Assembly (NCBI RefSeq): GCF_001552735.1
Contig: NZ_BCRT01000008.1
Location: forward strand, 62,001 to 126,000
DNA: 64,000 bases
Direction: 5' to 3'
From: Sanguibacter suarezii NBRC 16159
Lineage (GTDB): Bacteria > Actinomycetota > Actinomycetes > Actinomycetales > Cellulomonadaceae
A model generated the notes under the pieces. It worked only from the letters and a program-made list of their open reading frames with translations, did not search any database and had not been told where the DNA came from. The position numbers were made by a program, and so were the translations under genes. Shown piece after piece: positions 1 to 64,000 of the stretch (its first letter is position 1; the number at the start of each line of letters is the position of its first letter).

Positions 1-170
1 TAGCGAGAATCTCCATGAAGGAGTGGCTTGGCAACGACCGTACCCGATCCGCCCCCGATCCGAAACGATCCGAGCGGACTTTTTTCGATCAGCTCGTCCC
101 CGGGACTCGCCCCAGCCCCCGCTGAACTCGTGAGCGACGGTCTTTCCCGCCGAGAAAACGCCCCTGGTGC

Positions 171-240
171 ACGAGTTCGACAGGGGATTCACGAGTTCGG
201 CGGAGGGTTCACGAGTTCGACTAATGGTTCACGAGTTCGG
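171..240. repeat. Four tandem 20-bp repeats with ACGAGTTCG core
   Basis: The core ACGAGTTCG starts at 171, 191, 211 and 231, exactly 20 bp apart, usually preceded by GGTTC or GATTC. A fifth copy lies in inverted orientation near 122-134 (GAACTCGTGAG). The spacing is just under two helical turns. It is far too short and too conserved between cores to be a CRISPR array. Function unknown; it could be a regulator-binding array or a genome-wide intergenic repeat. Confidence 0.75.
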
Positions 241-377
241 CGGCGGCGCGGCGGCGGGGTGACGGCGGAGGCGCTGAGGCGGGGTGGCGCCACGGGCGGG
301 GATGGTGGTGGCGGGCTGGCGACCGGGCCGCGAGTGCTCCGTGCGGTGCTATTCAGATCGGTCCTGGCAGGTTATGG

Positions 378-391
378 TTGTAACGATTCAA
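378..391. promoter_or_regulatory. Candidate LacI-type operator before 467 operon
   Basis: TTGTAACGATTCAA matches the 14-bp element found at 26132 and 38777 at 12 of 14 positions. It lies about 75 bp before the GTG start of the oxidoreductase operon, just after a weak -10-like TATGGT at 373-378. By inference it is bound by the LacI-family protein encoded at 24480-25583. Confidence 0.55.
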
Positions 392-466
392 ACGAGGGGT
401 CGACGTTGACTCCTCCGCACCGAACCGCAGTTCACCGTCGAAACGCGCCTGGAGCAGTGAGAGTCC

Positions 467-1939
467 GTGACCTCCGAGAACACCACACCCATCCGTCGTC
501 GCTACGCCGTCACCGGCCTCGGCCACCGCAGCGCGATGTACGTGACCGCGATCCTCGGTGAGCACGCCGACGTCGCCGAGCTCGTCGCCTTCTGCGAGCC
601 GAACCCCACCCGCCTGGCCGCTTACACCGCCATTGCCGCGCAGGCGGGGGTGACCGTCCCCGGCTACACCCCGGACGCCCTCGAGCAGATGATCCGCGAG
701 CAGCGCGTGGACACCGTCATCATCACCACCCCCGACCACACCCACGCCCGGCTCGTGGACCGCGCGCTGCGCGCAGGGGCCGACGTCGTCGTGGAGAAGC
801 CGCTCACCATCTCGGCCGAGGGGTGCCAGACCATCACCACGGCCGTGGCCGAGACCGGCCGCGGCGTCGTCATGACCTTCAACTACCGCTACGCCCCGCG
901 CAACAGCGAGCTCAAGCGCGTCATTGCCTCTGGTGAGATCGGCGAGGTCACCTCGGTGCACTTCGAGTGGGTGCTGGACACCGTGCACGGCGCGGACTAC
1001 TTCCGCCGCTGGCACCGCGACAAGGACAGCTCCGGCGGCCTGCTCATCCACAAGTCCAGCCACCACTTCGACCTCGTCAACTGGTGGATCGCCGACGCCC
1101 CCGAGCGCGTCTACGCCCGCGGCGGGCTCAAGGTCTACGGCGACACCTCCGTCGTCGCCCGCGAGATGGCCGACGCCGACGCCGCAGCCGGCCTGCCCCC
1201 GCGCCCCGCGCGCGGGACCGGAAGCGCGGACGGCACGCGCGGCTGGGAAGGGCGCACCGGGGACAAGTGGTCCCTCGACCTGCGCGCCGACGAGCGTCTG
1301 GCCGAGCTCTACCTCGAGGCAGAGCACCACGACGGATACATCCGTGACCAGGATGTCTTCAGCCCGGGCATCACCATCGAGGACAACCTCGCCCTCCTCG
1401 TCGACTACCGCCGCGGCGCGACCCTCACCTACTCCCTCAACGCCCACGGCCCCTGGGAGGGCTACCGGGTCACGGTCAACGGCACCAAGGGCCGTGCCGA
1501 GCTCGAGGTCGTCGAGCGTGGTTCGATCGAGTTCGACGAGCGCGGCCGCTCCATCCTCGACCCCTCCGCCACCCCCGACGCGTGGGAGGGCGACGACGTG
1601 CGCCCCTTCGGCGACACCCTCACCGTGCAGAAGCACTGGGAACGGGCGCGCCGGGTGGAGATCCCCGCCGGGATCGGCGGGCACGGCGGCGGCGACGCGA
1701 TCTTGCTGCAGGACGTCTTCCGCGCACCGGTCGACGGCCCGCGGCCCGACCCGCTCGGGCGTCCGGCCGGCTACGTCGACGGCGTGCGCGCCGTCGCGGT
1801 CGGCATCTCCGGCAACTCCTCGCTGGTCAGCGGCCTGCCGGTGATCGTCGACGAGCTCAACCTGGGCATCGACATCACCGTCCCGCGCCCGGGTTCCCTG
1901 CCCGACGCCGCCCGCGCACCCGAGCAGGTGACCGCATGA
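467..1939 (+). CDS. Gfo/Idh/MocA family oxidoreductase
   Basis: NAD(P)-dependent sugar or cyclitol dehydrogenase of the Gfo/Idh/MocA family, 490 aa, cytoplasmic (no signal peptide). An N-terminal Rossmann fold carries GLGHRS near residues 17-22. The family signature EKP is at 110-112 and a TFNYRY stretch follows. At 490 aa it is longer than the usual 330-400; the excess is a charged Gly/Arg/Pro-rich insertion around 235-265. The GTG start has GGAG about 12 bases before it. It is the first gene of a four-gene operon and overlaps the next by ATGA. The substrate cannot be read from sequence. The operator upstream suggests induction together with rhamnose genes. Confidence 0.85.
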   Translation: MTSENTTPIRRRYAVTGLGHRSAMYVTAILGEHADVAELVAFCEPNPTRLAAYTAIAAQAGVTVPGYTPDALEQMIREQRVDTVIITTPDHTHARLVDRALRAGADVVVEKPLTISAEGCQTITTAVAETGRGVVMTFNYRYAPRNSELKRVIASGEIGEVTSVHFEWVLDTVHGADYFRRWHRDKDSSGGLLIHKSSHHFDLVNWWIADAPERVYARGGLKVYGDTSVVAREMADADAAAGLPPRPARGTGSADGTRGWEGRTGDKWSLDLRADERLAELYLEAEHHDGYIRDQDVFSPGITIEDNLALLVDYRRGATLTYSLNAHGPWEGYRVTVNGTKGRAELEVVERGSIEFDERGRSILDPSATPDAWEGDDVRPFGDTLTVQKHWERARRVEIPAGIGGHGGGDAILLQDVFRAPVDGPRPDPLGRPAGYVDGVRAVAVGISGNSSLVSGLPVIVDELNLGIDITVPRPGSLPDAARAPEQVTA

Positions 1940-3258
1940 CCCGCGCGTACCGCGCCGCGATCGTCGGCACCGGCGGGATCGCCAACGCCCACGCCGAGGC
2001 CCTCGCCGCCGCGCCCGGGCGGGTGCGCCTGACCCACGCGGTCGACGTCGACCAGGAGCGGGCGTCGGAGTTCGCCGACCGTTGGTCGGTCCCGGGCGCG
2101 GCCCCGGTGATCGCCTCGACCGACCTCGCCGACGTCCTGGCACGCACCCGCGAGGCGGGCGAGCCGCTCGACCTCGTGCACGTGTGCACCCCGCCGCAGT
2201 CGCACTTCGCCCTCGCTGCGCAGGTGCTCGCCGCCGGCGTCGACGTGCTGCTGGAGAAGCCGCCGACACTCTCCCTGGCCGAGCTCGACCAGCTCATCGC
2301 CCTCGAGCAGGAGACCGGCGCGCACGTGGGCGTCGTCTTCCAGCACCGTTTCGGGGCGGGTGCGCAGCGGTTGCGGGCGATGCTCGACGCTGCGCCGTCG
2401 CCGCTCGGCCGCCCGCTCGTCGCGCTGTGCAACACCCTCTGGTACCGCGACGCGGAGTACTTCGCCGCGCCGTGGCGCGGTCGGTGGGACACCGAGGGCG
2501 GCGGGCCGACGATGGGTCACGGCATCCATCAGCTCGACCTGCTGCTCGCGGTGCTCGGGCCGTGGTCGGAGGTCACCGCGATGGCCGGGCGCCAGGCGCG
2601 CGAGACCGACACCGAGGACGTGTCGATGGCCGTGGTGCGCTTCGCCAACGGTGCGCTGGCCTCGGTGGTCAACTCCGTCGTCTCACCGCGCCAGACCTCG
2701 GCGCTGCGCTTCGACACCGAGCACGCCACGATCGAGCTCGAGCACCTCTACGGCTACACCGACGCTGACTGGACCTTCACCCCGGCGCCCGGGCGCGAGG
2801 ACCTCAAGGAGCTGTGGACCAGCGACCCGGACGCCGCGACGTCGAGCCACTCCTCCCAGGTGCTGGCGATCCTCGACGCCCTCGATGCCGGGCTGCCGCT
2901 GCCGGTGCCTGCCACCGACGCGCGCGAGACCATCGAGCTCGTCGCCGCCCTCTACGCCTCGGCCTTCACCGGCCGCCCGGTGCGCCGCGGCGAGATCGGG
3001 CCTGGGCATCCCTTCGCTGCGGCGATGGACGGCAGCGGCGCGCCCTGGGCGCGTCCGGCCGCCGCACCGGGGACCGAGCCCGACGCCGCAGAACCTCCCG
3101 CGGTCACCGCGCCGGTGCCGACCGTGGAGGCCGCGATCATCTCCGCGACCGTGCCGCCGTCTGCGGAGACACCCCCGTCACCGGCCGCGCACATCGTCGT
3201 GCCCGCAGCAGCCGGGCTCACCGCAGCACCGACCCCTATCACCGAGGAGACCCGATGA
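1936..3258 (+). CDS. Gfo/Idh/MocA family oxidoreductase
   Basis: Second Gfo/Idh/MocA-type dehydrogenase, 440 aa, from an ATG inside the stop overlap of the preceding gene. It shows an N-terminal dinucleotide motif GTGGIANAHA (11-20), EKPP at 107-110 and the C-terminal-domain motif GHGIHQLDLL. It is clearly a paralogue of the protein at 23125-24345: both carry WYR, WRGRW and GHGIHQ blocks. The last roughly 80 residues are an Ala/Pro/Thr-rich tail with no visible domain, which is unusual for the family. Being translationally coupled to a different Gfo/Idh protein suggests two successive redox steps, or a mixed complex, on one sugar-derived substrate. Confidence 0.85.
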   Translation: MTRAYRAAIVGTGGIANAHAEALAAAPGRVRLTHAVDVDQERASEFADRWSVPGAAPVIASTDLADVLARTREAGEPLDLVHVCTPPQSHFALAAQVLAAGVDVLLEKPPTLSLAELDQLIALEQETGAHVGVVFQHRFGAGAQRLRAMLDAAPSPLGRPLVALCNTLWYRDAEYFAAPWRGRWDTEGGGPTMGHGIHQLDLLLAVLGPWSEVTAMAGRQARETDTEDVSMAVVRFANGALASVVNSVVSPRQTSALRFDTEHATIELEHLYGYTDADWTFTPAPGREDLKELWTSDPDAATSSHSSQVLAILDALDAGLPLPVPATDARETIELVAALYASAFTGRPVRRGEIGPGHPFAAAMDGSGAPWARPAAAPGTEPDAAEPPAVTAPVPTVEAAIISATVPPSAETPPSPAAHIVVPAAAGLTAAPTPITEETR

Positions 3259-4310
3259 CCCGCCTCACCCTGACCGACGACGGCACGGCTCTCGCGGTCC
3301 ACCTCGCCCCCGCCCCTGGCGCCCTCGGCGCACCCACCGAGCTCATCCGGTACGTCTACCGTCCCACCGACGTCCAGCTCGAGTCCCCGCGCCCCTACTT
3401 CCACCCGATCCGCACGGCCGGGGGAGACCTCGTCTCCCTGTTCCGCCCGCACGACCACGTCTGGCACAAGGGCATCGCCTGGTCGCTGCCGAACGTGGGC
3501 CCGCACAACTTCTGGGGCGGACCGACCTTCGTCAAGGGCGAGGGCTACGTCCAGCTCGACAACGACGGCTCGATGGTCCACGAAGGCTTCACCGCCGAGC
3601 GGGTCGACGACGACGGCGTCTTCGTCACCGAGTCCCTCGCCTGGTTCACCCAGGCGGGCGAGCGCGTGGTCAAGGAGGTGCGCTCCTTCTCCGTGACCGT
3701 CGCCGACCCCACCGACGCCCCCGACGCCGTCGCAGACCCCACCGACCCCGCAGCATGGGTCCTCACCTTCTCCTCCACGATGACCAACGTCTCCGGAGGG
3801 GACCTGCCCATCGGCAGCCCGACCACCAACGGCCGGGAGAACGCCGGCTACGGCGGCCTGTTCTGGCGCGGCCCGCGGTCCTTCACCGGCGGCACCATCC
3901 TCGCCCCGGACTTCGCCGGCGGCGAAGAGATCCGCGGCCAGCGCGCACCGTGGATGGGCTTCACCGGCACCCACGACGAGAGCGCCCGCCAGTCGACCCT
4001 CGTCATGGTCGACGACCGCGGCAACCCTCGCGGCCCCGCCTCCCCGGGCCAGGACCCCGAGTGGTTCGCGCGCAACGAGTGGTTCGCCTGCGTCTGCGCG
4101 ACGCCGTTCTTCAGCGAGGAGATCCCCTTCGCACCCCAGGACTCCCTCACTTTCCGCTACGCGGTCGTCGTGGCCGACGGCGGCGCGGACCCCGCGCGCG
4201 GTGAGCACCTCGCCGCGCTGGGCCGCGGCGTGCTCGGGACCGAGGACCCGCAGGCAGCGCGCACGCACGGCGCCGACGACCCGCTCGCCGCGAGCACACC
4301 TGCTCGATGA
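3255..4310 (+). CDS. DUF6807 / PmoA-like family protein
   Basis: 351-aa protein resembling the DUF6807 family, often labelled PmoA after a superficial link to methane oxygenase. Visible features are the motif FRPHDHVWHKGIAWS, a GRENAGYGGLFWRGP block and a late WFARNEWFACVCATPFF block. No signal peptide or membrane segment is seen. The His-rich HDHVWH cluster could bind metal. The biochemical function of the family is not established to my knowledge. It commonly sits beside Gfo/Idh dehydrogenases, as here, where it overlaps both neighbours by ATGA. A role in carbohydrate processing is inferred only from context. Confidence 0.75.
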   Translation: MTRLTLTDDGTALAVHLAPAPGALGAPTELIRYVYRPTDVQLESPRPYFHPIRTAGGDLVSLFRPHDHVWHKGIAWSLPNVGPHNFWGGPTFVKGEGYVQLDNDGSMVHEGFTAERVDDDGVFVTESLAWFTQAGERVVKEVRSFSVTVADPTDAPDAVADPTDPAAWVLTFSSTMTNVSGGDLPIGSPTTNGRENAGYGGLFWRGPRSFTGGTILAPDFAGGEEIRGQRAPWMGFTGTHDESARQSTLVMVDDRGNPRGPASPGQDPEWFARNEWFACVCATPFFSEEIPFAPQDSLTFRYAVVVADGGADPARGEHLAALGRGVLGTEDPQAARTHGADDPLAASTPAR

Positions 4311-5104
4311 CCGCTCCGCCGCCCCCGGTGCACCCGTTCCCGGGCGGCACCAGCGTCTCCCACCTGCGCGTCTACGACTGGCCGACGTCGGACGGCGTCG
4401 GCGTGGTGGGCGGCGGCACCCCGCACCTGCACACCGCCTCCGACGAGGGGTACGTCGTGCTCCGCGGAGCGGGCGCCGTCCAGACGCTGGGCCCGCACGG
4501 CTATGCCGAGCACAGGCTCAGGGAGGGGTCGATGCTGTGGTTCCAGCCCGGTGTCGTGCACCGGCTGGTCAACGACGGCGACCTGGAGATCCTCGTCGTC
4601 ATGTCCAACGCCGGTCTGCCCGAGGCGGGGGACGCGATCATGACCTTCCCCCCGCACGTGCTCGCCGACGCCGAGCGGTACCGGGCGGCGGCGACGCTGC
4701 CCGAGGGGCCGCCCGGGCGGGACGCGGAGATCGCCGCGGCCGCCCGCGCGCGCCGCGACCTCGCCGTCGACGGCTTCACCACCCTGCGCGACCGCGTCCT
4801 GGCCGAGGGTCCCGCCCAGCCCATGCAGGAGCTGTACGACGCCGCCGCGCGCCTGGTCCGCCACCGCGTGCCCGGGTGGCACACCACCTGGCAGGCGACG
4901 GTCGTCGCGTCGGCCCACGCCACCGACCAGGCCTTGTCCGACCTCGCCCAGGGCACCGGCCCGCACCTGGCCCGCGCCCAGATCTCAGCGACGAACGCCG
5001 ACCCGGGTCTGCGCTACGGCATGTGCGGACGCCTGACCACCTGGCGCTCGTCCGCCCCCCAGCGGCCGGATGTCAGGCATGTCGGCTCGGTCGAGCAGAC
5101 GTGA
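4307..5104 (+). CDS. Cupin domain protein
   Basis: 265-aa protein with an N-terminal cupin barrel at about residues 20-110: the sugar-binding-type motif HLHTASDEGYVVLRG, then a second block PGVVHRLVNDGDLEILVVMSN. Metal-ligand histidines and a glutamate are present in the first block. The C-terminal half (about 120-265) is helical with no family I recognise. It starts in an ATGA overlap and is the last gene of the oxidoreductase/DUF6807 operon. It could be a sugar isomerase, epimerase or binding accessory. Catalysis is not proven by sequence. Confidence 0.75.
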   Translation: MTAPPPPVHPFPGGTSVSHLRVYDWPTSDGVGVVGGGTPHLHTASDEGYVVLRGAGAVQTLGPHGYAEHRLREGSMLWFQPGVVHRLVNDGDLEILVVMSNAGLPEAGDAIMTFPPHVLADAERYRAAATLPEGPPGRDAEIAAAARARRDLAVDGFTTLRDRVLAEGPAQPMQELYDAAARLVRHRVPGWHTTWQATVVASAHATDQALSDLAQGTGPHLARAQISATNADPGLRYGMCGRLTTWRSSAPQRPDVRHVGSVEQT

Positions 5105-5133
5105 ACGACTGCGTTGACCCGTCGCTGTCCCGA

Positions 5134-5316
5134 TCACACGGACGGGTCCGCAGGCCCTTCGTCGCTGGGCCGCGGGGACAGGGAGGACGGCCGCTGGGTG
5201 TCACGGGCCCGACCCTTCCACATCCGGAAGGCGAGGCACAGCAGCGCGACCACCGCCAGAACCATGGCGAGCCACAGGTAGTCGTAGGCGGCATTCGCCA
5301 TCCCGAGACTGATCAC
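5134..5316 (-). CDS. Small single-pass membrane protein
   Basis: Proposed 60-aa protein with one clear hydrophobic helix (YLWLAMVLAVVALLCLAFRMW), followed by a basic-polar tail rich in Ser, Pro and Asp. I chose GTG at 5316 because GGAG stands 8 bases upstream; ATG at 5301 is the alternative. It is convergent with the cupin gene. The same frame stays open much further upstream, but that part lies antisense to the esterase gene and has no character of its own. Function unknown. Confidence 0.5.
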   Translation of the reverse strand: MISLGMANAAYDYLWLAMVLAVVALLCLAFRMWKGRARDTQRPSSLSPRPSDEGPADPSV

Positions 5317-5505
5317 CAGGTCTTCTCCGTCCACGTGAAGGGTGGCCCTCCCCGGGCGAGAGCGCTCAGGAGCGGACCGATGCCACAGCGTACCGGACCG
5401 TCCCGGTATGACCGGTAGGTCTGATCGGTGGCGTCCGGCTCTGACGTAGACCCCCGCTCTCCTCGCTGTTCCCCCACCCCGCCCCACCCACGAAAGGCCC
5501 CCGCC

Positions 5506-6516
5506 ATGCCTCAGTTCGACCTGCCGCTGCCCGAGCTCGAGGCCTACCGGCCTGACCGTGAGGAACCTGCCGACTTCGACGCGTTCTGGTTGCGGACCCT
5601 GGCCGAGCAGGACGCCGCCCACCCCCTGGAGGCGACCTTCGAGCGGGTGGACACCGGCCTGACCGAGGTGATCACCGAGGACGTGACGTACACCGGATTC
5701 GGCGGGCAGCCGATCAAGGCGTGGCTGCACCGACCGGCCCACGCGAGCGGCCCCCTGCCCACGGTGGTCACGTACATCGGCTACGGCGGCGGGCGCGGGC
5801 TCAGCCACGAGCACGTGCTGCACGCCGTCGCCGGCCGCGCGCACCTGGTCATGGACAACCGCGGCCAGGGCAGCGGCCACCAGATCGGGGACACCGGCGA
5901 CGCCGGGGAGACCGGCGCGCACGCCGCCGGGTTCCTCACCTCCGGGATCGACTCACCGGACACCTACTTCTACCGGCGCATCTACGTCGACGCCGAGCGC
6001 GCCGTCCGGGTGGCCCGCAGCCACGCGAACGTGGACACGGCCGACGTCATGGTCTCCGGCGGGTCCCAGGGCGGGGCGCTCAGCCTGGCCGCGGCGGCGC
6101 TCACGGAGCTGCGCGACGGCGTCGGGCACCCGCCGCTGCGGGCCGCGATCGTGGACGTGCCCTTCCTGTCGCACGTGCGCCGCGCCTCGGTGCTGACCGA
6201 CGCCTTCCCCTACGCCGAGCTGGTCCAGTACTTCCACACCCACCGCGACCGCATCGAGCAGGCCTTTGGCACGCTGAGCTATTTCGACGCGATGAACCTC
6301 GCCGCGCGGGTCACCATCCCGGGGCTGTTCTCGGTGGGGCTGATGGACCAGATCTGTCCGCCGTCCACGGTCTACGCGGCGTACAACCACTACGCCGGGA
6401 GCAAGGAGATGGTCGTCTACCCCTACAACGGCCACGAGAACGGCGGACCGTTCCAGGACGCGCAGCACCTGCGTTTCGCCGCCGCGCACCTGGGCGGCGC
6501 GCGGCTGCTGTCCTGA
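5506..6516 (+). CDS. Acetylxylan esterase / cephalosporin-C deacetylase family hydrolase
   Basis: 336-aa alpha/beta hydrolase of the AXE1 family, which removes acetyl groups from xylo-oligosaccharides and similar small acetylated sugars. The nucleophile elbow GGSQGG puts Ser at about 187. MDNRGQG near 116-122, the late acid block GLMDQICPP and GHENG (histidine) complete the triad region. Length is typical (about 320-330). It has no signal peptide, so it should act inside the cell on imported oligosaccharides. ATG 5506 has AAAGG 8 bases upstream. It is monocistronic, and no copy of the rhamnose-type operator was seen before it. Confidence 0.85.
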   Translation: MPQFDLPLPELEAYRPDREEPADFDAFWLRTLAEQDAAHPLEATFERVDTGLTEVITEDVTYTGFGGQPIKAWLHRPAHASGPLPTVVTYIGYGGGRGLSHEHVLHAVAGRAHLVMDNRGQGSGHQIGDTGDAGETGAHAAGFLTSGIDSPDTYFYRRIYVDAERAVRVARSHANVDTADVMVSGGSQGGALSLAAAALTELRDGVGHPPLRAAIVDVPFLSHVRRASVLTDAFPYAELVQYFHTHRDRIEQAFGTLSYFDAMNLAARVTIPGLFSVGLMDQICPPSTVYAAYNHYAGSKEMVVYPYNGHENGGPFQDAQHLRFAAAHLGGARLLS

Positions 6517-6598
6517 GCCGGCGGGAGAGGGCTGGGCCCGGCGTGACAGGCCGTCGTCGAGCGGGTGAAACAGCGGCGGTACCTGCGCATCTGGGCGA

Positions 6599-6624
6599 TT
6601 TGCTCGGCGCGCCCGGGGTATCCT
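6599..6624 (+). promoter_or_regulatory. Possible promoter of the FHA-kinase operon
   Basis: A GGGTAT-like -10 (about 6617-6622) follows a TTTGCT-like element at 6599-6604. The stretch lies about 70 bp before the first FHA gene and is the only promoter-like sequence in the 176-bp gap. The spacing is short for a housekeeping promoter; GGGTAT resembles SigB/SigF-type -10 boxes. Weak call. Confidence 0.25.
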
Positions 6625-6692
6625 ACTGAGGTCCATGCCCTTGTTCGGGTCTGACCTGGAACCCCGTGCGGGTCGACGAGAGAGAGGCCGGA

Positions 6693-7082
6693 ATGAGCGA
6701 GCTGCGCAGCAGCGCCACCCGAGCGGTGCGACCGGCCGGCGGCCCTCACGTGGTGCTGCGCCTCTCCGACGGACGCAGCCTGCCGTTGCGGGGCATGACC
6801 CTGCTGGGCCGCCACCCCCAGCCCACCGGCGACGAGATCATCACCGACCTCATCGCCCTCGACGACCCGCGCCGCACGGTGTCCAAGACGCACCTGCTCG
6901 TAGGGATGGACGCCCGCAGCTTGTTCGTCCAAGATAGGCACTCGACCAACGGCACCATCGTCACCCTGGGCGACGGCCAGCAGATCCTGTGCGCCCCGGG
7001 CCAGACGATCCGCGTGCCCCCCGGGGCGACGGTCTCCTTCGGTGACTTCAGCTTCATCCCCGACTTCCATCAGAACGGCTGA
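6693..7082 (+). CDS. FHA domain protein (small)
   Basis: 129-aa cytoplasmic protein made almost entirely of one forkhead-associated domain, which binds phosphothreonine. Seen are the strand pattern LRGMTLLGRHP, SKTHLLV and the hallmark DRHSTNGT at about 81-88. The ATG at 6693 has GAGAGAGG upstream. It is the first gene of the operon that next encodes a PP2C phosphatase, a second FHA protein and a Ser/Thr kinase, so it is probably an adaptor that reads the kinase's output. Confidence 0.9.
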   Translation: MSELRSSATRAVRPAGGPHVVLRLSDGRSLPLRGMTLLGRHPQPTGDEIITDLIALDDPRRTVSKTHLLVGMDARSLFVQDRHSTNGTIVTLGDGQQILCAPGQTIRVPPGATVSFGDFSFIPDFHQNG

Positions 7083-7084
7083 AC

Positions 7085-7969
7085 ATGTACGCGGCATGGG
7101 GCTCGGCCACAGACACCGGGAGGGTGCGCACCCTCAACGAGGACGCCCTGGTGGCCCTGGCCCCGATCTTCCTCGTCGCCGACGGCATGGGTGGGCACGA
7201 CGCCGGTGACGTCGCCAGCAGGCTCGTGGTGGAGGAGTGCTCGGTCCTGGTGGGCCGCCCCTCCGTGACGATCGAGGACCTGCAGGGCTGCTTCCAGCGC
7301 GCGGCCGCGCGCATGCGCGAGGTGCTCGCCGGGCGCAGCGCCGGCGCGACCGTGGCCGGCGCCGCGATCGCCAGGCACGACGACGCCGCGTACTGGCTGG
7401 TCTTCAACATGGGCGACTCCCGGGTGTACCGGATGGTCGACGGCGACCTCGTCCAGGTGACGGTCGACCACTCGGTGGTCCAGGAGCTCCTCGAGGCCGG
7501 CACGCTGAGCGCCGACGAGGCCTCCGTGCACGCGGACCGTCACGTGGTCACCCGCGCGCTGGCCACCGACTCTGCCTCCGAGCCGGACTACTGGATGATC
7601 CCGGCCACCCGTGACGACCGGCTGCTCATCTGCTCCGACGGTCTCACCGACGAGCTGTCCGACGCCCAGATCCAGGAGATCCTGCGCACCGAGACCGACG
7701 CCCAGGAGGCCGCGGAGGCTCTTGTCGCGGCGGCCCTGGAGGCCGGCGGCCGGGACAACGTGAGCGTCGTGGTCGTGGACGTCGCGATCGTCTGGCACGA
7801 GCTCATCGGGGACCGGACCCAGAGCCACGGCGGCGCCGACGGCACCGACGGCACTGACGGCACTGATGGTGCAGACGGTGACCAGCGCGGCCTGGACGGG
7901 CTGGCGACGGAGTGGGACGAGCAGACGCACGGGATCACCCAGCCGCGGGTGCGGGGGGCGATCGCATGA
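7085..7969 (+). CDS. PP2C-family Ser/Thr phosphatase
   Basis: 294-aa metal-dependent protein phosphatase (PstP/Stp type) expected to reverse phosphorylation by the kinase at 9225. Motifs in order: TGRVRTLNEDA (metal Asp), VADGMGGHDAG, GATVAGAAI, NMGDSRVYR, DHSVVQ, ICSDGLTDEL and GRDNVSVVVV. After the catalytic domain (about 1-245) comes a tail with a Gly-Thr-Asp repeat encoded by four 9-bp units near 7840-7878. There is no transmembrane segment, unlike mycobacterial PstP, so it appears cytosolic. It begins 2 bases after the FHA stop and overlaps the next gene by ATGA. Confidence 0.92.
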   Translation: MYAAWGSATDTGRVRTLNEDALVALAPIFLVADGMGGHDAGDVASRLVVEECSVLVGRPSVTIEDLQGCFQRAAARMREVLAGRSAGATVAGAAIARHDDAAYWLVFNMGDSRVYRMVDGDLVQVTVDHSVVQELLEAGTLSADEASVHADRHVVTRALATDSASEPDYWMIPATRDDRLLICSDGLTDELSDAQIQEILRTETDAQEAAEALVAAALEAGGRDNVSVVVVDVAIVWHELIGDRTQSHGGADGTDGTDGTDGADGDQRGLDGLATEWDEQTHGITQPRVRGAIA

Positions 7970-9228
7970 TCATCCCCATGTACGTCTCCGGTGACTGGTA
8001 CGCCGTGGTGACCGACGGCGCCGTCGCGCTGCTGCCGCCCACGATCTCGGAGTCCAAGCTGGCCCAAGTCTGGGACGCGCTCCGCGAGAGCGACGACCTC
8101 ACGCACTCCCTCACCGCGCTGGCCCGCGGCGGTCTCGTCGGGCTGCCGCCCTTCGCGCTGGTCTCCGTGGTGCACGGGCACGTGCGCGGGTTCCTGCGCG
8201 GCGACGTGCGCCTGCTCATCACCGACGACCAGGGCACCCAGGAGCACACCGCGACCCACGTGGCCACGTGGGCAGAGATCAACGTGCCCGACGCCGCCGC
8301 GCTCACCGTCGCGGTGCCCGCGCCTCTCGTCCCGACCGGGCGCACCGTGCGGATGCCGGCGCTGGCCGCCGTCGTGCAGGCCTCCAGCGTGGAGGTGCGG
8401 CTGCGCGACGGCGAGGTCGCCGCGCCGACGCCGTCAGGTCAGCGTGAGGTGTCTGGTGCGGCCGCAGGCCGGGCGTCCGCCTTCGCGGCGCCGATGCGGG
8501 CCCCGGTCGCGCGCCGGGCGCTGCCGCCCGAGCCGGCCCGGATGATCCCCCCGGTCCCGGTGGAGCCGACTCCGGCGCCGGCACCGGCACCGGCACCAAC
8601 TCCAACTCCAACTCCGGCTCCGTCCCCGGCACCGTCTCCTGTCCCGGCGATGGCCGCCGCGGTGCCCGTCGCGTCCCCGGGACCGCCGCCACCGCCGCCC
8701 GCCCCGGACGCCGCCAGCAGCGTCGGCATCGACGGCAGCGACGGTGGCAGCGACCGCAGCGATGACGACGACGACCCGTACGGCAGCACCGTGCTCAGCA
8801 CCAGCCTGGTGGAGATCCGCCGGCAGATGCCGAGCTGGCCCCAGGACGAGATCCCGGGCCCCTTCGCCGTGCCCCCGGTCCCGGCTCGGGTGCCCCGGAT
8901 CCGCATGTCCTCCGGACTCTCGGTCCCGCTCGACCGTGCGGTGCTCATCGGGCGCGCCCCGGTGGTCTCCCGCGTGGCCGCCCGGGACCTGCCGCGCCTG
9001 GTCACGGTGGTCAGCCCCAACCAGGACATCTCCCGCACCCACGCCCAGGTGCGCGTGGACGGAGAAGACGTGCTGGTCACCGACCTCAACTCGACCAACG
9101 GGATGTTCCTCGTGGAACCCGGCATGCCCCCGCGGCGCCTGCGCTCGGGCGAGCCGACCCCGCTCGGCCCGCACGCCGTCGTCGACCTCGGAGACGGCGT
9201 GACCTTCGCCCTGGAGAGTGACGCGTGA
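7966..9228 (+). CDS. FHA domain protein with N-terminal domain and Pro-rich linker
   Basis: 420-aa protein in three parts. Residues 1-150 are a folded N-terminal region of unknown family beginning MIIPMYVSGDWYAVV. About 150-270 is a low-complexity linker with Pro-Ala/Pro-Thr repeats (8571-8640) and an Asp/Ser run. The C-terminal 120 residues are an FHA domain with LIGRAP, SRTHAQV and DLNSTNG. The same arrangement is seen in FHA proteins that accompany Ser/Thr kinases in Actinobacteria. It is coupled by ATGA to the phosphatase and by GTGA to the kinase. Confidence 0.88.
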   Translation: MIIPMYVSGDWYAVVTDGAVALLPPTISESKLAQVWDALRESDDLTHSLTALARGGLVGLPPFALVSVVHGHVRGFLRGDVRLLITDDQGTQEHTATHVATWAEINVPDAAALTVAVPAPLVPTGRTVRMPALAAVVQASSVEVRLRDGEVAAPTPSGQREVSGAAAGRASAFAAPMRAPVARRALPPEPARMIPPVPVEPTPAPAPAPAPTPTPTPAPSPAPSPVPAMAAAVPVASPGPPPPPPAPDAASSVGIDGSDGGSDRSDDDDDPYGSTVLSTSLVEIRRQMPSWPQDEIPGPFAVPPVPARVPRIRMSSGLSVPLDRAVLIGRAPVVSRVAARDLPRLVTVVSPNQDISRTHAQVRVDGEDVLVTDLNSTNGMFLVEPGMPPRRLRSGEPTPLGPHAVVDLGDGVTFALESDA

Positions 9229-11234
9229 GCACCCGCCGCCAGCCCTCCCTCCCGCCCCGGATCCCCGGCTTCGAGTACGTCCGGCTGCTCGGCATGGGCG
9301 GCTTCGCCGACGTCTTCGAGTACCGCCAGGAGCTCCCGCGCCGCTCCGTGGCGGTCAAGGTGCTGCTCAGCGGATCCATCGAGCAGGAAGCCCGGGAGGC
9401 GTTCTTCGCCGAGGCCAACGTCATGGCCCAGCTCTCCCACCACCCCTCCATCGTCACCGTCTATCACGCTGACATCGCCGCGGACGGCCGCCCCTACCTC
9501 GTCATGGAGTACTGCTCGCGGCCGGGGTTCGGCACCCGGTACCGGATGGAGCGGTTCACCGTCGCGGAGGTGCTGCGCACCGGGATCCGGGTCGCCTCGG
9601 CCGTCGAGGCGGCGCACCACCTGGGGATCTTGCACCGCGACATCAAGCCGGCGAACATCCTCGCCACGGACTTCGGCTGGCCGGCCCTGACCGACTTCGG
9701 GATCGCCGCCACCCTCGGCTCGTCGATGGCGGCCACCGGCATGTCCATCCCGTGGTCGGCCCCGGAGCTGCTCAGCGAGCACCCGACGGGCGACGCCCGC
9801 GGCGACGTGTACTCCCTCGGCGCGACGGTGTACTCGCTGCTGGCCGGACGGTCTCCCTTCGAGATCCCCGGCAAGCCCAACACCCCCGCTGACCTGCTCT
9901 CCCGGATCGAGCGGGCCCCGCTGCCGCCGATCGATCGTGAGGACGTCCCCGCAGGCCTGGCCGCGGTGCTCGCCCGGGCGATGTCCAAGGATCCCGAGCG
10001 CCGTTTCCTCAGCGCGCTGGCCTTTGCGCACGCGCTGCAGACCGTCGAGCGCAGCATGCAGCTGCCGGTCACGAGCATCGACCTGTCCCAGGACTCCTTG
10101 CCCGAGGTCGTCGTGCCGCGGCCCGACCTCGTGCCCGGCCCGGGCGGGGCGGCGTCCGGCTCGGGCAGCTGGTCTGACAGCGCGCACCCGGCCGACCAGG
10201 CGACCCGGTTGCGTCCGGTCGTGAGCATCGACCCGCTCGGTGCCGCCGCGGCCAGCGCCGCAGCCGCCCAGCACGCGGCCGAGGTGGACGACAACGCCAC
10301 CCGCCTGCGCCCGATCACCACGATCAACGCCCAGGTTGCCCCGGCTGCGACCGGTGCCGGTTCCGGGCGCCACGCCTCCGGGCACGACGGCGCCGGCCAC
10401 GCCGCGGCGGTGGTCGGCGCTCCCGCCGGCACCGACGGGGCAGCCACCACGGGCCCTGCCGGCCCCGCTCCCCAGCCCGCCCCGGGGTACCCGGGCGGCA
10501 GCGAGCCGCAGGGCTACGCCCAGGGCTACCCCCAGGCTCCCGGCCACCCGGGCGCCGCCCAGCCTGGTCCCGGGCAGCCTGGCTCCGCACACCCGGGCTC
10601 TGCCCAGCCCGGTCACGCTCAGCCCACCGCACCCGGCGGCTACGGCCAGCCTTCTGGGTTGCCCCAGCACGGGTACCCGGCGCAGGCCTTCCCTGCCCAG
10701 TCCTACCCGGGCCAGCCGGCTGCGCAGGCGTTCTCGCCCTCGCAGAGCGAGCGCCACGCCCGTCACTACCCCCAGCCCGCGGACACCGAGACCGCCGAAC
10801 CGGCGTCGCGCTCCACCCGGCGCACCCTCGCCACGGTGGCCAGCGCCGTCGTCGTGGTCGCGGCCCTGGGATGGGTGGGCTACCTGGCGCTGGGCGCCGG
10901 GGCGGAGGACGCCGAGACGACGCCGACCACCACCGCGACGGCGGCACCCACCCTCGTGGGAGGGACCACGGTCCCGGCCCCCGCCCAGCTGACCGGCACC
11001 AACCTGGGTGACGGCACCGCGCGTTTCACGTGGACCAACTCCGACCCCGTCGAGGGCGACAGCTACCTGTGGAAGGTCGTGGCGGCCGGTCAGACCTCCC
11101 GGGCGGAGAAGGTGGACGCCACCTCGGTCGTGGTCGACCTCCCGCCCGAGGACGACGAGGTGTGCATCGAGGTCTCCCTGGTCCGCTCGGACGGACGCGC
11201 CTCGACCACACCGGTGCAGGGCTGCAGCCGATGA
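9225..11234 (+). CDS. Membrane Ser/Thr protein kinase (PknB-like) with short ectodomain
   Basis: 669-aa transmembrane kinase. The catalytic domain covers about 15-285: Gly-rich loop GMGGFADVF, invariant Lys 45, HRDIKPANIL at 137-146 (Asp 139), DFG at 157-159 and the activation segment MSIPWSAPE. A long Pro/Gly/Gln/Tyr-rich juxtamembrane region follows (about 400-510), then one transmembrane helix near 534-557. The roughly 110-residue outside domain resembles a fibronectin type III fold (FTWTNSDPVEGDSYLWKV) and has two Cys; PASTA repeats are absent. GTG start overlaps the FHA stop. It overlaps the giant surface protein gene downstream, so that protein, the MoxR ATPase and the FHA proteins are plausible partners or substrates. 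Confidence 0.92.
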   Translation: MSTRRQPSLPPRIPGFEYVRLLGMGGFADVFEYRQELPRRSVAVKVLLSGSIEQEAREAFFAEANVMAQLSHHPSIVTVYHADIAADGRPYLVMEYCSRPGFGTRYRMERFTVAEVLRTGIRVASAVEAAHHLGILHRDIKPANILATDFGWPALTDFGIAATLGSSMAATGMSIPWSAPELLSEHPTGDARGDVYSLGATVYSLLAGRSPFEIPGKPNTPADLLSRIERAPLPPIDREDVPAGLAAVLARAMSKDPERRFLSALAFAHALQTVERSMQLPVTSIDLSQDSLPEVVVPRPDLVPGPGGAASGSGSWSDSAHPADQATRLRPVVSIDPLGAAAASAAAAQHAAEVDDNATRLRPITTINAQVAPAATGAGSGRHASGHDGAGHAAAVVGAPAGTDGAATTGPAGPAPQPAPGYPGGSEPQGYAQGYPQAPGHPGAAQPGPGQPGSAHPGSAQPGHAQPTAPGGYGQPSGLPQHGYPAQAFPAQSYPGQPAAQAFSPSQSERHARHYPQPADTETAEPASRSTRRTLATVASAVVVVAALGWVGYLALGAGAEDAETTPTTTATAAPTLVGGTTVPAPAQLTGTNLGDGTARFTWTNSDPVEGDSYLWKVVAAGQTSRAEKVDATSVVVDLPPEDDEVCIEVSLVRSDGRASTTPVQGCSR

Positions 11235-14200
11235 GGTTCTTCACGGGGGAGACCCGCAGGGACAAGGTCCGCTCGGCGTCGGCCGTGGTGGCCGGCATCA
11301 CCGTGCCCGCCGTGCTCGCGGTCCTGGCGATCATCAACCCCGGGGTGAAGATCGCCGAGGTCGACCTCAACGACGGCGCGGTGTGGGTCACCAACGCGCA
11401 AGGACTCAAGCTCGGCCGCTACAACGCGAAGGTCCAAGAGCTCAACGCTGGCCTCATCGCGACCGACCCCGGCTTCGACGTGCTGCAGGACGCCCAGACG
11501 GTGCTGCTCAGCGAACCCACCAAGCTCTCCGTCGTCGACCCTGCCTCGGTGACGCTCACGACCCAGGCGGAGATCCCCGCCCAGTCCCAGGTCTCCATGC
11601 GCGACGGCGTCGTCGCGGTGGTCGCCCCGGACGGGAAGGTGTGGGTCCGTGAGGTCGCAGCCCTGGAGTCCATCGACGCCGCGACCGACCCGGACCTCGA
11701 TCTCGGCGGCGGCGCGCGCGCCGTGGTCACCACCGACGGTGCGGTGCTCGCCGTGGACCCCGCCGACGGCGCCGTGCACCGGGTGGAGACCACCGCGGAC
11801 GGCGTGCAGACCACCGAGGCCGGCGTGCTCAAGGACGCCGTTGGGGTCGTGCCCGACGAGGTCACCGCCGTCGGCGACACCCTTGTCATGCGTGCCGGCT
11901 CCCGGCTCTACGGCGAGGACTGGACCCGCGACCTCGCTGACCAGGGGGGATCCCTGGTGCTGCAGCAGACCGGACCGGACAGCGGCGTCGTGCTCGCTGC
12001 GACCACCACCCGGCTGCTCAAGGTCGACCTGCGCAAGGGCAGCTCGTCGGCCATCGAGACCACCGGCAACGGTGCGCCGGCCCGCCCCGTCGCGCTCGGG
12101 GCCTGCATCTACGGCGCCTGGGCGTCGCCGACGAGGAACTACGTCCGCGAGTGCACCGACGGCCAGCCCGAGATCGACGACCTGGCGGAGCTGACCGCGT
12201 CGACGACCCTGGTGTTCCGGGTGAACCGCTCGGTCATCGTCCTCAACGACACCGCGACCGGGCGCATGTGGCTGCCCGACGACCTGCCCCAGGTGCAGAA
12301 CCCCAACTGGGACGACATCCAGCAGCAGGAAGAGCCCGAGGACCGTCAGGACGAGTCCGACCAGCTCGACACCACCCAGCAGCTGCTGTCCCAGTGCACC
12401 GACCAGTCGCTGCCCCCCGGCGCCTCCGACGACGAGATCGGCGTGCGCCCGGGGCGCACAGCCATCCTTGACGTGCTGGGCAACGACACCGCGGGGGAGT
12501 GCGGCATCATCGCGATCTCCGAGTTCGACGCGATCCCGCCCGAGTTCGGCAGCATCGAGTCCATCTACGGCGGGCGTGCGCTGCAGATCGTCGTGGCCCC
12601 CGACGCCCAGGGCACCGCGACCTTCACCTACACGATCACCGACGGCCGAGGCCAGAACCCGCCGTCCACCGCGACGGTGACCCTGACCGCCCGCGACGCC
12701 TCCGAGAACAACGACCCGGTCCAGGTGCGCACCGGCGCCGCCGAGGTGGAGCAGGGCGCCTCCCTCGAGTACGACGCGCTGGCCAACTTCATGGACCCGG
12801 ACGGGGACGACCTCGTCCTCGTCTCGGCGACCACGGACGGGACCGGGACGGCCCGTGCCCGCCAGGACGGCGTCGTCACCTTCATCGCCGAGGGCGACCA
12901 GCTCGGCCGCCAGACCCTCCAGCTCGTGGTGAGCGACGGCACCGCGCAGGTGGCCGGGACCATGACGGTGGACGTGCGCGCCGCCGGCTCGCTGCCGCCG
13001 ACCATCGACCCGGTGCACGCGGTGACCTACGTGGGCTCCCCGGTCGAGGTCGACGTCCTGGCCTCGGTGCACAGCGCCTCCCGCGAGCCCGCGCGCCTGG
13101 CCTCGGTCGAGGAGGTCGCCGGCACGACCATCACCCCGCACCTCGACGACGGCCGGTTCGTCTTCCTGGCCACCAACCCGGGCACGTACTACGTGAGCTT
13201 CTCCGTGGTGGCCGCACCGCAGCAGACGACCGGCCTGGCGCGCATCGACGTGCGCGAGCGGCCCAGCGAACCCCTCCCGCCGGTCGCCGTGCGAGACATC
13301 GCCCTGCTGCCCTCGGGCGGCGAGGTGACGATCGACCCGCTGGTCAACGACGTCGACCCGGGCGGCGGGGTGCTCGTGCTCACCTCCTTGACCCCCCAGG
13401 ACGGCTCCTCGCTGCAGGTCGCGGTGCTCGAGCACCGTCTGGTCCGCATCACCTCGCGGCTCACGCTGACCGCCCCCGAGACGGTCAGCTACGTGATCTC
13501 CAACGGCGTGGCCGAGGCCCGCGGAGAGATCCTCGTGGTGCCCGTGCAGCCCTCCGCCCAGCAGCGCGCACCCGTCGTCCACGACCTCGACGTCTCGGTG
13601 CGCACCGGCGGCGTGGTGACCATCCCGGCGCTCGCCGCGGCCTTCGACGCGGACGGCGACACCATGACCATGGTGCCGGAGCTGCCCGAACCTCTCGCCG
13701 ACGGCGAGGGTCTGCTCTTCGTCTCCGGTGACACCCTGCGCTACCAGGCGCCCTCGTCGCCCATGACCGTGCGCGCCGTGTTCAGCGTGCAGGACAGCTT
13801 CGGCAACATCGGCTCCGGCTCGGTGACCATCTCCGTGCACTCCTCCGCGCCGGAGAGCAAGGCACCTCCGCGCCCCAAGGACCTCACGGCCCGGACCTTC
13901 TCCGGGGAGACCGTGCGCATCCCGGTGCCGCTGACCGGCATCGATCCCGACGGCGACGGCGTGACGCTGCTCGGCCAGGGGGACACCGCACCGACCAAGG
14001 GCCGCGTGGTCGCGGTCGGCGCGGACTGGATCGAGTACGAGGCCTTCCCCGGCGAGGCGGGCACGGACACCTTCACCTACGCCGTCGAGGACTGGGTGGG
14101 GCAGCGGTCCCTGGCGACCATCCGGGTGGGCATCGCCGCTCGCCCGGGCGACGCCATGCCCATCGTGGCGCGCAACGACGAGGTCACCGTGCAGCCCGGC

Positions 14201-17200
14201 CAGCGCGTGGAGGTGCGGGTGCTGCGCAACGACGTGGACCCGTCGGGGGAGGAGCTCACCCTCTCCCCGGACCTCGAGGTGCCTGCGGGCATCGTGGCCC
14301 GGGTGGACGGGCGGCGCATCGTCGTGGAGAGCCCGGACACCGTCACCGACCCGATCAGCATCGTCTACACGGTGACCAACTCCCGGGGAGGGCGCGCCTC
14401 GGCTGTGCTGACCCTCTACATCGTGGAGAACGCGGTGATCTCCGCGCCCGTCGCCCGCGACGTGACGGTCGCCCCGCTCGAGGTCGTGGACAAGTCGACG
14501 GTCGAGGTCAACGTGCTCGCGGTGGCGGAGAACCCCTCCGGGCCGTTGAGCGACCTCGCGGTGTCGGTGCCGTCCTCGCACGCCTCGGTCGCCTCGGTCA
14601 CCGCCTCCGGCGGTGTCCTGGTGACGCTGACCGACCGCGCCCAGACCATCCCCTACCTGCTGACCAACACCCGGCCCGAGGCTGGCGGCGTCAAGGCCTA
14701 CGCCTTCATCTCCGTCCCGGCGCTGGGCGACTTCCCGCCGGTGCTGCGCCCCAAGACCCGCGAGCTCCGCGTGGCCTCGGGGGCCGAGCTGACCATCCCC
14801 ATCGCCGAGTTCGTCCAGGTCGGGACGGGCAAGACCGCCCGGATCGGGGCCGCCGGGCAGGTCAGCGCGACCCGCTCGGACGGCAGCGATCTCATCGTCG
14901 ACGACGTCACGCTGCGCTACGTCTCGGCCCCCGGGTACGCCGGGCCTGCCTCGATCACCTTCCAGGTGACCGACGGCGCCTCCCGCGACGACTCCAGCGG
15001 CCGCCGCGCCACCCTCACCCTGCCGATCACCGTCTTCACCGAGGACGACTACCCGCCCACCTTCACCCCCACCACCCTGGACGTGGGTCAGGGAGACGCA
15101 GCCACCACGGTCAACCTGCTCGCCTACACCAAGGGCCCCCAGGGCGCCGACGCCGAGCAGACCTACACCTTCCGGGCGGGCGGTTCCGCGACGGCGGGCT
15201 TCTCCGTCTCCCTCGACGGCACCAGGCTCAGCGTGTCGGTGGCTGCGGACACCCCCCGCGGGACCGTCGGGTCCATGCCGCTCATCCTCGGTTACGGCCG
15301 CTCAGGGTCCATGCAGGTCGAGGTGCCCTTCCGGGTCACCGCCAGCGGCCGGGTGCTGGCCACGGCCAGCCCGTTCACCATCCTGGGCAGCGCGGGCGAC
15401 GAGACCCGGGTCGACGTGCTCACCGGCTCCTCCAACCCCTTCCCCGGACAGCCGCTCACGGTCACGGGAGCCCAGGTCACCGCGGGCACCGGGACCGCCG
15501 CGGTGTCCGGGTCCTCGGTCGTGGTCCGGCCTGCGGAGGGCTTCGTCGGCGCGCTGACGGTCCGCTACCGGCTGCGGGACGCGACCAACGACCCGCTGCG
15601 TGAGGTCGAAGGCCTCATCACCGTCAACGTGCGGGACAAGCCCGCTGCGCCGACCGCCCCGCGGGTGGGTGACGTGACGAGCCAGACGGTCGTGCTGTCC
15701 TGGGACGCGCCGGTCAACAACGGTGCCCCGATCACCGGCTACCGGCTCACCCGCAACGGTGGCCAGACCACCCTGTGCGCGACGACCACCTGCACCGTGA
15801 CGGGCCTGACCAACGGCACCGACTACACCTTCACCGTGTCCGCCCAGAACGCCGTGGGCTGGTCCGCGGAGTCCGCCCCGAGCGCCAAGGCCACGCCCGA
15901 CGCCGTCCCCGACGTACCCGGCGCGCCGACGCTGGTCGCCGGCGACCGTCAGGTCACCGTGAGCTGGGCCGCCCCGGCGAACCAGGGCACGCCCATCACG
16001 CAGTACACCGTCATGCTGTCGAACGGGCAGACGAGGGTGGTCAACGCCACGACGGCGGCCTTCACCGGGCTGGACAACGGGACGGCCTACACCGCGCAGG
16101 TCCGCGCGCACAACGGTGCGACCCCGCCCGAAGGAGGACCGTGGAGCCGCCCGTCCGACACCGCCGTCCCCGCAGGGCTGCCCGGGGCTCCGACCGTGTC
16201 CGTGGACGGCACCTCCTCCTCGGCGCTGGGGACGTACATCAACATCCGCTGGACCGCCGCGCCGCCGAACGGCGCGCCCATCAAGAGCTACAGGGTCGCC
16301 GCCTACGCCGGTGCGTCCCTCGTCTCGGAGCAGACGGTCGGCGCCGACCAGCTCGCATGGAGCCTGTCCAACGTCACCAAGGGCGTCGACTACACCTTCC
16401 GTGTCTCGGCGTTCAACGGCGCCGGTGGCGGCACCGGATGGGGACCCGCCGGTGAGGTCACCGCGGCGTCCTTCTCCCCGCCCGGTGCACCCGGGGCCCG
16501 TCCCACGACGGCCCAGGACGGCGCGACCTTCAACAACGGGTCGGTGACCTACTCGTGGTCCGCCCCGGCCGAGACCGGCGGGCAGGGCGTGGGGATCAGC
16601 CACTACGAGCTGGGTGGCGTCAACGTCGGGAACGTGACGACGGTGACCGTCGGCAACCTGCCTGGCGGCCAGATGAGCGCTGCGCCGACGGTGCGTGCCT
16701 GCAACACCCGCGGAGACTGCGGCGAGACGACCACCCTGTCCAGCGCGACCCCGCGGACCGTGCCGATCGCACCGGTGGTCGCGATCAACCGGATCGCCGG
16801 GAACTACTCCCGGGTCGCGGTGTCGTGGAGCGTCGCGGATACCGGAGGCGCCGACCTCAACAGGTACCGCTTCCGCGTGAACGGCGGTGCGTGGCAGGAG
16901 ACCAACGCCACGTCCGCGGACGTCGACTCCCCGCTGACCGGGGTGACCGTCGAGGTCCAGGCGCGCAACGCCGTCGGGTGGAGCACGGAGGGTGCGGCGT
17001 CAGGGTCGCCCTTCCAGCCTCAAGCACCCGAGGCGCCCGCGGTCACGGTCGAGGGCGTGTCCGGCGACGGCGTGGTCTCGTTCACCTGGAACGCCCCGGC
17101 CAGCCCGGGGACCTCGATCACCGGCTATGAGTTCCGCGTGTTCCTGCCCGGGGCGGACCCGGCCTGGACGGCGGCGGCACCCAACGAGGTCAACACCCGG

Positions 17201-17362
17201 CGGACGACCGTCACCGTGACTGCGGCGGGCACGTACCGAGTCCAGGTCAGGGCGGTCAACAGCGTGGGGGCCGGAGCGGTCGGAGAGACCTCGGCGGCCT
17301 ACGCGCCTGCGGTGCCCACACCCACACCCACCCCGGACCCGGCAGGTCCCGGCGGTGGCTGA
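11231..17362 (+). CDS. Giant Ig-like/FN3 repeat surface protein
   Basis: 2043-aa membrane-anchored extracellular protein. A short basic N-terminus leads to a hydrophobic helix at about 17-38, used as an anchor rather than a cleaved signal. Residues about 40-400 contain short repeated beta-type segments, possibly a propeller. From about 410 to 1480 there are tandem bacterial Ig-like (Big_9/cadherin-like) domains, recognisable by repeated VL-x-ND blocks such as DVLGNDTAG and RVLRNDVDPSG. From about 1480 to 2025 come FN3 domains with SWxAP and GxxITxYxL motifs. It ends in a Pro-Thr tail without LPxTG. The start overlaps the kinase gene. A cell-wall scaffold or adhesin role is inferred. Confidence 0.85.
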   Translation: MRFFTGETRRDKVRSASAVVAGITVPAVLAVLAIINPGVKIAEVDLNDGAVWVTNAQGLKLGRYNAKVQELNAGLIATDPGFDVLQDAQTVLLSEPTKLSVVDPASVTLTTQAEIPAQSQVSMRDGVVAVVAPDGKVWVREVAALESIDAATDPDLDLGGGARAVVTTDGAVLAVDPADGAVHRVETTADGVQTTEAGVLKDAVGVVPDEVTAVGDTLVMRAGSRLYGEDWTRDLADQGGSLVLQQTGPDSGVVLAATTTRLLKVDLRKGSSSAIETTGNGAPARPVALGACIYGAWASPTRNYVRECTDGQPEIDDLAELTASTTLVFRVNRSVIVLNDTATGRMWLPDDLPQVQNPNWDDIQQQEEPEDRQDESDQLDTTQQLLSQCTDQSLPPGASDDEIGVRPGRTAILDVLGNDTAGECGIIAISEFDAIPPEFGSIESIYGGRALQIVVAPDAQGTATFTYTITDGRGQNPPSTATVTLTARDASENNDPVQVRTGAAEVEQGASLEYDALANFMDPDGDDLVLVSATTDGTGTARARQDGVVTFIAEGDQLGRQTLQLVVSDGTAQVAGTMTVDVRAAGSLPPTIDPVHAVTYVGSPVEVDVLASVHSASREPARLASVEEVAGTTITPHLDDGRFVFLATNPGTYYVSFSVVAAPQQTTGLARIDVRERPSEPLPPVAVRDIALLPSGGEVTIDPLVNDVDPGGGVLVLTSLTPQDGSSLQVAVLEHRLVRITSRLTLTAPETVSYVISNGVAEARGEILVVPVQPSAQQRAPVVHDLDVSVRTGGVVTIPALAAAFDADGDTMTMVPELPEPLADGEGLLFVSGDTLRYQAPSSPMTVRAVFSVQDSFGNIGSGSVTISVHSSAPESKAPPRPKDLTARTFSGETVRIPVPLTGIDPDGDGVTLLGQGDTAPTKGRVVAVGADWIEYEAFPGEAGTDTFTYAVEDWVGQRSLATIRVGIAARPGDAMPIVARNDEVTVQPGQRVEVRVLRNDVDPSGEELTLSPDLEVPAGIVARVDGRRIVVESPDTVTDPISIVYTVTNSRGGRASAVLTLYIVENAVISAPVARDVTVAPLEVVDKSTVEVNVLAVAENPSGPLSDLAVSVPSSHASVASVTASGGVLVTLTDRAQTIPYLLTNTRPEAGGVKAYAFISVPALGDFPPVLRPKTRELRVASGAELTIPIAEFVQVGTGKTARIGAAGQVSATRSDGSDLIVDDVTLRYVSAPGYAGPASITFQVTDGASRDDSSGRRATLTLPITVFTEDDYPPTFTPTTLDVGQGDAATTVNLLAYTKGPQGADAEQTYTFRAGGSATAGFSVSLDGTRLSVSVAADTPRGTVGSMPLILGYGRSGSMQVEVPFRVTASGRVLATASPFTILGSAGDETRVDVLTGSSNPFPGQPLTVTGAQVTAGTGTAAVSGSSVVVRPAEGFVGALTVRYRLRDATNDPLREVEGLITVNVRDKPAAPTAPRVGDVTSQTVVLSWDAPVNNGAPITGYRLTRNGGQTTLCATTTCTVTGLTNGTDYTFTVSAQNAVGWSAESAPSAKATPDAVPDVPGAPTLVAGDRQVTVSWAAPANQGTPITQYTVMLSNGQTRVVNATTAAFTGLDNGTAYTAQVRAHNGATPPEGGPWSRPSDTAVPAGLPGAPTVSVDGTSSSALGTYINIRWTAAPPNGAPIKSYRVAAYAGASLVSEQTVGADQLAWSLSNVTKGVDYTFRVSAFNGAGGGTGWGPAGEVTAASFSPPGAPGARPTTAQDGATFNNGSVTYSWSAPAETGGQGVGISHYELGGVNVGNVTTVTVGNLPGGQMSAAPTVRACNTRGDCGETTTLSSATPRTVPIAPVVAINRIAGNYSRVAVSWSVADTGGADLNRYRFRVNGGAWQETNATSADVDSPLTGVTVEVQARNAVGWSTEGAASGSPFQPQAPEAPAVTVEGVSGDGVVSFTWNAPASPGTSITGYEFRVFLPGADPAWTAAAPNEVNTRRTTVTVTAAGTYRVQVRAVNSVGAGAVGETSAAYAPAVPTPTPTPDPAGPGGG

Positions 17363-17423
17363 CCACCACCTCGACGCCCAGCCACCCCGACTCCCACAGC
17401 CTCCACAGAAAGCAGCCCACCCG

Positions 17424-18419
17424 ATGACACAGCAGCCCGTGACCGCCCAGGCGACCATGACCCCGGAGCAGTCGGTCTGGTTCGCCCAGACCTTCGCCAC
17501 CCTCGTCGAGAACGTCGGACAGGCCGTCCTGGGCAAGACGCACGTGGTGCGCCTGGCGCTCACCGCGATGCTCGCTGAGGGGCACATCCTCCTGGAGGAC
17601 GCCCCGGGCACCGGCAAGACGATGCTGGCCAAGGCCCTCGCCGCGACGGTCGACGGGACGCACAACCGCATCCAGTTCACCCCGGACCTGCTGCCCTCCG
17701 ACGTCACCGGCGTGACCATCTACGACCAGAAGACCACGGCCTTCGAGTTCCACAAGGGCCCGATCTTCGCCTCGGTCGTCCTCGCCGACGAGATCAACCG
17801 CGCCTCGCCCAAGACGCAGTCCGCGCTGCTGGAGGTCATGGAGGAGTCCCGGGTGACCGTGGACGGGGTCACGCACCCGGTGGGCCGCCCGTTCATGGTG
17901 ATCGCCACCCAGAACCCGATCGAGCAGGCCGGCACGTACAAGCTGCCCGAGGCCCAGCTCGACCGCTTCCTCATCAAGACCTCCCTGGGGTACCCCGACC
18001 ACGCCTCGACCGTGCAGATCCTCGCCGGTGCGGCCGACCGCGACCGCACCGCGAACCTCGCGCACATCATCACCTCGGCCGCCATCGCGGACATGGCAGA
18101 CATCGCCGCGACGGTCTACGTCGACGGGTCGATCAACGAGTACATCTCCCGCCTCGCCGAGGCGACCCGCACCGACGCCGAGACCCGCCTCGGTGTGAGC
18201 GTGCGCGGCTGCCTCGCCCTCGTGCGCTGCGCCAAGGTCTGGGCCGCCGCCCAGGGCCGCGCCTACGTCATCCCCGACGACGTCAAGGACCTCGCGGTCG
18301 CCGTGCTCTCCCACCGCCTCGTCCTCGACGTCGAGGCGGAGTTCTCCGGGGTGACCCAGGAGGAGATCATCGAGCGGATCATGTCCGTGACGCCGCCGCC
18401 CTCGGAGCGGGTCGCCTGA
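17424..18419 (+). CDS. MoxR-family AAA+ ATPase
   Basis: 331-aa AAA+ ATPase of the MoxR family, chaperone-like proteins that usually act with DUF58 and VWA-domain partners in maturing protein complexes. Walker A is EDAPGTGKTMLAK, Walker B is VVLADEINRA, sensor I is IATQNPIEQAG and the Arg-finger region is LPEAQLDRFLIK. I chose ATG 17424 (MTQQPVTAQ) because it lies next to a weak AGAAAG and matches the family's N-terminal length. It precedes the DUF58 gene by 1 base, the classical pairing. Confidence 0.92.
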   Translation: MTQQPVTAQATMTPEQSVWFAQTFATLVENVGQAVLGKTHVVRLALTAMLAEGHILLEDAPGTGKTMLAKALAATVDGTHNRIQFTPDLLPSDVTGVTIYDQKTTAFEFHKGPIFASVVLADEINRASPKTQSALLEVMEESRVTVDGVTHPVGRPFMVIATQNPIEQAGTYKLPEAQLDRFLIKTSLGYPDHASTVQILAGAADRDRTANLAHIITSAAIADMADIAATVYVDGSINEYISRLAEATRTDAETRLGVSVRGCLALVRCAKVWAAAQGRAYVIPDDVKDLAVAVLSHRLVLDVEAEFSGVTQEEIIERIMSVTPPPSERVA

Positions 18420-18420
18420 G

Positions 18421-19653
18421 ATGACTGCTGCAGCCGACGCCCCGCTCGACCGGAGAGCCTGGGCGGTGACCCGTGCGCGCGCCGTCGCGCAGACCGCCCG
18501 TGCCCGCACGGGTGGGCTCTCCGGGCTGGGCTGGGCCGTGCTGCTGACCGGAGCCGCTGCGCTCCTGGTGGGCCGGCACTACGGCTGGGCCGAGCTCGTG
18601 GTGGCCGGCTGCGTCCTGCTCATCACCTTTCTCGTGTCCGTGGCCATGACCGTCGGACGGTCCAGCTACGCCGTCGACGTGGACCTGGCCGACCACTTCG
18701 TCACGGTCGGTCAGCGCGCCATGGGGCGCATCGAGGTGCGCAACGTCGGCCGACGCCGGCTGCTGCCCGCGCACATCGAGCTGCCCGTCGGCGTCGGGTC
18801 CGCGAGCTTCGCGCTGCCGAGCATGGCCGCCTCCGCGGTGCACGAGGAGATCTACGCCATCCCGACCGCCCAGCGGGCTGTGGTCATCGTCGGCCCGGTG
18901 CGCTCGGTGCGCGCCGACCCGCTCGGGGTGGCCCGCCGCGCCATGCGCTGGACCGACCCGGTCGAACTGTACGTCCACCCCGCCACGGTCTCCCTCGAAG
19001 GCACCCGGGCGGGGCTGCTGCGTGACCTGGAGGGCCAGGCCACCCGCACCATCTCCGACAACGACATGTCCTTCCACGCGCTGCGCGAGTACATCCCCGG
19101 CGACGACCGCCGCAACATCCACTGGCGCACCAGCGCCCGCACCGGCACGCTGATGGTGCGTCAGTTCGAGGACACCCGGCGCACGCACACCGCGCTGACG
19201 GTCTCGAACGAGACCCGCGACTTCGCGAGCGACCCCGAGCTCGAGCTGGCGGTGAGCGCCTTCGCCTCGATCGGCCTGCAGCTCATCCGGGACGACCTCG
19301 AGCTCACGGCGCTGACCTCGACCTCCGAGCTGCGCACCCGCAGCCCCCGGCTGCTGCTCGACGACTGCTCCGCCATCGAGACCACGGTCGTGCCCGACGG
19401 CGTCGACCTCGCCCAGCGCGTGGCGCGCGCCGTGCCCAGCGCCTCCATGGCCATCCTCGTCACCGGGTCGGTGCCGAGCGCGGCCGCCCTGCGCCGGTCC
19501 GCCTCCGCCATCCCGGCCGGGGTGCGCACGGTGTTCATCCAGTGCGACCCGGGGTCCGAGATCGGCCTGCGGACCCAGGGCTCGCTGTCGGTGGCGACCC
19601 TCGGCGAGCTCGGTGACCTGCCCCGGCTGTTGCGACGGCTGGTGGCACCGTGA
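18421..19653 (+). CDS. DUF58 membrane protein
   Basis: 410-aa protein. Two hydrophobic helices at about 38-80 (LGWAVLLTGAAALLVG and LVVAGCVLLITFLVSVAM) are followed by a DUF58 domain with the hallmark IPGDDRRNIHWRTSAR. DUF58 proteins are partners of MoxR ATPases, often with a degenerate VWA-like fold. The gene starts 1 base after the MoxR stop and overlaps the next gene by GTGA. It is probably membrane-bound and part of the complex that handles the large surface protein or the wall; its exact role is unknown. Confidence 0.9.
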   Translation: MTAAADAPLDRRAWAVTRARAVAQTARARTGGLSGLGWAVLLTGAAALLVGRHYGWAELVVAGCVLLITFLVSVAMTVGRSSYAVDVDLADHFVTVGQRAMGRIEVRNVGRRRLLPAHIELPVGVGSASFALPSMAASAVHEEIYAIPTAQRAVVIVGPVRSVRADPLGVARRAMRWTDPVELYVHPATVSLEGTRAGLLRDLEGQATRTISDNDMSFHALREYIPGDDRRNIHWRTSARTGTLMVRQFEDTRRTHTALTVSNETRDFASDPELELAVSAFASIGLQLIRDDLELTALTSTSELRTRSPRLLLDDCSAIETTVVPDGVDLAQRVARAVPSASMAILVTGSVPSAAALRRSASAIPAGVRTVFIQCDPGSEIGLRTQGSLSVATLGELGDLPRLLRRLVAP

Positions 19654-22109
19654 CCGGCACCCGCACCCGCACGAGCGCCGTGCCGACGACCCCCCGGACG
19701 CTCACCGCGCCGGACGGGCGCCGCGCCCGCGCGAGCCAGCTCGTCGACGTCGCCGTCATGGCGGTCGCAGTGCTCCTGGCTCTCCTGCCGCTCATCCCGG
19801 TCTTCTCACCCGCCGCCGCGATCCCGGCGATCGTCGGCGGGGTGCTCCTCGGTGCGGTCGTGGCTGCCCTGGCCGTGCTGCGGCGCTGGCCGGTGCTCAC
19901 CACGATCGCCGCGACCATGGTCGCCTTCCTCGTCGGTGGAGGTCCGCTCGCGGTACCGACCACCACCGTGGGCGGGGTGCTGCCCAGCCTCGACTCGCTG
20001 GTGGGGCTGGCGCGAGGGGTGGTGACGTCCTGGAAGCAGGTGCTCACCCTCGAGCCGCCGCTCGGTTCCACGGGAAACTCTCTCGTCATGCCGTACGTGC
20101 TGGGGCTCGTCGCGGTGGTCTGCGCCGCGCTGGTGGCGGCCGGGCCGGTCGCCCAGGCGGGCCGGCGTTCCCGTGGGACGCGGGCGGCCGCCGCTGCGGG
20201 GCCCCGCGCGGTGCGGCTGCTGGTCGCCCCGGCCATCCCGGCCACGGTGCTCGTGCTGTCGATCCTCTTCGGCACCGTCGAGCGCATGCTCGCCACCGTG
20301 ATCGGTGCGTCGATGACCGTCCTGCTCCTGGTGTGGGCAGCATGGCGGCGCGGGCAGTGGAAGCCGCGGCGGGTCGCCTCGCTCGCCGTGCTCGCCATCC
20401 TGGCGGTCGGCGGCGGTGTCCTGGTGGCGCCGGTCGTGGCCGGGGACGTGCCGCGGTTCGTGCTGCGCAGCGTCGTCGTGCCGCCCTTCGACCCGCGTGA
20501 GCACCCGAGCCCGCTCGCGGCTTACCGGGCCTTCATCAAGGAGACCAAGGACACCGACCTGCTCACGGTGCGCGGGCTGGCGGAGGGCGACGTGGTGCGC
20601 CTGGCGACAATGGACAGCTTCGACGGCGTCGTGTGGAACGTCCTGGGCGACGGCGAGCCGGCTGCGTCCGGCTCCTTCCGCACCGTGGGCGACACCATCC
20701 CCACCTCGCTCGACGGGCGCCCGGTGAGCATCGACGTCGAGGTGCACGCCCTGGACGGGGTGTGGCTGCCCACGGTGGGCCAGACCACCGAGATCACCTT
20801 CGACGGCGACGACCGCAACAGCGCACGCACGGCCTTCCGCTTCAACGACTCGACCGGCACGGCGGTGCTGAGCACCGGGCTGGACGAAGGGCAGCGGTAC
20901 ACCCTGGAGGGGATCGTGCCGGTCGTGCCCTCGGACGAGGAGATCGGCTCGGCCAGGCCCGGCGACGTCGTGGTCCCCGCACCCCGAGGCGTGCCAGACA
21001 TCGCGGCGACCCGGTCCTCCGAGGTCACGGCCTCCGCCACGAGCGCCGCGCTGGTGGCCCGCGCCCTGGAGACCTATCTGCACGAGACCGGCTTCTTCAG
21101 CCACGGCATCGAGGCGTCGGGGGACTATCCCTCCTTGTCCGGGCACGGCGCGAGCCGCATCACCGAGCTGCTCGGTGGGGAGATCATGGTCGGCGACGCC
21201 GAGCAGTACGCCTCGGCGATGGCGCTCATGGCCGGCCAGCAGGGCCTGCCGGCCCGGGTGGTCATCGGCTTCGTCCCCGCCGAGGAGGACCAGGGCGCGG
21301 AGTCCATCACCTTCACCGGCGACGACGTCCTGGCCTGGGTCGAGGTCAACTACGCCGGAGTCGGCTGGGTGCCCTACTACCCGACGCCGCCCACCAACCA
21401 GACCCCGCAGGACAACGAGGACCCGGTCGAGAAGGACCCGCAGCCGCAGGTGGTCCAGCCCCCGCCGCCGCCGGCCGACCCGGTCGTGCCGCCGAAGGAC
21501 GACATCGAAGAGCCCAACGTCGAGGCGAACGAGGAGGAGACCCAGACGGGCACGGACATGGGCCGGATCGTGGCGATCACGGCCGCCGTCTCGCTGCCGC
21601 TCCTGCTGGTGCTGGTGCCGCTGATGCTGGTGGGGATGGCCAAGCGGCGCCGTCGCCGGCGTCGCCAGCACGCCGCCGACCCGGTCCGCCGGATCAGCGG
21701 CGGCTGGGACGAGGTGCTCGACACCGCCCGGGACCACGGCACGCCTCCGCCGCACGACGCCACCCGTCGTGAGACGGCCCGGACGCTGGCAGCCGCCTAC
21801 CCGCGGATCCCCGCGACCGCGCTGGCCGAGCACGCTGACGCCGCGGTGTTCTCCGGCACGGTGCCGAGCGAGGCCGTGGTGTCCGGGTACTGGCAGACGG
21901 TCGACGAGTCGGTCGCGGTCATCACCTCCGACGGCTCGCTGTGGGCTCGCCTGCGCGGGCAGTACGCCGTGGCCTCGCTGCGCGTGGCCCGCAACGACCG
22001 TGCCGCCAGCAACGACCGTGCCGCCAGCAACGACCGTGCCGTCAGCAACAGCCGTGCGGCCAGCAGGGCGCGGCGGGCTCGTCGTGGACGAGGCTCCCGC
22101 CGCTCCTAG
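19650..22109 (+). CDS. TgpA-like membrane protein with degenerate transglutaminase fold
   Basis: 819-aa polytopic protein. About six transmembrane helices (35-275), an extracellular transglutaminase-like domain (about 440-585), a Pro-rich stalk (PPPPPADPVVPP), a seventh helix near 635-660 and a cytoplasmic tail. The transglutaminase region keeps the fold signatures (EQYASAMALMAGQQGLPARVVIGF and AWVEVNYAGVGWVPYYPTP). However, the catalytic Cys is Ala 517, the His is Leu 561 and the Asp is Tyr 577, so it should not be enzymatically active. It starts in a GTGA overlap with the DUF58 gene. The C-terminus contains four 6-residue NDRAAS-like repeats. Its stop codon overlaps the convergent gene. Confidence 0.88.
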   Translation: MTGTRTRTSAVPTTPRTLTAPDGRRARASQLVDVAVMAVAVLLALLPLIPVFSPAAAIPAIVGGVLLGAVVAALAVLRRWPVLTTIAATMVAFLVGGGPLAVPTTTVGGVLPSLDSLVGLARGVVTSWKQVLTLEPPLGSTGNSLVMPYVLGLVAVVCAALVAAGPVAQAGRRSRGTRAAAAAGPRAVRLLVAPAIPATVLVLSILFGTVERMLATVIGASMTVLLLVWAAWRRGQWKPRRVASLAVLAILAVGGGVLVAPVVAGDVPRFVLRSVVVPPFDPREHPSPLAAYRAFIKETKDTDLLTVRGLAEGDVVRLATMDSFDGVVWNVLGDGEPAASGSFRTVGDTIPTSLDGRPVSIDVEVHALDGVWLPTVGQTTEITFDGDDRNSARTAFRFNDSTGTAVLSTGLDEGQRYTLEGIVPVVPSDEEIGSARPGDVVVPAPRGVPDIAATRSSEVTASATSAALVARALETYLHETGFFSHGIEASGDYPSLSGHGASRITELLGGEIMVGDAEQYASAMALMAGQQGLPARVVIGFVPAEEDQGAESITFTGDDVLAWVEVNYAGVGWVPYYPTPPTNQTPQDNEDPVEKDPQPQVVQPPPPPADPVVPPKDDIEEPNVEANEEETQTGTDMGRIVAITAAVSLPLLLVLVPLMLVGMAKRRRRRRRQHAADPVRRISGGWDEVLDTARDHGTPPPHDATRRETARTLAAAYPRIPATALAEHADAAVFSGTVPSEAVVSGYWQTVDESVAVITSDGSLWARLRGQYAVASLRVARNDRAASNDRAASNDRAVSNSRAASRARRARRGRGSRRS
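21993..22064 (+). repeat. Four 18-bp in-frame tandem repeats
   Basis: Four copies of an 18-bp unit (aacgaccgtgccgccagc and close variants) encode NDRAAS, NDRAAS, NDRAVS and NSRAAS at the C-terminal end of the transglutaminase-fold protein. The first two copies are identical and the last is most diverged, typical of replication slippage. The repeat keeps the frame and leads into an Arg-rich tail. Confidence 0.85.
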
Positions 22110-23128
22110 TCGAGCTGGGGAGCCGGGACGTTCTCGCGGTCGCACACCAGGACGCCGTCGACCACCCGCAGCACGGCGACCTGCACCGACGAGCGGCGCT
22201 CGGCGGAGGTGGTCTCCCCGAAGGGCGTCTGGGGCGCGCCCGGTGGGGGGACGGGGTGGGTGAAGTAGAAGACGTAGGCGTGGTCAGCATCGACCGGCAC
22301 GGTGTCCAGGCTCACCGCCCCAGGAACCACGACGTCCGCGTGCAGGCCTATCGACGTGTCCTGCGCCCGGGTTCCGGGGAGGTCGAGGATGAGGCCGTCA
22401 CCTTCTTGGGCCTGCCAGGTGGTGAGGTCGTCGGAGCGGTAGACCCGCTGCCCTCGCCACTCGTCGACGATCATCCAGAAGGACCCACCGAGGGCGAAGA
22501 CGTTGGGCCCTTCGTGCGGGCGCCCGGTCAGGACCGGGCCGATCGGCGTCCAGGTGACCAGGTCGTCGCTGTCGGCGGCGTAGGTGTGGGAGTCGGCCGC
22601 CTCGTTCTTGAACCACATGCGGTAGGCCGCGGTGCCGGCCGGGGCGCGGGGACCCAGGGACGCGGCGAGGGGGAACACGCACGCGTCGATCACCCGGCGT
22701 GAGCCCAGGTCGAGGCGGCTGACGTGGGTCCACGTCACCAGGTCCGGGCTGGTGTAGTGCTCGATGTCCCGGTCGTGACCGGGCCACTCGGTGGGCACGC
22801 CGCGGATGTAGGAGACGTACATGTGGTACTCCCCACGGGCCCAGACCACCTCGGGCGCCCAGAAGGTGTTGGTGCCCCACTCGACGTCCAGCCCGTCCAG
22901 CGTGCCCCGGTAGAGCCAGGTCCCCCCGCCGTCCTCGCTGACCGCCACCCCGATGGCCGTCCCGTGGACCCAGGCGACGCCGGGGCCCTGCGCGGTGGCG
23001 CGGCGCTGGGTGTAGAACATCCACCACTGGCCGAGCTCACGGTTGAAGACGACCACCGGGTCGGTCGCGCCGTCGAAGACCGGGTCGCGGAACAGCGGCG
23101 CGGCAGCGGGGGCGCGGTCTGCCGTCAT
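22106..23128 (-). CDS. Five-bladed beta-propeller glycoside hydrolase (GH43/GH32-like)
   Basis: 340-aa cytoplasmic protein with the repeated blade pattern of the GH43/GH32/GH117-type propeller: FRDPVFDGATDPVVVFN (candidate base Asp), WAPEVVWARGEYHMYVSY, IDACVFPL, YRMWFKNEAADSHTYAADSDDLVTW and HEGPNVFALGGSFWMIVDEW (candidate acid Glu). I cannot assign subfamily or substrate. The start overlaps the stop of the upstream Gfo/Idh gene by ATGA, so the two form an operon. Its own stop overlaps by 4 bases with the converging transglutaminase-fold gene. An operator-like site lies before the operon at 24411. Confidence 0.75.
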   Translation of the reverse strand: MTADRAPAAAPLFRDPVFDGATDPVVVFNRELGQWWMFYTQRRATAQGPGVAWVHGTAIGVAVSEDGGGTWLYRGTLDGLDVEWGTNTFWAPEVVWARGEYHMYVSYIRGVPTEWPGHDRDIEHYTSPDLVTWTHVSRLDLGSRRVIDACVFPLAASLGPRAPAGTAAYRMWFKNEAADSHTYAADSDDLVTWTPIGPVLTGRPHEGPNVFALGGSFWMIVDEWRGQRVYRSDDLTTWQAQEGDGLILDLPGTRAQDTSIGLHADVVVPGAVSLDTVPVDADHAYVFYFTHPVPPPGAPQTPFGETTSAERRSSVQVAVLRVVDGVLVCDRENVPAPQLD

Positions 23129-24345
23129 GCGGAGGCCGGGACGCCGACACCCAGCCCGAGCTCGGCCCGCGGGTCGCGGACCGCGCTCTCCAAGGACGTG
23201 GCCAGCAGGCCCTCGGCGCGCAGCTCGCCCGCGCTGATCCGGCGACCGCCGGCGTCGGCCGAGGCGTAGATGGCGGTGACGATCTCCAGGGGCCGGCGGG
23301 CCGATCCGGCGACGTCGGGCAGGACGGTGCCCTCGCGCAGGGCCCGGAAGGTCTCGCGGATGAGGGGGATGTGCCCGCTCGGCTCGTCGTGGTCGGGGAA
23401 GGCCCAGGTGGCGGCCTCGGCGGCGTCGACGATCGGGGCAGGGGTGATCCGCCAGTTCGGGACGGCGTGTCCGTAGAGGTGCTCGACCTCGATGGTCGCC
23501 TTCTCGCAGTCGATGCGCACGTGGCTCGTCTCGCGCGGGCACAGCGTGGAGGAGGTGGCCGTGGCCACCACGCCGTTGGCGAAGAGGATGGTCGCGGTCG
23601 AGGCGTCCTCCATGTCCGTCGCGCGGTCCAGGCGCCAGGTCTGGGCGCTGATCTCAGCCCAGTCGCCGAGCAGGTGGGCGAGCAGGTCCATCTGGTGGAT
23701 GCCGTGCCCCAGGGTGGTGCCCCCGCCCTCGGTGGCCCACCTCCCGCGCCAGTCGACGGCGTAGTAGTCGGTCCCGCGGTACCAGAGCGTCTCGCACTGG
23801 GCGAGGAGCGGGCGGCCCAGCGCGCCGGAGGTGAGGAGGGCGCGCACGTGCGCGGCACCGGTGCCGGTGCGCTGCTGGAAGATGATGCCGAAGGCCAGCC
23901 CGGCGTCGTCGCAGGCCTGCTGCATGTCGTCGAGCTCGGCGAGGGACAGGGCCGGGGGCTTCTCGCACACCACGTGCACCCCCGCGGCGACGGCCTGGAG
24001 GGTCTGCTCGCGGTGCAGGTCGGGCGGGGTGCACAGGTGCACCACGTCGACGTCCTCGGCGGCGAGGAGCTCGGCGAGGGTCTCGTAGCGGCCGGGGATG
24101 TCGTAGGTGTCGGCGAAGGCGGTGCGGCGCTCGGCGTTGCGGTTGGAGCAGGCGACGGTCACCGCGAGCGGGTCGAGGGCGATCGCCTGGGCGTGCAGGT
24201 GGGCGACAGCGCCGGTGCCGATGATCGCCGCGCGGACGGGGCGGTCGTGGCCGATGGCCGGCCAGGGGGCGCGGACGGTCGGTGCGTCCGCGGGAGCCTG
24301 GGCGTACGGGTCGAAGGGCAGTGCGGGACGTGCAGAGTCAGACAT
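23125..24345 (-). CDS. Gfo/Idh/MocA family oxidoreductase
   Basis: 406-aa NAD(P)-dependent dehydrogenase. A 40-residue N-terminal extension precedes the Rossmann motif IIGTGAVAHLHAQ. EKPPALS, the WYRGTDYY/WRGRW blocks and GHGIHQMDLLAHLLGDW follow. It is a close paralogue of the enzyme at 1936-3258, sharing motif order and spacing, but lacks its Ala/Pro tail. A GGAG lies 8-11 bases before the ATG. It is co-transcribed with the propeller glycosidase, an arrangement that fits oxidation of the sugar as part of glycoside turnover, though the substrate is unknown. Confidence 0.88.
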   Translation of the reverse strand: MSDSARPALPFDPYAQAPADAPTVRAPWPAIGHDRPVRAAIIGTGAVAHLHAQAIALDPLAVTVACSNRNAERRTAFADTYDIPGRYETLAELLAAEDVDVVHLCTPPDLHREQTLQAVAAGVHVVCEKPPALSLAELDDMQQACDDAGLAFGIIFQQRTGTGAAHVRALLTSGALGRPLLAQCETLWYRGTDYYAVDWRGRWATEGGGTTLGHGIHQMDLLAHLLGDWAEISAQTWRLDRATDMEDASTATILFANGVVATATSSTLCPRETSHVRIDCEKATIEVEHLYGHAVPNWRITPAPIVDAAEAATWAFPDHDEPSGHIPLIRETFRALREGTVLPDVAGSARRPLEIVTAIYASADAGGRRISAGELRAEGLLATSLESAVRDPRAELGLGVGVPASA

Positions 24346-24410
24346 CGTCGTGTGCTCCGGTCTGTAGGACGGGTGGGTGGTCGGCGGGGATGAAGAGGCT
24401 TGAGGTCTTG

Positions 24411-24424
24411 ATGGAACGATTCAA
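24411..24424. promoter_or_regulatory. Candidate LacI-type operator before Gfo/Idh-glycosidase operon
   Basis: ATGGAACGATTCAA on the plus strand (TTGAATCGTTCCAT in the direction of the operon) matches the rhaI operator at 11 of 14 positions, including the central AACGATTCA. It sits 66 bp before the start of the minus-strand oxidoreductase gene, between that gene and the repressor gene's 3' end. Confidence 0.55.
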
Positions 24425-24479
24425 TATCGCCTGGTTGGACAGGGGACCGGCGGGCGGACCGGTGAGCGGCCGTCGCCGC

Positions 24480-25583
24480 TCAGCCCGCGCTGGTGGGCGA
24501 GCTGCCGGACGGGTTGCCGGACGAGCTGCCGGACGAGCCGGCCGAGGCGCTGCTGGAGGCGCGGACCACCAGCTCGGGCTGGAACTGCACCTGCTCGGGG
24601 CGGAAGCGCTCGCCCTGCTGGTGCTCGGTGAGCAGCAGGTCGGCGGCGCGGTAGCCGAGCTGGTGGGTGGGCTGGCGCACGGAGGTGAGCGGGATCGCGA
24701 GCTCCCCGGCAAAGTTGACGTCGTCGTAGCCGACGACGGCCATCTCGCCCGGCATGTCGATCCCGGCTCGGCGCAGCGTGCGCTGCACGCCCAGGGCGAC
24801 GAGGTCGTTCACGCAGAACACCGCGGTGGGCCGGTCGACGCCGGCGGTCGTGGTGGCCAGCAGGTGCGTCATCGCTGCCTCGCCGCCGTCGGCGTTGAGG
24901 GAGGCGGCGGTGACCTCGACGAGGTCGGTGGAGGCGTCCAGGCCCGCGGAGTCGAAGGCGCGCAGCATCCCGGCGTACCGGTCCCCGCACTGGCGGATGG
25001 TGTGCACACCGTTGATGAACGCGATGCGGGTGTGGCCCTCGGCGATGAGGTGGCTGCCGGCCAGCTGCCCGCCGACAACGTCGTTGACCGCGGCGGAGGA
25101 GATGTCGGGGACAGGGGAGGTCGCGTCGAGCAGGACGACGTTGACGCCGCGGGCGCGCAGCTCGAGCAGCGGCTCGATGTCGTCGCCGGAGGGGACCACG
25201 AGCACGCCTTGCACGCCGTGCTCCTCGAAGAGCTTGAGGTAGCGGGCCTCGCGGTCGGGGTCCTCATCCGAGCTCGCGAGCATGAGGGTGTAGTCGTCCT
25301 CGGCGAGGCGGTCCTCGATCCCGCGGGCCACCTCGGTGAAGAAGGGGTTGCCGATGTCCAGGACGATCGCGCCCACGGTGGTGATGGTCCCGGCCCGCAG
25401 CTGACGGGCTGAGCCGTTGGGCACGAACTGGAGCTCGGAGATGGCGTCCTCGACGCGTTCGCGGGTGGTGGGGGAGACGCGGTCGGGGCGGTTGAGCACG
25501 TTGGAGACTGTTCCGACGGAGACTCCGGCCTTGCGAGCGACGTCACTGATGGAGCTGCGTCTGCGAGGGGTGGTCGTGGACAC
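24480..25583 (-). CDS. LacI-family repressor, probable L-rhamnose regulator
   Basis: 367-aa LacI/GalR-type repressor. The N-terminal helix-turn-helix at about 11-35 reads ISDVARKAGVSVGTVSNVLNRP, followed by a hinge (LQFVPNGSARQLRAG) and a periplasmic-binding-protein-like effector domain (60-335) ending in TSVRQPTHQLGYRAADLL. A Ser/Gly-rich tail of about 25 residues is extra. GTG start with GAAAGG upstream. It diverges from rhaM, as is usual for LacI-type rhamnose regulators of Actinobacteria. An operator-like element in the shared intergenic region suggests autoregulation. The ligand, probably rhamnose or rhamnulose-derived, is inferred from neighbours. Confidence 0.9.
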   Translation of the reverse strand: MSTTTPRRRSSISDVARKAGVSVGTVSNVLNRPDRVSPTTRERVEDAISELQFVPNGSARQLRAGTITTVGAIVLDIGNPFFTEVARGIEDRLAEDDYTLMLASSDEDPDREARYLKLFEEHGVQGVLVVPSGDDIEPLLELRARGVNVVLLDATSPVPDISSAAVNDVVGGQLAGSHLIAEGHTRIAFINGVHTIRQCGDRYAGMLRAFDSAGLDASTDLVEVTAASLNADGGEAAMTHLLATTTAGVDRPTAVFCVNDLVALGVQRTLRRAGIDMPGEMAVVGYDDVNFAGELAIPLTSVRQPTHQLGYRAADLLLTEHQQGERFRPEQVQFQPELVVRASSSASAGSSGSSSGNPSGSSPTSAG

Positions 25584-25650
25584 GTCGGGCCTTTCGCTGG
25601 GAAGGTGCGCGGACTCGCCATTGAGCCGCGCGGGCTGATCCTATCGGGGC

Positions 25651-25706
25651 TTGACCCGTCAGGGGCGGTGACCGTACCGTCCCAGAACCGCAATGAACCG
25701 ATTCAC
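25651..25706 (+). promoter_or_regulatory. Candidate rhaM promoter and LacI-type operator
   Basis: TTGACC at 25651-25656 and TACCGT at 25675-25680 (18-bp spacer) are followed by ATGAACCGATTCAC at 25693-25706, a 12-of-14 match to the rhaI operator. The order promoter then operator is the same as before rhaI. The site lies in the divergent gap between repressor and rhaM and could control both. Confidence 0.5.
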
Positions 25707-25744
25707 TCAGTATCTCAGATGCTAGCCCACCCCCAGGAGGACCC

Positions 25745-26101
25745 ATGTCCCGCGTGTGTTTTGTCTCCCAGGTCCGCCCCGACCGTCTGGACGAGTACCG
25801 GGAACGTCATGCCGCCGTCTGGCCGGAGATGCTTGAGGCGTTGCGAGACACCGGATGGTCGGACTACCGCCTGTTCTTGTCTCCGACGGGGCTGCTCGTG
25901 GGCTTCGTGGAGACCGATGACTACGCGGACGCGCAGGCCGCGATGGCGCTGACCGAGGTCAACGCCCGCTGGCAGGCCGAGATGGGGGAGTTCTTCGTCG
26001 CTGACGATGCCCGCCCGGACGAGGGGATGATGCTCCTGGACGAGGTGTTCCACCTGGAAGGGCAGCTCGCGGCGGCCGGCTTGGCGACCGAGCGCGCTTG
26101 A
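25745..26101 (+). CDS. rhaM: L-rhamnose mutarotase
   Basis: 118-aa protein of the RhaM family (usual length about 104-115), which interconverts alpha- and beta-L-rhamnose to feed the isomerase. Family marks visible: RPDRLDEYRERHAAVWPEM near the N-terminus (catalytic His region), SDYRLFLSPTGLLVGFVE, and MGEFFVADDARPDEGMMLLDEVFHL. An ideal Shine-Dalgarno (AGGAGG) stands 5 bases before the ATG. It is the first gene of the rhamnose catabolic cluster and is divergent from the LacI repressor. Confidence 0.93.
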   Translation: MSRVCFVSQVRPDRLDEYRERHAAVWPEMLEALRDTGWSDYRLFLSPTGLLVGFVETDDYADAQAAMALTEVNARWQAEMGEFFVADDARPDEGMMLLDEVFHLEGQLAAAGLATERA

Positions 26102-26127
26102 CCCAGGCGCGGATGGCTCCGTAGAGT
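26098..26127 (+). promoter_or_regulatory. rhaI promoter, -35 overlapping rhaM stop codon
   Basis: TTGACC (26098-26103), an 18-bp spacer and TAGAGT (26122-26127). The TGA stop of rhaM (26099-26101) is part of the -35 element, so rhaI has its own promoter immediately after rhaM. Confidence 0.6.
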
Positions 26128-26131
26128 TCTC

Positions 26132-26145
26132 TTGAAACGATTCAC
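26132..26145. promoter_or_regulatory. LacI-type operator of rhaI
   Basis: TTGAAACGATTCAC, 4 bases after the proposed -10, exactly where a repressor blocks promoter clearance. An identical 14-mer is found at 38777-38790. The element is an imperfect palindrome around a central CG, the usual LacI-family format. Confidence 0.75.
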
Positions 26146-26164
26146 AACGAGGTGGAGAGCACAC

Positions 26165-27340
26165 ATGTCAGCACACGAGCTGAGCCCGCAGGCGCACGCA
26201 GCCCTTCTGTCCCAGACGATCGAGCTGCCCTCCTGGGCTTTTGGGAACTCCGGCACCCGGTTCAAGGTCTTCGCCCAGGCTGGCGTCCCTCGTGACCCCT
26301 TTGAGAAGATCTCCGACGCCGCACAGGTGAATCGATACACCCAGGCCGCTCCGCGAGTCTCCCTCCACATCCCGTGGGACCTGGTCGACGACTACGAGGC
26401 CCTCGCCGCGCACGCCCGCGACAACGGAGTGACCATCGGGGCGATCAACTCCAACCTCTTCCAGGACGACCAGTACATGCTCGGCTCGCTCACCCACCCC
26501 GACGCCGTGGTGCGCAAGAAGGCCGTGGACCACCACCTGCAGTGCCTGGACGTCATGCGCGCCACCGGCTCCACCGACCTCAAGCTCTGGCTGCCCGACG
26601 GCCTGAACTACCCCGGCCAGGACAGCCTGCGCGGCCGCCAGGACCGCCTCGCGGAGTCCCTCGCCGAGATCTACGCCGCCCTCGACCCCGAGCACCGCCT
26701 CGTCATCGAGTACAAGTTCTTCGAGCCGGCCTTCTACTCCATGGACATCCCGGACTGGGGCACCGCGCTGCTGCACTGCCTCGCCCTGGGCGAGCAGGCC
26801 GTCGTCGTGCTGGACACCGGGCACCACGCCCCGGGCACCAACATCGAGTTCATCGTCGCCCAGCTGCTGCGCCAGGGGCGCTTGGGCGCCTTCGACTTCA
26901 ACTCCCGCTTCTACGCCGACGACGACCTCATGGTCGGGGCGGCGGACCCGTTCCAGCTGTTCCGGATCATGCACGAGATCGTCTCGGCCGGTGCCCTCGC
27001 CCCGGACTCGGGGGTGAACTTCATGCTCGACCAGTGCCACAACATCGAGCCGAAGATCCCCGCCCAGATCCGGTCGGTGATGAACATCCAGGAGGCGACC
27101 GCCAAGGCTCTGCTCGTGGACACCGTCGCCCTCGAGGCCGCACAGACCTCCGGCGACGTGCTCGCCGCCAACGGCGCGCTCATGGACGCCTACAACACCG
27201 ACGTGCGCGCCCTGCTCGCTGACCTGCGCGAGGAGCAGGGACTGCACCCGGACCCCCTGGCCGCCTTCGCGGCCTCGGGCTACACCGAGACGATCGTGGC
27301 CGAGCGCGTCGGTGGCGCGCAGGCCGGATGGGGAGCCTGA
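26165..27340 (+). CDS. rhaI: L-rhamnose isomerase (RhaI type)
   Basis: 391-aa TIM-barrel isomerase converting L-rhamnose to L-rhamnulose, of the type known from Pseudomonas stutzeri and Actinobacteria rather than the E. coli RhaA type. Metal-binding and active-site blocks: KLWLPDGLNYPGQDS, LVIEYKFFEPAFYSMDIPDW, VVLDTGHHAPGTNIEFIVAQL, FDFNSRFYADDDLMVGAADPFQLFR and VNFMLDQCHNIEPKIPAQIRSV. ATG 26165 has GGTGGAGAG upstream. It is followed by the aldolase fusion after one base. Expression is probably controlled by the promoter/operator at 26098-26145. Confidence 0.94.
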   Translation: MSAHELSPQAHAALLSQTIELPSWAFGNSGTRFKVFAQAGVPRDPFEKISDAAQVNRYTQAAPRVSLHIPWDLVDDYEALAAHARDNGVTIGAINSNLFQDDQYMLGSLTHPDAVVRKKAVDHHLQCLDVMRATGSTDLKLWLPDGLNYPGQDSLRGRQDRLAESLAEIYAALDPEHRLVIEYKFFEPAFYSMDIPDWGTALLHCLALGEQAVVVLDTGHHAPGTNIEFIVAQLLRQGRLGAFDFNSRFYADDDLMVGAADPFQLFRIMHEIVSAGALAPDSGVNFMLDQCHNIEPKIPAQIRSVMNIQEATAKALLVDTVALEAAQTSGDVLAANGALMDAYNTDVRALLADLREEQGLHPDPLAAFAASGYTETIVAERVGGAQAGWGA

Positions 27341-27341
27341 C

Positions 27342-29405
27342 ATGACCGAGACCACAACCACGCCGGCCGCGGACCTCATCGCCCGCTCCAACCGCCTGGG
27401 CGCTGACCCGCGCAACACCAACTACGCCGGCGGCAACACCTCCGCCAAGGGCAGCGAGACGGACCCCGTGACCGGCGAGCCGGTCGACCTGCTCTGGGTC
27501 AAGGGCTCAGGCGGTGACCTGGGCACGCTCACCGAGAAGAACCTCGCGGTGCTGCGCCTGGACCGCCTGCGCGCCCTCACCGCCGTCTACCCCGGGGTGG
27601 ACCGCGAGGACGAGATGGTCGCCGCCTTCGACTACTGCCTGCACGGCAAGGGCGGCGCCGCCCCGTCCATCGACACGGCGATGCACGCCCTGGTCGACGC
27701 CGCGCACGTGGACCACCTGCACCCCGACTCCGGGATCGCCCTGGCCACCGCCGCCGACGGCGAGGAGCTCACCGCGCAGTGCTTCGGCGACGCCGTGGTG
27801 TGGGTGCCCTGGCGCCGGCCCGGCTTCCAGCTCGGCCTGGACATCGCCGCCATCAAGGCCGCGAACCCGCAGGCCATCGGGTGCATCCTGGGTGGACACG
27901 GGATCACCGCCTGGGGAACCACGAGCGAGGAGGCCGAGGCCCGCAGCCTCGCCATCATCACCACCGCCGAGACCTTCATCGCCGAGCGCACCGCGCGCCT
28001 GGCCGAGGCGGGCCAGCACCCCTTCGGCGCCCTGGTCCCCGAGAACGCCCCCCTGCCCGACGACGTCCGCCGTGCCAAGGCGGCACGCCTCGCACCCGTG
28101 ATCCGCGGGCTCGCCTCGACCGACGCACCCCAGGTGGGCCACTTCTGCGACGACGACGTGGTGCTGGACTTCCTGTACCGCGAGCGTCTCGCCCCGCTCG
28201 CCGAGCTCGGCACGAGCTGCCCGGACCACTTCCTGCGGACCAAGGTCAAGCCCCTCGTCGTCGACCTGCCGGCCACCGCCAGCGTCGACGAGATCACCGC
28301 GCGCCTGGCTGAGCTCCACGAGGCCTACCGCGCCGACTACGCCGGGTACTACGAGCGCAACGCCGTCCCCGGCTCCCCGGCCATGCGCGGGGGTGACCCG
28401 GCGATCGTGCTGGTGCCCGGCGTCGGGATGTTCTCCTTCGGCAAGACCAAGCAGACCGCGCGGGTGGCGGGGGAGTTCTACGTCAACGCGATCAACGTCA
28501 TGCGCGGCGCCGAGGCGATCAGCACCTACGCCCCGATCGACGAGGCGGAGAAGTTCCGCATCGAGTACTGGGCGCTCGAAGAGGCCAAGCTCGCCCGGAT
28601 GCCCGCGCCCAAGCCGCTGGCCACCCGGGTCGCGCTGGTGACCGGGGCCGGGTCTGGGATCGGGAAGGCGATCGCCGAGCGGCTGGCCGCCGAGGGCGCG
28701 TGCGTGGTCATCGCCGACCTCAACATCGAGGGCGCGCAGGCCGTGGCCGACGAGCTCGGCGGGCCGGACGTGGCCATCGCCGTCCGCGCCGACGTGACGA
28801 ACGAGGACGACGTCGCCGCCCTGGTCGACGCCGCGGCGCTGGCCTTCGGCGGGGTGGACCTCGTGGTCAACAACGCCGGGCTGTCCATCTCCAAGCCGCT
28901 GCTGGAGACCACCTCCCAGGACTGGGACCTGCAGCACGACGTCATGGCCAAGGGGTCCTTCCTCGTGGCCCGCGAGGCGGCCCGCGCGATGATCGCCCAG
29001 AAGATGGGCGGGGACATCGTCTACATCGCCTCGAAGAACTCCCTGTTCGCCGGTCCCAACAACATCGCCTACTCGGCGACCAAGGCGGACCAGGCCCACC
29101 AGGTCCGGCTCCTCGCGGCCGAGCTCGGTGAGCACGGCATCCGCGTCAACGGGGTCAACCCCGACGGCGTGGTGCGCGGGTCGGGGATCTTCGCCGGCGG
29201 CTGGGGCGCCAAGCGCGCCGCGGTGTACGGCGTCGACGAGCAGGACCTGGGCGCGTACTACGCCCAGCGGACCCTGCTCAAGCGGGAGGTGCTCCCTGAG
29301 CACGTCGCCGCCGCGGTCTTCGCCCTCACCGGGCCGGACCTCTCCCAGACCACCGGCCTGCACATCCCGGTGGACTCGGGGGTCGCTGCCGCCTTCCTGC
29401 GGTAG
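27342..29405 (+). CDS. rhaD: Bifunctional rhamnulose-1-phosphate aldolase / short-chain dehydrogenase
   Basis: 687-aa two-domain enzyme. The N-terminal class II aldolase part (about 1-420) has NYAGGNTSAKG, VDHLHPDSGIALA (His metal ligands) and GCILGGHGITAWG (third His); it splits rhamnulose-1-phosphate to DHAP and L-lactaldehyde. The C-terminal short-chain dehydrogenase (about 425-687) has TGAGSGIGKAIAE (cofactor loop), NNAG, then a YSATKADQ Tyr-Lys pair, and should oxidise the lactaldehyde. The fusion is a known type (Bacillus YuxG-like). Start at ATG 27342 with GGGGAG upstream. It ensures channelling of the toxic aldehyde. Confidence 0.93.
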   Translation: MTETTTTPAADLIARSNRLGADPRNTNYAGGNTSAKGSETDPVTGEPVDLLWVKGSGGDLGTLTEKNLAVLRLDRLRALTAVYPGVDREDEMVAAFDYCLHGKGGAAPSIDTAMHALVDAAHVDHLHPDSGIALATAADGEELTAQCFGDAVVWVPWRRPGFQLGLDIAAIKAANPQAIGCILGGHGITAWGTTSEEAEARSLAIITTAETFIAERTARLAEAGQHPFGALVPENAPLPDDVRRAKAARLAPVIRGLASTDAPQVGHFCDDDVVLDFLYRERLAPLAELGTSCPDHFLRTKVKPLVVDLPATASVDEITARLAELHEAYRADYAGYYERNAVPGSPAMRGGDPAIVLVPGVGMFSFGKTKQTARVAGEFYVNAINVMRGAEAISTYAPIDEAEKFRIEYWALEEAKLARMPAPKPLATRVALVTGAGSGIGKAIAERLAAEGACVVIADLNIEGAQAVADELGGPDVAIAVRADVTNEDDVAALVDAAALAFGGVDLVVNNAGLSISKPLLETTSQDWDLQHDVMAKGSFLVAREAARAMIAQKMGGDIVYIASKNSLFAGPNNIAYSATKADQAHQVRLLAAELGEHGIRVNGVNPDGVVRGSGIFAGGWGAKRAAVYGVDEQDLGAYYAQRTLLKREVLPEHVAAAVFALTGPDLSQTTGLHIPVDSGVAAAFLR

Positions 29406-29615
29406 CCCATGCACTGGTCGGGCCCTGCGCCCGGCCGTCACAGCCCGGCACCGAGGACGGCGCCGGGAGACGCAGCCTGTCGCTGCTGAACGGGGGATCG
29501 CCACCAGGCGAGTGAGGGAACGACAGGCCAGCCGCCTCAGGCGGTGCCGGGTGCGCAAGCCACCGTCACCGCCTGGCGCGGCGCACCGGGCGGCGACGCC
29601 CAAGGACGGACGACA

Positions 29616-31172
29616 GTGAGCGAGCAGGATGCAGGCGCGGCCTTCGTGGCCGTAGACCTCGGGGCGTCGAGCGGACGGGTGATCGTCGGTCGCGTGCTGG
29701 GCGCGCCGGGGGACCAGCGCGTCGAGCTGCACGAGGTCAACCGGTTCCCCAACGGGCCGGTCGAGGTGGGCGGGACGCTGCACTGGGACGTGCTGCGCCT
29801 GTACCAGGGCATCACCGACGGCCTGCGCGCCGCCGTCCGCGAGATCCACGCCCGCGGCGACGTCCTGGCCGGGGTGGGCATCGACTCCTGGGCCGTGGAC
29901 TATGGCCTGCTCGACGCCGACGGCACGCTGCTGGCCAACCCCGTGCACTACCGCGACTCCCGCACCGCCGGAGTCCCTGACCGCGTCTTCGCCCAGATCG
30001 ACGCGGCCGACCACTACTCCGTCAACGGCCTGCAGACCCAGCCGTTCAACACGGAGTTCCAGCTCGTCGCGGCAGCCCGATCCGCCCAGAAGGCTGCCGC
30101 GGCGTCCCTCCTGCTCATCCCGGACCTGCTCGGGTACTGGCTCACCGGGGAGCAGGTCGCCGAGGTGACCAACGCCTCGACCACCGGCCTGCTCGACGTG
30201 CGCGCCCGCGACTGGTCCGCGGCCCTGCTCGACCGCCTCGAGGGGGCGTTCGGCGGCGCCGGGGCCACCTTCGCCGAGCTGCTGCCTCCCGTGGTGGAGG
30301 CCGGGGAGATCATCGGGACGCTGCTCCCCGCCGTCGCGCAGGCCGCGGGGATCCACGGGCAGGTGCCGGTGATCGCCGTCGGCTCCCACGACACCGCCTC
30401 TGCGGTCGTCGCGGTCCCGGCCACGAGCGAGAGCTTCGCGTACATCTCCTGCGGCACCTGGTCGCTCGTCGGGCTGGAGCTGGCCGAGCCCGTGCTCAGC
30501 GCGGCCAGCCGCGCAGCGAACTTCACCAACGAGCTCGGTGTGGACGGCACCGTGCGCTACCTGCGCAACGTCATGGGCCTGTGGTTGCTGCAAGAGTCGA
30601 TCCGCACATGGAACGCCGCCGGCCTGCCCGCGGACCTGCCCGACCTCCTCGCCGCCGCGGCGCAGGTCCCACCGTTGACCACGGTGGTCGACGTCGACGC
30701 CCCGGAGTTCCTCGCCCCCGGGGACATGCCCGCACGGATCGCCGCGGCTGCCGAGCGCACCGGGCAGACCCCGCCGCAGTCTCAGGCCGAGACGGTCCGC
30801 TGCATCCTCGACTCCCTCGCGCTGGCCTACCGCCGTGCCGTGCGCCAGGCGAGCGAACTGTCCGGGCGAGCGGTCGACGTCGTGCACGTGGTGGGCGGCG
30901 GGGTGCGCAACGAGCTGCTGTGCCAGCTCACCGCAGACGCGACCGGGCTGTCGGTGGTCGCCGGACCGGTCGAGGGAGCGGCGCTGGGCAACGTCCTGGT
31001 CCAGGCCCGGGCGGTCGGTGCGCTCACCGGAGACCTCGCGGCGCTGCGCGCGGTGGGGGCCCGCGGAGTCGAGCTGCGGCGCTACGTCCCCGGCGGCGGG
31101 ACGGCGCCGGTGGCCGACGAGCACTGGGAGGCCGCAGCGCGTCGCCTGCACGGCCCGGTGCGGACGCCGTGA
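29616..31172 (+). CDS. rhaB: L-rhamnulokinase
   Basis: 518-aa FGGY-family sugar kinase phosphorylating L-rhamnulose at O1. Motifs: VAVDLGASSGRVIVG near the N-terminus (phosphate loop), GIDSWAVDYGLLD (catalytic Asp region), HYRDSRT, QTQPFNTEFQL, GSHDTASAV, SCGTWSLVG and VVGGGVRNELLCQLTAD. I chose GTG 29616 (AAGGACGG upstream) over an earlier ATG at 29544, because the extra residues are not family-like. It lies 210 bp after the aldolase fusion, and the gap shows no obvious terminator or operator, so it may be co-transcribed. Confidence 0.92.
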   Translation: MSEQDAGAAFVAVDLGASSGRVIVGRVLGAPGDQRVELHEVNRFPNGPVEVGGTLHWDVLRLYQGITDGLRAAVREIHARGDVLAGVGIDSWAVDYGLLDADGTLLANPVHYRDSRTAGVPDRVFAQIDAADHYSVNGLQTQPFNTEFQLVAAARSAQKAAAASLLLIPDLLGYWLTGEQVAEVTNASTTGLLDVRARDWSAALLDRLEGAFGGAGATFAELLPPVVEAGEIIGTLLPAVAQAAGIHGQVPVIAVGSHDTASAVVAVPATSESFAYISCGTWSLVGLELAEPVLSAASRAANFTNELGVDGTVRYLRNVMGLWLLQESIRTWNAAGLPADLPDLLAAAAQVPPLTTVVDVDAPEFLAPGDMPARIAAAAERTGQTPPQSQAETVRCILDSLALAYRRAVRQASELSGRAVDVVHVVGGGVRNELLCQLTADATGLSVVAGPVEGAALGNVLVQARAVGALTGDLAALRAVGARGVELRRYVPGGGTAPVADEHWEAAARRLHGPVRTP

Positions 31173-31202
31173 TCAGGAACGACGCCCTGAGCGTCGCTCC
31201 CG

Positions 31203-31222
31203 CTGGTTGATCGCTCAACCAG
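31203..31222. terminator. Hairpin after rhaB
   Basis: CTGGTTGA and TCAACCAG form a perfect 8-bp stem with a 4-base loop, 31 bp after the rhaB stop. No T-tract follows. It may be a terminator or, equally, a palindromic operator for the transducer gene that starts at 31300. Confidence 0.4.
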
Positions 31223-31299
31223 TACTCTGAGGGCCGTTCTGCCGTAGAGATCGCTCTGGGCAGCTGTGCTGGCAGCGCCAGAGACACCGGAGGACCACC

Positions 31300-32853
31300 A
31301 TGTTCGGGCGACGCACGAGCACAGCTGTCACAGACCTCACCCGCGACCTCGACCAGGCGCGCGCCGACAACGCCGCGGTGCTCGCCGTCGTCGAGGCGGT
31401 CTCCACCGCGGGCTCCTCCCACGACGCGATCCAACGCGTGCTCGAGGTGGTCCGGGAGCGGTTCGGCTGGACCTACGGCTCCTGCTGGCGGATCGCCGGG
31501 GACCGGCGCGAGCTCGTCTTCGCCCAGGAGTCCGGGGACGCCGGGGACGAGTTCCGCGAGGTCACCCGGACGGCGTCCTTCCGCGAAGGAGTGGGGCTGT
31601 CCGGGCGGGCCTGGGCCGCCCGCGACCTCGTCGTCGTCGCAGACCTGGCCGAGCTCGTCGACTGCGTCCGGGCCCCGGCTGCCCGGCGCAGCGGGGTGCG
31701 TGGGGGCATCTGCTTCCCGCTCGTCGAGGACGGCCAGGTCACCGGGACGATGGACTTCTTCACCACCGACCACCTGGTGCTGTCCGAGCAGCGGGAAGAG
31801 ACCCTGCGCAGCATCGGCACCCTGGTCTCCCAGGCCCTCGAGCGCGCCGTCGTCGCCGAGGGGCAGAGACGCGACAGCCAGGACCTGGCCGCGGTGGGCG
31901 ACGTCGTGCGGGTGGTCTCCTCCGCGACGTCGCGCTCGCAGGCGCTGCGCCGCGCGCTGGACACCATCCGGGCCGACTTCGGGTGGGACTACGGGTCCTG
32001 CTGGATCATCGAGGACGGCGATGACGTCCTGCGCTTCGCGGAGGAGTCCGGCGACGTCGGCGAGGACTTCCGCGCCGTGACGCGCTCGGCGACCTTCCAG
32101 GAAGGGGTCGGGCTCGCGGGGCGGGCCTGGAGCTCACGGGACCTGGTGTTCGTCGCCGACCTCGCCGAGGTGACCGACTGCGTCCGCGCCCCCGTGGCGG
32201 GGCGCGCCGGTGTGCGCTCAGGGGTGTGCCTGCCGATCCTCGTGCACGGCGCGGTGGTGGGGACGATGGACTTCTTCGTCACCTCCACCCTCACCCTGTC
32301 ACCCGGGCGCGTCGAGGCGCTGCGCAGCACCGCGCTCCTCGTGGGACAGGCCCTGGAACGGATCGACGCCGCGGTGCGCCTGACCGCCGCCGGGCGCGAG
32401 CTGGTGACCTCGATCGAGAAGGTCTCCACCAACATCACCGCCGCCACTGCCGTGGCCACGAGCGGGCAGGGGCTCACCGAGGCCGCGAATGTCGAGGTCG
32501 CCCGGCTGGGCGAGTACTCCGGCGAGATCGGTGACGTCGTGGACGTCATCAGCCGGATCGCCGCGCAGACCAACCTGCTCGCGCTCAACGCGGCCATCGA
32601 GGCGGCCCGGGCGGGGGAGTCAGGGCGCGGCTTCGCCGTCGTGGCGAAGGAGGTCAAGGACCTCGCCGACGAGACCGCCCGGGCGACCACCGACGTCAGG
32701 CACCGGGTGGCCACCATCCAGGACCTCGTGGCCGACGTCGTCCGCTCGCTCGCCGGGATCGGGGCTGCGGTCTCGCAGATCTCCGACACCCAGGCGGCGA
32801 TCGGTGAGGTGCTGGCCGAGCAGGCTGAGGTGACCCGCGCCATCGTCGCCTGA
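31300..32853 (+). CDS. Soluble tandem-GAF methyl-accepting chemotaxis-type transducer
   Basis: 517-aa cytosolic protein without membrane segments. It has two GAF domains (about 30-185 and 200-350) that are obvious duplicates: both carry GSCW, EFRxVTRxAxFxEGVGLxGRAW, DLVxVADLAE and DCVRAP. A methyl-accepting signalling domain (about 365-517) carries the core hairpin [19 protein letters not shown] and [15 protein letters not shown]. The signalling domain ends only about 80 residues after the core, so it is shorter than in classical receptors. The shared Cys in GSCW and DCVRAP could bind cofactor or sense redox. ATG has CCGGAGGA upstream. It is likely an intracellular chemotaxis or energy sensor. 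Confidence 0.88.
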
Positions 32854-33047
32854 CCAGGCTGGGCTGGCCGATCTGTCTGATCCGCATGACCTGATGCTGG
32901 CCGGGCCCTGGGATTCTCTGGTGCTTGCTCGACCAATCCCTGTGTGCGGAGCGCGAGGAGGTGTGGGGCAGGACTGCCAGACGTAAACGTCAGGACGTGG
33001 AACGGTCCAGGCTGGGTGATTGGGCATCGCTCGTTTACCGTGAAGCC

Positions 33048-33548
33048 ATGACAACGCAACCTGTGGCTGACTCGCGCCCTGAAGTCACTCTGCGTCGCGT
33101 CCGAGGGACCGACCTCGAGGCCTTCTTCCAGATGGAACGAGACCCCGAGGCCTGCTGGATGGCCGCGTTCACCGCCAAGGACCCCTCCGACCGCGTGCTC
33201 TTCGACGCGCGCTGGGCCCTGCTGCTCGACGACCCGCAGGTCACCGCTCGCACCATCTGCGTCGACGGGCTCATCGCCGGGTCCGTCATGACCTACATCG
33301 AGGACGGCGAGACCGAGATCACCTACTGGATCGCCCGGGAGTACTGGGGGGCCGGGGTGGCGAGCACGGCGCTGACCCTCTTCCTGGCCGAGGTCACCGA
33401 CCGTCCGGTGAACGCCCGGACCGCCAAGGACAACGCCGGGTCGCTCGCGGTGCTCAGCCGCCAGGGCTTCGAGATCGTCGGCGAGAACAAGGACTTCGCC
33501 AACGCCCGCGGCATCATGGTCGAGGAGTACCTGCTCCGGCTGTCCTGA
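33048..33548 (+). CDS. GNAT-family N-acetyltransferase
   Basis: 166-aa acetyltransferase of the RimJ/RimL-like GNAT type. Seen are TLRRVRGTDLEAFFQMERDPEACWM, the beta-4 strand ITYWIAREYWGAGVASTALTLFL (acetyl-CoA-binding loop) and NAGSLAVLSRQGFEIVGE. Start ATG 33048 is chosen for family length; upstream in-frame sequence has no GNAT similarity. The substrate is unknown. It appears monocistronic. Confidence 0.88.
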   Translation: MTTQPVADSRPEVTLRRVRGTDLEAFFQMERDPEACWMAAFTAKDPSDRVLFDARWALLLDDPQVTARTICVDGLIAGSVMTYIEDGETEITYWIAREYWGAGVASTALTLFLAEVTDRPVNARTAKDNAGSLAVLSRQGFEIVGENKDFANARGIMVEEYLLRLS

Positions 33549-33617
33549 GCGTCGGGTGGGGCGGGTGCGCCGTCGGCCTACCCTGCGGCCTCGCCGTCGG
33601 ACTGTCGGGCCGTCGGC

Positions 33618-33956
33618 CTACGCCGCCGTCGCCATGACGGTGTTGACCAGGACGACGTAGGTGCCGGTCCCGACGAGGATGCTCACCAGCGCGTTGCGCC
33701 GCCACAGGTGCAGACCGATGGTCACGGCGAGGGCGACAGCCTCCGGCAGGCCGTGCCAGCCCGACGTCAGCGGCACGGTGCGCAGGGTGTACACGACGAG
33801 GATCAGCATGATCCCGACCGGCATGTACCGGCTGAGGAAGGCGATGTACGGCGAGGCGCGCAGCGGCTCGAGCACCGCGAAGGGCAGTGCGCGCAGGGCG
33901 AAGGTGATGACGAAGATCGTCGTCAGCGCGGCGAGGACGTAACCGGCGCTAGGCAC
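33618..33956 (-). CDS. azlD: AzlD-family branched-chain amino acid transport subunit
   Basis: 112-aa integral membrane protein with about four helices (VLAALTTIFVITFALRALPF, MPVGIMLILVVYTL, LPEAVALAVTIGLHLW, ILVGTGTYVVLVNTVM). AzlD is the small subunit of the AzlCD exporter for branched-chain amino acids and analogues. It starts with GTG inside the end of azlC (8-bp overlap), the normal gene order. Confidence 0.88.
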   Translation of the reverse strand: MPSAGYVLAALTTIFVITFALRALPFAVLEPLRASPYIAFLSRYMPVGIMLILVVYTLRTVPLTSGWHGLPEAVALAVTIGLHLWRRNALVSILVGTGTYVVLVNTVMATAA

Positions 33957-34698
33957 GGGTGCCCTCCTCCACGGCCGTGCCGGCTGCGGATACCCCGCCC
34001 GGTCGGCGGCCGGCTCGGCGGCCGGCTCGGCGGCCGAGCAGGAACCGCGCGGTCAACGCCACGACGAAGAGGCCCATGGCCACGACGAGCATCTGGTCCG
34101 GGGCCACCACGAGCGCGATGAGCGCCGAGAGCAGGGCGAGGATCGGTGAGGGGACGTCCCGGGTGACCCGGAAGGCGTCGATGGTGAGGACCGTGAACAG
34201 GGCGGTCAGGGCGAAGTCCATGCCCCGCGGGATCGTGGGGAGCGCGGTCCCCAGGAGTGCCCCGAGGATCCCGCCGAGCACCCAGTAGCCCTGGCACTGC
34301 AGCTGCATCCACAGGATCCGGGCCGTGCTGCGCTCGGCTGCGGGGACGTGGTGGGCGAGGGCGTAGGCCTCGTCGGTCAGCGCGTACATGCTGTACGTCT
34401 TCGCCGCCCGGCCGCGGACGGCCTGGAGCGGGAAGGACAGGGCGTAGAACACGTGCCGGAAGTTCACCAGCACGGTCGCCAGGGCGATCTGCGCCAGCGG
34501 AGTCATCGCCACGATGAGCCCGATCGCGAGGAACTCGAGCGACCCGGCGTAGATGAAGATCGAGAACAGCGGCGCCCACCACCAGGCGAGCCCGGCCTGG
34601 ACCACGAGCAGCCCGAAGGCGATGCCCAGCGGCACGAGGGCCACACCGACTCCGGCGGTGTCCCTCAGGGCGCGCAGGAACGGTCGAGTCGACGGCAT
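33949..34698 (-). CDS. azlC: AzlC-family branched-chain amino acid transporter
   Basis: 249-aa membrane protein, large subunit of the AzlCD exporter. Signatures: GIAFGLLVVQAGLAWWWAPLFSIFIYAGSLEFLAIGL (first helices), NFRHVFYALSF, LTDEAYAL and a late LTIDAFRVTRD. About eight helices. The C-terminus is an Arg-Gly-Ala-rich tail encoded by three copies of a GGCCGGCTCGGC-like unit (34010-34040). First gene of a two-gene operon with azlD. Confidence 0.88.
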   Translation of the reverse strand: MPSTRPFLRALRDTAGVGVALVPLGIAFGLLVVQAGLAWWWAPLFSIFIYAGSLEFLAIGLIVAMTPLAQIALATVLVNFRHVFYALSFPLQAVRGRAAKTYSMYALTDEAYALAHHVPAAERSTARILWMQLQCQGYWVLGGILGALLGTALPTIPRGMDFALTALFTVLTIDAFRVTRDVPSPILALLSALIALVVAPDQMLVVAMGLFVVALTARFLLGRRAGRRAGRRPGGVSAAGTAVEEGTRA

Positions 34699-34822
34699 CC
34701 CCCCACGCTACCCGCGCCCACCCCCCACCCCGCCCCCGTACCACCATCCGTCCACCATCCGACCCACTCGCCCCGCTCACCCGCCACCCGACCCGCCCGC
34801 CCGCCCTCCCTCCCCTCGAGGG

Positions 34823-34878
34823 CGTGAGTTTGGTGGCTGTGCGTGCCTTTGAAGGCGCGCACAGCCACCAAACTCACG
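34823..34878. repeat. Long perfect inverted repeat (21-bp arms)
   Basis: Arms at 34823-34843 and 34858-34878 are perfect complements, and the 14-base centre can itself pair (GCCT/AGGC), giving a nearly continuous hairpin over 56 bases. It contains a GTG-initiated frame on each strand with almost the same peptide, a consequence of symmetry. No T-tract follows. It may be a terminator-like or mobile intergenic element. A second hairpin of similar design occurs at 39510-39573. Confidence 0.8.
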
Positions 34879-34935
34879 CACTCGGCGAGCTGGCGGCGAG
34901 GGGGCTGAGGCGGAAACGGGAGGTGGGAGCTGGGA

Positions 34936-34991
34936 GGCGGGAGCCGACGTCGGGCAGGCGCGGGGCGGGAGCCGACGTCGGGCAGGCGCGC
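34936..34991. repeat. Two tandem 28-bp repeats
   Basis: Two adjacent, almost identical 28-bp units (GGCGGGAGCCGACGTCGGGC followed by AGGCGCG) at 34936-34963 and 34964-34991. No coding role is evident. Confidence 0.75.
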
Positions 34992-35060
34992 GGGGGAGGT
35001 CGGCTGCCGGGCATCGGGGCGAGCTCGGCGGGGACGGCGGAGGTTTGGGCGGGGACGACA

Positions 35061-35128
35061 GAGGCGCTGGGGGACCGGAGGGTCCGCCCAGCGCCTCGGG
35101 GCTCCGCGTGAGCTCAGCTCACGCGGAG
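35061..35128. terminator. Double hairpin terminator downstream of RNase J
   Basis: Two hairpins stand back to back after the minus-strand RNase J gene. One is at 35061-35097: 11-bp outer stem GAGGCGCTGGG/CCCAGCGCCTC plus an inner GGACC/GGTCC stem. The other is at 35102-35128: 12-bp stem CTCCGCGTGAGC/GCTCACGCGGAG with a 3-base loop. They lie only 13 bases or more beyond the stop codon. No T-run, as usual for high-GC actinobacterial terminators. Confidence 0.7.
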
Positions 35129-35141
35129 GAGGTGGTGCAGG

Positions 35142-36818
35142 TCAGGCGTCGACGACGATCGCGTTGACCAACGGCTCGCGGCGGTACTTGCGCTGCAGCC
35201 AGCGCGAGACGGCGCGGGCGATGGTCGCCTCGAGGCGGTCGATGTCCCCGACGTCCTTCTTCGGGATCTGGGCGAGCGCCTTCTCGATCTCGATGACGGC
35301 GTCGTCGAAGGTGTGCCCGTCGTGGACGAACCCGCGGGTGATGAACTCCGGGGTCTCGGCGAGGACGCCGAGGTCGAGGTCCACGAGCGCGAGGACGGTG
35401 ACGATGCCCTTTGACCCGAGCGCGCGGCGCTCGGCGAGGGTGTCCTCGGTCGCGGTGCCCACGGTCTGGCCGTCGACGTAGACGTAGCCGGCCGGGACCT
35501 TGCCGGTGATGGAGACCTTGCCCTTGAACAGGTCGACGACCGTCCCGTCCTGGGCGATGACGACGTTGTTCTCCGGCACGCCGGTCTTGACCGCGAGCTC
35601 GCCGTTGGCGCGCAGGTGGCGAGACTCACCGTGGATCGGCATGACGTTCTTCGGCTTGACGATGTTGTAGCAGTACACGAGCTCGCCGGCGCTGGCGTGG
35701 CCGGAGACGTGCACCTTGGCGTTGCCCTTGTGGACGATGTTCGCGCCCAGGTCGATCAGGGAGTTGATGACGCGGTAGATCGCGTTCTCGTTGCCCGGGA
35801 TGAGCGAGCTGGCGAGCAGCACGGTGTCACCCTCGTCGACCTTGATGACGTGGTCGCCCTTGGCCATGCGGGACAGCGCGGCCATCGGCTCGCCCTGGGA
35901 CCCGGTGCACACCAGGCAGATCTTGTTCGGCGGCATCGACTCGAGCTTCTTGAGGTCGACGACGAGCCCCTGCGGGATCTTGAGGTAGCCGAGCTCCTCG
36001 GCGATCCCCATGTTGCGGACCATCGAGCGGCCCACGAAGGCGACCTTGCGGCCGGACTCGTGCGCGGCGTTGAGGACCTGCTGGATGCGGTGCACGTGGC
36101 TGGCGAAGCTCGAGACGATCACGCGGCGCGGGGCCGTGCGGAAGACCTTGTCGATCGCCGGGATGAGGTCCTGCTCGGACATCGTGAAGCCGGGGACCTC
36201 GGCGTTGGTCGAGTCCGTCATGAACAGGTCGACACCCTCTTCGCCGAGCTTGGCGAAGTGGTTGAGGTCAGTGATCCGGGCGTCCAGGGGGAACTGGTCC
36301 ATCTTGAAGTCACCGGTGTTGAGCACGAGGCCCGCACGGGTGCGGATCGCGACAGCCAGGGCGTCGGGGATGGAGTGGTTGACCGCGACGAACTCGAGGT
36401 CGAAGGGCCCCTGCTTGGAGTGCCCGCCGGCCTCGACCTCGATCGTGCGAGGACGGATGCGGTGCTCCTTGAGCTTGGCCGTGATGAAGGCCAGGGTGAG
36501 CTTGGAACCGATGATGGGGATGTCCGCGCGCTCCTTGAGCAGGTACGGCACACCACCGATGTGGTCTTCGTGGCCGTGCGTGAGCACGATGGCGACGACG
36601 TCCTTGAGACGGTCCCGGATCGACGTGAAGTCGGGGAGGATGACGTCGATGCCCGGCTGGTGCTCCTCGGGGAAGAGGACGCCGCAGTCGACGATGAGGA
36701 GCTTGCCCTCGAACTCGTAGACGGTCATGTTGCGGCCGACCTCGTTGAGGCCGCCGAGGGGGACGATGCGCATGGCGCCGCGAGGCAGCGCGGGCGGGGC
36801 GCCGAGGGTGAGCTTCAT
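35142..36818 (-). CDS. rnj: Ribonuclease J
   Basis: 558-aa metallo-beta-lactamase/beta-CASP nuclease with 5'-3' exonuclease and endonuclease activity in RNA turnover and rRNA maturation. The metal site HGHEDHIGG is at 81-89. NHSIPDALAV, TGDFKMD, TDSTNAEVPGFT, SSFASHVHRIQQ, GSQGEP and HVSGHAS are all present, followed by the C-terminal domain. I place the start at ATG 36818; a TTG in frame at 36845 or 36830 (AAGG upstream) is possible and would add up to 9 residues. The beta-CASP core is intact. It precedes a double hairpin terminator. Confidence 0.95.
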   Translation of the reverse strand: MKLTLGAPPALPRGAMRIVPLGGLNEVGRNMTVYEFEGKLLIVDCGVLFPEEHQPGIDVILPDFTSIRDRLKDVVAIVLTHGHEDHIGGVPYLLKERADIPIIGSKLTLAFITAKLKEHRIRPRTIEVEAGGHSKQGPFDLEFVAVNHSIPDALAVAIRTRAGLVLNTGDFKMDQFPLDARITDLNHFAKLGEEGVDLFMTDSTNAEVPGFTMSEQDLIPAIDKVFRTAPRRVIVSSFASHVHRIQQVLNAAHESGRKVAFVGRSMVRNMGIAEELGYLKIPQGLVVDLKKLESMPPNKICLVCTGSQGEPMAALSRMAKGDHVIKVDEGDTVLLASSLIPGNENAIYRVINSLIDLGANIVHKGNAKVHVSGHASAGELVYCYNIVKPKNVMPIHGESRHLRANGELAVKTGVPENNVVIAQDGTVVDLFKGKVSITGKVPAGYVYVDGQTVGTATEDTLAERRALGSKGIVTVLALVDLDLGVLAETPEFITRGFVHDGHTFDDAVIEIEKALAQIPKKDVGDIDRLEATIARAVSRWLQRKYRREPLVNAIVVDA

Positions 36819-36914
36819 GGAGTTGAGCAAGTTTTCTACCTTCAAACTACTGATGGCCCGGGAAGGGCCGGTCGGTCAAAACAGAGGTCTGTGTGTGGCC
36901 GGGTCTGGAGAACG

Positions 36915-38543
36915 TCAGGTGGCCACGAGGGGTTCGAGGACGGCGTCGGGCAGGCGGTTGCGCACGGAGGTGACGCGCCAGCGGTCGGGGAAGAGGGCGA
37001 GGTACTCGCCGTCCTCACGCTGGAGGACCTCGACGCCGAGCTGGGCGTTGAGGTCGGCGACCCACTCCGGGGTGGTGCGCAGGGCGATCTCGTACTGCAG
37101 GCGGTCGAGGGTGACGGGGGAGTTGAACTCGGTCCCCATCCGGTGCTCGGCCACCTCGAACTGCATGGGCCCGACGGCGGCCAGCACCGGGGCCTGGTCT
37201 CCGCGCAGGTCGGAGCGCAGCACCTGGACGACGCCCTCGGCGCCGAGCTGCATGACCCCACGCTGGAACTGCTTGTACTTGGAGACGTCCTTGGCGCGCA
37301 TGACGGCGAAGTGCTCGGGCGCGAAGGTCGGCAGCGGGGGGAACTCGACGAGCTTGTCGAGGTAGAGGGTGTCGCCCACGCGCAGGTTGGCCGCGTTGAC
37401 CAGGCCGATGACGTCGCCGGGGTAGGCGGTGTCGACGATCGACCGTTCCCGGCCGAAGACCTGCTGGGCGTACTTGGTCGCGAAGGGGCGACCGGTGCGC
37501 GCGGAGGTCACGACCATCCCGCGGTCGAAGACGCCCGAGCAGATCCGGGCGAAGGCCAGGCGGTCGCGGTGCGCGGTGTCCATGCCGGCCTGCATCTTGA
37601 AGACGAAGGCGCTGAACGGTGCGTCGATCGCGCGGGTGTCACCGGTGACGGTCACCCGGGGGGTGGGCGACGGGGCGATGTCGACGAGGACGTCGAGCAG
37701 GGCGTGCACACCGAAGTTCTGCACGGCCGAGCCGAAGAGCACCGGCGTGGTCATGCCGGAGCGGAAGGTCTCGTCGTCGTGGTCGGCGCCGGAGGCCTCG
37801 AGCAGCTCGGATTCCTCGACGGCGGTCGCCCACGCCTCGCCCTCACGCTCGAGCGCGGCCTCGGGGCCCATGTGCTCCTCGGGAGCGATGGTCGTGCCGC
37901 CGGCGGTGCGGGTGAAGCGGGTGTACTCCCCGGTGCGGCGGTCGAGCACGCCGCGGAAGTCGCCGCCGATGCCCACGGGCCAGGTGAGCGGGGTGGGCGT
38001 GAGCCCGGTGCGCTCCTGGATCTCGTCCATGAGCTCGAGGGCGTCCTTGCCCGGACGGTCCCACTTGTTGATGACGGTGATGAGCGGGATGCCGCGGTGC
38101 TTGCAGACGGCGAACAGCTTCATCGTCTGGACCTCGAGGCCCTTGGCTGCGTCGACGAGCATGACGGCGGCGTCGACCGCGGAGAGCACCCGGTAGGTGT
38201 CCTCGGAGAAGTCGGCGTGGCCGGGGGTGTCGACGAGGTTGATGACGGCGTCGCGGTAGGTGAACTCCAGGGCGGCGGAGGTGATGGAGATCCCTCGCGC
38301 CTGCTCCATGTCCATCCAGTCAGAGACGGTGCGCTTGCCGGCCTTGCCGTCGGCGCGGCCGGCCTCGCGGATCGCCTTCGCGTGGAGGGCGAGGGCCTCG
38401 GTGAGGGTGGACTTCCCGGCGTCAGGGTGGCTGATCACGGCGAAGGAGCGCCGCCGTGCGGCTTCGGTGAGGACGACGACGCCATCCCGCGACGGGGAGG
38501 TCTCACCAGCGGTGATCGTACTGTCTTGAGCTGCCTGAGGCAC
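36915..38543 (-). CDS. prfC: Peptide chain release factor 3
   Basis: 542-aa translational GTPase that recycles RF1/RF2. P-loop SHPDAGKST (about 38-46), switch GISITSAA, DTPGHADFS (105-113) and NKWD (159-162) are complete, followed by EF-G-like domains II and III. Length matches the family (about 530). GTG start with AGGA 7 bases upstream. RF3 is patchily distributed in Actinobacteria. It lies upstream of RNase J on the same strand with a 96-bp gap, so expression may be separate. Confidence 0.95.
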   Translation of the reverse strand: MPQAAQDSTITAGETSPSRDGVVVLTEAARRRSFAVISHPDAGKSTLTEALALHAKAIREAGRADGKAGKRTVSDWMDMEQARGISITSAALEFTYRDAVINLVDTPGHADFSEDTYRVLSAVDAAVMLVDAAKGLEVQTMKLFAVCKHRGIPLITVINKWDRPGKDALELMDEIQERTGLTPTPLTWPVGIGGDFRGVLDRRTGEYTRFTRTAGGTTIAPEEHMGPEAALEREGEAWATAVEESELLEASGADHDDETFRSGMTTPVLFGSAVQNFGVHALLDVLVDIAPSPTPRVTVTGDTRAIDAPFSAFVFKMQAGMDTAHRDRLAFARICSGVFDRGMVVTSARTGRPFATKYAQQVFGRERSIVDTAYPGDVIGLVNAANLRVGDTLYLDKLVEFPPLPTFAPEHFAVMRAKDVSKYKQFQRGVMQLGAEGVVQVLRSDLRGDQAPVLAAVGPMQFEVAEHRMGTEFNSPVTLDRLQYEIALRTTPEWVADLNAQLGVEVLQREDGEYLALFPDRWRVTSVRNRLPDAVLEPLVAT

Positions 38544-38776
38544 TGAACATCCTGCACGTTGACGGTTCGGACGGCGGTTCGAGCGGCCGTCCCTGGGACG
38601 GTGCTGCGGGCGGCTCGTCGAACCTTTGCTGACGGGTCGGGGCGTACGAAGGTACGCGCCCAGCGGTCCATTATCTCGCGAAAATCTCGGCGCGGTGACA
38701 TCGGGCTGGTCCGAGGCGCTCCAGCGGGGACCTACGTCCCTCGGAATGGCGTGCCGGGCTTGGGAGGATGAGGGTA

Positions 38777-38790
38777 TTGAAACGATTCAC
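38777..38790. promoter_or_regulatory. LacI-type operator before class II aldolase
   Basis: TTGAAACGATTCAC, identical over 14 bases to the rhaI operator at 26132-26145 and 38 bp before the aldolase start. This ties a remote gene pair to the LacI repressor of the rhamnose cluster. The 38544-38827 gap also contains the prfC upstream region; no further element was recognised. Confidence 0.7.
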
Positions 38791-38827
38791 TCGCTGTGAG
38801 AGTGGCCGACACGAAGGGGTGGGAACC

Positions 38828-39493
38828 ATGCATACAGCCGCCAGCCGGGCGACCCGTCAGACCCGCGACGAGATCCTCTACTACTGCCTGGAGTCTGTTC
38901 GCACAGGGCTCAACTTCAACACCCAGGGCAACATCAGCGTCCGCCTCCCCGGAGCGCACGACGGCCAGGACGCGATCGTCATCACCCCCTCGGACGTGCG
39001 CTACGACGCGATGCGCCCGGAGGACATGGTCGTCGTCGGGCTGGACGGGACGGTGCTCGAGGGGGACCTGTGCCCCTCGACCGAGCTGCCGGTGCACCTG
39101 GCCCACTACCGCCGGCGCCCGGACGTGCAGGCGATCGTCCACACCGAGTCGACTTTCGTCAACGTGCTCGGGGCGCTCGGGCGCCGCATCGACCCCGTGC
39201 TGCTCAACATGGTGCTCTACGCCAAGGGCCCGGTCGAGATCATGCCCTTCGAGTTCTCCACGAACGGCGACTTCGGACGGCGCAGCGCCGAGCTCATGGG
39301 CGACGACGTCAACGCGGTCGTGTGGGGCAACCACGGGCTGCTCGCGGTGGGCGTCTCGCTCAAGCTGGCCTTCAAGGTCGCGGTCGCGGTCGAGGAGAAC
39401 GCCGAGGTGCTGCACCGCGCGAGCGCCGCCGGGACCCCCAACGTCCTCGTCTACGAAGACATCGACATCCCGGTCGGCGCCCGCCTGCCATAA
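38828..39493 (+). CDS. Class II aldolase/adducin family protein
   Basis: 221-aa protein of the fuculose-phosphate aldolase / ribulose-phosphate epimerase / adducin family. Seen: GNISVR (34-39), TPSDVRYD, STELPVHLAHYRRRPD with Glu 86 (catalytic position), VHTES at 104-108 and GNHGLLAVG with His 169. In characterised members the metal ligands are the two histidines of H-x-H plus this last histidine. Here the second of the pair is Glu 107, so the metal site is altered. AAGGGGTGG precedes the ATG. The operator at 38777 predicts rhamnose-linked induction. Substrate unknown. Confidence 0.85.
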   Translation: MHTAASRATRQTRDEILYYCLESVRTGLNFNTQGNISVRLPGAHDGQDAIVITPSDVRYDAMRPEDMVVVGLDGTVLEGDLCPSTELPVHLAHYRRRPDVQAIVHTESTFVNVLGALGRRIDPVLLNMVLYAKGPVEIMPFEFSTNGDFGRRSAELMGDDVNAVVWGNHGLLAVGVSLKLAFKVAVAVEENAEVLHRASAAGTPNVLVYEDIDIPVGARLP

Positions 39494-39509
39494 CCGGCGC
39501 CCTGCCGAC

Positions 39510-39573
39510 GGGGCGTGCTCTTGACGACGGGACGTGCTCTCAGAGGCACGCTCCGTCGTCAAGAGCACGCCCC
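39510..39573. terminator. Long hairpin with 21-bp perfect stem
   Basis: Arms 39510-39530 and 39553-39573 are perfectly complementary. The 22-base centre can extend the pairing through CGTGC/GCACG. It begins 16 bp after the aldolase stop and could terminate that transcript, separating it from the reductase gene. Its design resembles the element at 34823-34878. Confidence 0.6.
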
Positions 39574-39680
39574 ATGCGCGGGTGACGGGTGACGGGTGAT
39601 GGGTGGGGGATCGGTGGGCGGGGGCGGGTTTGTGCTGGTGGGTGCTTCCGTGTGTCGGGGGCTTCTGCAAGACTCACGAC

Positions 39681-40733
39681 GTGACTCGATACCTCGCAGC
39701 TGATGACCGCTACTCATCCATGCCGTACCGCCGCAGTGGGCGCAGCGGCCTCGACCTCCCCGCACTGTCGCTGGGCCTGTGGCACAACTTCGGCGACACG
39801 ACCCCCTTCGAGACCCAGCGCGCGGTGCTGCGCCGGGCCTTCGACCTGGGGATCACGCACTTCGACCTCGCGAACAACTACGGCCCGCCCTACGGCTCGG
39901 CCGAGGAGAACTTCGGGCGGCACATGGCCCAGGACTTCCGCCCGTACCGCGACGAGCTCGTCATCTCGAGCAAGGCCGGCTACGACATGTGGCCTGGCCC
40001 CTACGGCGACGGCGGGTCGCGCAAGTACCTGCTCAGCTCGTTGGACCAGTCCCTGACCCGGATGGGCCTCGACTACGTCGACATCTTCTACTCCCACCGG
40101 CCCGACCCCACGGTCCCGATCGAAGAGACCATGGGCGCCCTGCACACCGCTGTGACCAGCGGCAAGGCCCTCTATGCGGGGATCTCCAACTACAGCCCCG
40201 CCCAGACCCGCGCAGCCCAGCAGGTCCTCGCCGACCTCGGCACCCCGCTGCTCATCCACCAGCCCAGCTACTCCATGTTCAACCGCCACGTCGAGATGCC
40301 CGACGCCGGCCGCACCGACGACCCGGCCGCGACCGGTCAGTCGTTGCTCGAGACCGTCGACGAGCTCGGCATCGGCATGATCGTCTTCTCGCCGCTCGCC
40401 CAGGGCATGCTGACCGACCGGTACCTCGCCGGTGAGGTACCTGCGGACTCGCGGGCCGCCGTCGGGCACTTCCTCACGGCGGAGACGGCGCTGAGCGAGA
40501 CGTACCTGGAGCGGGCACGCGGGCTGGACGCGATCGCCCGCGATCGCGGGCAGACACTGGCCCAGCTGGCGCTGACCTGGTTGCTGCGCGACTCGCGCGT
40601 CACCTCCGCGCTCATCGGCGCGAGCAGCGTGGCCCAGCTCGAGGACAACGTCAAGGCCGCCCACGCGGCGCCGCTGACGGCCGAGGAGATCGCCGCGATC
40701 GAGCCCTTCGCGGTCGACGGCACCAACCGCTGA
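39681..40733 (+). CDS. Aldo/keto reductase (YghZ/GPR-like)
   Basis: 350-aa NADPH-dependent aldo/keto reductase related to YghZ, the L-glyceraldehyde-3-phosphate reductase type. The tetrad is visible: Asp and Tyr in FDLANNYGPPYGSAEENFG, Lys in ISSKAGYDMWPGPYG and His in YSHRPDP. The C-terminal cofactor-binding end has ALIGASSVAQLEDN. The GTG start at 39681 has a poor ribosome-binding site. Located after the operator-linked aldolase, it is a candidate for reducing lactaldehyde or related aldehydes, but the intervening hairpin may separate the transcripts. Confidence 0.9.
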   Translation: MTRYLAADDRYSSMPYRRSGRSGLDLPALSLGLWHNFGDTTPFETQRAVLRRAFDLGITHFDLANNYGPPYGSAEENFGRHMAQDFRPYRDELVISSKAGYDMWPGPYGDGGSRKYLLSSLDQSLTRMGLDYVDIFYSHRPDPTVPIEETMGALHTAVTSGKALYAGISNYSPAQTRAAQQVLADLGTPLLIHQPSYSMFNRHVEMPDAGRTDDPAATGQSLLETVDELGIGMIVFSPLAQGMLTDRYLAGEVPADSRAAVGHFLTAETALSETYLERARGLDAIARDRGQTLAQLALTWLLRDSRVTSALIGASSVAQLEDNVKAAHAAPLTAEEIAAIEPFAVDGTNR

Positions 40734-40740
40734 GCCCGCG

Positions 40741-40778
40741 GTCGGGCCGCTGCCGCCTCAGGTGGCGGCGTGCCCGAC
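40741..40778. terminator. Bidirectional hairpin between convergent genes
   Basis: GTCGGGC pairs with GCCCGAC (7 bp) and, inside, GCCGCC with GGCGGC (6 bp) around a 6-base loop. The stop codon of the minus-strand kinase gene (40758-40760) lies in the loop. It sits directly after the reductase stop, so it can serve both converging genes. Confidence 0.6.
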
Positions 40779-41228
40779 CGGGACCCCGGCCACCTCGGGC
40801 GTGCAGATCGGGAAGCGGGCCCAGATGTGCTTGGTGAGGTCGTCCACGTACCAGCCGACGTCGAGGGCCAGGCGGTGGGCGAGGACCAGGCCGAACCCGC
40901 CCTCGCCGATCTCGCGGTCCTCGGCGATCTGCGGAGCCGATGCCACGTCGTGGTCGGCGACGTCCAGGAGCTGTTCGTCGTCGTTGGCCATGAGCGTGAC
41001 GATCGTCGGGGGCTTGCCGTGGCGCAAGGCGTTCGTGGCGAGCTCGCTCACCACGAGGACCATCTTCTCGGGGACGTCGTCCAGGGTGGAGCTGGTGAGG
41101 AACACCCGACCGGTGAGCTCTTCGAAGAGCGATCCTCTCAGCTGACCGAGACCCTCGGTCGAGTCCAGCACCCATGTCCGCTTCGTCGTGAAGTTGACGG
41201 GTGGTCGGGCTGCTTTCACGTCGCTCAC
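40758..41228 (-). CDS. RsbW/SpoIIAB-like ATP-binding protein (anti-sigma kinase type)
   Basis: 156-aa GHKL ATPase. N-box ELATNALRHG (Asn 66), G1-like box VADHDVASAP and G2 box GEGGFGLVLAHRL are present, with no sensor domain or membrane helix. GTG 41228 has GAGAGG upstream. It is divergent from a STAS-domain antagonist gene 208 bp away, so the two probably form a partner-switching pair. No sigma factor of the matching type is adjacent, so the regulated target lies elsewhere. Confidence 0.85.
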   Translation of the reverse strand: MSDVKAARPPVNFTTKRTWVLDSTEGLGQLRGSLFEELTGRVFLTSSTLDDVPEKMVLVVSELATNALRHGKPPTIVTLMANDDEQLLDVADHDVASAPQIAEDREIGEGGFGLVLAHRLALDVGWYVDDLTKHIWARFPICTPEVAGVPVGHAAT

Positions 41229-41436
41229 GCGGGAACCTCTCGTACAGGTCGTCTTCTCGGGCCGTGGGATAGGGCTTGAACTATGCCATCGACCGGCGCG
41301 GGGTGTCGCATGAGGATTTCGATCATGGGTGAGTTGTCTGGAGTTGCACGGATCGCGGTTGCCCCGGGGGTCGATTTCACCCGGTGGATTCTGAGATACT
41401 GGGCTGTTGAGCAGGAACGACAGTTTGAAGGGGATC

Positions 41437-41787
41437 ATGAGCGACCTGACGGAGATCATGGACGACGCAGAACTCGGCGCCATCACGCTCGACCCAGAGA
41501 GGGAGAACCGTTGGATCCTCGGCGGTGAGGTCGACATCTCGGTGCACGAGAAGTTCCGCGAGATCTGGCCGCCGCACCGCCGGGCGGGCGCGCGTGTCGA
41601 GGTGGACATGGCCGCGGTGACCTTCATCGACTCCAGCGGGCTGCGCATCCTCTACGACGCCCGCACCGCTTCTCCGGTGGGCGAGATGCCCTTGTTGACC
41701 AACGTGCCCGAGCGTGTGCGCTGGGTCATCGACGTGACAGGTCTCACAGCCCTCTTCGAGTTCGCGGAGACCGTCCCCGAGTCCTGA
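41437..41787 (+). CDS. STAS-domain anti-sigma factor antagonist
   Basis: 116-aa SpoIIAA/RsbV-like protein. The phosphorylation segment VTFIDSSGLRILYDA carries Ser 66/67 after Asp 65. GEVDISVHEKF is the usual first strand-helix. It is expected to bind the divergent GHKL kinase when unphosphorylated. GAAGGGG stands 3 bases before ATG 41437. It is followed by a strong hairpin at 41823. Confidence 0.88.
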   Translation: MSDLTEIMDDAELGAITLDPERENRWILGGEVDISVHEKFREIWPPHRRAGARVEVDMAAVTFIDSSGLRILYDARTASPVGEMPLLTNVPERVRWVIDVTGLTALFEFAETVPES

Positions 41788-41822
41788 GCGGTCTCAGACG
41801 ACGGTCGTACAACTGCTGAGCC

Positions 41823-41870
41823 CAGGGCACCCGGACGGTCGGACTTCCCCCCGGCCGCACGGGTGCCCTG
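41823..41870. terminator. Bidirectional hairpin terminator
   Basis: CAGGGCACCCG and CGGGTGCCCTG form a perfect 11-bp stem with a 26-base loop, between the converging STAS gene and the minus-strand gene ending at 41883. It probably ends both transcripts. Confidence 0.65.
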
Positions 41871-41882
41871 ATGCTGTTCCTG

Positions 41883-42986
41883 TCAGTCGAGGGGGTACTC
41901 GGGTGCGTTGACCACTCGGGGGTCGGTCACCGGCACTGTCACCACGGAGTTGGCCAGCGCGACCGCTTCAGTCATGGTGCCGTCGGAGATGAGCCGGTAG
42001 GTCACGCCGTCCCTCTCCCACAGGAGCCACCCGGAGACGGCGTCAGCTGGGCCGTTCTTCACGAACATCGCCAGCTCACCGTTGACCTCGGTGAATGTAG
42101 TCCCGACGGCATACATGGACGCCTTGACCGTGATCGGCTCAGACGGTGTGGTCGTTGCCCGGAGGCCGAGGAACTTGCCCGGGACGGTGCCTTCGACGAA
42201 GGTTTCGTCTCCGTAGTTCACCTGCCAGCTGCGCGTGGTGGTGCTCTGCGGCCCGGGGTCCACCGGGTCGTTGACGAAGCCCGCCGGTGCTGACGCCGGG
42301 TCGAGGGTCTGGCCGTCAGGCCCGGAGAAGACCAGGCTGTCGAGGATGGCGACCATGTCAGCCTGCGCGACTGCGGAGCCCAAGGCGAGCCAGCGGATAC
42401 CGTCAGGATCGACCCAGCTCATCTGCAGGCTGTGGTCTTCGTAGGTCCGTACCTGTCCTGCTACGCCGCGGACGGTCTGTGCTGTCAGGTCGGTCAGGTC
42501 CACGAACGGATCGGCGACATCCGCCCACACGGAGATGCCTCGGACCGGGTCGGTTGCGTAGAAGACCGCCGCCGGCATGATGGGTGCGCAGTTCATGTCG
42601 TCTTGGTGGACACCAACGCTGGCCACCGGCAACGACGTATCGGTGATCAGGCTGGTGGACGCGGCGATCTCGGGACTGCTCGCCCAGTGGTCCCGGCTGA
42701 CCCACGAACCGAATCCGCCCGAGCAGCTGGCGTCTTGTGAAGCTGCGGCGGGCGCTGCCCCGAAGGCGAGCGGGCCACCCATCGCGACGGTCCCGTGCGG
42801 GGTCGTGGTGGTGGGCCAGAAGATCCCGCCGGCGAACAGCACCGCTGCGCCAGCGCCGATGACCGTGAACCGGCGACCGTGCCGACCGCGGCGGATCGCC
42901 CTGGCGCGGCCTTCGATGCTGGACAGTGCGGGAGCCGTCTGGGGCACATCGACGTGGGCGAGGGTCGCGAGCATCTTCTCGTTCAT
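41883..42986 (-). CDS. Single-pass membrane protein, putative anti-sigma partner
   Basis: 367-aa protein of no recognised family. Residues 1-40 are cytosolic and basic at the end (RARAIRRGRHGRRF). One transmembrane helix (TVIGAGAAVLFAGGIFW) spans about 41-57. The remainder is outside and beta-rich, with two Cys (SCSGGF, MNCAP). No zinc anti-sigma motif HxxxCxxC. The start overlaps the sigma-factor stop by ATGA, and this coupling plus topology suggest an anti-sigma or sigma-linked sensor. That function is inferred from position only. Confidence 0.65.
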   Translation of the reverse strand: MNEKMLATLAHVDVPQTAPALSSIEGRARAIRRGRHGRRFTVIGAGAAVLFAGGIFWPTTTTPHGTVAMGGPLAFGAAPAAASQDASCSGGFGSWVSRDHWASSPEIAASTSLITDTSLPVASVGVHQDDMNCAPIMPAAVFYATDPVRGISVWADVADPFVDLTDLTAQTVRGVAGQVRTYEDHSLQMSWVDPDGIRWLALGSAVAQADMVAILDSLVFSGPDGQTLDPASAPAGFVNDPVDPGPQSTTTRSWQVNYGDETFVEGTVPGKFLGLRATTTPSEPITVKASMYAVGTTFTEVNGELAMFVKNGPADAVSGWLLWERDGVTYRLISDGTMTEAVALANSVVTVPVTDPRVVNAPEYPLD

Positions 42987-43492
42987 GAGCGGTCTCCAGT
43001 CAGGTGAGGGGCCAGCGCCGTGGCGAGCTGTTTACGGGCGGCAAAGAGAGTGGCGGCGACGGTGCCGCGAGCGATGTTCATGACGTCGGCGATGTCCGCC
43101 TCCGTGAGGTCCGCTACATAGCGCAGAGCTATGGCGGTGCGTGCGCGGGGGGCGAGCTGAGCGACCGCCTGCCACAACGCGTCGTCGGGCGCTGTCGGCG
43201 CGGGGACGTGCTCGAGGTGCAGGCGGTCCAGCGACCGGCGTTCCAGGCGGCGCCGGCGCCACGTGCGGCGCAGCTCGCTCAGCGCGACGCTGTACACCCA
43301 GCCCCCGGGTGACTCCATCGCGTGGACCTTGGGCCAGATGGCCAACGCGCGGGCGAAGGCTTCGGCCGCCGCTTCTTCTCCAAGGAGCGGGTCTCCGCTG
43401 GCGAGCGCGAGGGCGCGGGCAACCCGCGGGAACTCCCGCTGGTACCAGTCCGCGAAGACGAGCTCCTCGGGTGGATCTGAGGTGGTTGTCAT
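42983..43492 (-). CDS. ECF-type RNA polymerase sigma factor
   Basis: 169-aa sigma-70 family factor. Region 2 at about 12-80 (FADWYQREFPRVARAL, then PGGWVYSVALSELRRTWRRRR) and region 4 at about 108-160 (LAPRARTAIALRYVADLTEADIADVMNIARGTVAATLFAARKQL) with its helix-turn-helix. No extra C-terminal domain. It overlaps the downstream membrane protein. It may be autoregulated, but I recognise no promoter in the 95-bp gap upstream. Confidence 0.9.
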   Translation of the reverse strand: MTTTSDPPEELVFADWYQREFPRVARALALASGDPLLGEEAAAEAFARALAIWPKVHAMESPGGWVYSVALSELRRTWRRRRLERRSLDRLHLEHVPAPTAPDDALWQAVAQLAPRARTAIALRYVADLTEADIADVMNIARGTVAATLFAARKQLATALAPHLTGDRS

Positions 43493-43587
43493 ACCCGTAC
43501 AAGTCTTGAGCGCGGTGAAATGTTTAGTACGAGTTCTAGATCGTGCGTGGTCTCTGCCTGATCAGACGGTCCTCTGACCATGGAGGC

Positions 43588-44799
43588 TCAGGCCCCCACG
43601 AGCCACGGCGTCGGGTCGTCGAGCACGTCCGCGAGGCTCGCCCGGGCGCCGCCGATCGTCGCCGCGCCGACGCCCACGGGCGCGCGGTCCACCATGAAGG
43701 ACGACCACGGCGCCGAGAGCACCCGGGTCTCGAGCTCGGCCAGGATGACCGGTTCCAGGAGGTCGGCGAGCTCGGAGTAGGCGCCGCCGAGCAGCACGGT
43801 CGGCACGTCGATGAGGTTGACGAAGTCGGCCAGCGCCGCACCCAGGGCGTGGCCGGCGCGGTCGAGGGCGGCGCTCGCGGGGCCGTCGCCGTCGGCGACG
43901 GCGCGCAGGAGGTCGGCCACCGAGGACCCCCGGGGCAGCCGCGCGGCGCGCAGCACCGCGTCGGTTCCGGCGTACTGCTCGAGGCAGCCGGTCGCCCCGC
44001 ACTGGCACAGCGGCCCGGCCGGGTCGACGACGACGTGCCCCAGCTCTCCGCTCCATCCGCGCCCGCCGAGGAAGAGCTCGCGGTCGAGCACGATCGCCGC
44101 GCCGATGCCGACGTCGGCGGAGACGTAGAGGAAGGAGCTGGCGGTCTGGGCCTCGGCGCCCAGCGCGGGCACCTGGGCGAGGGCGGCGAGCTTGGCCTCG
44201 TTGGCGATGGTGATCGGCGCGGACCCGGTGTGCGCGGCGATCGCGGACGTGTCCACGGGGGACAGCTCGGCCCAGCCGAGGTTGGGGGCGACGCGCAGGG
44301 TCGACGTCGCGGAGTCCACCAGGCCGGGCAGGGCGACGCGGACGCCAGCCAGCCGTGCGCCGTCGGCCACCGCGCGGGCGGCGGCCAGCAGCTCGGCGGT
44401 GAGCGCGCCGAGGCGGGCGAGCACGGCGGCGGGGTCGCTCGCGTGGAAGTCACCGGGGACGGTGGCGGTGGCCAGGGTGGCGCCGGTGAGGTCGAGCACG
44501 GTGCCGGCGAGGTAGCCGACGTTGACCTCGAGGCCGAGGGAGATGATCGTCCTGGGAGCCGGGGCGAGGGGGACCGCCGGGCGCCCGGCTCGGCGGGCGG
44601 GGGCGGGGGCGAGCTCGACGACGATCCGTGCCTCGATGAGCCGGTCCACGAGAGCGGACACGGTGGCGCGCGTCAGACCGGTCGCGGCGGCGACATCGGC
44701 TCGGGAGACTGGGGTGGGCGCGCCGAAGATCTCGCGGGCGACGAGCGCGATGTTCTGCTCGCGCAGCGAGTGCTGCCCGAGGGCGGGGGAGGCGGCCAT
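43588..44799 (-). CDS. xylR: ROK-family xylose repressor
   Basis: 403-aa ROK repressor. N-terminal winged helix SRADVAAATGLTRATVSALVDRLIEARIV (about 32-60), a sugar-kinase-like domain with LGLEVNVGYLAGTV, VRVALPGLVD and SADVGIGAAIV, and the ROK zinc motif CQCGATGCLEQ. It diverges from xylA with a large palindrome between them, the normal XylR arrangement. D-xylose is the expected inducer. AAGG precedes the ATG. Confidence 0.92.
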   Translation of the reverse strand: MAASPALGQHSLREQNIALVAREIFGAPTPVSRADVAAATGLTRATVSALVDRLIEARIVVELAPAPARRAGRPAVPLAPAPRTIISLGLEVNVGYLAGTVLDLTGATLATATVPGDFHASDPAAVLARLGALTAELLAAARAVADGARLAGVRVALPGLVDSATSTLRVAPNLGWAELSPVDTSAIAAHTGSAPITIANEAKLAALAQVPALGAEAQTASSFLYVSADVGIGAAIVLDRELFLGGRGWSGELGHVVVDPAGPLCQCGATGCLEQYAGTDAVLRAARLPRGSSVADLLRAVADGDGPASAALDRAGHALGAALADFVNLIDVPTVLLGGAYSELADLLEPVILAELETRVLSAPWSSFMVDRAPVGVGAATIGGARASLADVLDDPTPWLVGA

Positions 44800-44802
44800 G
44801 TG

Positions 44803-44831
44803 TTGACCTTACCGGTTTCCAGGGATAAGTT
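44803..44831 (+). promoter_or_regulatory. xylA promoter
   Basis: TTGACC (44803-44808), a 17-bp spacer and TAAGTT (44826-44831), a good housekeeping promoter match. The -10 is inside the left arm of the XylR palindrome, so bound repressor would occlude it. Confidence 0.65.
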
Positions 44832-44850
44832 CATCCATACAACTAATCCC
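44822..44850. promoter_or_regulatory. XylR operator palindrome
   Basis: GGGATAAGTT and AACTAATCCC are 10-bp arms (9 of 10 complementary) separated by 9 bases. The arms resemble the TTAGTT-type half-sites of known xylose operators. It overlaps the xylA -10 and lies 23 bp before the xylR start, so one site can regulate both directions. Confidence 0.8.
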
Positions 44851-44903
44851 TCGGGTGGGAACGATCCCCCTCGGCGGACCAGCTCTCGACGAGGAGAACT
44901 CAC

Positions 44904-46088
44904 GTGACGAACGCATCTGGAATCAACTACTCCTTCGGCCTGTGGACCGTGGGGTGGAACGCACAGGACCAGTTCGGTTCTGCCACCCGTCCCGCCCTCG
45001 ACCCGGCCGACTCCGTGCGCAAGCTCGCCGAGCTCGGCGCGTGGGGTTTCACGTTCCACGACGACGACGTCGTCCCCTTCGGCTCGGACGACGCCACGCG
45101 TGACCGCATCCTCGGCAAGCTGAAGACGGCCGCCGACGAGAGCAACATGACCATCGAGATGGTCACCACGAACCTGTTCAGCCACCCCGTCTTCAAGGAC
45201 GGCGGCTTCACGTCGAACGACCGTTCCGTGCGTCGCTTCGCGCTGCGCAAGGTGCTCCGCAACATCGACCTCACGGCCGAGCTCGGCGCCAAGACCTTCG
45301 TCATGTGGGGCGGGCGCGAGGGCGCTGAGTACGACGGCGCCAAGGACCTGCATGCCGCGCTCGAGCGCTACCGCGAGGGCATCGACCTCGTCGCCGGGTA
45401 CATCAAGGAACAGGGCTACGACATCAAGATCGCCCTCGAGCCCAAGCCCAACGAGCCCCGCGGCGACATCTTCCTCCCCACGATCGGCCACGCCCTCGGC
45501 TTCATCGCCGAGCTCGAGCACGGCGACATCGTCGGCCTCAACCCCGAGACCGGCCACGAGCAGATGGCAGGCCTGAACTACACGCACGGGCTCGCCCAGG
45601 CGCTGTGGTCGGGCAAGCTCTTCCACATCGACCTCAACGGTCAGCGCTCCATCAAGTTCGACCAGGACCTCGTCTTCGGTCACGGCGACCTGCTCTCGGC
45701 CTTCTTCACGGTCGACCTCGTCGAGAACGGCTTCCCGGGCACGCCGGACGGTCCCCGCTACACGGGCCCGCGCCACTTCGACTACAAGCCCTCGCGCACC
45801 GAGGTCGAGCGTGGAGTCTGGGACTCCGCCTCCGCCAACATGGAGATGTACGAGATGCTCGCCAAGAAGTCGGCCGAGTACCGTGCGGACCCCGAGGTGC
45901 AGGAGGCCTTCGAGACGGCCGGCATCTTCGAGCTCGCCACGCCGACGCTCAACCCGGGCGAGACCGTCACGGACCTGCTCGCCGACCGGTCGGCCTTCGA
46001 GGACTTCGACCCTGAGGCCGCCGCTCAGCGCGACTTCGGCTTCGTCCGCCTCAACCAGCTGGCTCTGCGCCACCTGATCGGGTCCTGA
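44904..46088 (+). CDS. xylA: Xylose isomerase
   Basis: 394-aa class I (actinobacterial) xylose isomerase converting D-xylose to D-xylulose. Active-site blocks: [12 protein letters not shown] (catalytic His 52), [20 protein letters not shown] (metal Glu, Lys), [20 protein letters not shown] and [12 protein letters not shown] (metal Asp), and HFDYKPSRT. Length matches Streptomyces-type enzymes (about 388). GTG start with GAGGAG upstream. Its stop shares a base with the xylB start (TGATG). Confidence 0.96.
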
Positions 46089-47677
46089 TGACCGCGACCT
46101 TGCCGTCTGTGGGCGGCGCAGCTGAACCCTCCACCGCTCCTGCCGGCGCGCTCGTCGCCGGGGTCGACTCCTCGACCCAGTCGTGCAAGGTCGTCATCCG
46201 TGACGCGGAGACCGGAGCGCTCCTTCGCTCCGGCTCCGCGTCGCACCCCGACGGCACCGAGGTGGACCCCGCCGCATGGTGGACAGCCCTGGGTGCCGCC
46301 GTGGCCGCCGCCGGCGGCCTGCACGACGTCGCTGCCCTCGCCGTGGGCGGGCAGCAGCACGGCATGGTGCTGCTCGACGCCGACGGGGAGGTCATCCGTC
46401 CGGCGCTGCTGTGGAACGACAACCGCTCCGCCGGCTCCGCCGCCGACCTCATCCGTGACCTCGGCGCGCTCACCGGCGGCTCGGGGGAGCAGGCCTGGGC
46501 CGATGCGGTCGGCACCGTCCCGGTGGCCTCCCTCACCGTGACCAAGCTGCGCTGGGTCGCCGAGCACGAGCCCGAGAACGCCGCTCGGATCGCCGCCGTG
46601 TGCCTGCCGCACGACTGGCTGACCTGGCAGATCTCCGGTGCGGGCGGGGTACCGGGCGCCGCCCGGGACCTCAGCGCGCTGACCACCGACCGGTCTGACG
46701 CCTCGGGTACCGGGTACTACTCCGCCGCCACGGGCGCCTACCGCTTCGACCTGCTCGACCTCGCCCTGGGGGAGGGCGCCTCGGCAGGGATCACCCTGCC
46801 GCGGGTGCTCGGTCCGGCCGAGTCAGGCGGGTCGGTCGACGTCGCGGTGCTCGCCGAGGCTCTCGGCACCCCCGCGCCGGAGGCGGTCGCTCCTGACCAG
46901 CAGGAGGCCGGCAACCCGGCCTCGGCGACGGCGGGACAGATCGTGCTGGGCGCGGGCGCCGGGGACAACGCCGCCGCAGCGCTCGGCCTCGGCATGGCAA
47001 CGGGCGACGTGGCCGTCTCGATCGGCACGTCCGGAGTCGTCTCGGCGATCTCGCCCGTACCGTCCGCGGACGGCTCCGGCCTGGTCGCCGGATTCTCCGA
47101 CGCGACCGGTGCGTACCTGCCGCTGGCCTGCACGCTCAACGCCAGCCGGGTGCTCGACGCCACGGCGCGGATGCTCGGCATCGACCACGCCGAGCTGTCC
47201 GCGCTCGCGCTCTCCGCACCCCCCGGCGCGGACGGGCTGGTCCTCGTCCCCTACCTGGAGGGCGAGCGCACCCCCAACCGTCCCGACGCCACCGGCACCC
47301 TGCACGGGATGCGGCTGGCGAACATGACGTCCGCGCACCTGGCCCGGGCAGCGGTCGAGGGCATGCTGTGCGGCCTGGCCGACGGCCTCGACGCGCTGGT
47401 CGCCCAGGGCGCCGAGGTCTCGCGGCTGCTGCTGATCGGCGGCGGCGCGAAGTCCGAGGCGGTTCGCGAGATCGCCCCGCAGGTCTTCGGCCTCCCGGTC
47501 GAGGTCCCGCCCGTCGGCGAGTACGTGGCCGACGGCGCAGCGCGCCAGGCGGCGTGGGTGCTGGCCGGCGGGGAGCAGGCCCCGGCCTGGCCTGCGGCGT
47601 CGGGCACGACGGTGCACTCGGCGACGGCTGAGCCGATCATCCGGGCGCAGTACGCCGCGGTCCGCGACCTCGTCTGA
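46088..47677 (+). CDS. xylB: Xylulokinase
   Basis: 529-aa FGGY kinase producing xylulose-5-phosphate. [15 protein letters not shown] (about 21-35) is the phosphate loop. [13 protein letters not shown] and [15 protein letters not shown] hold the substrate and catalytic Asp region; [13 protein letters not shown] and [15 protein letters not shown] are in the second domain. About 20 extra residues precede the usual N-terminus. It is translationally coupled to xylA and ends before a strong terminator. Confidence 0.94.
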
Positions 47678-47704
47678 GCGTGGCCTGACCGACGCTGAGC
47701 ACAC

Positions 47705-47744
47705 CGACGGCCGCCGGCCCCTGCCAGGGGGACGGCGGCCGTCG
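47705..47744. terminator. Terminator after xylB
   Basis: An 11-bp stem, CGACGGCCGCC/GGCGGCCGTCG, encloses a second small stem CCCCT/AGGGG. It lies 28 bp after the xylB stop and before the converging exporter gene, so it can act on both strands. Confidence 0.7.
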
Positions 47745-47766
47745 CGCATGCCGGTGATGGTGCCTG

Positions 47767-49536
47767 TCAGCGGCGCTGGCGCTCCTGGAGCCGGGCGTAC
47801 CGGCCGTTCATCTCCATGAGCTCCTCGTGGCTGCCGATCTCGACGATGTGTCCTGCGTCGAGCACGACGATCCGGTCCGCGCCGCGGATGGTGGAGAGCC
47901 GGTGCGCCACGACGAGGGTGGTCCGGCCATGCATCAGACGATCGAGGGCGTCCTGGACCAGGGCCTCGGACTCCGAGTCGAGCGCGGAGGTCGCCTCGTC
48001 CAGCAAGAGGATGCGGGGGTCGCGGACGAGAGCCCGAGCGATCGCGATCCGTTGCCGCTGCCCACCGGAGAGCCGCGCGCCGCGCTCGCCCACGAAGGTG
48101 CCCCAGCCGTCGGGGAGCGCGTCGACGATCTCCGCGGCGTTCGCGTCCTCGAGAGCCTGGCGGACGAGATGGTCCGGCACCTCGGCGAGGCCGTACGTGA
48201 TGTTGTCCCGGATGGAGCCCTCGAAGAGGACCGACTCCTGAGGAACCACGGATACGTGCCGCCGGAAGGTCCGCAGGTCCAGCGTCGCGGCGTCCACACC
48301 GTCGATGAGGAGCCGTCCGCTCGTGGGACGCACGAAGCCGAGGGTGAGGTTGAGCATCGTCGACTTCCCCGAGCCGGAGCGGCCTACGAAGGCGACCGTC
48401 TCTCCTGATCTGATGTCCAGGGTGACGTCTGTCAGCGCGTGCCCGTGGGCGTCCGGGTACCGGAACCCCACCCGGTCGAACCGCAGGTCGCCCGTGACCG
48501 AGGTCACCGCCCGCTTGCCTGCGTTCTCCTCGAGGTCGGGCTCCGTGAGCACCTCGGCGATGGAGCGCACGGACTCAAGCCCCTTGTAGGCGATCGGCAG
48601 GACCATGAGCACCTGGGTGACGCCGCCGGTGATCAGTCCGAAGTAGGCAGACAGCTGGACCACCTCGCCGGCCGTGATCTCGACCCGACCTGTCACCGCA
48701 GCCAGCGCGCCGAGCATCAAGCACCCGACACTCAGCATCTGCAGGACGACCCACGAGAGCGACTGGAACCGCCCGTTGAGCAGATCCAGACGGTACCCGG
48801 ACGTGCGTACGCCCTCGGCGCCCTCCGCGATCCTGGCTTGCGCCGTCGCCTCGAGTCCGTGCGCCCGGGTGATGGGGAGCAGCGTGGCCATCTCACCGAC
48901 CCGAGAGGAGAACGCCTCGACGTCGAGACGGAAGGCCTCGTTGCGTTCCCGGGACCGGCGCGCGATGGCCGACCGGATGACGACGGCGATCGGGATCGTC
49001 AGCGCGTAGACGGGCAGGAACTGTGGCACGGACAACGCGGTCATGATGAGCGCACCCATGACGACGGTCGTCTGCGCCAGGATCGGGTGCGTCACCTGCT
49101 GCAGCATGAGCTCGATGTTCTCGACGTCTCGTACGACCTTCGTCTGGACCAGGGATGCCGAGGTCCGGTGGTGGAAGCCGATCGAGAGGCTCTGCAGCCG
49201 TTCGGTCAGGGCGTTGCGAAGGTCCGCGCCGATCTGGCGCACGGCTCCCATGAAGAGCTTGGTGTACAGGACATGGGTCGGGTAGTTCTGCAGGAGCGCG
49301 ACGAAGGCCACGGCAGCCCACAGGGCCAGGTCTCTCGGTGGACCGCCCACGACGACGATGTCGATGACGTGGGCGGTCACCACGGGCATGAGCCACTGGG
49401 GGGAGTCCTTGAGAGGGAAGACCAGCACTGCCCCGATCACCCGGGAGCGGTGACGGCGCACGAGGCCGAGCACTGCGCGCAGGGGGTGGTTCGCGTCGAT
49501 CTCGGGGATGGGTTGCTGCTCACGGGGAAGTCTCAT
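47767..49536 (-). CDS. ABC exporter, fused membrane and ATPase domains
   Basis: 589-aa half-transporter of the type I exporter (MsbA/lipid-multidrug) class. Membrane domain (about 25-320) with helices such as LMPVVTAHVIDIVVV and TVVMGALIMTALSV. The ATPase domain (350-589) has Walker A GRSGSGKSTM, Q-loop VPQESVLFEGSI, signature LSGGQRQRIAIARAL, Walker B ILLLDEATSALDSE and H-loop VAHRL. ATG 49536 with GAGG upstream is preferred over an in-frame start at 49674 that lacks exporter similarity. It is divergent from the sugar importer. Substrate unknown. Confidence 0.9.
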   Translation of the reverse strand: MRLPREQQPIPEIDANHPLRAVLGLVRRHRSRVIGAVLVFPLKDSPQWLMPVVTAHVIDIVVVGGPPRDLALWAAVAFVALLQNYPTHVLYTKLFMGAVRQIGADLRNALTERLQSLSIGFHHRTSASLVQTKVVRDVENIELMLQQVTHPILAQTTVVMGALIMTALSVPQFLPVYALTIPIAVVIRSAIARRSRERNEAFRLDVEAFSSRVGEMATLLPITRAHGLEATAQARIAEGAEGVRTSGYRLDLLNGRFQSLSWVVLQMLSVGCLMLGALAAVTGRVEITAGEVVQLSAYFGLITGGVTQVLMVLPIAYKGLESVRSIAEVLTEPDLEENAGKRAVTSVTGDLRFDRVGFRYPDAHGHALTDVTLDIRSGETVAFVGRSGSGKSTMLNLTLGFVRPTSGRLLIDGVDAATLDLRTFRRHVSVVPQESVLFEGSIRDNITYGLAEVPDHLVRQALEDANAAEIVDALPDGWGTFVGERGARLSGGQRQRIAIARALVRDPRILLLDEATSALDSESEALVQDALDRLMHGRTTLVVAHRLSTIRGADRIVVLDAGHIVEIGSHEELMEMNGRYARLQERQRR

Positions 49537-49613
49537 GACCGCCTCTCTGCGGTGGAGGTACGCGAGTGACCGGCGGTGGTACACGCCACCCAGAGGCGTG
49601 GGCGCCGGTTGCG

Positions 49614-49643
49614 CGACGGTAACTCTAACCGTTGAGAGAATTG
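49614..49643 (-). promoter_or_regulatory. Motif shared with importer upstream region
   Basis: Read on the minus strand this contains ATTCTCTCAACGGTTAGAGTTACC. It closely matches ATTGTCTAAGGGTTAGTGTTACT at 49723-49745 on the plus strand, allowing one gap. The two copies point outward towards the divergent exporter and importer genes. They may be paired operators or promoters. Confidence 0.45.
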
Positions 49644-49722
49644 TGTGCTGCCGTCCGGGCATATCACGGCACACTGACCCAGAACCGTGACCTCTTCGTG
49701 ATCTTGCTCACTTCGCCAGGGG

Positions 49723-49745
49723 ATTGTCTAAGGGTTAGTGTTACT
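49723..49745 (+). promoter_or_regulatory. Candidate operator upstream of sugar importer
   Basis: Contains CTAAGGGTTAG (49728-49738), a short palindrome with 4-bp arms, within the motif shared with 49614-49643. It lies about 75 bp before the solute-binding protein gene. The ROK protein at 55591 is the likeliest ligand, by position only. Confidence 0.4.
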
Positions 49746-49816
49746 CCCGTACGGGCTTCAGGTGGCGCCGACGATGGAGTGGCGCCAGCACACACACCGC
49801 AGAGAGGCGGAAGAAG

Positions 49817-51106
49817 ATGAGTTCGACCGGAAGACGAGGCAAGTCGGCCTGGATCGCAGGCGTGGCAGTGCTCAGCATGATCTCGCTCGCAGCGTGCAGC
49901 TCGGATGGTGACGGCGGCTCGGACGGGTCGACCTTGTCCATGGTCGTGTGGGGCGGCGACGTCGACAAGGCCGCGTATCAGGAGCGCATCGACCTGTTCG
50001 AGGCCTCTCAGGACGAGATCAAGATCAAGCTGCAGCTCATCCCGGGCGACAAGTACGAGCAGAAGGTCCAGACCATGATCGCCGGTGGCGACGGCCCGGA
50101 CATCATGCAGGTCGCCGAGGGTGTCAACGTCTATTCCTCGAAGAACCAGATCATCCCGCTCGACGAGCTGATCGCGGACGCCGGTCTCGACCTCGAGGAG
50201 CGGTTCGGCCCGGTCGGCAGCCTCTACTCCTACGAGGACAGCGTCTACGCGATCCCCGACCGCTCTGGCGCCATGATCGTGTACTACAACAAGGACCTCT
50301 TCGACGCCGCCGGCGTGGAGTACCCGACCGCCGAGTGGACGACCGAGGACGCGCAGGCTGCGATGGAGAAGCTCACCATCCCCGGCCAGCAGTGGGGCTT
50401 CGGCGGAGCAGGCTGGTGGCCGCAGTGGTGGAGCTTCGCCTACCAGAACGGTGGCGCGATCATCGACGACGAGGGTCGCCCCGCGGCCAACTCCCCAGAG
50501 GTCGTCGATGCACTGCAGTGGGCCAACGACCTCGTCCACGTGCACAAGGTGGTGCCGTCCACCTCCGACTATGCGGACATGGGTCCTGACATGGGTGGTG
50601 ACCCGGCGTTCGCAGCGCAGAAGGTCGCCATGAACACCACCGGGTTCTGGGCGATCAACACGCTCCTCGAGGCCGACTTCAACTGGGACATCGCGCCGAT
50701 GTGGCACGACGAGGAGCAGGCTGTCGCCGCCTTCGGCTCGGGTCTGGCGATCTCTCGCGACAGCAAGAAGTCGGAACAGGCCTTCCAGGCGATCGACTTC
50801 CTCACGGACGCCGAAGCCCAGACCGTGATCATCGACAAGGCGCAGGACGTGCCCGCCAACCTCGCTGTGCAGAGCTCCGAGGCGTTCCTCAAGCCGGAGT
50901 GGGCAACCCGAGAGGTCAACATGGCGGCCTTCGGGGAGTCGTCCGCCTTCGTCTTCCGTTCCCCGCTCATCCCTGAGTGGAACGAGATGCAGGCCGCGTT
51001 CGCCGACAACCTGGGCACGTTCTGGAACCAGGGTGGTGACGCAGCGGAGCAGCTGACCCTGATCCAGGGCAAGCTCGAGTCGGTCCTCGGGTCGTCGAGC
51101 CGATGA
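49817..51106 (+). CDS. Sugar ABC transporter solute-binding lipoprotein
   Basis: 429-aa family-1 extracellular sugar-binding protein. Signal peptide with lipobox LAAC (Cys 27), so it is a lipoprotein at the outer face of the membrane. TLSMVVWGGDVDKAAYQERI, GDGPDIMQVAEG and YAIPDRSGAMIVYYNKDLFDAAG are typical of oligosaccharide binders, as are the aromatic residues WWPQWWSF. GGAAGAAG precedes the ATG. It is the first gene of an importer-glycosidase operon and overlaps permease 1 by ATGA. Galactosides are the inferred ligand. Confidence 0.92.
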   Translation: MSSTGRRGKSAWIAGVAVLSMISLAACSSDGDGGSDGSTLSMVVWGGDVDKAAYQERIDLFEASQDEIKIKLQLIPGDKYEQKVQTMIAGGDGPDIMQVAEGVNVYSSKNQIIPLDELIADAGLDLEERFGPVGSLYSYEDSVYAIPDRSGAMIVYYNKDLFDAAGVEYPTAEWTTEDAQAAMEKLTIPGQQWGFGGAGWWPQWWSFAYQNGGAIIDDEGRPAANSPEVVDALQWANDLVHVHKVVPSTSDYADMGPDMGGDPAFAAQKVAMNTTGFWAINTLLEADFNWDIAPMWHDEEQAVAAFGSGLAISRDSKKSEQAFQAIDFLTDAEAQTVIIDKAQDVPANLAVQSSEAFLKPEWATREVNMAAFGESSAFVFRSPLIPEWNEMQAAFADNLGTFWNQGGDAAEQLTLIQGKLESVLGSSSR

Positions 51107-52077
51107 CTGCTGTCGACATAGCGGCACCTGGCACGGCGGGGGCGCAGGCTCCCCGCCGTGCCGGGCGGCGGGGCGGTGCTCGTCCCAGGCTGACCAAGCG
51201 AGGCCGCAGCGAGGCCCTCGCGTTCTGGTTGTTCATCTCACCGTGGCTCATCGGGTTCGTCGGCTTCCTGCTCGGACCCATGATCGCGTCGGTCTACATC
51301 TCGTTGACCGAGTGGGACTCCTTCACGCCAGCAGAGTTTGTCGGTCTCGACAACTACACCAGGGCCCTCACCGATGACCCGGTCTTCTGGAAGGCGCTCG
51401 GGAACACCTTCTACTACGCGCTCGTCTCGGTGCCCCTGGGACTGGTCATCGGAGTCTGGCTGGCCAACCTCCTCAACAAGAAGATCCGCGGCCGCAAGTT
51501 CTTCCGCACCATGATCTATCTGCCCACGCTGGTGCCGCTCGTGGCCACCGCGATGGTCTTCAAGATGGTGCTCGCGCCGTCCGGCCCGCTCAACGACCTG
51601 CTCGGCATCTTCGGTGTCGAGGGGCCGTCCTGGCTGCTCGACCCGAACTGGGTCAAGCCCGCCCTCGTCGTGCTCTCCGCGTGGGGAGCCGGCGGAGCCA
51701 CGGTGCTCCTGCTGTCAGCGATGAACGGCATCCCGCGAGAGTTCTACGAGGCTGCGGAGATCGACGGCGCGGGTCCGATGCGCCAGTTCTGGGCGATCAC
51801 ATTCCCGCAGATCACTCCGATCATCTTCTTCAACCTCATCATGGGGCTCATCGGAGCGTTCCAGATATTCAGCCAGGTCTACATCCTCACGGCAGGTGGT
51901 CCCGACAACGCGAGCATGACGATCGTGCCGCTCCTGTTCCGTGAGGCGTTCTCCTTCTACCACTTCGGGTACGCGTCGGCGATCGCGTGGCTCTTGTTCA
52001 TCGTCATCATCGGATTCACTGCGATCGCGTTCCGGACGTCGCGCAGCTGGGTCTTCTACGAGACGGAGGTGCGGTGA
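51103..52077 (+). CDS. Sugar ABC transporter permease (MalF-like)
   Basis: 324-aa inner-membrane permease with six helices after a basic N-terminal tail. It has the ATPase-docking loop EAAEIDGAGPMRQFWAITFPQITP. First helix FWLFISPWLIGFVGFLLGP. Overlaps the binding-protein gene at the start and the second permease at the stop (TGATG). No ATPase gene is present in this locus, so it probably uses a shared MsiK-like ATPase encoded elsewhere, as is usual in Actinobacteria. Confidence 0.92.
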   Translation: MTAVDIAAPGTAGAQAPRRAGRRGGARPRLTKRGRSEALAFWLFISPWLIGFVGFLLGPMIASVYISLTEWDSFTPAEFVGLDNYTRALTDDPVFWKALGNTFYYALVSVPLGLVIGVWLANLLNKKIRGRKFFRTMIYLPTLVPLVATAMVFKMVLAPSGPLNDLLGIFGVEGPSWLLDPNWVKPALVVLSAWGAGGATVLLLSAMNGIPREFYEAAEIDGAGPMRQFWAITFPQITPIIFFNLIMGLIGAFQIFSQVYILTAGGPDNASMTIVPLLFREAFSFYHFGYASAIAWLLFIVIIGFTAIAFRTSRSWVFYETEVR

Positions 52078-53009
52078 TGGCCGTAGAAATCCAGGTCCCG
52101 CCCGTGGCCACCCAGGCCGACGGGCCGCGCTCTTCGAAGACCACCGGGTCAGCGCGGACGCTCAAGGCCTTCCGCGCGTCCCCGTACAGCTACGCGGTCC
52201 TCATTCTCGTGTCGACGGTGTTCTTCGTGCCGTTCATCCTCATGTTCTCGATCGCTCTCTCGAGCGACGCGACGAGCGCGAAGAACCTCTTCACGATCAT
52301 CCCGAGCGAGTTCGAGTGGTCGAACTTCTCGCACGTGTTCAGTGCTACCGGGCTCCCTGTAGGCCGGTTCATCCTCAACTCGGTGATCATCGCGACCGTG
52401 TCCGCTGTCGGGCAGGTCATCTCCTCCTCGCTCGTCGGATATGCCTTCGCACGGCTGCGGGCGCCCGGGAAGAGCTTCATGTTCATGGTCGTGCTCGCCA
52501 CGATGATGATCCCCTCGCAGATCACGATGATCCCCCAGTTCCTGCTGTTCAAGGAGCTCGGCTGGGTGAATACCTTCCTGCCGCTCATCATCCCGAACTT
52601 CTTCACGAACGCGTTCAACGTCTTCCTCGTGAGGCAGTTCGTCTCGCGGATCTCGGGGGAGCTCGACGAGGCGGCGCAGGTTGACGGGCTCGGCTACTTC
52701 GGCATCTACCGCCGGATCATCCTGCCGATGATGTGGCCCATCCTCACCGCGATCGCGATCTTCACGCTCACCGCGAGCTGGGGCGACTTCATGGGTCCGC
52801 TCATCTACCTGAACAAGGAGGAGATGATGCCGTTGGCCCTCGGTCTGCAGTACATGACCTCGACGAGCAACGCCATGCAGCTACCACCGTGGAACCTCGT
52901 CATGGTCGGGTCGATCCTGCTGACGGTCCCGATGATCTGTATCTACTACCTAGGCCAGAAGTACCTCTACGAGATGAACGTCTCTGGCGGAAGCGCAGGT
53001 GTGAAGTGA
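52077..53009 (+). CDS. Sugar ABC transporter permease (MalG-like)
   Basis: 310-aa permease with six helices (first VLILVSTVFFVPFILMFSIAL) and the docking loop DEAAQVDGLGYFGIYRRIILPMMWP. A GTG three bases upstream is an alternative start. It partners the preceding permease. Its stop overlaps the GTG start of the following glycosidase, so import and hydrolysis are translationally coupled. Confidence 0.92.
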   Translation: MAVEIQVPPVATQADGPRSSKTTGSARTLKAFRASPYSYAVLILVSTVFFVPFILMFSIALSSDATSAKNLFTIIPSEFEWSNFSHVFSATGLPVGRFILNSVIIATVSAVGQVISSSLVGYAFARLRAPGKSFMFMVVLATMMIPSQITMIPQFLLFKELGWVNTFLPLIIPNFFTNAFNVFLVRQFVSRISGELDEAAQVDGLGYFGIYRRIILPMMWPILTAIAIFTLTASWGDFMGPLIYLNKEEMMPLALGLQYMTSTSNAMQLPPWNLVMVGSILLTVPMICIYYLGQKYLYEMNVSGGSAGVK

Positions 53010-55588
53010 CGACCGAGATCGCCCACCAGGTAGGAGTGAGCCCTTCGGGGTTCGTGCTCGATGGTGACGAGCAGGTGCTGCTGTGCGCATCGCTCTTCTA
53101 CTTCCGGATCCCGCGCGAGCTGTGGGCCGGACGGCTCGCACAGGTACGGGACTCCGGGTACCAGGTCATCGACGTGTACCTCCCGTGGAACTTCCATGAG
53201 ATGTCTCCTGAGGAGTGGGACTTCACAGGCAGGCGGGACGTCGCCGCCTTCCTCGACCTGGCCCACGAGGCCGGGCTCAAGGTGATCGCCCGCCCCGGAC
53301 CGTACATCTGCTCGGAGTGGGACGGTGGCGCGCTTCCTGCCTGGCTCACGCTGACCGAGGGCCTGCGGGTCCGCCAGGCTGAGCCGCAGTATCTGGCCCA
53401 GGTAGGGCGGTGGTTCGACCGGGTGCTGCCGCTGATCGCGGAGCGGCAGCACGGCCGCGGTGGCAGCGTCGTCGCCGTCCAGCTCGAGAACGAGCTCGAC
53501 TTCTTCGACACCGAGGATCGAACGGGCTACATGACGGCGCTGCGCGACATGGCGCTCGAGCACGGCATCACGGTGCCGTTGATCGCATGTGCAGGTCAGG
53601 GAGACCTCGTCGGAGCCACCGGCGCGGTCCCCGGTGTCGTGCCGGCGTTCAACTTCTACCCCGACGACAGATCTCCTGCGATCGAGCCCGAGGTGCGTCG
53701 TTACGCCGAGATGCTCGGCGCGCAGGGGGTGCCGCTGCTGGTGACCGAGACGAACCGGGCCCACGTGACGCTCCGGCGTCTCCTGGTCAGCGGCGCCCGG
53801 CTGCTGGCGCCGTACCTCCAGGCGTCCGGATACAACTTCGGGTACTACCCGTCGACCGGGAACTGGGGCGATCCCGGCGGCTTCATGAGCCACGACTACG
53901 ACTTCGGGGGCTACCTGTCCCCGATCGGCGAGCCACGTCCAGAGATGGCCCAGGCGCGATCTCTCGCAGGGGTCGTTCGTACGCTCGGCTCCTGCTTGGC
54001 GGGGTCGGTCGCACGACCGGCGGAGGGGGCCTACCGGACCGATGCGCCGACGAGCGCCTCGCCGTCGCGGCTCGACCTGGCGGGCGGGGGCTCGTTGCTC
54101 GGCGTGACCAACCTCGGCGACGAGTGGTCCCAGGCGACGATCCCCGCGTCAGGAGCAGTTCCCGAGATCACGGCGGTGCTGCCCCCGCACTCATGCACCC
54201 TGGTGCTGCAGGACCTTCCTCTGGGTGGGTTCGGGCTGCCGGGCACGCTGCTCCTCGCCACCGGCGACGTCGCGGGCCTGGACGGCGAGGGTCTCCGGTT
54301 CGTCGCGGCGGGGGCGACGACGGTCGCGCTCGGCGCGCCGGACGGTGGCGCGATCGAGGTCGTCGAGCTGCCTGCGCCGGCCCCGGGGATGCCGGTCCGC
54401 CGAGTCGTGACCGCAGGCGAGGTCTCGTGGGTGGTCATCGTCGGGCACCCCGAGGACTCCGCCCCGGGTACGCAGCCTGCTGGTCCGGCTGCGGCGCCCG
54501 TCCGGGTCGAGCGCGTCGGGCGCGTGGACCTGCCGACCCGCAGCGGGCCCACGTCACGGCACGAGGTGCCGCCAGCCTCTGAGGCGGTCGGCGTGCACCG
54601 TGGCCGGACGCACTACGCGGCCGACGTGTCAGGTGTCGACGAGCTTGTGCTCGAGGGCGCCGGTGACATCGTGGACATCAGCCTGGACGGTCGAGCGCTG
54701 CCCACCATCGCCCGCTTCGGGGCGACCCAGGTCGTACCCGTCTCCGGCGCATCCCTGCTGGACGCCACGGTCGAGACCTGGGGGCATGCGAACTTCGACG
54801 ACGTCCGCATGCCCGGACTGCAGATCGGGTCGCTGCGCGGGCTCGGCACGGCATGGTCGGTGACGCAGCGACAGGACGTCTCTGCGCTGTGGACGGTCGA
54901 CGGTGGAGAGCAGTGGGCCGGTGACCCGGCTCCGCTGCGATCGCTGGGCGGCTGGAGCAGCACGCGCATCGGACGGCCGATCACCTACCGCCGGACCTTG
55001 ACGCTCGATCCCGGCTGCCATCACGCGCTGCAGCTCGACGGTCTGTCGCACGCCGTCCATGTGCACGTCGACGGGACCGAGCAGCTTCTCACCCCCCAGG
55101 ATCCGTGGGTGCACCTGGCCCCGGGTACGGGGGCCGAGATCACGGTCACCTCGCCGCACGGTGCGGGAAGCCTCGGCACGGCGTGGTTGCGACGGCTCGA
55201 GCCGGTCCGCGACTGGCAGGTCCAGGCACAGCCCGACCGTGAGATCCTCGCCCTCGCCGACAGTCCGGGGGAGGCGGTCGCGACCGACCTCCCGCTCGTG
55301 CTGGAGGCCGGCGAGGAGCTCTGGCTCGATGTCGAGACGCCTCCAGGAGGCTGTTCTCTGCGCTTCGAGGGCACGCAGCTGAGGGTCAGTGCCTTTGCGC
55401 ACGGAGAGCTGCTCGGTCGTGTGTGGCTCGACGACCCAGCACGTCCGCGATTCACCGGCGGAGACGACGGCCGAGTCTGGCTGCCGGCTGCCTGGAATAA
55501 TGGCAGAATTCGGCTTCTGCTGCACGCGACTGCGGGGCCAGACGCCTCAGTGCTGGTCAGTGTGCTGGCGACGCAGAGTCAGGAGTAG
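53006..55588 (+). CDS. GH35-type beta-galactosidase, divergent
   Basis: 860-aa cytoplasmic enzyme. The N-terminal TIM barrel (about 10-330) follows GH35: ASLFYFRIPRELW, VDVYLPWNFHE-like segment, ARPGPYICSEWDGGALPAW and VAVQLENELDFF, with the acid/base Glu at 163. The second catalytic Glu is probably Glu 248 in LLVTETNRAH, which replaces the usual EFWDGWF context. The remainder is beta-sandwich modules. It starts with GTG overlapping permease 2. Intracellular location and linkage to an importer suggest hydrolysis of imported galactosyl oligosaccharides. Substrate specificity may differ from ordinary GH35. Confidence 0.82.
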   Translation: MTTEIAHQVGVSPSGFVLDGDEQVLLCASLFYFRIPRELWAGRLAQVRDSGYQVIDVYLPWNFHEMSPEEWDFTGRRDVAAFLDLAHEAGLKVIARPGPYICSEWDGGALPAWLTLTEGLRVRQAEPQYLAQVGRWFDRVLPLIAERQHGRGGSVVAVQLENELDFFDTEDRTGYMTALRDMALEHGITVPLIACAGQGDLVGATGAVPGVVPAFNFYPDDRSPAIEPEVRRYAEMLGAQGVPLLVTETNRAHVTLRRLLVSGARLLAPYLQASGYNFGYYPSTGNWGDPGGFMSHDYDFGGYLSPIGEPRPEMAQARSLAGVVRTLGSCLAGSVARPAEGAYRTDAPTSASPSRLDLAGGGSLLGVTNLGDEWSQATIPASGAVPEITAVLPPHSCTLVLQDLPLGGFGLPGTLLLATGDVAGLDGEGLRFVAAGATTVALGAPDGGAIEVVELPAPAPGMPVRRVVTAGEVSWVVIVGHPEDSAPGTQPAGPAAAPVRVERVGRVDLPTRSGPTSRHEVPPASEAVGVHRGRTHYAADVSGVDELVLEGAGDIVDISLDGRALPTIARFGATQVVPVSGASLLDATVETWGHANFDDVRMPGLQIGSLRGLGTAWSVTQRQDVSALWTVDGGEQWAGDPAPLRSLGGWSSTRIGRPITYRRTLTLDPGCHHALQLDGLSHAVHVHVDGTEQLLTPQDPWVHLAPGTGAEITVTSPHGAGSLGTAWLRRLEPVRDWQVQAQPDREILALADSPGEAVATDLPLVLEAGEELWLDVETPPGGCSLRFEGTQLRVSAFAHGELLGRVWLDDPARPRFTGGDDGRVWLPAAWNNGRIRLLLHATAGPDASVLVSVLATQSQE

Positions 55589-55590
55589 AG

Positions 55591-56829
55591 ATGGCGGTGC
55601 GGAGGAGGTCCTCTCGCGACATCCGCAGCGAGTCGCGACTGGACGTGCTCCACGCACTGCTGTCGCTCGGGGAGTCGAACCGGAACGAGCTGGCCCGGAC
55701 CACAGGGCTGAGCCCTGCGACCGTGGCGACAGTGGTCTCCGAGCTCATCGCGGAGGGCCTGGTCGAGGAAGCGGGCCTCGCCCTCGGCGGCACCGGCCGA
55801 CCGACGACGACGTTGCGGATCAACCGTGCGCGTGGACGGATCGCTGGTATCGATGTCGCGGAGACCTATGTCAGCACCCACCTCTTCGACGCTGCGCTGG
55901 CGCAGGTGAGCTCGGCCGACGTGGCGCTCGACGAGCACCTGACCTCGCCCGAGTATGTGGTCGAGGGCATCATCCGGTCGCTCAAGGCGGCGACGGACGA
56001 GGTGGGCATCGAGCTCGACAGCCTGCTCGGGGTCGGCGTCGCCCTCCCAGGACTGGTGCAGGGCAAGGCCGGCGTCACCGCCGTCCTCGCCCCGCACCAC
56101 TCGTGGAGCAACATCGAGCTGCTCGAGCTCCTGCGCGAGCGGATCGCCGTGCCGCTGGTCGTGGAGAACCCGCTCAAGGCGATCGCTACGGCGGAGCTGT
56201 GGCTCGGTCGCGTGCGCGGGGCGTCGAGCATGGTGACGGTGAACCTCGGGACCGGCGTCGGAGCGGGCATCGTGCTCGAGGGGCGCGTCCTGCGGGGCGC
56301 CACCAACTCCGCGGGCGAGTGGGGTCACTCGCTGCTCGTCTACGAGGGGCGCGGATGCCGTTGCGGCAGGCGCGGCTGCGTCGAGGCGTATGTCGGAGCC
56401 CCGGGGATCCAGGAGACGCTGCGCGAGGTCGACCCGCACCATCCGCTGGTCGTCACCGACAGCCAGCGCGACTTCATCGCCGCGCTGGCCGCGGCGATGC
56501 GTGAGCAGACCCCGGACGTCGCAGTCCGAGAGACCCTCGACCGTACTGCTCGCTACCTCGGGTCAGCGCTCGCTGACCTCGTCGCCATCATCAACCCCGA
56601 GCTGGTGCTGCTGACCGGTTGGACCGCCTGGGCGCTGGGGGACCACCTTCTTCCCGGCACGGCAGCGCAGCTGACGGCTGAGGCGCCGGAGGGCGCGGCA
56701 GCCGATCTCACCCTCGGCGTCTCGACGGTCAGAGGCAACTCCGTGGCGATCGGGATGGCGACGCTCGCTTTTGAGCGCTTCCTCGGCGACGTCGGCCTGG
56801 TGACCACGCGGGCGTCCATCGCGCTCTGA
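55591..56829 (+). CDS. ROK-family transcriptional repressor
   Basis: 412-aa ROK protein. Winged helix NRNELARTTGLSPATVATVVSELIAEGLV (about 31-58), sugar-kinase-like domain with GIDVAETYVST, VNLGTGVGAGIVL and AGEWGHSLLV, and zinc motif CRCGRRGCVEAYVG. It starts 2 bases after the GH35-type gene, so it is part of the importer operon and probably controls it in response to a galactoside. Its end lies inside a bidirectional hairpin with the convergent GH2 gene. Confidence 0.9.
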   Translation: MAVRRRSSRDIRSESRLDVLHALLSLGESNRNELARTTGLSPATVATVVSELIAEGLVEEAGLALGGTGRPTTTLRINRARGRIAGIDVAETYVSTHLFDAALAQVSSADVALDEHLTSPEYVVEGIIRSLKAATDEVGIELDSLLGVGVALPGLVQGKAGVTAVLAPHHSWSNIELLELLRERIAVPLVVENPLKAIATAELWLGRVRGASSMVTVNLGTGVGAGIVLEGRVLRGATNSAGEWGHSLLVYEGRGCRCGRRGCVEAYVGAPGIQETLREVDPHHPLVVTDSQRDFIAALAAAMREQTPDVAVRETLDRTARYLGSALADLVAIINPELVLLTGWTAWALGDHLLPGTAAQLTAEAPEGAAADLTLGVSTVRGNSVAIGMATLAFERFLGDVGLVTTRASIAL

Positions 56830-56846
56830 CGCGACGGACGCCCGCG
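56807..56846. terminator. Bidirectional hairpin with stop codon in loop
   Basis: CGCGGGCGTCC/GGACGCCCGCG (11 bp), one A-C mismatch, then TCGCG/CGCGA (5 bp) around a 6-base loop CTCTGA. The ROK gene's TGA (56827-56829) lies at the loop. It separates the converging ROK and GH2 genes. Confidence 0.75.
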
Positions 56847-56855
56847 GGCACAGCC

Positions 56856-59831
56856 TCACTGACCGGCGCTGAACCGTACCTGCATGGTGACGGGGGCCGG
56901 GCGGAGCATCGCAGAGGCGAGGACCCCTGGACCGCACGCGGCGGAGCCGAGACCGTGCCCGGCGGCGTCGACGTGCACCCAGAGCGAGCCGTCGGGGACG
57001 AGCTCGTGGGGGTGGTCGGCCGCGTGCAGCGCGGCGTCCGACCACGGTCGCGCGGTGAGCTCGATCCCGTGGACCTGCTGGTCGCCGACGAGGACCTCGC
57101 CGGCAGTCAGCGTGAGCGGCCCGGTGGCGAGGCCGAAGGTCGCGCGGGTGACACCACGGCGGGCCCCGTTCTCCTGCGGGCGGGTGTACCGCGTACCGAG
57201 CTCGTCGACGGTGTGCTGCCACCGCCCGGTGAGCGCGGCGAGCGTCGAGTCCGCGTAGGACTCGCCCGGCCCCATCCCCGTCCAGTCGACCGTGACAGCG
57301 CCGGCGTCAGCCTGCTCGAGGGCCAGCAGCAACCCCAGACGTGCGACGCTGCCTGGCCACTGCCCTTCCGGGCGGATGGTGATCACCAGGTCGGCGGTCG
57401 AGTGGTCCACCGTGCGCCACTCGTAGCGCACCGCGAAGCCGCAGTCGGTGGCGGCCCCGGCACACCGGGCGGTGACCACGAGGGTGTCGCCCTCGCGGAC
57501 GAGCCCTTCGACGCGTTCGTGCAGCCGTGTCAGCCCGGCCTTCGTCCAGGCCTCGTCGTCGCCGACAGCGTCGTACCAGGAGCGACTTCCGTCGTTGTCG
57601 GTGGGAGCGCGCCAGGCATCCACCCGGGACAGGCGGACGGGGACACCGCCGATGCTCAGGATGCGCCCCACGGCGTCGAGCACGACAGGACCGACGTGGT
57701 GGTTGCCCTCCGCGGTGCGCGTAGGCACGCCTGAGGCCGGAGGGAGCGGGGCGGCGGGGCGCACGAGCACCTGGCCCGCGCCCAGGTGGAAGCCGTCAGG
57801 CGCCCACGCGGGCGCCTCTCGCGGTACCGCGCGCAGGGTGCACCACACCGCCTCGGACGACGCGCGGACGTCCTGGACCGCCTGGCCGGTGAGCTCGGAG
57901 ACGGTCAGGATGCGAGTCTCGCCGGGAGCCAGGGAGAGCTCCGCAGCGTAGTCACCGGTCGCGACGACGTCGCCGCCGGCGACCAGAGCCCACTCGAGAC
58001 GGATGTGCTCGGTGGAGGTGAAGGCGTACCGGTTCCGGAGACGGAACGTCTGGGGACGGTGCAGATCAGGCACGACCTGGACCGGCGCATACGCCGCCGC
58101 GAGCTCGACGAGTCCAGGAGACGGGGTCCTGTCCGCCAGGAGCAGGCCGTCGGCGATGAAGGCGCCGTCGTGCAGCTCCTCGCCGAAGTCTCCGCCGTAG
58201 CCGTGGAACGGTGTCCCGTCGGCGGCGCGAGTCGCGATGCCGTGGTCCATCCACTCCCAGACGAAGCCGCCCATGAGCCGGGGGTGCTCGTCCACGAGGT
58301 CCAGGTAGTCGGTGAGGCCACCCGGTCCGTTGCCCATGGCATGGGCGTACTCGCACAGGACGAAGGGCAGGGTGCGCCGGCGGCTGTCGAGGGAGCCGTC
58401 GGCCAGCGGGGCCTCCTCGCCCCGGCCGATGAGCGCGACCTCCTCGCTGGTGGGATACATCCGGGAGTAGACGTCGACGTGCTCGCTCGACCAGTCACCT
58501 TCGTAGTGGAGCGGTCGTGAGCCGTCGAGGACCCGGATCGCGGACGCCATCGCCTCGACGTTGCAGCCTTCGCCCGACTCGTTGCCCAGGGACCACATGA
58601 TGATGCTGGGGTGATGGGCGTCGCGGCGGACCATCCGAGTGACTCGGTCGACCAGGACCGGGGTCCACTGCGGGTCGTCTGTCGGGTTGCCACGCCACCC
58701 GAGCGGCTCGAAGCCGTGGGTCTCGAGGTCGTTCTCGTCGATGACATAGAGCCCGTGCTCGTCGCACAGGTCGAGGAAGTGCGGGTGCGGCGGGTAGTGG
58801 CTCGTGCGCACCGCGTTGACGTGATGCTGCTTCATGAGCAGCACGTCCTCCAGCATCGTCTCGGGTGTCACGGCGCGTCCGCGAGCGGGCTCGAACTCGT
58901 GCCGGTTGACGCCATAGAGCTTCACCGGTGCTCCGTTCACCCGGAAGACACCGTCGACGGTGGAGACGGTGCGGAAGCCGACGCGGAGGGTGACCTGCTC
59001 TGCGGCCGTGCTCACCACCACGTCGTAGAGCCGAGGATGTTCCGCGCTCCACGGCTGGACCGGATGGCGGACCGTCTCGCCCGCCGCCACGTTGATGCCG
59101 AGCTCGGGGACCGTGATGCGCGCCTGGTGCCCGGCGTCGTGCTCGACGTCGACGCGCAGCTCCCCTTCTCCCGTGGTGTGGTCGTACTCCGCGACCACCG
59201 TCGCGTGGTCGACGCCGCCAGCGGGGCGGTGCTCCATGCTGACGCTGCGGAAGATGCCAGAGAGCCACCACTGGTCCTGGTCCTCGAGGTAGGTGGGCGC
59301 AGACCACTGCGTGACCCGCACGGCCACCAGGTTCGCTCCGTCGACGAGAGCGTCGGTCACGTCGATCTCGGTCGGCAGGCGGGACCCGTGCGACTGCGCG
59401 AGGATCTGGCCGTTGACGGCCACCTCGAACCACGAGTCGACGCCCTCGAAGCGGAGCACGACGCGTCCGTCCTCCTGCCAGGACGGCGGGACGGTGACGG
59501 TGCGGCGGTACTCGCCCGTCGGGTTCTCACGAGGGACGCGGGGCGGGTCGACCGGGATCGGGAAGAGCACGTTGGTGTAGGCCGGCCTGCCGTAGGGCCA
59601 CGCGTCGGGGGCCTGAGCCAGCTGCCAGTGGCCGGGGACCTCGATCGTGTCCCACCCCTCGCCGCGGTCAGCCGGGTCGACCCCCGTGGACGCTTCGGGG
59701 AAGAGTCGGAACCGCCACTCACCGTCCAGACTCAGTGCGGGGCGATCCGTCCCTCCTGCTCGCGGACGGAAACGTGCCGGGAGCACGCCGTTCGGGACGA
59801 CGACGGACTCGTGGGACGGGCGCACGACCAT
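56856..59831 (-). CDS. lacZ: GH2 beta-galactosidase (LacZ type)
   Basis: 991-aa LacZ-like enzyme with all five domains: jelly roll, Ig-like, TIM barrel, Ig-like and a C-terminal beta-sandwich with WTGMGPGESYADS. Acid/base Glu 418 in SLGNESG, nucleophile Glu 494 in LCEYAHAMGNGPGG, and YGVNRHEFEPARG. No signal peptide. ATG 59831 is chosen because AGGAG lies 8 bases upstream; an ATG at 59894 would add 21 non-conserved residues. It is divergent from the GH35 gene at 59994, with a small palindrome between them. Confidence 0.94.
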   Translation of the reverse strand: MVVRPSHESVVVPNGVLPARFRPRAGGTDRPALSLDGEWRFRLFPEASTGVDPADRGEGWDTIEVPGHWQLAQAPDAWPYGRPAYTNVLFPIPVDPPRVPRENPTGEYRRTVTVPPSWQEDGRVVLRFEGVDSWFEVAVNGQILAQSHGSRLPTEIDVTDALVDGANLVAVRVTQWSAPTYLEDQDQWWLSGIFRSVSMEHRPAGGVDHATVVAEYDHTTGEGELRVDVEHDAGHQARITVPELGINVAAGETVRHPVQPWSAEHPRLYDVVVSTAAEQVTLRVGFRTVSTVDGVFRVNGAPVKLYGVNRHEFEPARGRAVTPETMLEDVLLMKQHHVNAVRTSHYPPHPHFLDLCDEHGLYVIDENDLETHGFEPLGWRGNPTDDPQWTPVLVDRVTRMVRRDAHHPSIIMWSLGNESGEGCNVEAMASAIRVLDGSRPLHYEGDWSSEHVDVYSRMYPTSEEVALIGRGEEAPLADGSLDSRRRTLPFVLCEYAHAMGNGPGGLTDYLDLVDEHPRLMGGFVWEWMDHGIATRAADGTPFHGYGGDFGEELHDGAFIADGLLLADRTPSPGLVELAAAYAPVQVVPDLHRPQTFRLRNRYAFTSTEHIRLEWALVAGGDVVATGDYAAELSLAPGETRILTVSELTGQAVQDVRASSEAVWCTLRAVPREAPAWAPDGFHLGAGQVLVRPAAPLPPASGVPTRTAEGNHHVGPVVLDAVGRILSIGGVPVRLSRVDAWRAPTDNDGSRSWYDAVGDDEAWTKAGLTRLHERVEGLVREGDTLVVTARCAGAATDCGFAVRYEWRTVDHSTADLVITIRPEGQWPGSVARLGLLLALEQADAGAVTVDWTGMGPGESYADSTLAALTGRWQHTVDELGTRYTRPQENGARRGVTRATFGLATGPLTLTAGEVLVGDQQVHGIELTARPWSDAALHAADHPHELVPDGSLWVHVDAAGHGLGSAACGPGVLASAMLRPAPVTMQVRFSAGQ

Positions 59832-59873
59832 GTGCTCACTCCTGGGGGTGGATCGGTTTGACGAAGGGTTCTG

Positions 59874-59884
59874 CTGACCGTCAG
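59874..59884. promoter_or_regulatory. Candidate operator between GH2 and GH35 genes
   Basis: CTGACCGTCAG is a perfect 5+1+5 palindrome in the 162-bp divergent gap. Its core resembles CTAAGGGTTAG at 49728-49738 (consensus CTRA-S-GGTYAG on one strand). It could be a common ROK-protein operator for the two halves of the locus. Short and unproven. Confidence 0.35.
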
Positions 59885-59993
59885 AATAAGGCAACGGTGA
59901 TCACGGGACAAGCCATCTGCACGCCTGCACAGTCGCAGGACGCACGCAGTCGCATGATCGACCGGTCAACGACGACGAGAGGTGTGGCTTGCG

Positions 59994-61748
59994 ATGAGCC
60001 GTTTCAGTATCGGAGAAGAGGACTTCCTCCTCGACGGCGACCCCGTACGGGTGATCTCAGGTGCACTGCACTACTTCCGGGTGCACCCCGACCAGTGGGC
60101 GGACCGCATCCGCGCAGCGCGCGAGCTCGGCCTCAACACGATCGAGACCTATGTCCCCTGGAATGCCCACTCGCCCCGACGCGGTGAGTTCAGCACCGAA
60201 GGCATCCTCGACCTCGGACGCTTCCTCGACGAGGTCGCGGCACAGGGGATGTGGGCGATCGTCCGGCCCGGGCCCTACATCTGCGCGGAGTGGACGGGGG
60301 GCGGCCTCCCCGGGTGGCTCTTCTCCGCAGGGGCAGGCGTGCGACGCGCAGAGCCGACGTACCTCGCCGCGATCCGGGAGTACTACGAGGCGGTCGCGGA
60401 GATCGTCGCACCCCGCCAGGTCGATCGCGACGGCCCCGTCATCCTCGTCCAGGTCGAGAACGAGTACGGCGCCTACGGCAGCGACAAGGAGTACCTGCGC
60501 ACCCTCGTGGACCTCCTGCGGGAGGTCGGGATCACCACCCCGCTGACCACGATCGACCAGCCGGAACCGCACATGCTGGAGAACGGGAGCCTGCCCGGTC
60601 TGCACAAGACCGCCTCCTTCGGCTCCCGGTCGCTCGAACGCCTCGCCACGTTGCGTGAGCACCAGCCGACGGGGCCGCTCATGTGCGCCGAGTTCTGGGA
60701 CGGCTGGTTCGACTCCTGGGGTCAGCACCACCACACGACGAGCGCCCAGGACTCCGCACGTGAGCTCGACGCCCTGCTCGCGGCCGGGGCGTCGGTCAAC
60801 CTCTACATGCTCTGCGGCGGCACCAACTTCGGGCTGACCAACGGTGCCAACGACAAGGGCGTCTACGTCCCGATCAGTACGAGCTACGACTACGACGCCC
60901 CGCTCGACGAGGCAGGGCGCCCCACCGAGAAGTACTGGGCCTTCCGCGACGTCATCGCCAAGTACGCGGTCGTCCCCCCGGCGGCACGCGACGAGCACGC
61001 ACCTGCCCCGACGTTCACGCTGCCGCTCACCTCGGCTGTCCCTCTCTGGGACGTGCTCGACCTCCTCGGGGCCGAGCAGGAGCTCGACCACCTGCCGACG
61101 GCCGACGACCTCGGGCACTACGACGGCTTCACGATGTACCGGTCGCTCGACCCTTCCGCACATGGCGTCCTCGAGCTCGGCGAGGTGCGTGACCGTGCGC
61201 AGGTCTTCATCGACCGTGAAGGGGTCGGCGTCCTCAGCCGCGACCATGGCGAGCGCCGGGTCGTCCTGCCCCGCTCCGGTGCGCTGGAGATCCTCGTGGA
61301 GGACCTGGGGCGCGTGAACTACGGCACGCGGATCGGCGAGCCCAAGGGGCTCGTCGGACCGGCGTCGCTCGACGGTGCCGACCTGGGACGCTGGGCCGTG
61401 CGCCCGCTCGACCTGGGCGACGTGTCGGGCGTGGCCGCGCGGGCTCGGGACGGGGAGCCGCTGGCAGACGGGGTGGTCCCTGGTCCGTCCTTCGCCGTCG
61501 CCAGCTTCGACACCCCCGACCATGAGGCAGACCACTTCCTCGACACGTCCGCCTGGGGCAAGGGCGTCGCGTGGGTGAACGGTTTCTGCCTGGGCCGGTT
61601 CTGGTCGCGCGGCCCGCAGAGCACGCTCTACGTGCCCGCACCGGTGCTGCGCGCCGAGGGCAACGAGCTCCTCGTGCTCGTGCTCGACTCCGCAGGCGCC
61701 CAGGCGCGGTTCGTCGCGGACCTCGAGCTGGGGCACACCGAGCAATGA
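59994..61748 (+). CDS. GH35 beta-galactosidase
   Basis: 584-aa enzyme of typical bacterial GH35 length. SGALHYFRVHPDQWADRI, ETYVPWNAHS, RPGPYICAEWTGGGLPGWL, VQVENEYGAYG (acid/base Glu 157) and CAEFWDGWFDSWG (nucleophile Glu 233), followed by the C-terminal jelly-roll with NGFCLGRFWSRGPQ. No signal peptide. ATG 59994 gives the family N-terminus; GTG at 59982 is possible. It overlaps the first GH43 gene by ATGA. It removes beta-linked galactose from oligosaccharide ends inside the cell. Confidence 0.94.
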   Translation: MSRFSIGEEDFLLDGDPVRVISGALHYFRVHPDQWADRIRAARELGLNTIETYVPWNAHSPRRGEFSTEGILDLGRFLDEVAAQGMWAIVRPGPYICAEWTGGGLPGWLFSAGAGVRRAEPTYLAAIREYYEAVAEIVAPRQVDRDGPVILVQVENEYGAYGSDKEYLRTLVDLLREVGITTPLTTIDQPEPHMLENGSLPGLHKTASFGSRSLERLATLREHQPTGPLMCAEFWDGWFDSWGQHHHTTSAQDSARELDALLAAGASVNLYMLCGGTNFGLTNGANDKGVYVPISTSYDYDAPLDEAGRPTEKYWAFRDVIAKYAVVPPAARDEHAPAPTFTLPLTSAVPLWDVLDLLGAEQELDHLPTADDLGHYDGFTMYRSLDPSAHGVLELGEVRDRAQVFIDREGVGVLSRDHGERRVVLPRSGALEILVEDLGRVNYGTRIGEPKGLVGPASLDGADLGRWAVRPLDLGDVSGVAARARDGEPLADGVVPGPSFAVASFDTPDHEADHFLDTSAWGKGVAWVNGFCLGRFWSRGPQSTLYVPAPVLRAEGNELLVLVLDSAGAQARFVADLELGHTEQ

Positions 61749-62791
61749 CGGCGAGCCAGCCGTACGCCGGCTACCTCTTCGTCTCCTTCGCCGGAGAAGA
61801 CACCCCGGACGGCGAGCAGGTCCGCTTCGCGCTCAGCCGGGGCGACGACCCGCTGAGCTACGTGGACCTCGCCGGCAACGAGCCGGTGCTCACGTGGTCA
61901 GCGGGCCGGGGCGGGATCCGGGATCCCTTCGTGGTCCGTTCACCCCGGGACGGTCGGTTCTTCATGATCGCCACGGACCTCAAGATCTACGGCACCGGCG
62001 ACTGGGACGCCGCTCAGCGCACCGGTAGCCGGTCCATCGTCGTATGGGAGTCCGACGACCTCGTCGACTGGACGCCGCCGCGCTCGGTGCAGGTCGCCCC
62101 GTCGAACGCCGGGGACGCGTGGGCTCCGGAGGCGTGCTGGGACGAGGAGCACGACGAGTTCTTCGTGTTCTGGGCCTCGACGCTCTACGACGCAGACGAC
62201 CCAGCTCACGAGCGCCCGAGCTACCACCGCATGCTCTGTGCCACCACCCGCGACTTCGTGTCCTTCAGCGAGGCGCGGGTATGGAGCGACCCGGGGCACT
62301 CGGTCATCGACTCGACCGTGGTCGCTCACGACGGCTGGTGGTACCGGTTCACCAAGGACGAGCGGGAGCCGTCCTCGTCCACGCCGACGTCGAAGTTCAT
62401 CACCGTCGAGCGGTCGCGCGACCTACGTTCTGACTCCTACGAGCCGGTCACCGACGGTGTGGGCCGCGCGGGTGCGCACGGTCCTGGGATCGAGCAGGGC
62501 GAGGGCCCCGTGGTGGTCCGGTCGAACGCGGGGGACCGGTGGTACCTCTTCATCGACGAGTTCGGTGGCCGCGGGTATGTCCCCTTCGAGTCCGCGGACC
62601 TCGATGCCTCCCAGTGGACGATGGCTCATGACGCCCGGATGCCCACGGGCGCACGCCACGGCTCGGTGCTGCCTGTCACGCGGGCCGAGCACGCTGCGCT
62701 GCTCCAAGCCTGGGGGCCGGGCGACGCCGGGTGTGCTGACTCTCTGTCCGACCTGTCCGACGACCCTGCCGACGACCTCCGAGAGGCGTAG
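61745..62791 (+). CDS. GH43-family glycoside hydrolase
   Basis: 348-aa five-bladed propeller. GGIRDPFVVRSPRDGRFFMIATDLKIYG carries the base Asp, DAWAPEACWDEEHDEFFVFWAST follows, then GHSVIDSTVVAHDG (pKa-modulating Asp) and GIEQGEGPVVVRSNAGDRWYLFIDEFGGRG with the probable acid Glu in the GEGP block. The N-terminal AGYLFVSFAGEDTPDGEQVRFALSRG is typical of GH43 arabinofuranosidase-like proteins. An arabinofuranosidase or galactosidase trimming side chains is plausible. Cytoplasmic. Coupled to the GH35 gene. Confidence 0.85.
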   Translation: MTASQPYAGYLFVSFAGEDTPDGEQVRFALSRGDDPLSYVDLAGNEPVLTWSAGRGGIRDPFVVRSPRDGRFFMIATDLKIYGTGDWDAAQRTGSRSIVVWESDDLVDWTPPRSVQVAPSNAGDAWAPEACWDEEHDEFFVFWASTLYDADDPAHERPSYHRMLCATTRDFVSFSEARVWSDPGHSVIDSTVVAHDGWWYRFTKDEREPSSSTPTSKFITVERSRDLRSDSYEPVTDGVGRAGAHGPGIEQGEGPVVVRSNAGDRWYLFIDEFGGRGYVPFESADLDASQWTMAHDARMPTGARHGSVLPVTRAEHAALLQAWGPGDAGCADSLSDLSDDPADDLREA

Positions 62792-62793
62792 AC

Positions 62794-63732
62794 GTGCCCA
62801 GTCCCGTTCTGCCCGGCTTCTATGCCGACCCCAACATCGTGCGTTTCGGCGACACCTACTTTCTCTACGTCACCACCGACGGCATCCCCGGATGGGGCTC
62901 CACGTCCTTCGAGGCATGGTCCTCGACGAACCTCGTGGACTGGACCAACCACGGCGTCGTCCTCGACCTGCTGACGGACGTCTCCTGGGCCCAGGGTGGC
63001 GCCTGGGCGCCGGCGGCCGCCACGAGAGACGGCAGGTACTACTTCTACTTCACCGCCGACCAGAACATCGGCGTGGCGGTATCGGACTCGCCCACCGGCC
63101 CGTTCTCCGATGCCCTCGGGCGTCCGCTCGTAGACCGCCGGGACTACGACGACCAGCAGATCGACCCTGCGGTCTTCGTCGACGAGGATGGCACGGCGTA
63201 CCTCTACTGGGGCAACATGACAGCCCGCGTCGTACCGCTCGACGCCGCGATGACCGGCTACGACCCTGCTGAGATCCAGGTGCTCGAGGGGCTGGAGGGT
63301 TTCCGAGAGGCACCCTTCGTCGTCCGCCGCGGCGACACCTACTACCTCAGCTGGTCGATCGACGACACGCGTAGCGCTGACTATCGCGTGGGGTACGCCA
63401 CGGGCCCGAGCCCGTACGGGCCGTGGACGCAGCGGGGCCTGCTCCTGGAGAAGGACCCCGCCTCAGGCATCGTGGGGACTGGCCACCACTCGATCGTCCA
63501 GGCTCACACCGGCGACTGGTACATCGCCTACCACCGGCACGCAGTCCCCGACGGGGACGGGACCCACAGGGAGACCACCATCGACCGCCTGTTCTTCACC
63601 GAGGACGGCGGGCTGCGCAAGGTGGTCCCCACGCTGGAGGGTGTCGATCCCCTGCCGCACGCAGGTGCAGGGCAGCCGGGCGGCAGAGACGACGTGAGCC
63701 CGACTCCGTCCGCAGACCAGCGCGTGAAATGA
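62794..63732 (+). CDS. GH43-family glycoside hydrolase
   Basis: 312-aa single-domain GH43. PVLPGFYADPNIVRFGDTYFLY holds the base Asp, IDPAVFVDEDGTAYLYWGN the second Asp and FREAPFVVRRGDTYYLSWS the acid Glu. GTGHHSIVQ gives the conserved His. It resembles arabinofuranosidase/xylosidase-type GH43 enzymes. GTG start 2 bases after the preceding stop. No signal peptide. Together with GH35 and GH2 it suggests complete breakdown of an arabinose-decorated galactan fragment. Confidence 0.87.
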   Translation: MPSPVLPGFYADPNIVRFGDTYFLYVTTDGIPGWGSTSFEAWSSTNLVDWTNHGVVLDLLTDVSWAQGGAWAPAAATRDGRYYFYFTADQNIGVAVSDSPTGPFSDALGRPLVDRRDYDDQQIDPAVFVDEDGTAYLYWGNMTARVVPLDAAMTGYDPAEIQVLEGLEGFREAPFVVRRGDTYYLSWSIDDTRSADYRVGYATGPSPYGPWTQRGLLLEKDPASGIVGTGHHSIVQAHTGDWYIAYHRHAVPDGDGTHRETTIDRLFFTEDGGLRKVVPTLEGVDPLPHAGAGQPGGRDDVSPTPSADQRVK

Positions 63733-63739
63733 TCGATCG

Positions 63740-64000
63740 GTGAGCCGCTCTTCGCTGTCCATGCCGCCTCCTGGTGACGCCGCGAGCGCCCCGAGGAAGA
63801 GCCGCATCCTCGTCCTGTCCGGCCGCGGTCGCTACGAGGACCCGTGGCACGACATGGCCGCGACGTCGCACACGATCGCCACGGTGCTCAGCGAGGGCCG
63901 ACCGCACGACGACGTGGTCGTGCGGGGGGCCTTCCCCGACGCAGCGGACGACCTCGCCGACATGGACCTGCTCGTGGTCAACACCGGGTCAGGGCGCCCC
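63740..64000 (+). CDS. ThuA-like protein, truncated by window end
   Basis: At least 87 codons open to the window edge, from GTG 63740; ATG 63761 (MPPPGDAAS) is an alternative. The translation shows RILVLSGRGRYEDPWHDMAAT near the start, then DMDLLVVNTGSG, matching the opening of ThuA-like glutamine-amidotransferase-fold proteins of carbohydrate operons. The biochemical role of that family is unclear. It follows the GH43 gene by 7 bases and probably belongs to the same operon. Confidence 0.7.
   Translation, partial: MSRSSLSMPPPGDAASAPRKSRILVLSGRGRYEDPWHDMAATSHTIATVLSEGRPHDDVVVRGAFPDAADDLADMDLLVVNTGSGRP

Follow-up and report, generated by a model that had tools for sequence, protein, structure and literature searches.

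What is the joint function of the four tightly packed genes at positions 467–5104 of the 64,000-nucleotide stretch of Sanguibacter suarezii NBRC 16159 DNA analyzed here (hereafter, the window)? All four ORFs are on the plus strand, are joined by three ATGA overlaps (at 1936, 3255 and 4307), and encode two Gfo/Idh/MocA oxidoreductases (A and B), a DUF6807 protein and a cupin (Table 1). In both A and B, the Rossmann and the C-terminal Gfo/Idh/MocA domains score over the Pfam cut-offs, and the EKP motif is present. The ORFs and Pfam matches confirm the gene arrangement given by the first-pass annotation, made from the letters alone, and the HDHVWH cluster reported there for the DUF6807 protein is found in the context PHDHVWHK.

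Table 1. Features of the window that bear on the operon
Feature	Position	Strand	Evidence and remarks
Operator-like site TTGTAACGATTCA	378..390	+	77 bp before gene A; exact match to TTGNAACGATTCA
Gene A, Gfo/Idh/MocA oxidoreductase	467..1939	+	GTG start, 490 aa; Pfam PF01408, PF02894, PF22725
Gene B, Gfo/Idh/MocA oxidoreductase	1936..3258	+	440 aa; proline/alanine-rich C-terminal tail; Pfam
DUF6807 protein	3255..4310	+	351 aa; PF14100, 238.8 bits vs Pfam gathering cut-off 27
Cupin, helical C-terminal domain	4307..5104	+	265 aa; Cupin_2, 38.7 bits vs cut-off 27.2
AXE1-type acetyl esterase	5506..6516	+	PF05448, 346.6 bits
GH159 glycosidase (furanosidase family)	22106..23128	-	7zei Ch_Gaf159A, E 1e-88
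Gene E, Gfo/Idh paralog of B	23125..24345	-	Pfam; 45% identity to B
Operator-like site before gene E	24411..24423		One mismatch
LacI-family regulator, candidate RhaR	24480..25583	-	LacI and Peripla_BP_3 by Pfam; divergent from rhaM
Operator-like site, regulator/rhaM gap	25693..25705		Two mismatches
rhaM, L-rhamnose mutarotase	25745..26101	+	PF05336, 102.3 bits, cut-off 23.4
Operator-like site before rhaI	26132..26144	+	Exact match
rhaI, L-rhamnose isomerase	26165..27340	+	TIGR02635, 597 bits, cut-off 531
rhaEW-type aldolase/short-chain dehydrogenase	27342..29405	+	TIGR02632, 1036.5 bits, cut-off 568
FGGY kinase, probably rhamnulokinase	29616..31172	+	Best model TIGR02627, 428.7 bits, under cut-off 528
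Operator-like site before class II aldolase gene	38777..38789	+	Exact match
Class II aldolase gene	38828..39493		PF00596

Rhamnogalacturonan is a branched pectin backbone, of which type I (RG-I) makes up a major part of pectin, and the intracellular breakdown of RG-I is generally assumed to require GH105 enzymes and rhamnosidases. Judging by a common putative operator, the operon is a member of a rhamnose/RG-I regulon. Exact matches to the motif TTGNAACGATTCA occur at four places in this genome, all on one contig (C8); with at most one mismatch, there are seven places in 3.8 Mb, six of them on one contig within 64 kb, and with up to two mismatches, 31 places compared to 24 for the reversed pattern, so that the looser matches amount to noise. 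In addition to the sites in Table 1, operator-like sequences are located upstream of the genes for a GDSL and PL11-domain protein (rhamnogalacturonan lyase) and for an ABC transporter, and sites similar to that preceding gene A are found in relatives. The candidate operator is common to the rha genes and the operon, and the set includes a LacI gene, as expected of a RhaR regulon; this predicted regulator clusters with the LacI genes that adjoin rhaM in three relatives (loci L014, L018 and L024). The RhaR regulon of Actinomycetales similarly combines a LacI-type RhaR, an ABC transporter, rhamnose catabolism and rhamnose-containing oligosaccharides, and also lists the rhamnosidases ramA and rhmA (PMC3870299), whereas the S. 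suarezii genome (listed as 100% complete) contains no match to PF07470, PF17389, PF17132 or PF00295 (GH88/105, GH78, GH106 and GH28, respectively, the four glycosidase models covered by the search). The terms DUF6807 and PF14100 do not occur in the RhaR paper.

Among 198 genomes, DUF6807 is encoded in 37 of the 43 with an RG-lyase domain and in 21 of the 155 others (odds ratio 39, p 5e-19, uncorrected for the kinship of genomes that are related by descent). The association persists among genomes with and without GH10 and with and without GH78 (80 of the 81 genomes over the GH78 cut-off were entered, and adding the likely missing one, G016, shifts the odds ratios only slightly), as well as within the family that includes S. 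suarezii, the sole taxonomic stratum (9/10 vs 1/5, p 0.017). Furthermore, 19 of 93 DUF6807 places have an RG-lyase domain no more than 50 kb away, compared to roughly 2.5 expected, with four weak RG-lyase places omitted and a genome size of 4.5 Mb assumed for most genomes. In the genomes that lack an RG-lyase domain over the cut-off, DUF6807 is associated with GH78 (16 of the 21 DUF6807 genomes, p about 1e-5). Strong GH88/105 matches are present in 4 of the 43 RG-lyase-domain genomes, and 29 of the 32 RG-lyase genomes without GH88 at the cut-off encode DUF6807. The inverse relation between GH88/105 and DUF6807 in RG-lyase genomes is not significant (p 0.09; both are present in two genomes and neither in four); two genomes with a weak RG-lyase domain and no DUF6807 (G126 and G154) have a strong GH88/105 gene instead, no more than 4 kb from that domain, and are counted as replacements. 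The location of a DUF6807 operon amid RG utilization genes, together with the seeming absence of the usual enzymes, suggests that an unrecognized, oxidation-based pathway of RG-I breakdown might exist.

Analysis of gene neighborhoods in relatives shows that Gfo/Idh, DUF6807 and cupin genes recur together. A Gfo/Idh gene is immediately upstream of DUF6807 in 63 of 79 called loci, with an overlap in 58; these loci were called with a simple ORF finder that gives approximate starts and missed the DUF6807 gene of L014 and gene B of L018, and a tblastn search over 80 loci corrects its counts. By tblastn, a cupin is not recognizable within 6 kb of DUF6807 in 15 of the 80 loci. Two loci (L088 and L089) have the gene order PL11 – B – DUF6807 – cupin, adjoining ABC genes, and the same region contains a mannitol-dehydrogenase-type (fructuronate/tagaturonate-reductase-like) gene and homologs of RhaR, rhaM, rhaI and rhaEW (the Pfam domains were checked for L088, where the 179 aa cupin is probably miscalled); uronate genes are found near other DUF6807 loci as well. 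The 18 regions of this view were chosen by nearness to an RG lyase or for DUF6807, rather than at random. These contexts can narrow the substrate to RG-I or galacturonate-containing oligosaccharides. Relatives of the gene pair at 22–24 kb, which consists of the B paralog E and an enzyme assigned to GH159 by similarity to a characterized member, directly follow DUF6807 and the cupin in Cryobacterium (L032) and Agromyces (L075, L078 and L084). Part of the first-pass interpretation is borne out, namely, an uncharacterized sugar pathway, its conserved neighborhood, rhamnose-type control (through the putative operator common to the operon, PL11 lyase, ABC transporter and rhamnose genes) and the link to the 22–24 kb pair, for which the single-mismatch site before gene E also speaks; the successive oxidation by two dehydrogenases is weakened (see below).

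The best explanation, with a probability of roughly 0.55, is that the operon encodes an intracellular unit that processes RG-I oligosaccharides and breaks their glycosidic linkages through redox chemistry rather than by simple hydrolysis. Most likely, a Gfo/Idh enzyme oxidizes a sugar of the imported oligosaccharides, and DUF6807 and the cupin would then complete the cleavage. Under this scheme, RG-I would be cut by the PL11 lyase, presumably secreted, and galacturonate-rhamnose oligosaccharides would be imported by the ABC transporter; a ring hydroxyl of the terminal sugar (by analogy, that at C3) would be oxidized by a Gfo/Idh enzyme with NAD; DUF6807 would use a conserved polar pocket to eliminate or hydrolyze the activated bond; the cupin would hydrate, isomerize or linearize the keto or unsaturated sugar thus set free; and a keto-sugar could be reduced back by a second Gfo/Idh enzyme (A, B or E), so that A and B might have different roles. 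The products would enter rhamnose catabolism (RhaM, RhaI, RhaEW and the kinase) and uronate catabolism.

Such chemistry has precedents. In the levoglucosan pathway LgdA-LgdB1-LgdB2-LgdC, hydrolysis is replaced by oxidation, elimination, hydration and reduction, and the set of a 3-dehydrogenase, a Gfo/Idh reductase and two further proteins resembles the present one; however, LgdB1 and LgdB2 carry a sugar phosphate isomerase/epimerase annotation and the substrate is an anhydrosugar (PMC7676230), whereas the operon combines its dehydrogenases with DUF6807 and a cupin and encodes no eliminase and hydratase of the sugar phosphate isomerase type. The DUF1080 3-keto-glycoside hydrolases, such as BT2157 and CCNA_01705, are likewise DUF proteins, presumed to attack a 3-keto-glycoside that a dehydrogenase has produced, but belong to a different family, PF06439, with trehalose and lactose as substrates (PMC9007349). 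AtOGE and the C-glycoside beta-eliminases catalyze beta-elimination from a C3-oxidized glycoside (PMC10628242) and are Mn-dependent TIM barrels, unlike DUF6807, a predicted beta-sandwich. The open-licence PMC literature yielded nothing that joins rhamnogalacturonan, oligosaccharide and Gfo Idh MocA and, for DUF6807, PF14100 and the PmoA family, contains incidental mentions and one PF14100 gene beside beta-galactosidases, with no function given.

In the alignment of 77 DUF6807 proteins (that of the window and 76 of the 79 homologs shorter than 480 aa, from 81 homologs), D67, H68, W70, H71 and the candidate base E289 show no variation, with H66 conserved to at least 90%. A search of the PDB with the DUF6807 sequence, single or as a profile, gives only chance matches to ribosomal proteins. 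The predicted model (pLDDT 87.5) is a beta-sandwich for which Foldseek detects remote galactose-mutarotase-like matches (E 1e-5 to 1e-3, TM about 0.4, rmsd 9–10 Å), and the top ones include galactose mutarotases and one hexose-6-phosphate mutarotase. In the cupin (predicted model pLDDT 90.7), the ligand set HxH...E...H, that is, H40, H42, E47 and H85, is invariant in 49 sequences (that of the window and 48 of 63 cupins), as expected of a putative metal-binding cupin, and its matches include, among many cupins, sugar isomerases, a 3,4-ketoisomerase and KdgF. These similarities are also compatible with a distinctly less probable explanation, under which the operon serves RG-I utilization but not cleavage: an unrecognized hydrolase would free the sugars, DUF6807 would be a mutarotase or epimerase of a keto or uronic sugar once this is set free, and the liberated galacturonate or rhamnose would be channeled into metabolism by the cupin and the Gfo/Idh enzymes. 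The possible operon of Lac161_ORF9 (PF14100) with two proteins reported as beta-galactosidases fits this explanation too (PMC5342196). However, a rhamnose mutarotase and isomerase are already in the regulon, the four glycosidase models detected no backbone hydrolase in this genome, and Gfo/Idh proteins are fused or translationally coupled to DUF6807, all of which speaks against this explanation.

The dehydrogenases near DUF6807 vary. Within 6 kb, tblastn detects only B-type genes in 43 of the 80 loci, only A-type in 15 (13 of these being close relatives of A in Cellulomonas-type loci), only E-type in 9, A and B together in 8, and none of the three in 5. Given that A and B co-occur in so few loci and that five lack any relative of A, B or E, a fixed oxidize-then-reduce pair is not required; we dropped such a pair, and the successive oxidation by two dehydrogenases proposed in the first-pass annotation is weakened. 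Alternatively, A (or B) could itself cleave glycosides with NAD in the manner of GH109 or GH188, with oxidation, elimination and reduction in a single active site and with DUF6807 and the cupin acting downstream: the best, partial PDB match of A is 8qc2, titled Gfo/Idh/MocA oxidoreductase (E 2e-18, residues 10–223), which we take to be a GH188 sulfoquinovosidase, and 6t2b (GH109) is matched as well, also in part (E 1e-7). We consider this unlikely, with no A-type gene within 6 kb in 57 of the 80 loci and with Gfo/Idh partners of a non-A type in the fusions to DUF6807, an arrangement suggesting that the two act in a single reaction. Gfo/Idh–DUF6807 fusions are encoded in S. suarezii itself and in L056 and L093. 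At its second DUF6807 locus, S. suarezii has two paralogs of A (58–60%).

The fusion of DUF6807 to whole LacI repressors was unexpected. Eight such proteins contain HTH and ligand-binding domains, the HTH being complete in seven and partial in L103. A role of DUF6807 primarily in ligand binding, so as to sense or modify the inducer, rather than as a catabolic enzyme, would account for these fusions; nevertheless, it appears quite improbable because the DUF6807 genes of the 80 loci are solo and mostly overlap Gfo/Idh and cupin genes, and the DHxxH residues are retained in most fused copies. E289 is lost in the eight LacI fusions, in two of the four Gfo/Idh fusions and in three further DUF6807 copies. 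An inositol or other unrelated pathway, which the first-pass annotation had named as a possible refutation, is rejected: of the NCBIfam models, IolG (TIGR04380) scores highest with both A and B, but at 95.5 and 70.6 bits against a curated cut-off of 355, and the regulon and neighbors are those of rhamnose and RG.

A broader version of the redox route is put forward tentatively: DUF6807 may represent a new glycoside-cleaving class, a 3-keto-galacturonoside or 3-keto-rhamnoside lyase or hydrolase with a mutarotase-like sandwich, that together with its Gfo/Idh partner would take the place of GH105 and rhamnosidases in the principal intracellular route of RG-I breakdown in many Actinobacteria of this order. 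In the LacI fusions, the repressor would then be joined to the very enzyme by which its inducer is made or destroyed, an unusual enzyme-regulator design. If the redox route is correct, a DUF family gains a function, there is an explanation for pectin-using genomes seemingly without GH105 and rhamnosidases, and glycoside-cleaving enzymes of a new type can be put to use; with one operon of four short genes, the proposal is directly testable. The AXE1-type esterase gene, which is found 3' of the operon in three other loci as well (L006, L008 and L018), possibly belongs to the same pathway.

The operon A-B-DUF6807-cupin is real, its four genes being joined by ATGA overlaps (Table), and its neighbourhood is conserved, as the check proposed in the first-pass annotation confirms. 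The locus set comprises the best 80 of 321 loci from a single DUF6807 (PF14100) scan, in which the closest relatives of the window protein come from Sanguibacter species (best 87% identity). A tblastn search within 6 kb of DUF6807 finds a B-type Gfo/Idh/MocA oxidoreductase alone at 43 of the 80 loci, A alone at 15, E (the B paralogue beside the GH159 gene) alone at 9, A and B together at 8 (L006, L007, L009, L010, L014, L018, L024, L052), no A, B or E relative at 5, and a cupin at 65. The ORF caller found DUF6807 at 79 loci; at 63 of these the gene just before it on the same strand encodes a Gfo/Idh protein (overlapping at 58), and at 62 the next gene after it is a cupin gene (overlapping at 52). 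By these counts, the core consists of one Gfo/Idh and DUF6807, in most cases joined by the cupin; A, B and E seem to be interchangeable as partners. The original proposal, successive oxidation and processing of one sugar or glycoside by two dehydrogenases, DUF6807 and a cupin, is largely right: the sugar pathway stands and its substrate is sharpened, but the view of the two dehydrogenases is corrected, given the 8 loci with both. The order DUF6807-cupin-E-GH159 occurs in L032, L075, L078 and L084; in L032 (Cryobacterium), the DUF6807 set is divergent from homologues of rhamnose genes and GH51. In Nonomuraea (L033, L029, L030, L059), the B-DUF6807-cupin set is followed by a protein some 1300 aa long, which in L033 (6294-10235) has beta-helix and carboxypeptidase-regulatory domains.

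Genes of the operon and its surroundings, operator-like sites of the regulon, and LacI-DUF6807 fusions (bare coordinates, window, which is C8:62001-126000; L-numbers, fetched loci; sites in contig C8 order)
Feature	Coordinates	Remark
Gene A	467-1939	ATGA overlap with B
Gene B	1936-3258	ATGA overlaps with A and DUF6807
DUF6807 gene	3255-4310	ATGA overlaps with B and cupin
Cupin gene	4307-5104	ATGA overlap with DUF6807
AXE1-type esterase gene	starts 5506	next after cupin
Gene with arabinofuranosidase domains (GH51-type)	L003:18407-19984	divergent, upstream of operon, outside window
Site 1		before protein (L086:7334-) that combines a GDSL esterase domain with a PL11 rhamnogalacturonan (RG) lyase domain, signal-like N-terminus
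Site 2		before ABC sugar transporter (L003:12506-)
Site 3		before operon A-B-DUF6807-cupin
Site 4		before gene E with GH159
Site 5		before rhaI
Site 6		before class II aldolase gene
Fusion ORF	L100:10340-12304	
Fusion ORF	L091:7804-9819	
Fusion ORF	L097:11624-13516	
Fusion ORF	L098:13181-15100	
Fusion ORF	L102:7272-9239	
Fusion ORF	L103:10649-12553	
Fusion ORF	L104:8684-10654	
Fusion ORF	L105:9380-11332	

The rhamnose-type operator is common to the operon, the gene E/GH159 pair and rhaI, with at most one mismatch to TTGNAACGATTCA. The exact sequence occurs four times in the 3.8 Mb genome, always on C8, and at most one mismatch yields seven places genome-wide, six of them within C8:36961-100789; with up to two mismatches there are 31 sites versus 24 for the reversed pattern, so that matches looser than one mismatch carry no information. 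A two-mismatch site lies in the gap between the LacI regulator and rhaM. Relatives have similar sites, with no more than two mismatches, ahead of gene A in L006, L007, L014 and L024, ahead of the transporter in many loci, ahead of rhaI in L014 and L018, and in the regulator/rhaM gap of L014, L018 and L024; none was seen in L009, L019 and L020. For Actinomycetales, a LacI-type RhaR has been predicted to control rhamnose and rhamnose-oligosaccharide genes (PMC3870299). Family models recognize rhaM, rhaI and rhaEW over cut-off; the sugar kinase gene of this set scores under the rhamnulokinase cut-off. The class II aldolase gene, which together with the exact operator copy 50 bp before it spans 38777-39493, meets no NCBIfam cut-off. 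The halves of the regulon are separated by a block (6693-22109) that encodes FHA, PP2C phosphatase, protein kinase, MoxR-type ATPase and transglutaminase proteins, as well as one protein of 2043 aa. Upstream of the regulon's transporter is a GH95-family gene (L003:7628-10234) with GntR- and MFS-like neighbours, judged by eye.

The assignment of the operon to a rhamnogalacturonan pathway is strong. In two genomes of the same family (L088, L089; Pfam assignment run for L088), genes for LacI, a mannitol-dehydrogenase-type protein, SBP, two permeases and a small protein are followed in direct succession by PL11 lyase, B, DUF6807 and cupin, and then by GH42, RhaR-like, rhaM, rhaI, esterase-type and rhaEW homologues. 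Among 198 genomes of the order, DUF6807 is present in 58, an RG-lyase domain over cut-off in 43 and both in 37 (odds ratio 39, p 5e-19). The control, GH10 xylanase, is associated with DUF6807 overall (odds ratio 5, p 2e-6) and not within RG-lyase-positive (p 1.0) or RG-lyase-negative (p 0.16) genomes; the RG-lyase link is kept in GH10-positive (odds ratio 20) and GH10-negative (77) and in GH78-positive (about 20) and GH78-negative (66) genomes. Of 93 places with DUF6807, 19 have an RG-lyase domain no more than 50 kb away, where chance would give roughly 2.5. Among RG-lyase-negative genomes, however, DUF6807 is associated with GH78 too (16/21, p about 1e-5), so other substrates may apply to some DUF6807 systems. 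Uronate-type genes also occur near other DUF6807 loci: UxaC (L093, L103), alone in meeting its NCBIfam cut-off, and, as family-level calls, altronate/galactarate-dehydratase-type genes (L093, L095, L100, L103), genes of the mannitol-dehydrogenase type that are most similar to fructuronate reductase (L093, L099, L105; Pfam for L088 only) and a sugar kinase (L104). In the Sanguibacter genome itself, a gene of the mannitol-dehydrogenase type lies at C8:30001-31446.

Searches of this genome, whose listed completeness is 100%, gave no match to PF07470 (GH88/105), PF17389 (GH78), PF17132 (GH106) or PF00295 (GH28). Of the 43 RG-lyase genomes, 4 carry a strong GH88/105 match (at least 100 bits), and DUF6807 is present in 29 of the 32 in which no GH88 match reaches the cut-off. 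Two of the four strong-match genomes (G126, G154) are without DUF6807 and carry the GH88/105 gene within 4 kb of an RG-lyase domain match that is weak (28.7 and 32.3 bits singly, 52 and 55 when joined). Here one solution seems to have taken the place of the other, but the inverse relation within RG-lyase genomes is not significant (p 0.09). Two RG-lyase genomes have both and four neither (G032, with a GH88 match of 92 bits, G088, G129, G149); a GH88/105 gene near the DUF6807 locus L103 indicates that the two solutions can coexist.

The DUF6807 model (pLDDT 87.5, pTM 0.89) weakly matches galactose mutarotases and related sandwiches. Residues invariant in 23 diverse copies include P45, D67, W87-G88-G89, E141, Y199, R205, W233, W270 and R273; H68 is missing from one of these copies and H71 from two. 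In the cupin, the usual metal ligand set is invariant, and the many cupins that its model (pLDDT 90.7) matches include sugar isomerases, keto-isomerases and KdgF. The substrates of KdgF are pectin-derived unsaturated uronates, and similar action would suit the RG lyase product. For the chemistry of the operon, our best hypothesis is redox-assisted bond cleavage: DUF6807 is coupled to NAD-type enzymes, the genes around it point to sugars, and pathways that combine oxidation with elimination are known (PMC7676230, PMC10628242, PMC9007349). The oxidised sugar would be galacturonate, unsaturated galacturonate or rhamnose, DUF6807 would act as a lyase or hydrolase, and the cupin would take a further step.

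Gfo/Idh-DUF6807 fusions are encoded in L056, L093 and the second DUF6807 locus of the Sanguibacter genome (L087:5435-7627, 730 aa). The latter locus (L087:53-15998, contig C9) further contains a DUF4862 gene, a transporter-like set, two A-type Gfo/Idh paralogues, a ThuA-family gene, another Gfo/Idh and an enolase-type gene. LacI-DUF6807 fusions appear in 8 of 18 fetched regions, from eight genomes, each as a single ORF with HTH and Peripla_BP_3 followed by a C-terminal DUF6807 that in most retains the DHxxH residues. A methane gene survey (PMC10291797) uses PF14100 as a marker for PmoA; this family is now DUF6807 and is found in sugar loci, so such PmoA counts may measure sugar genes instead.
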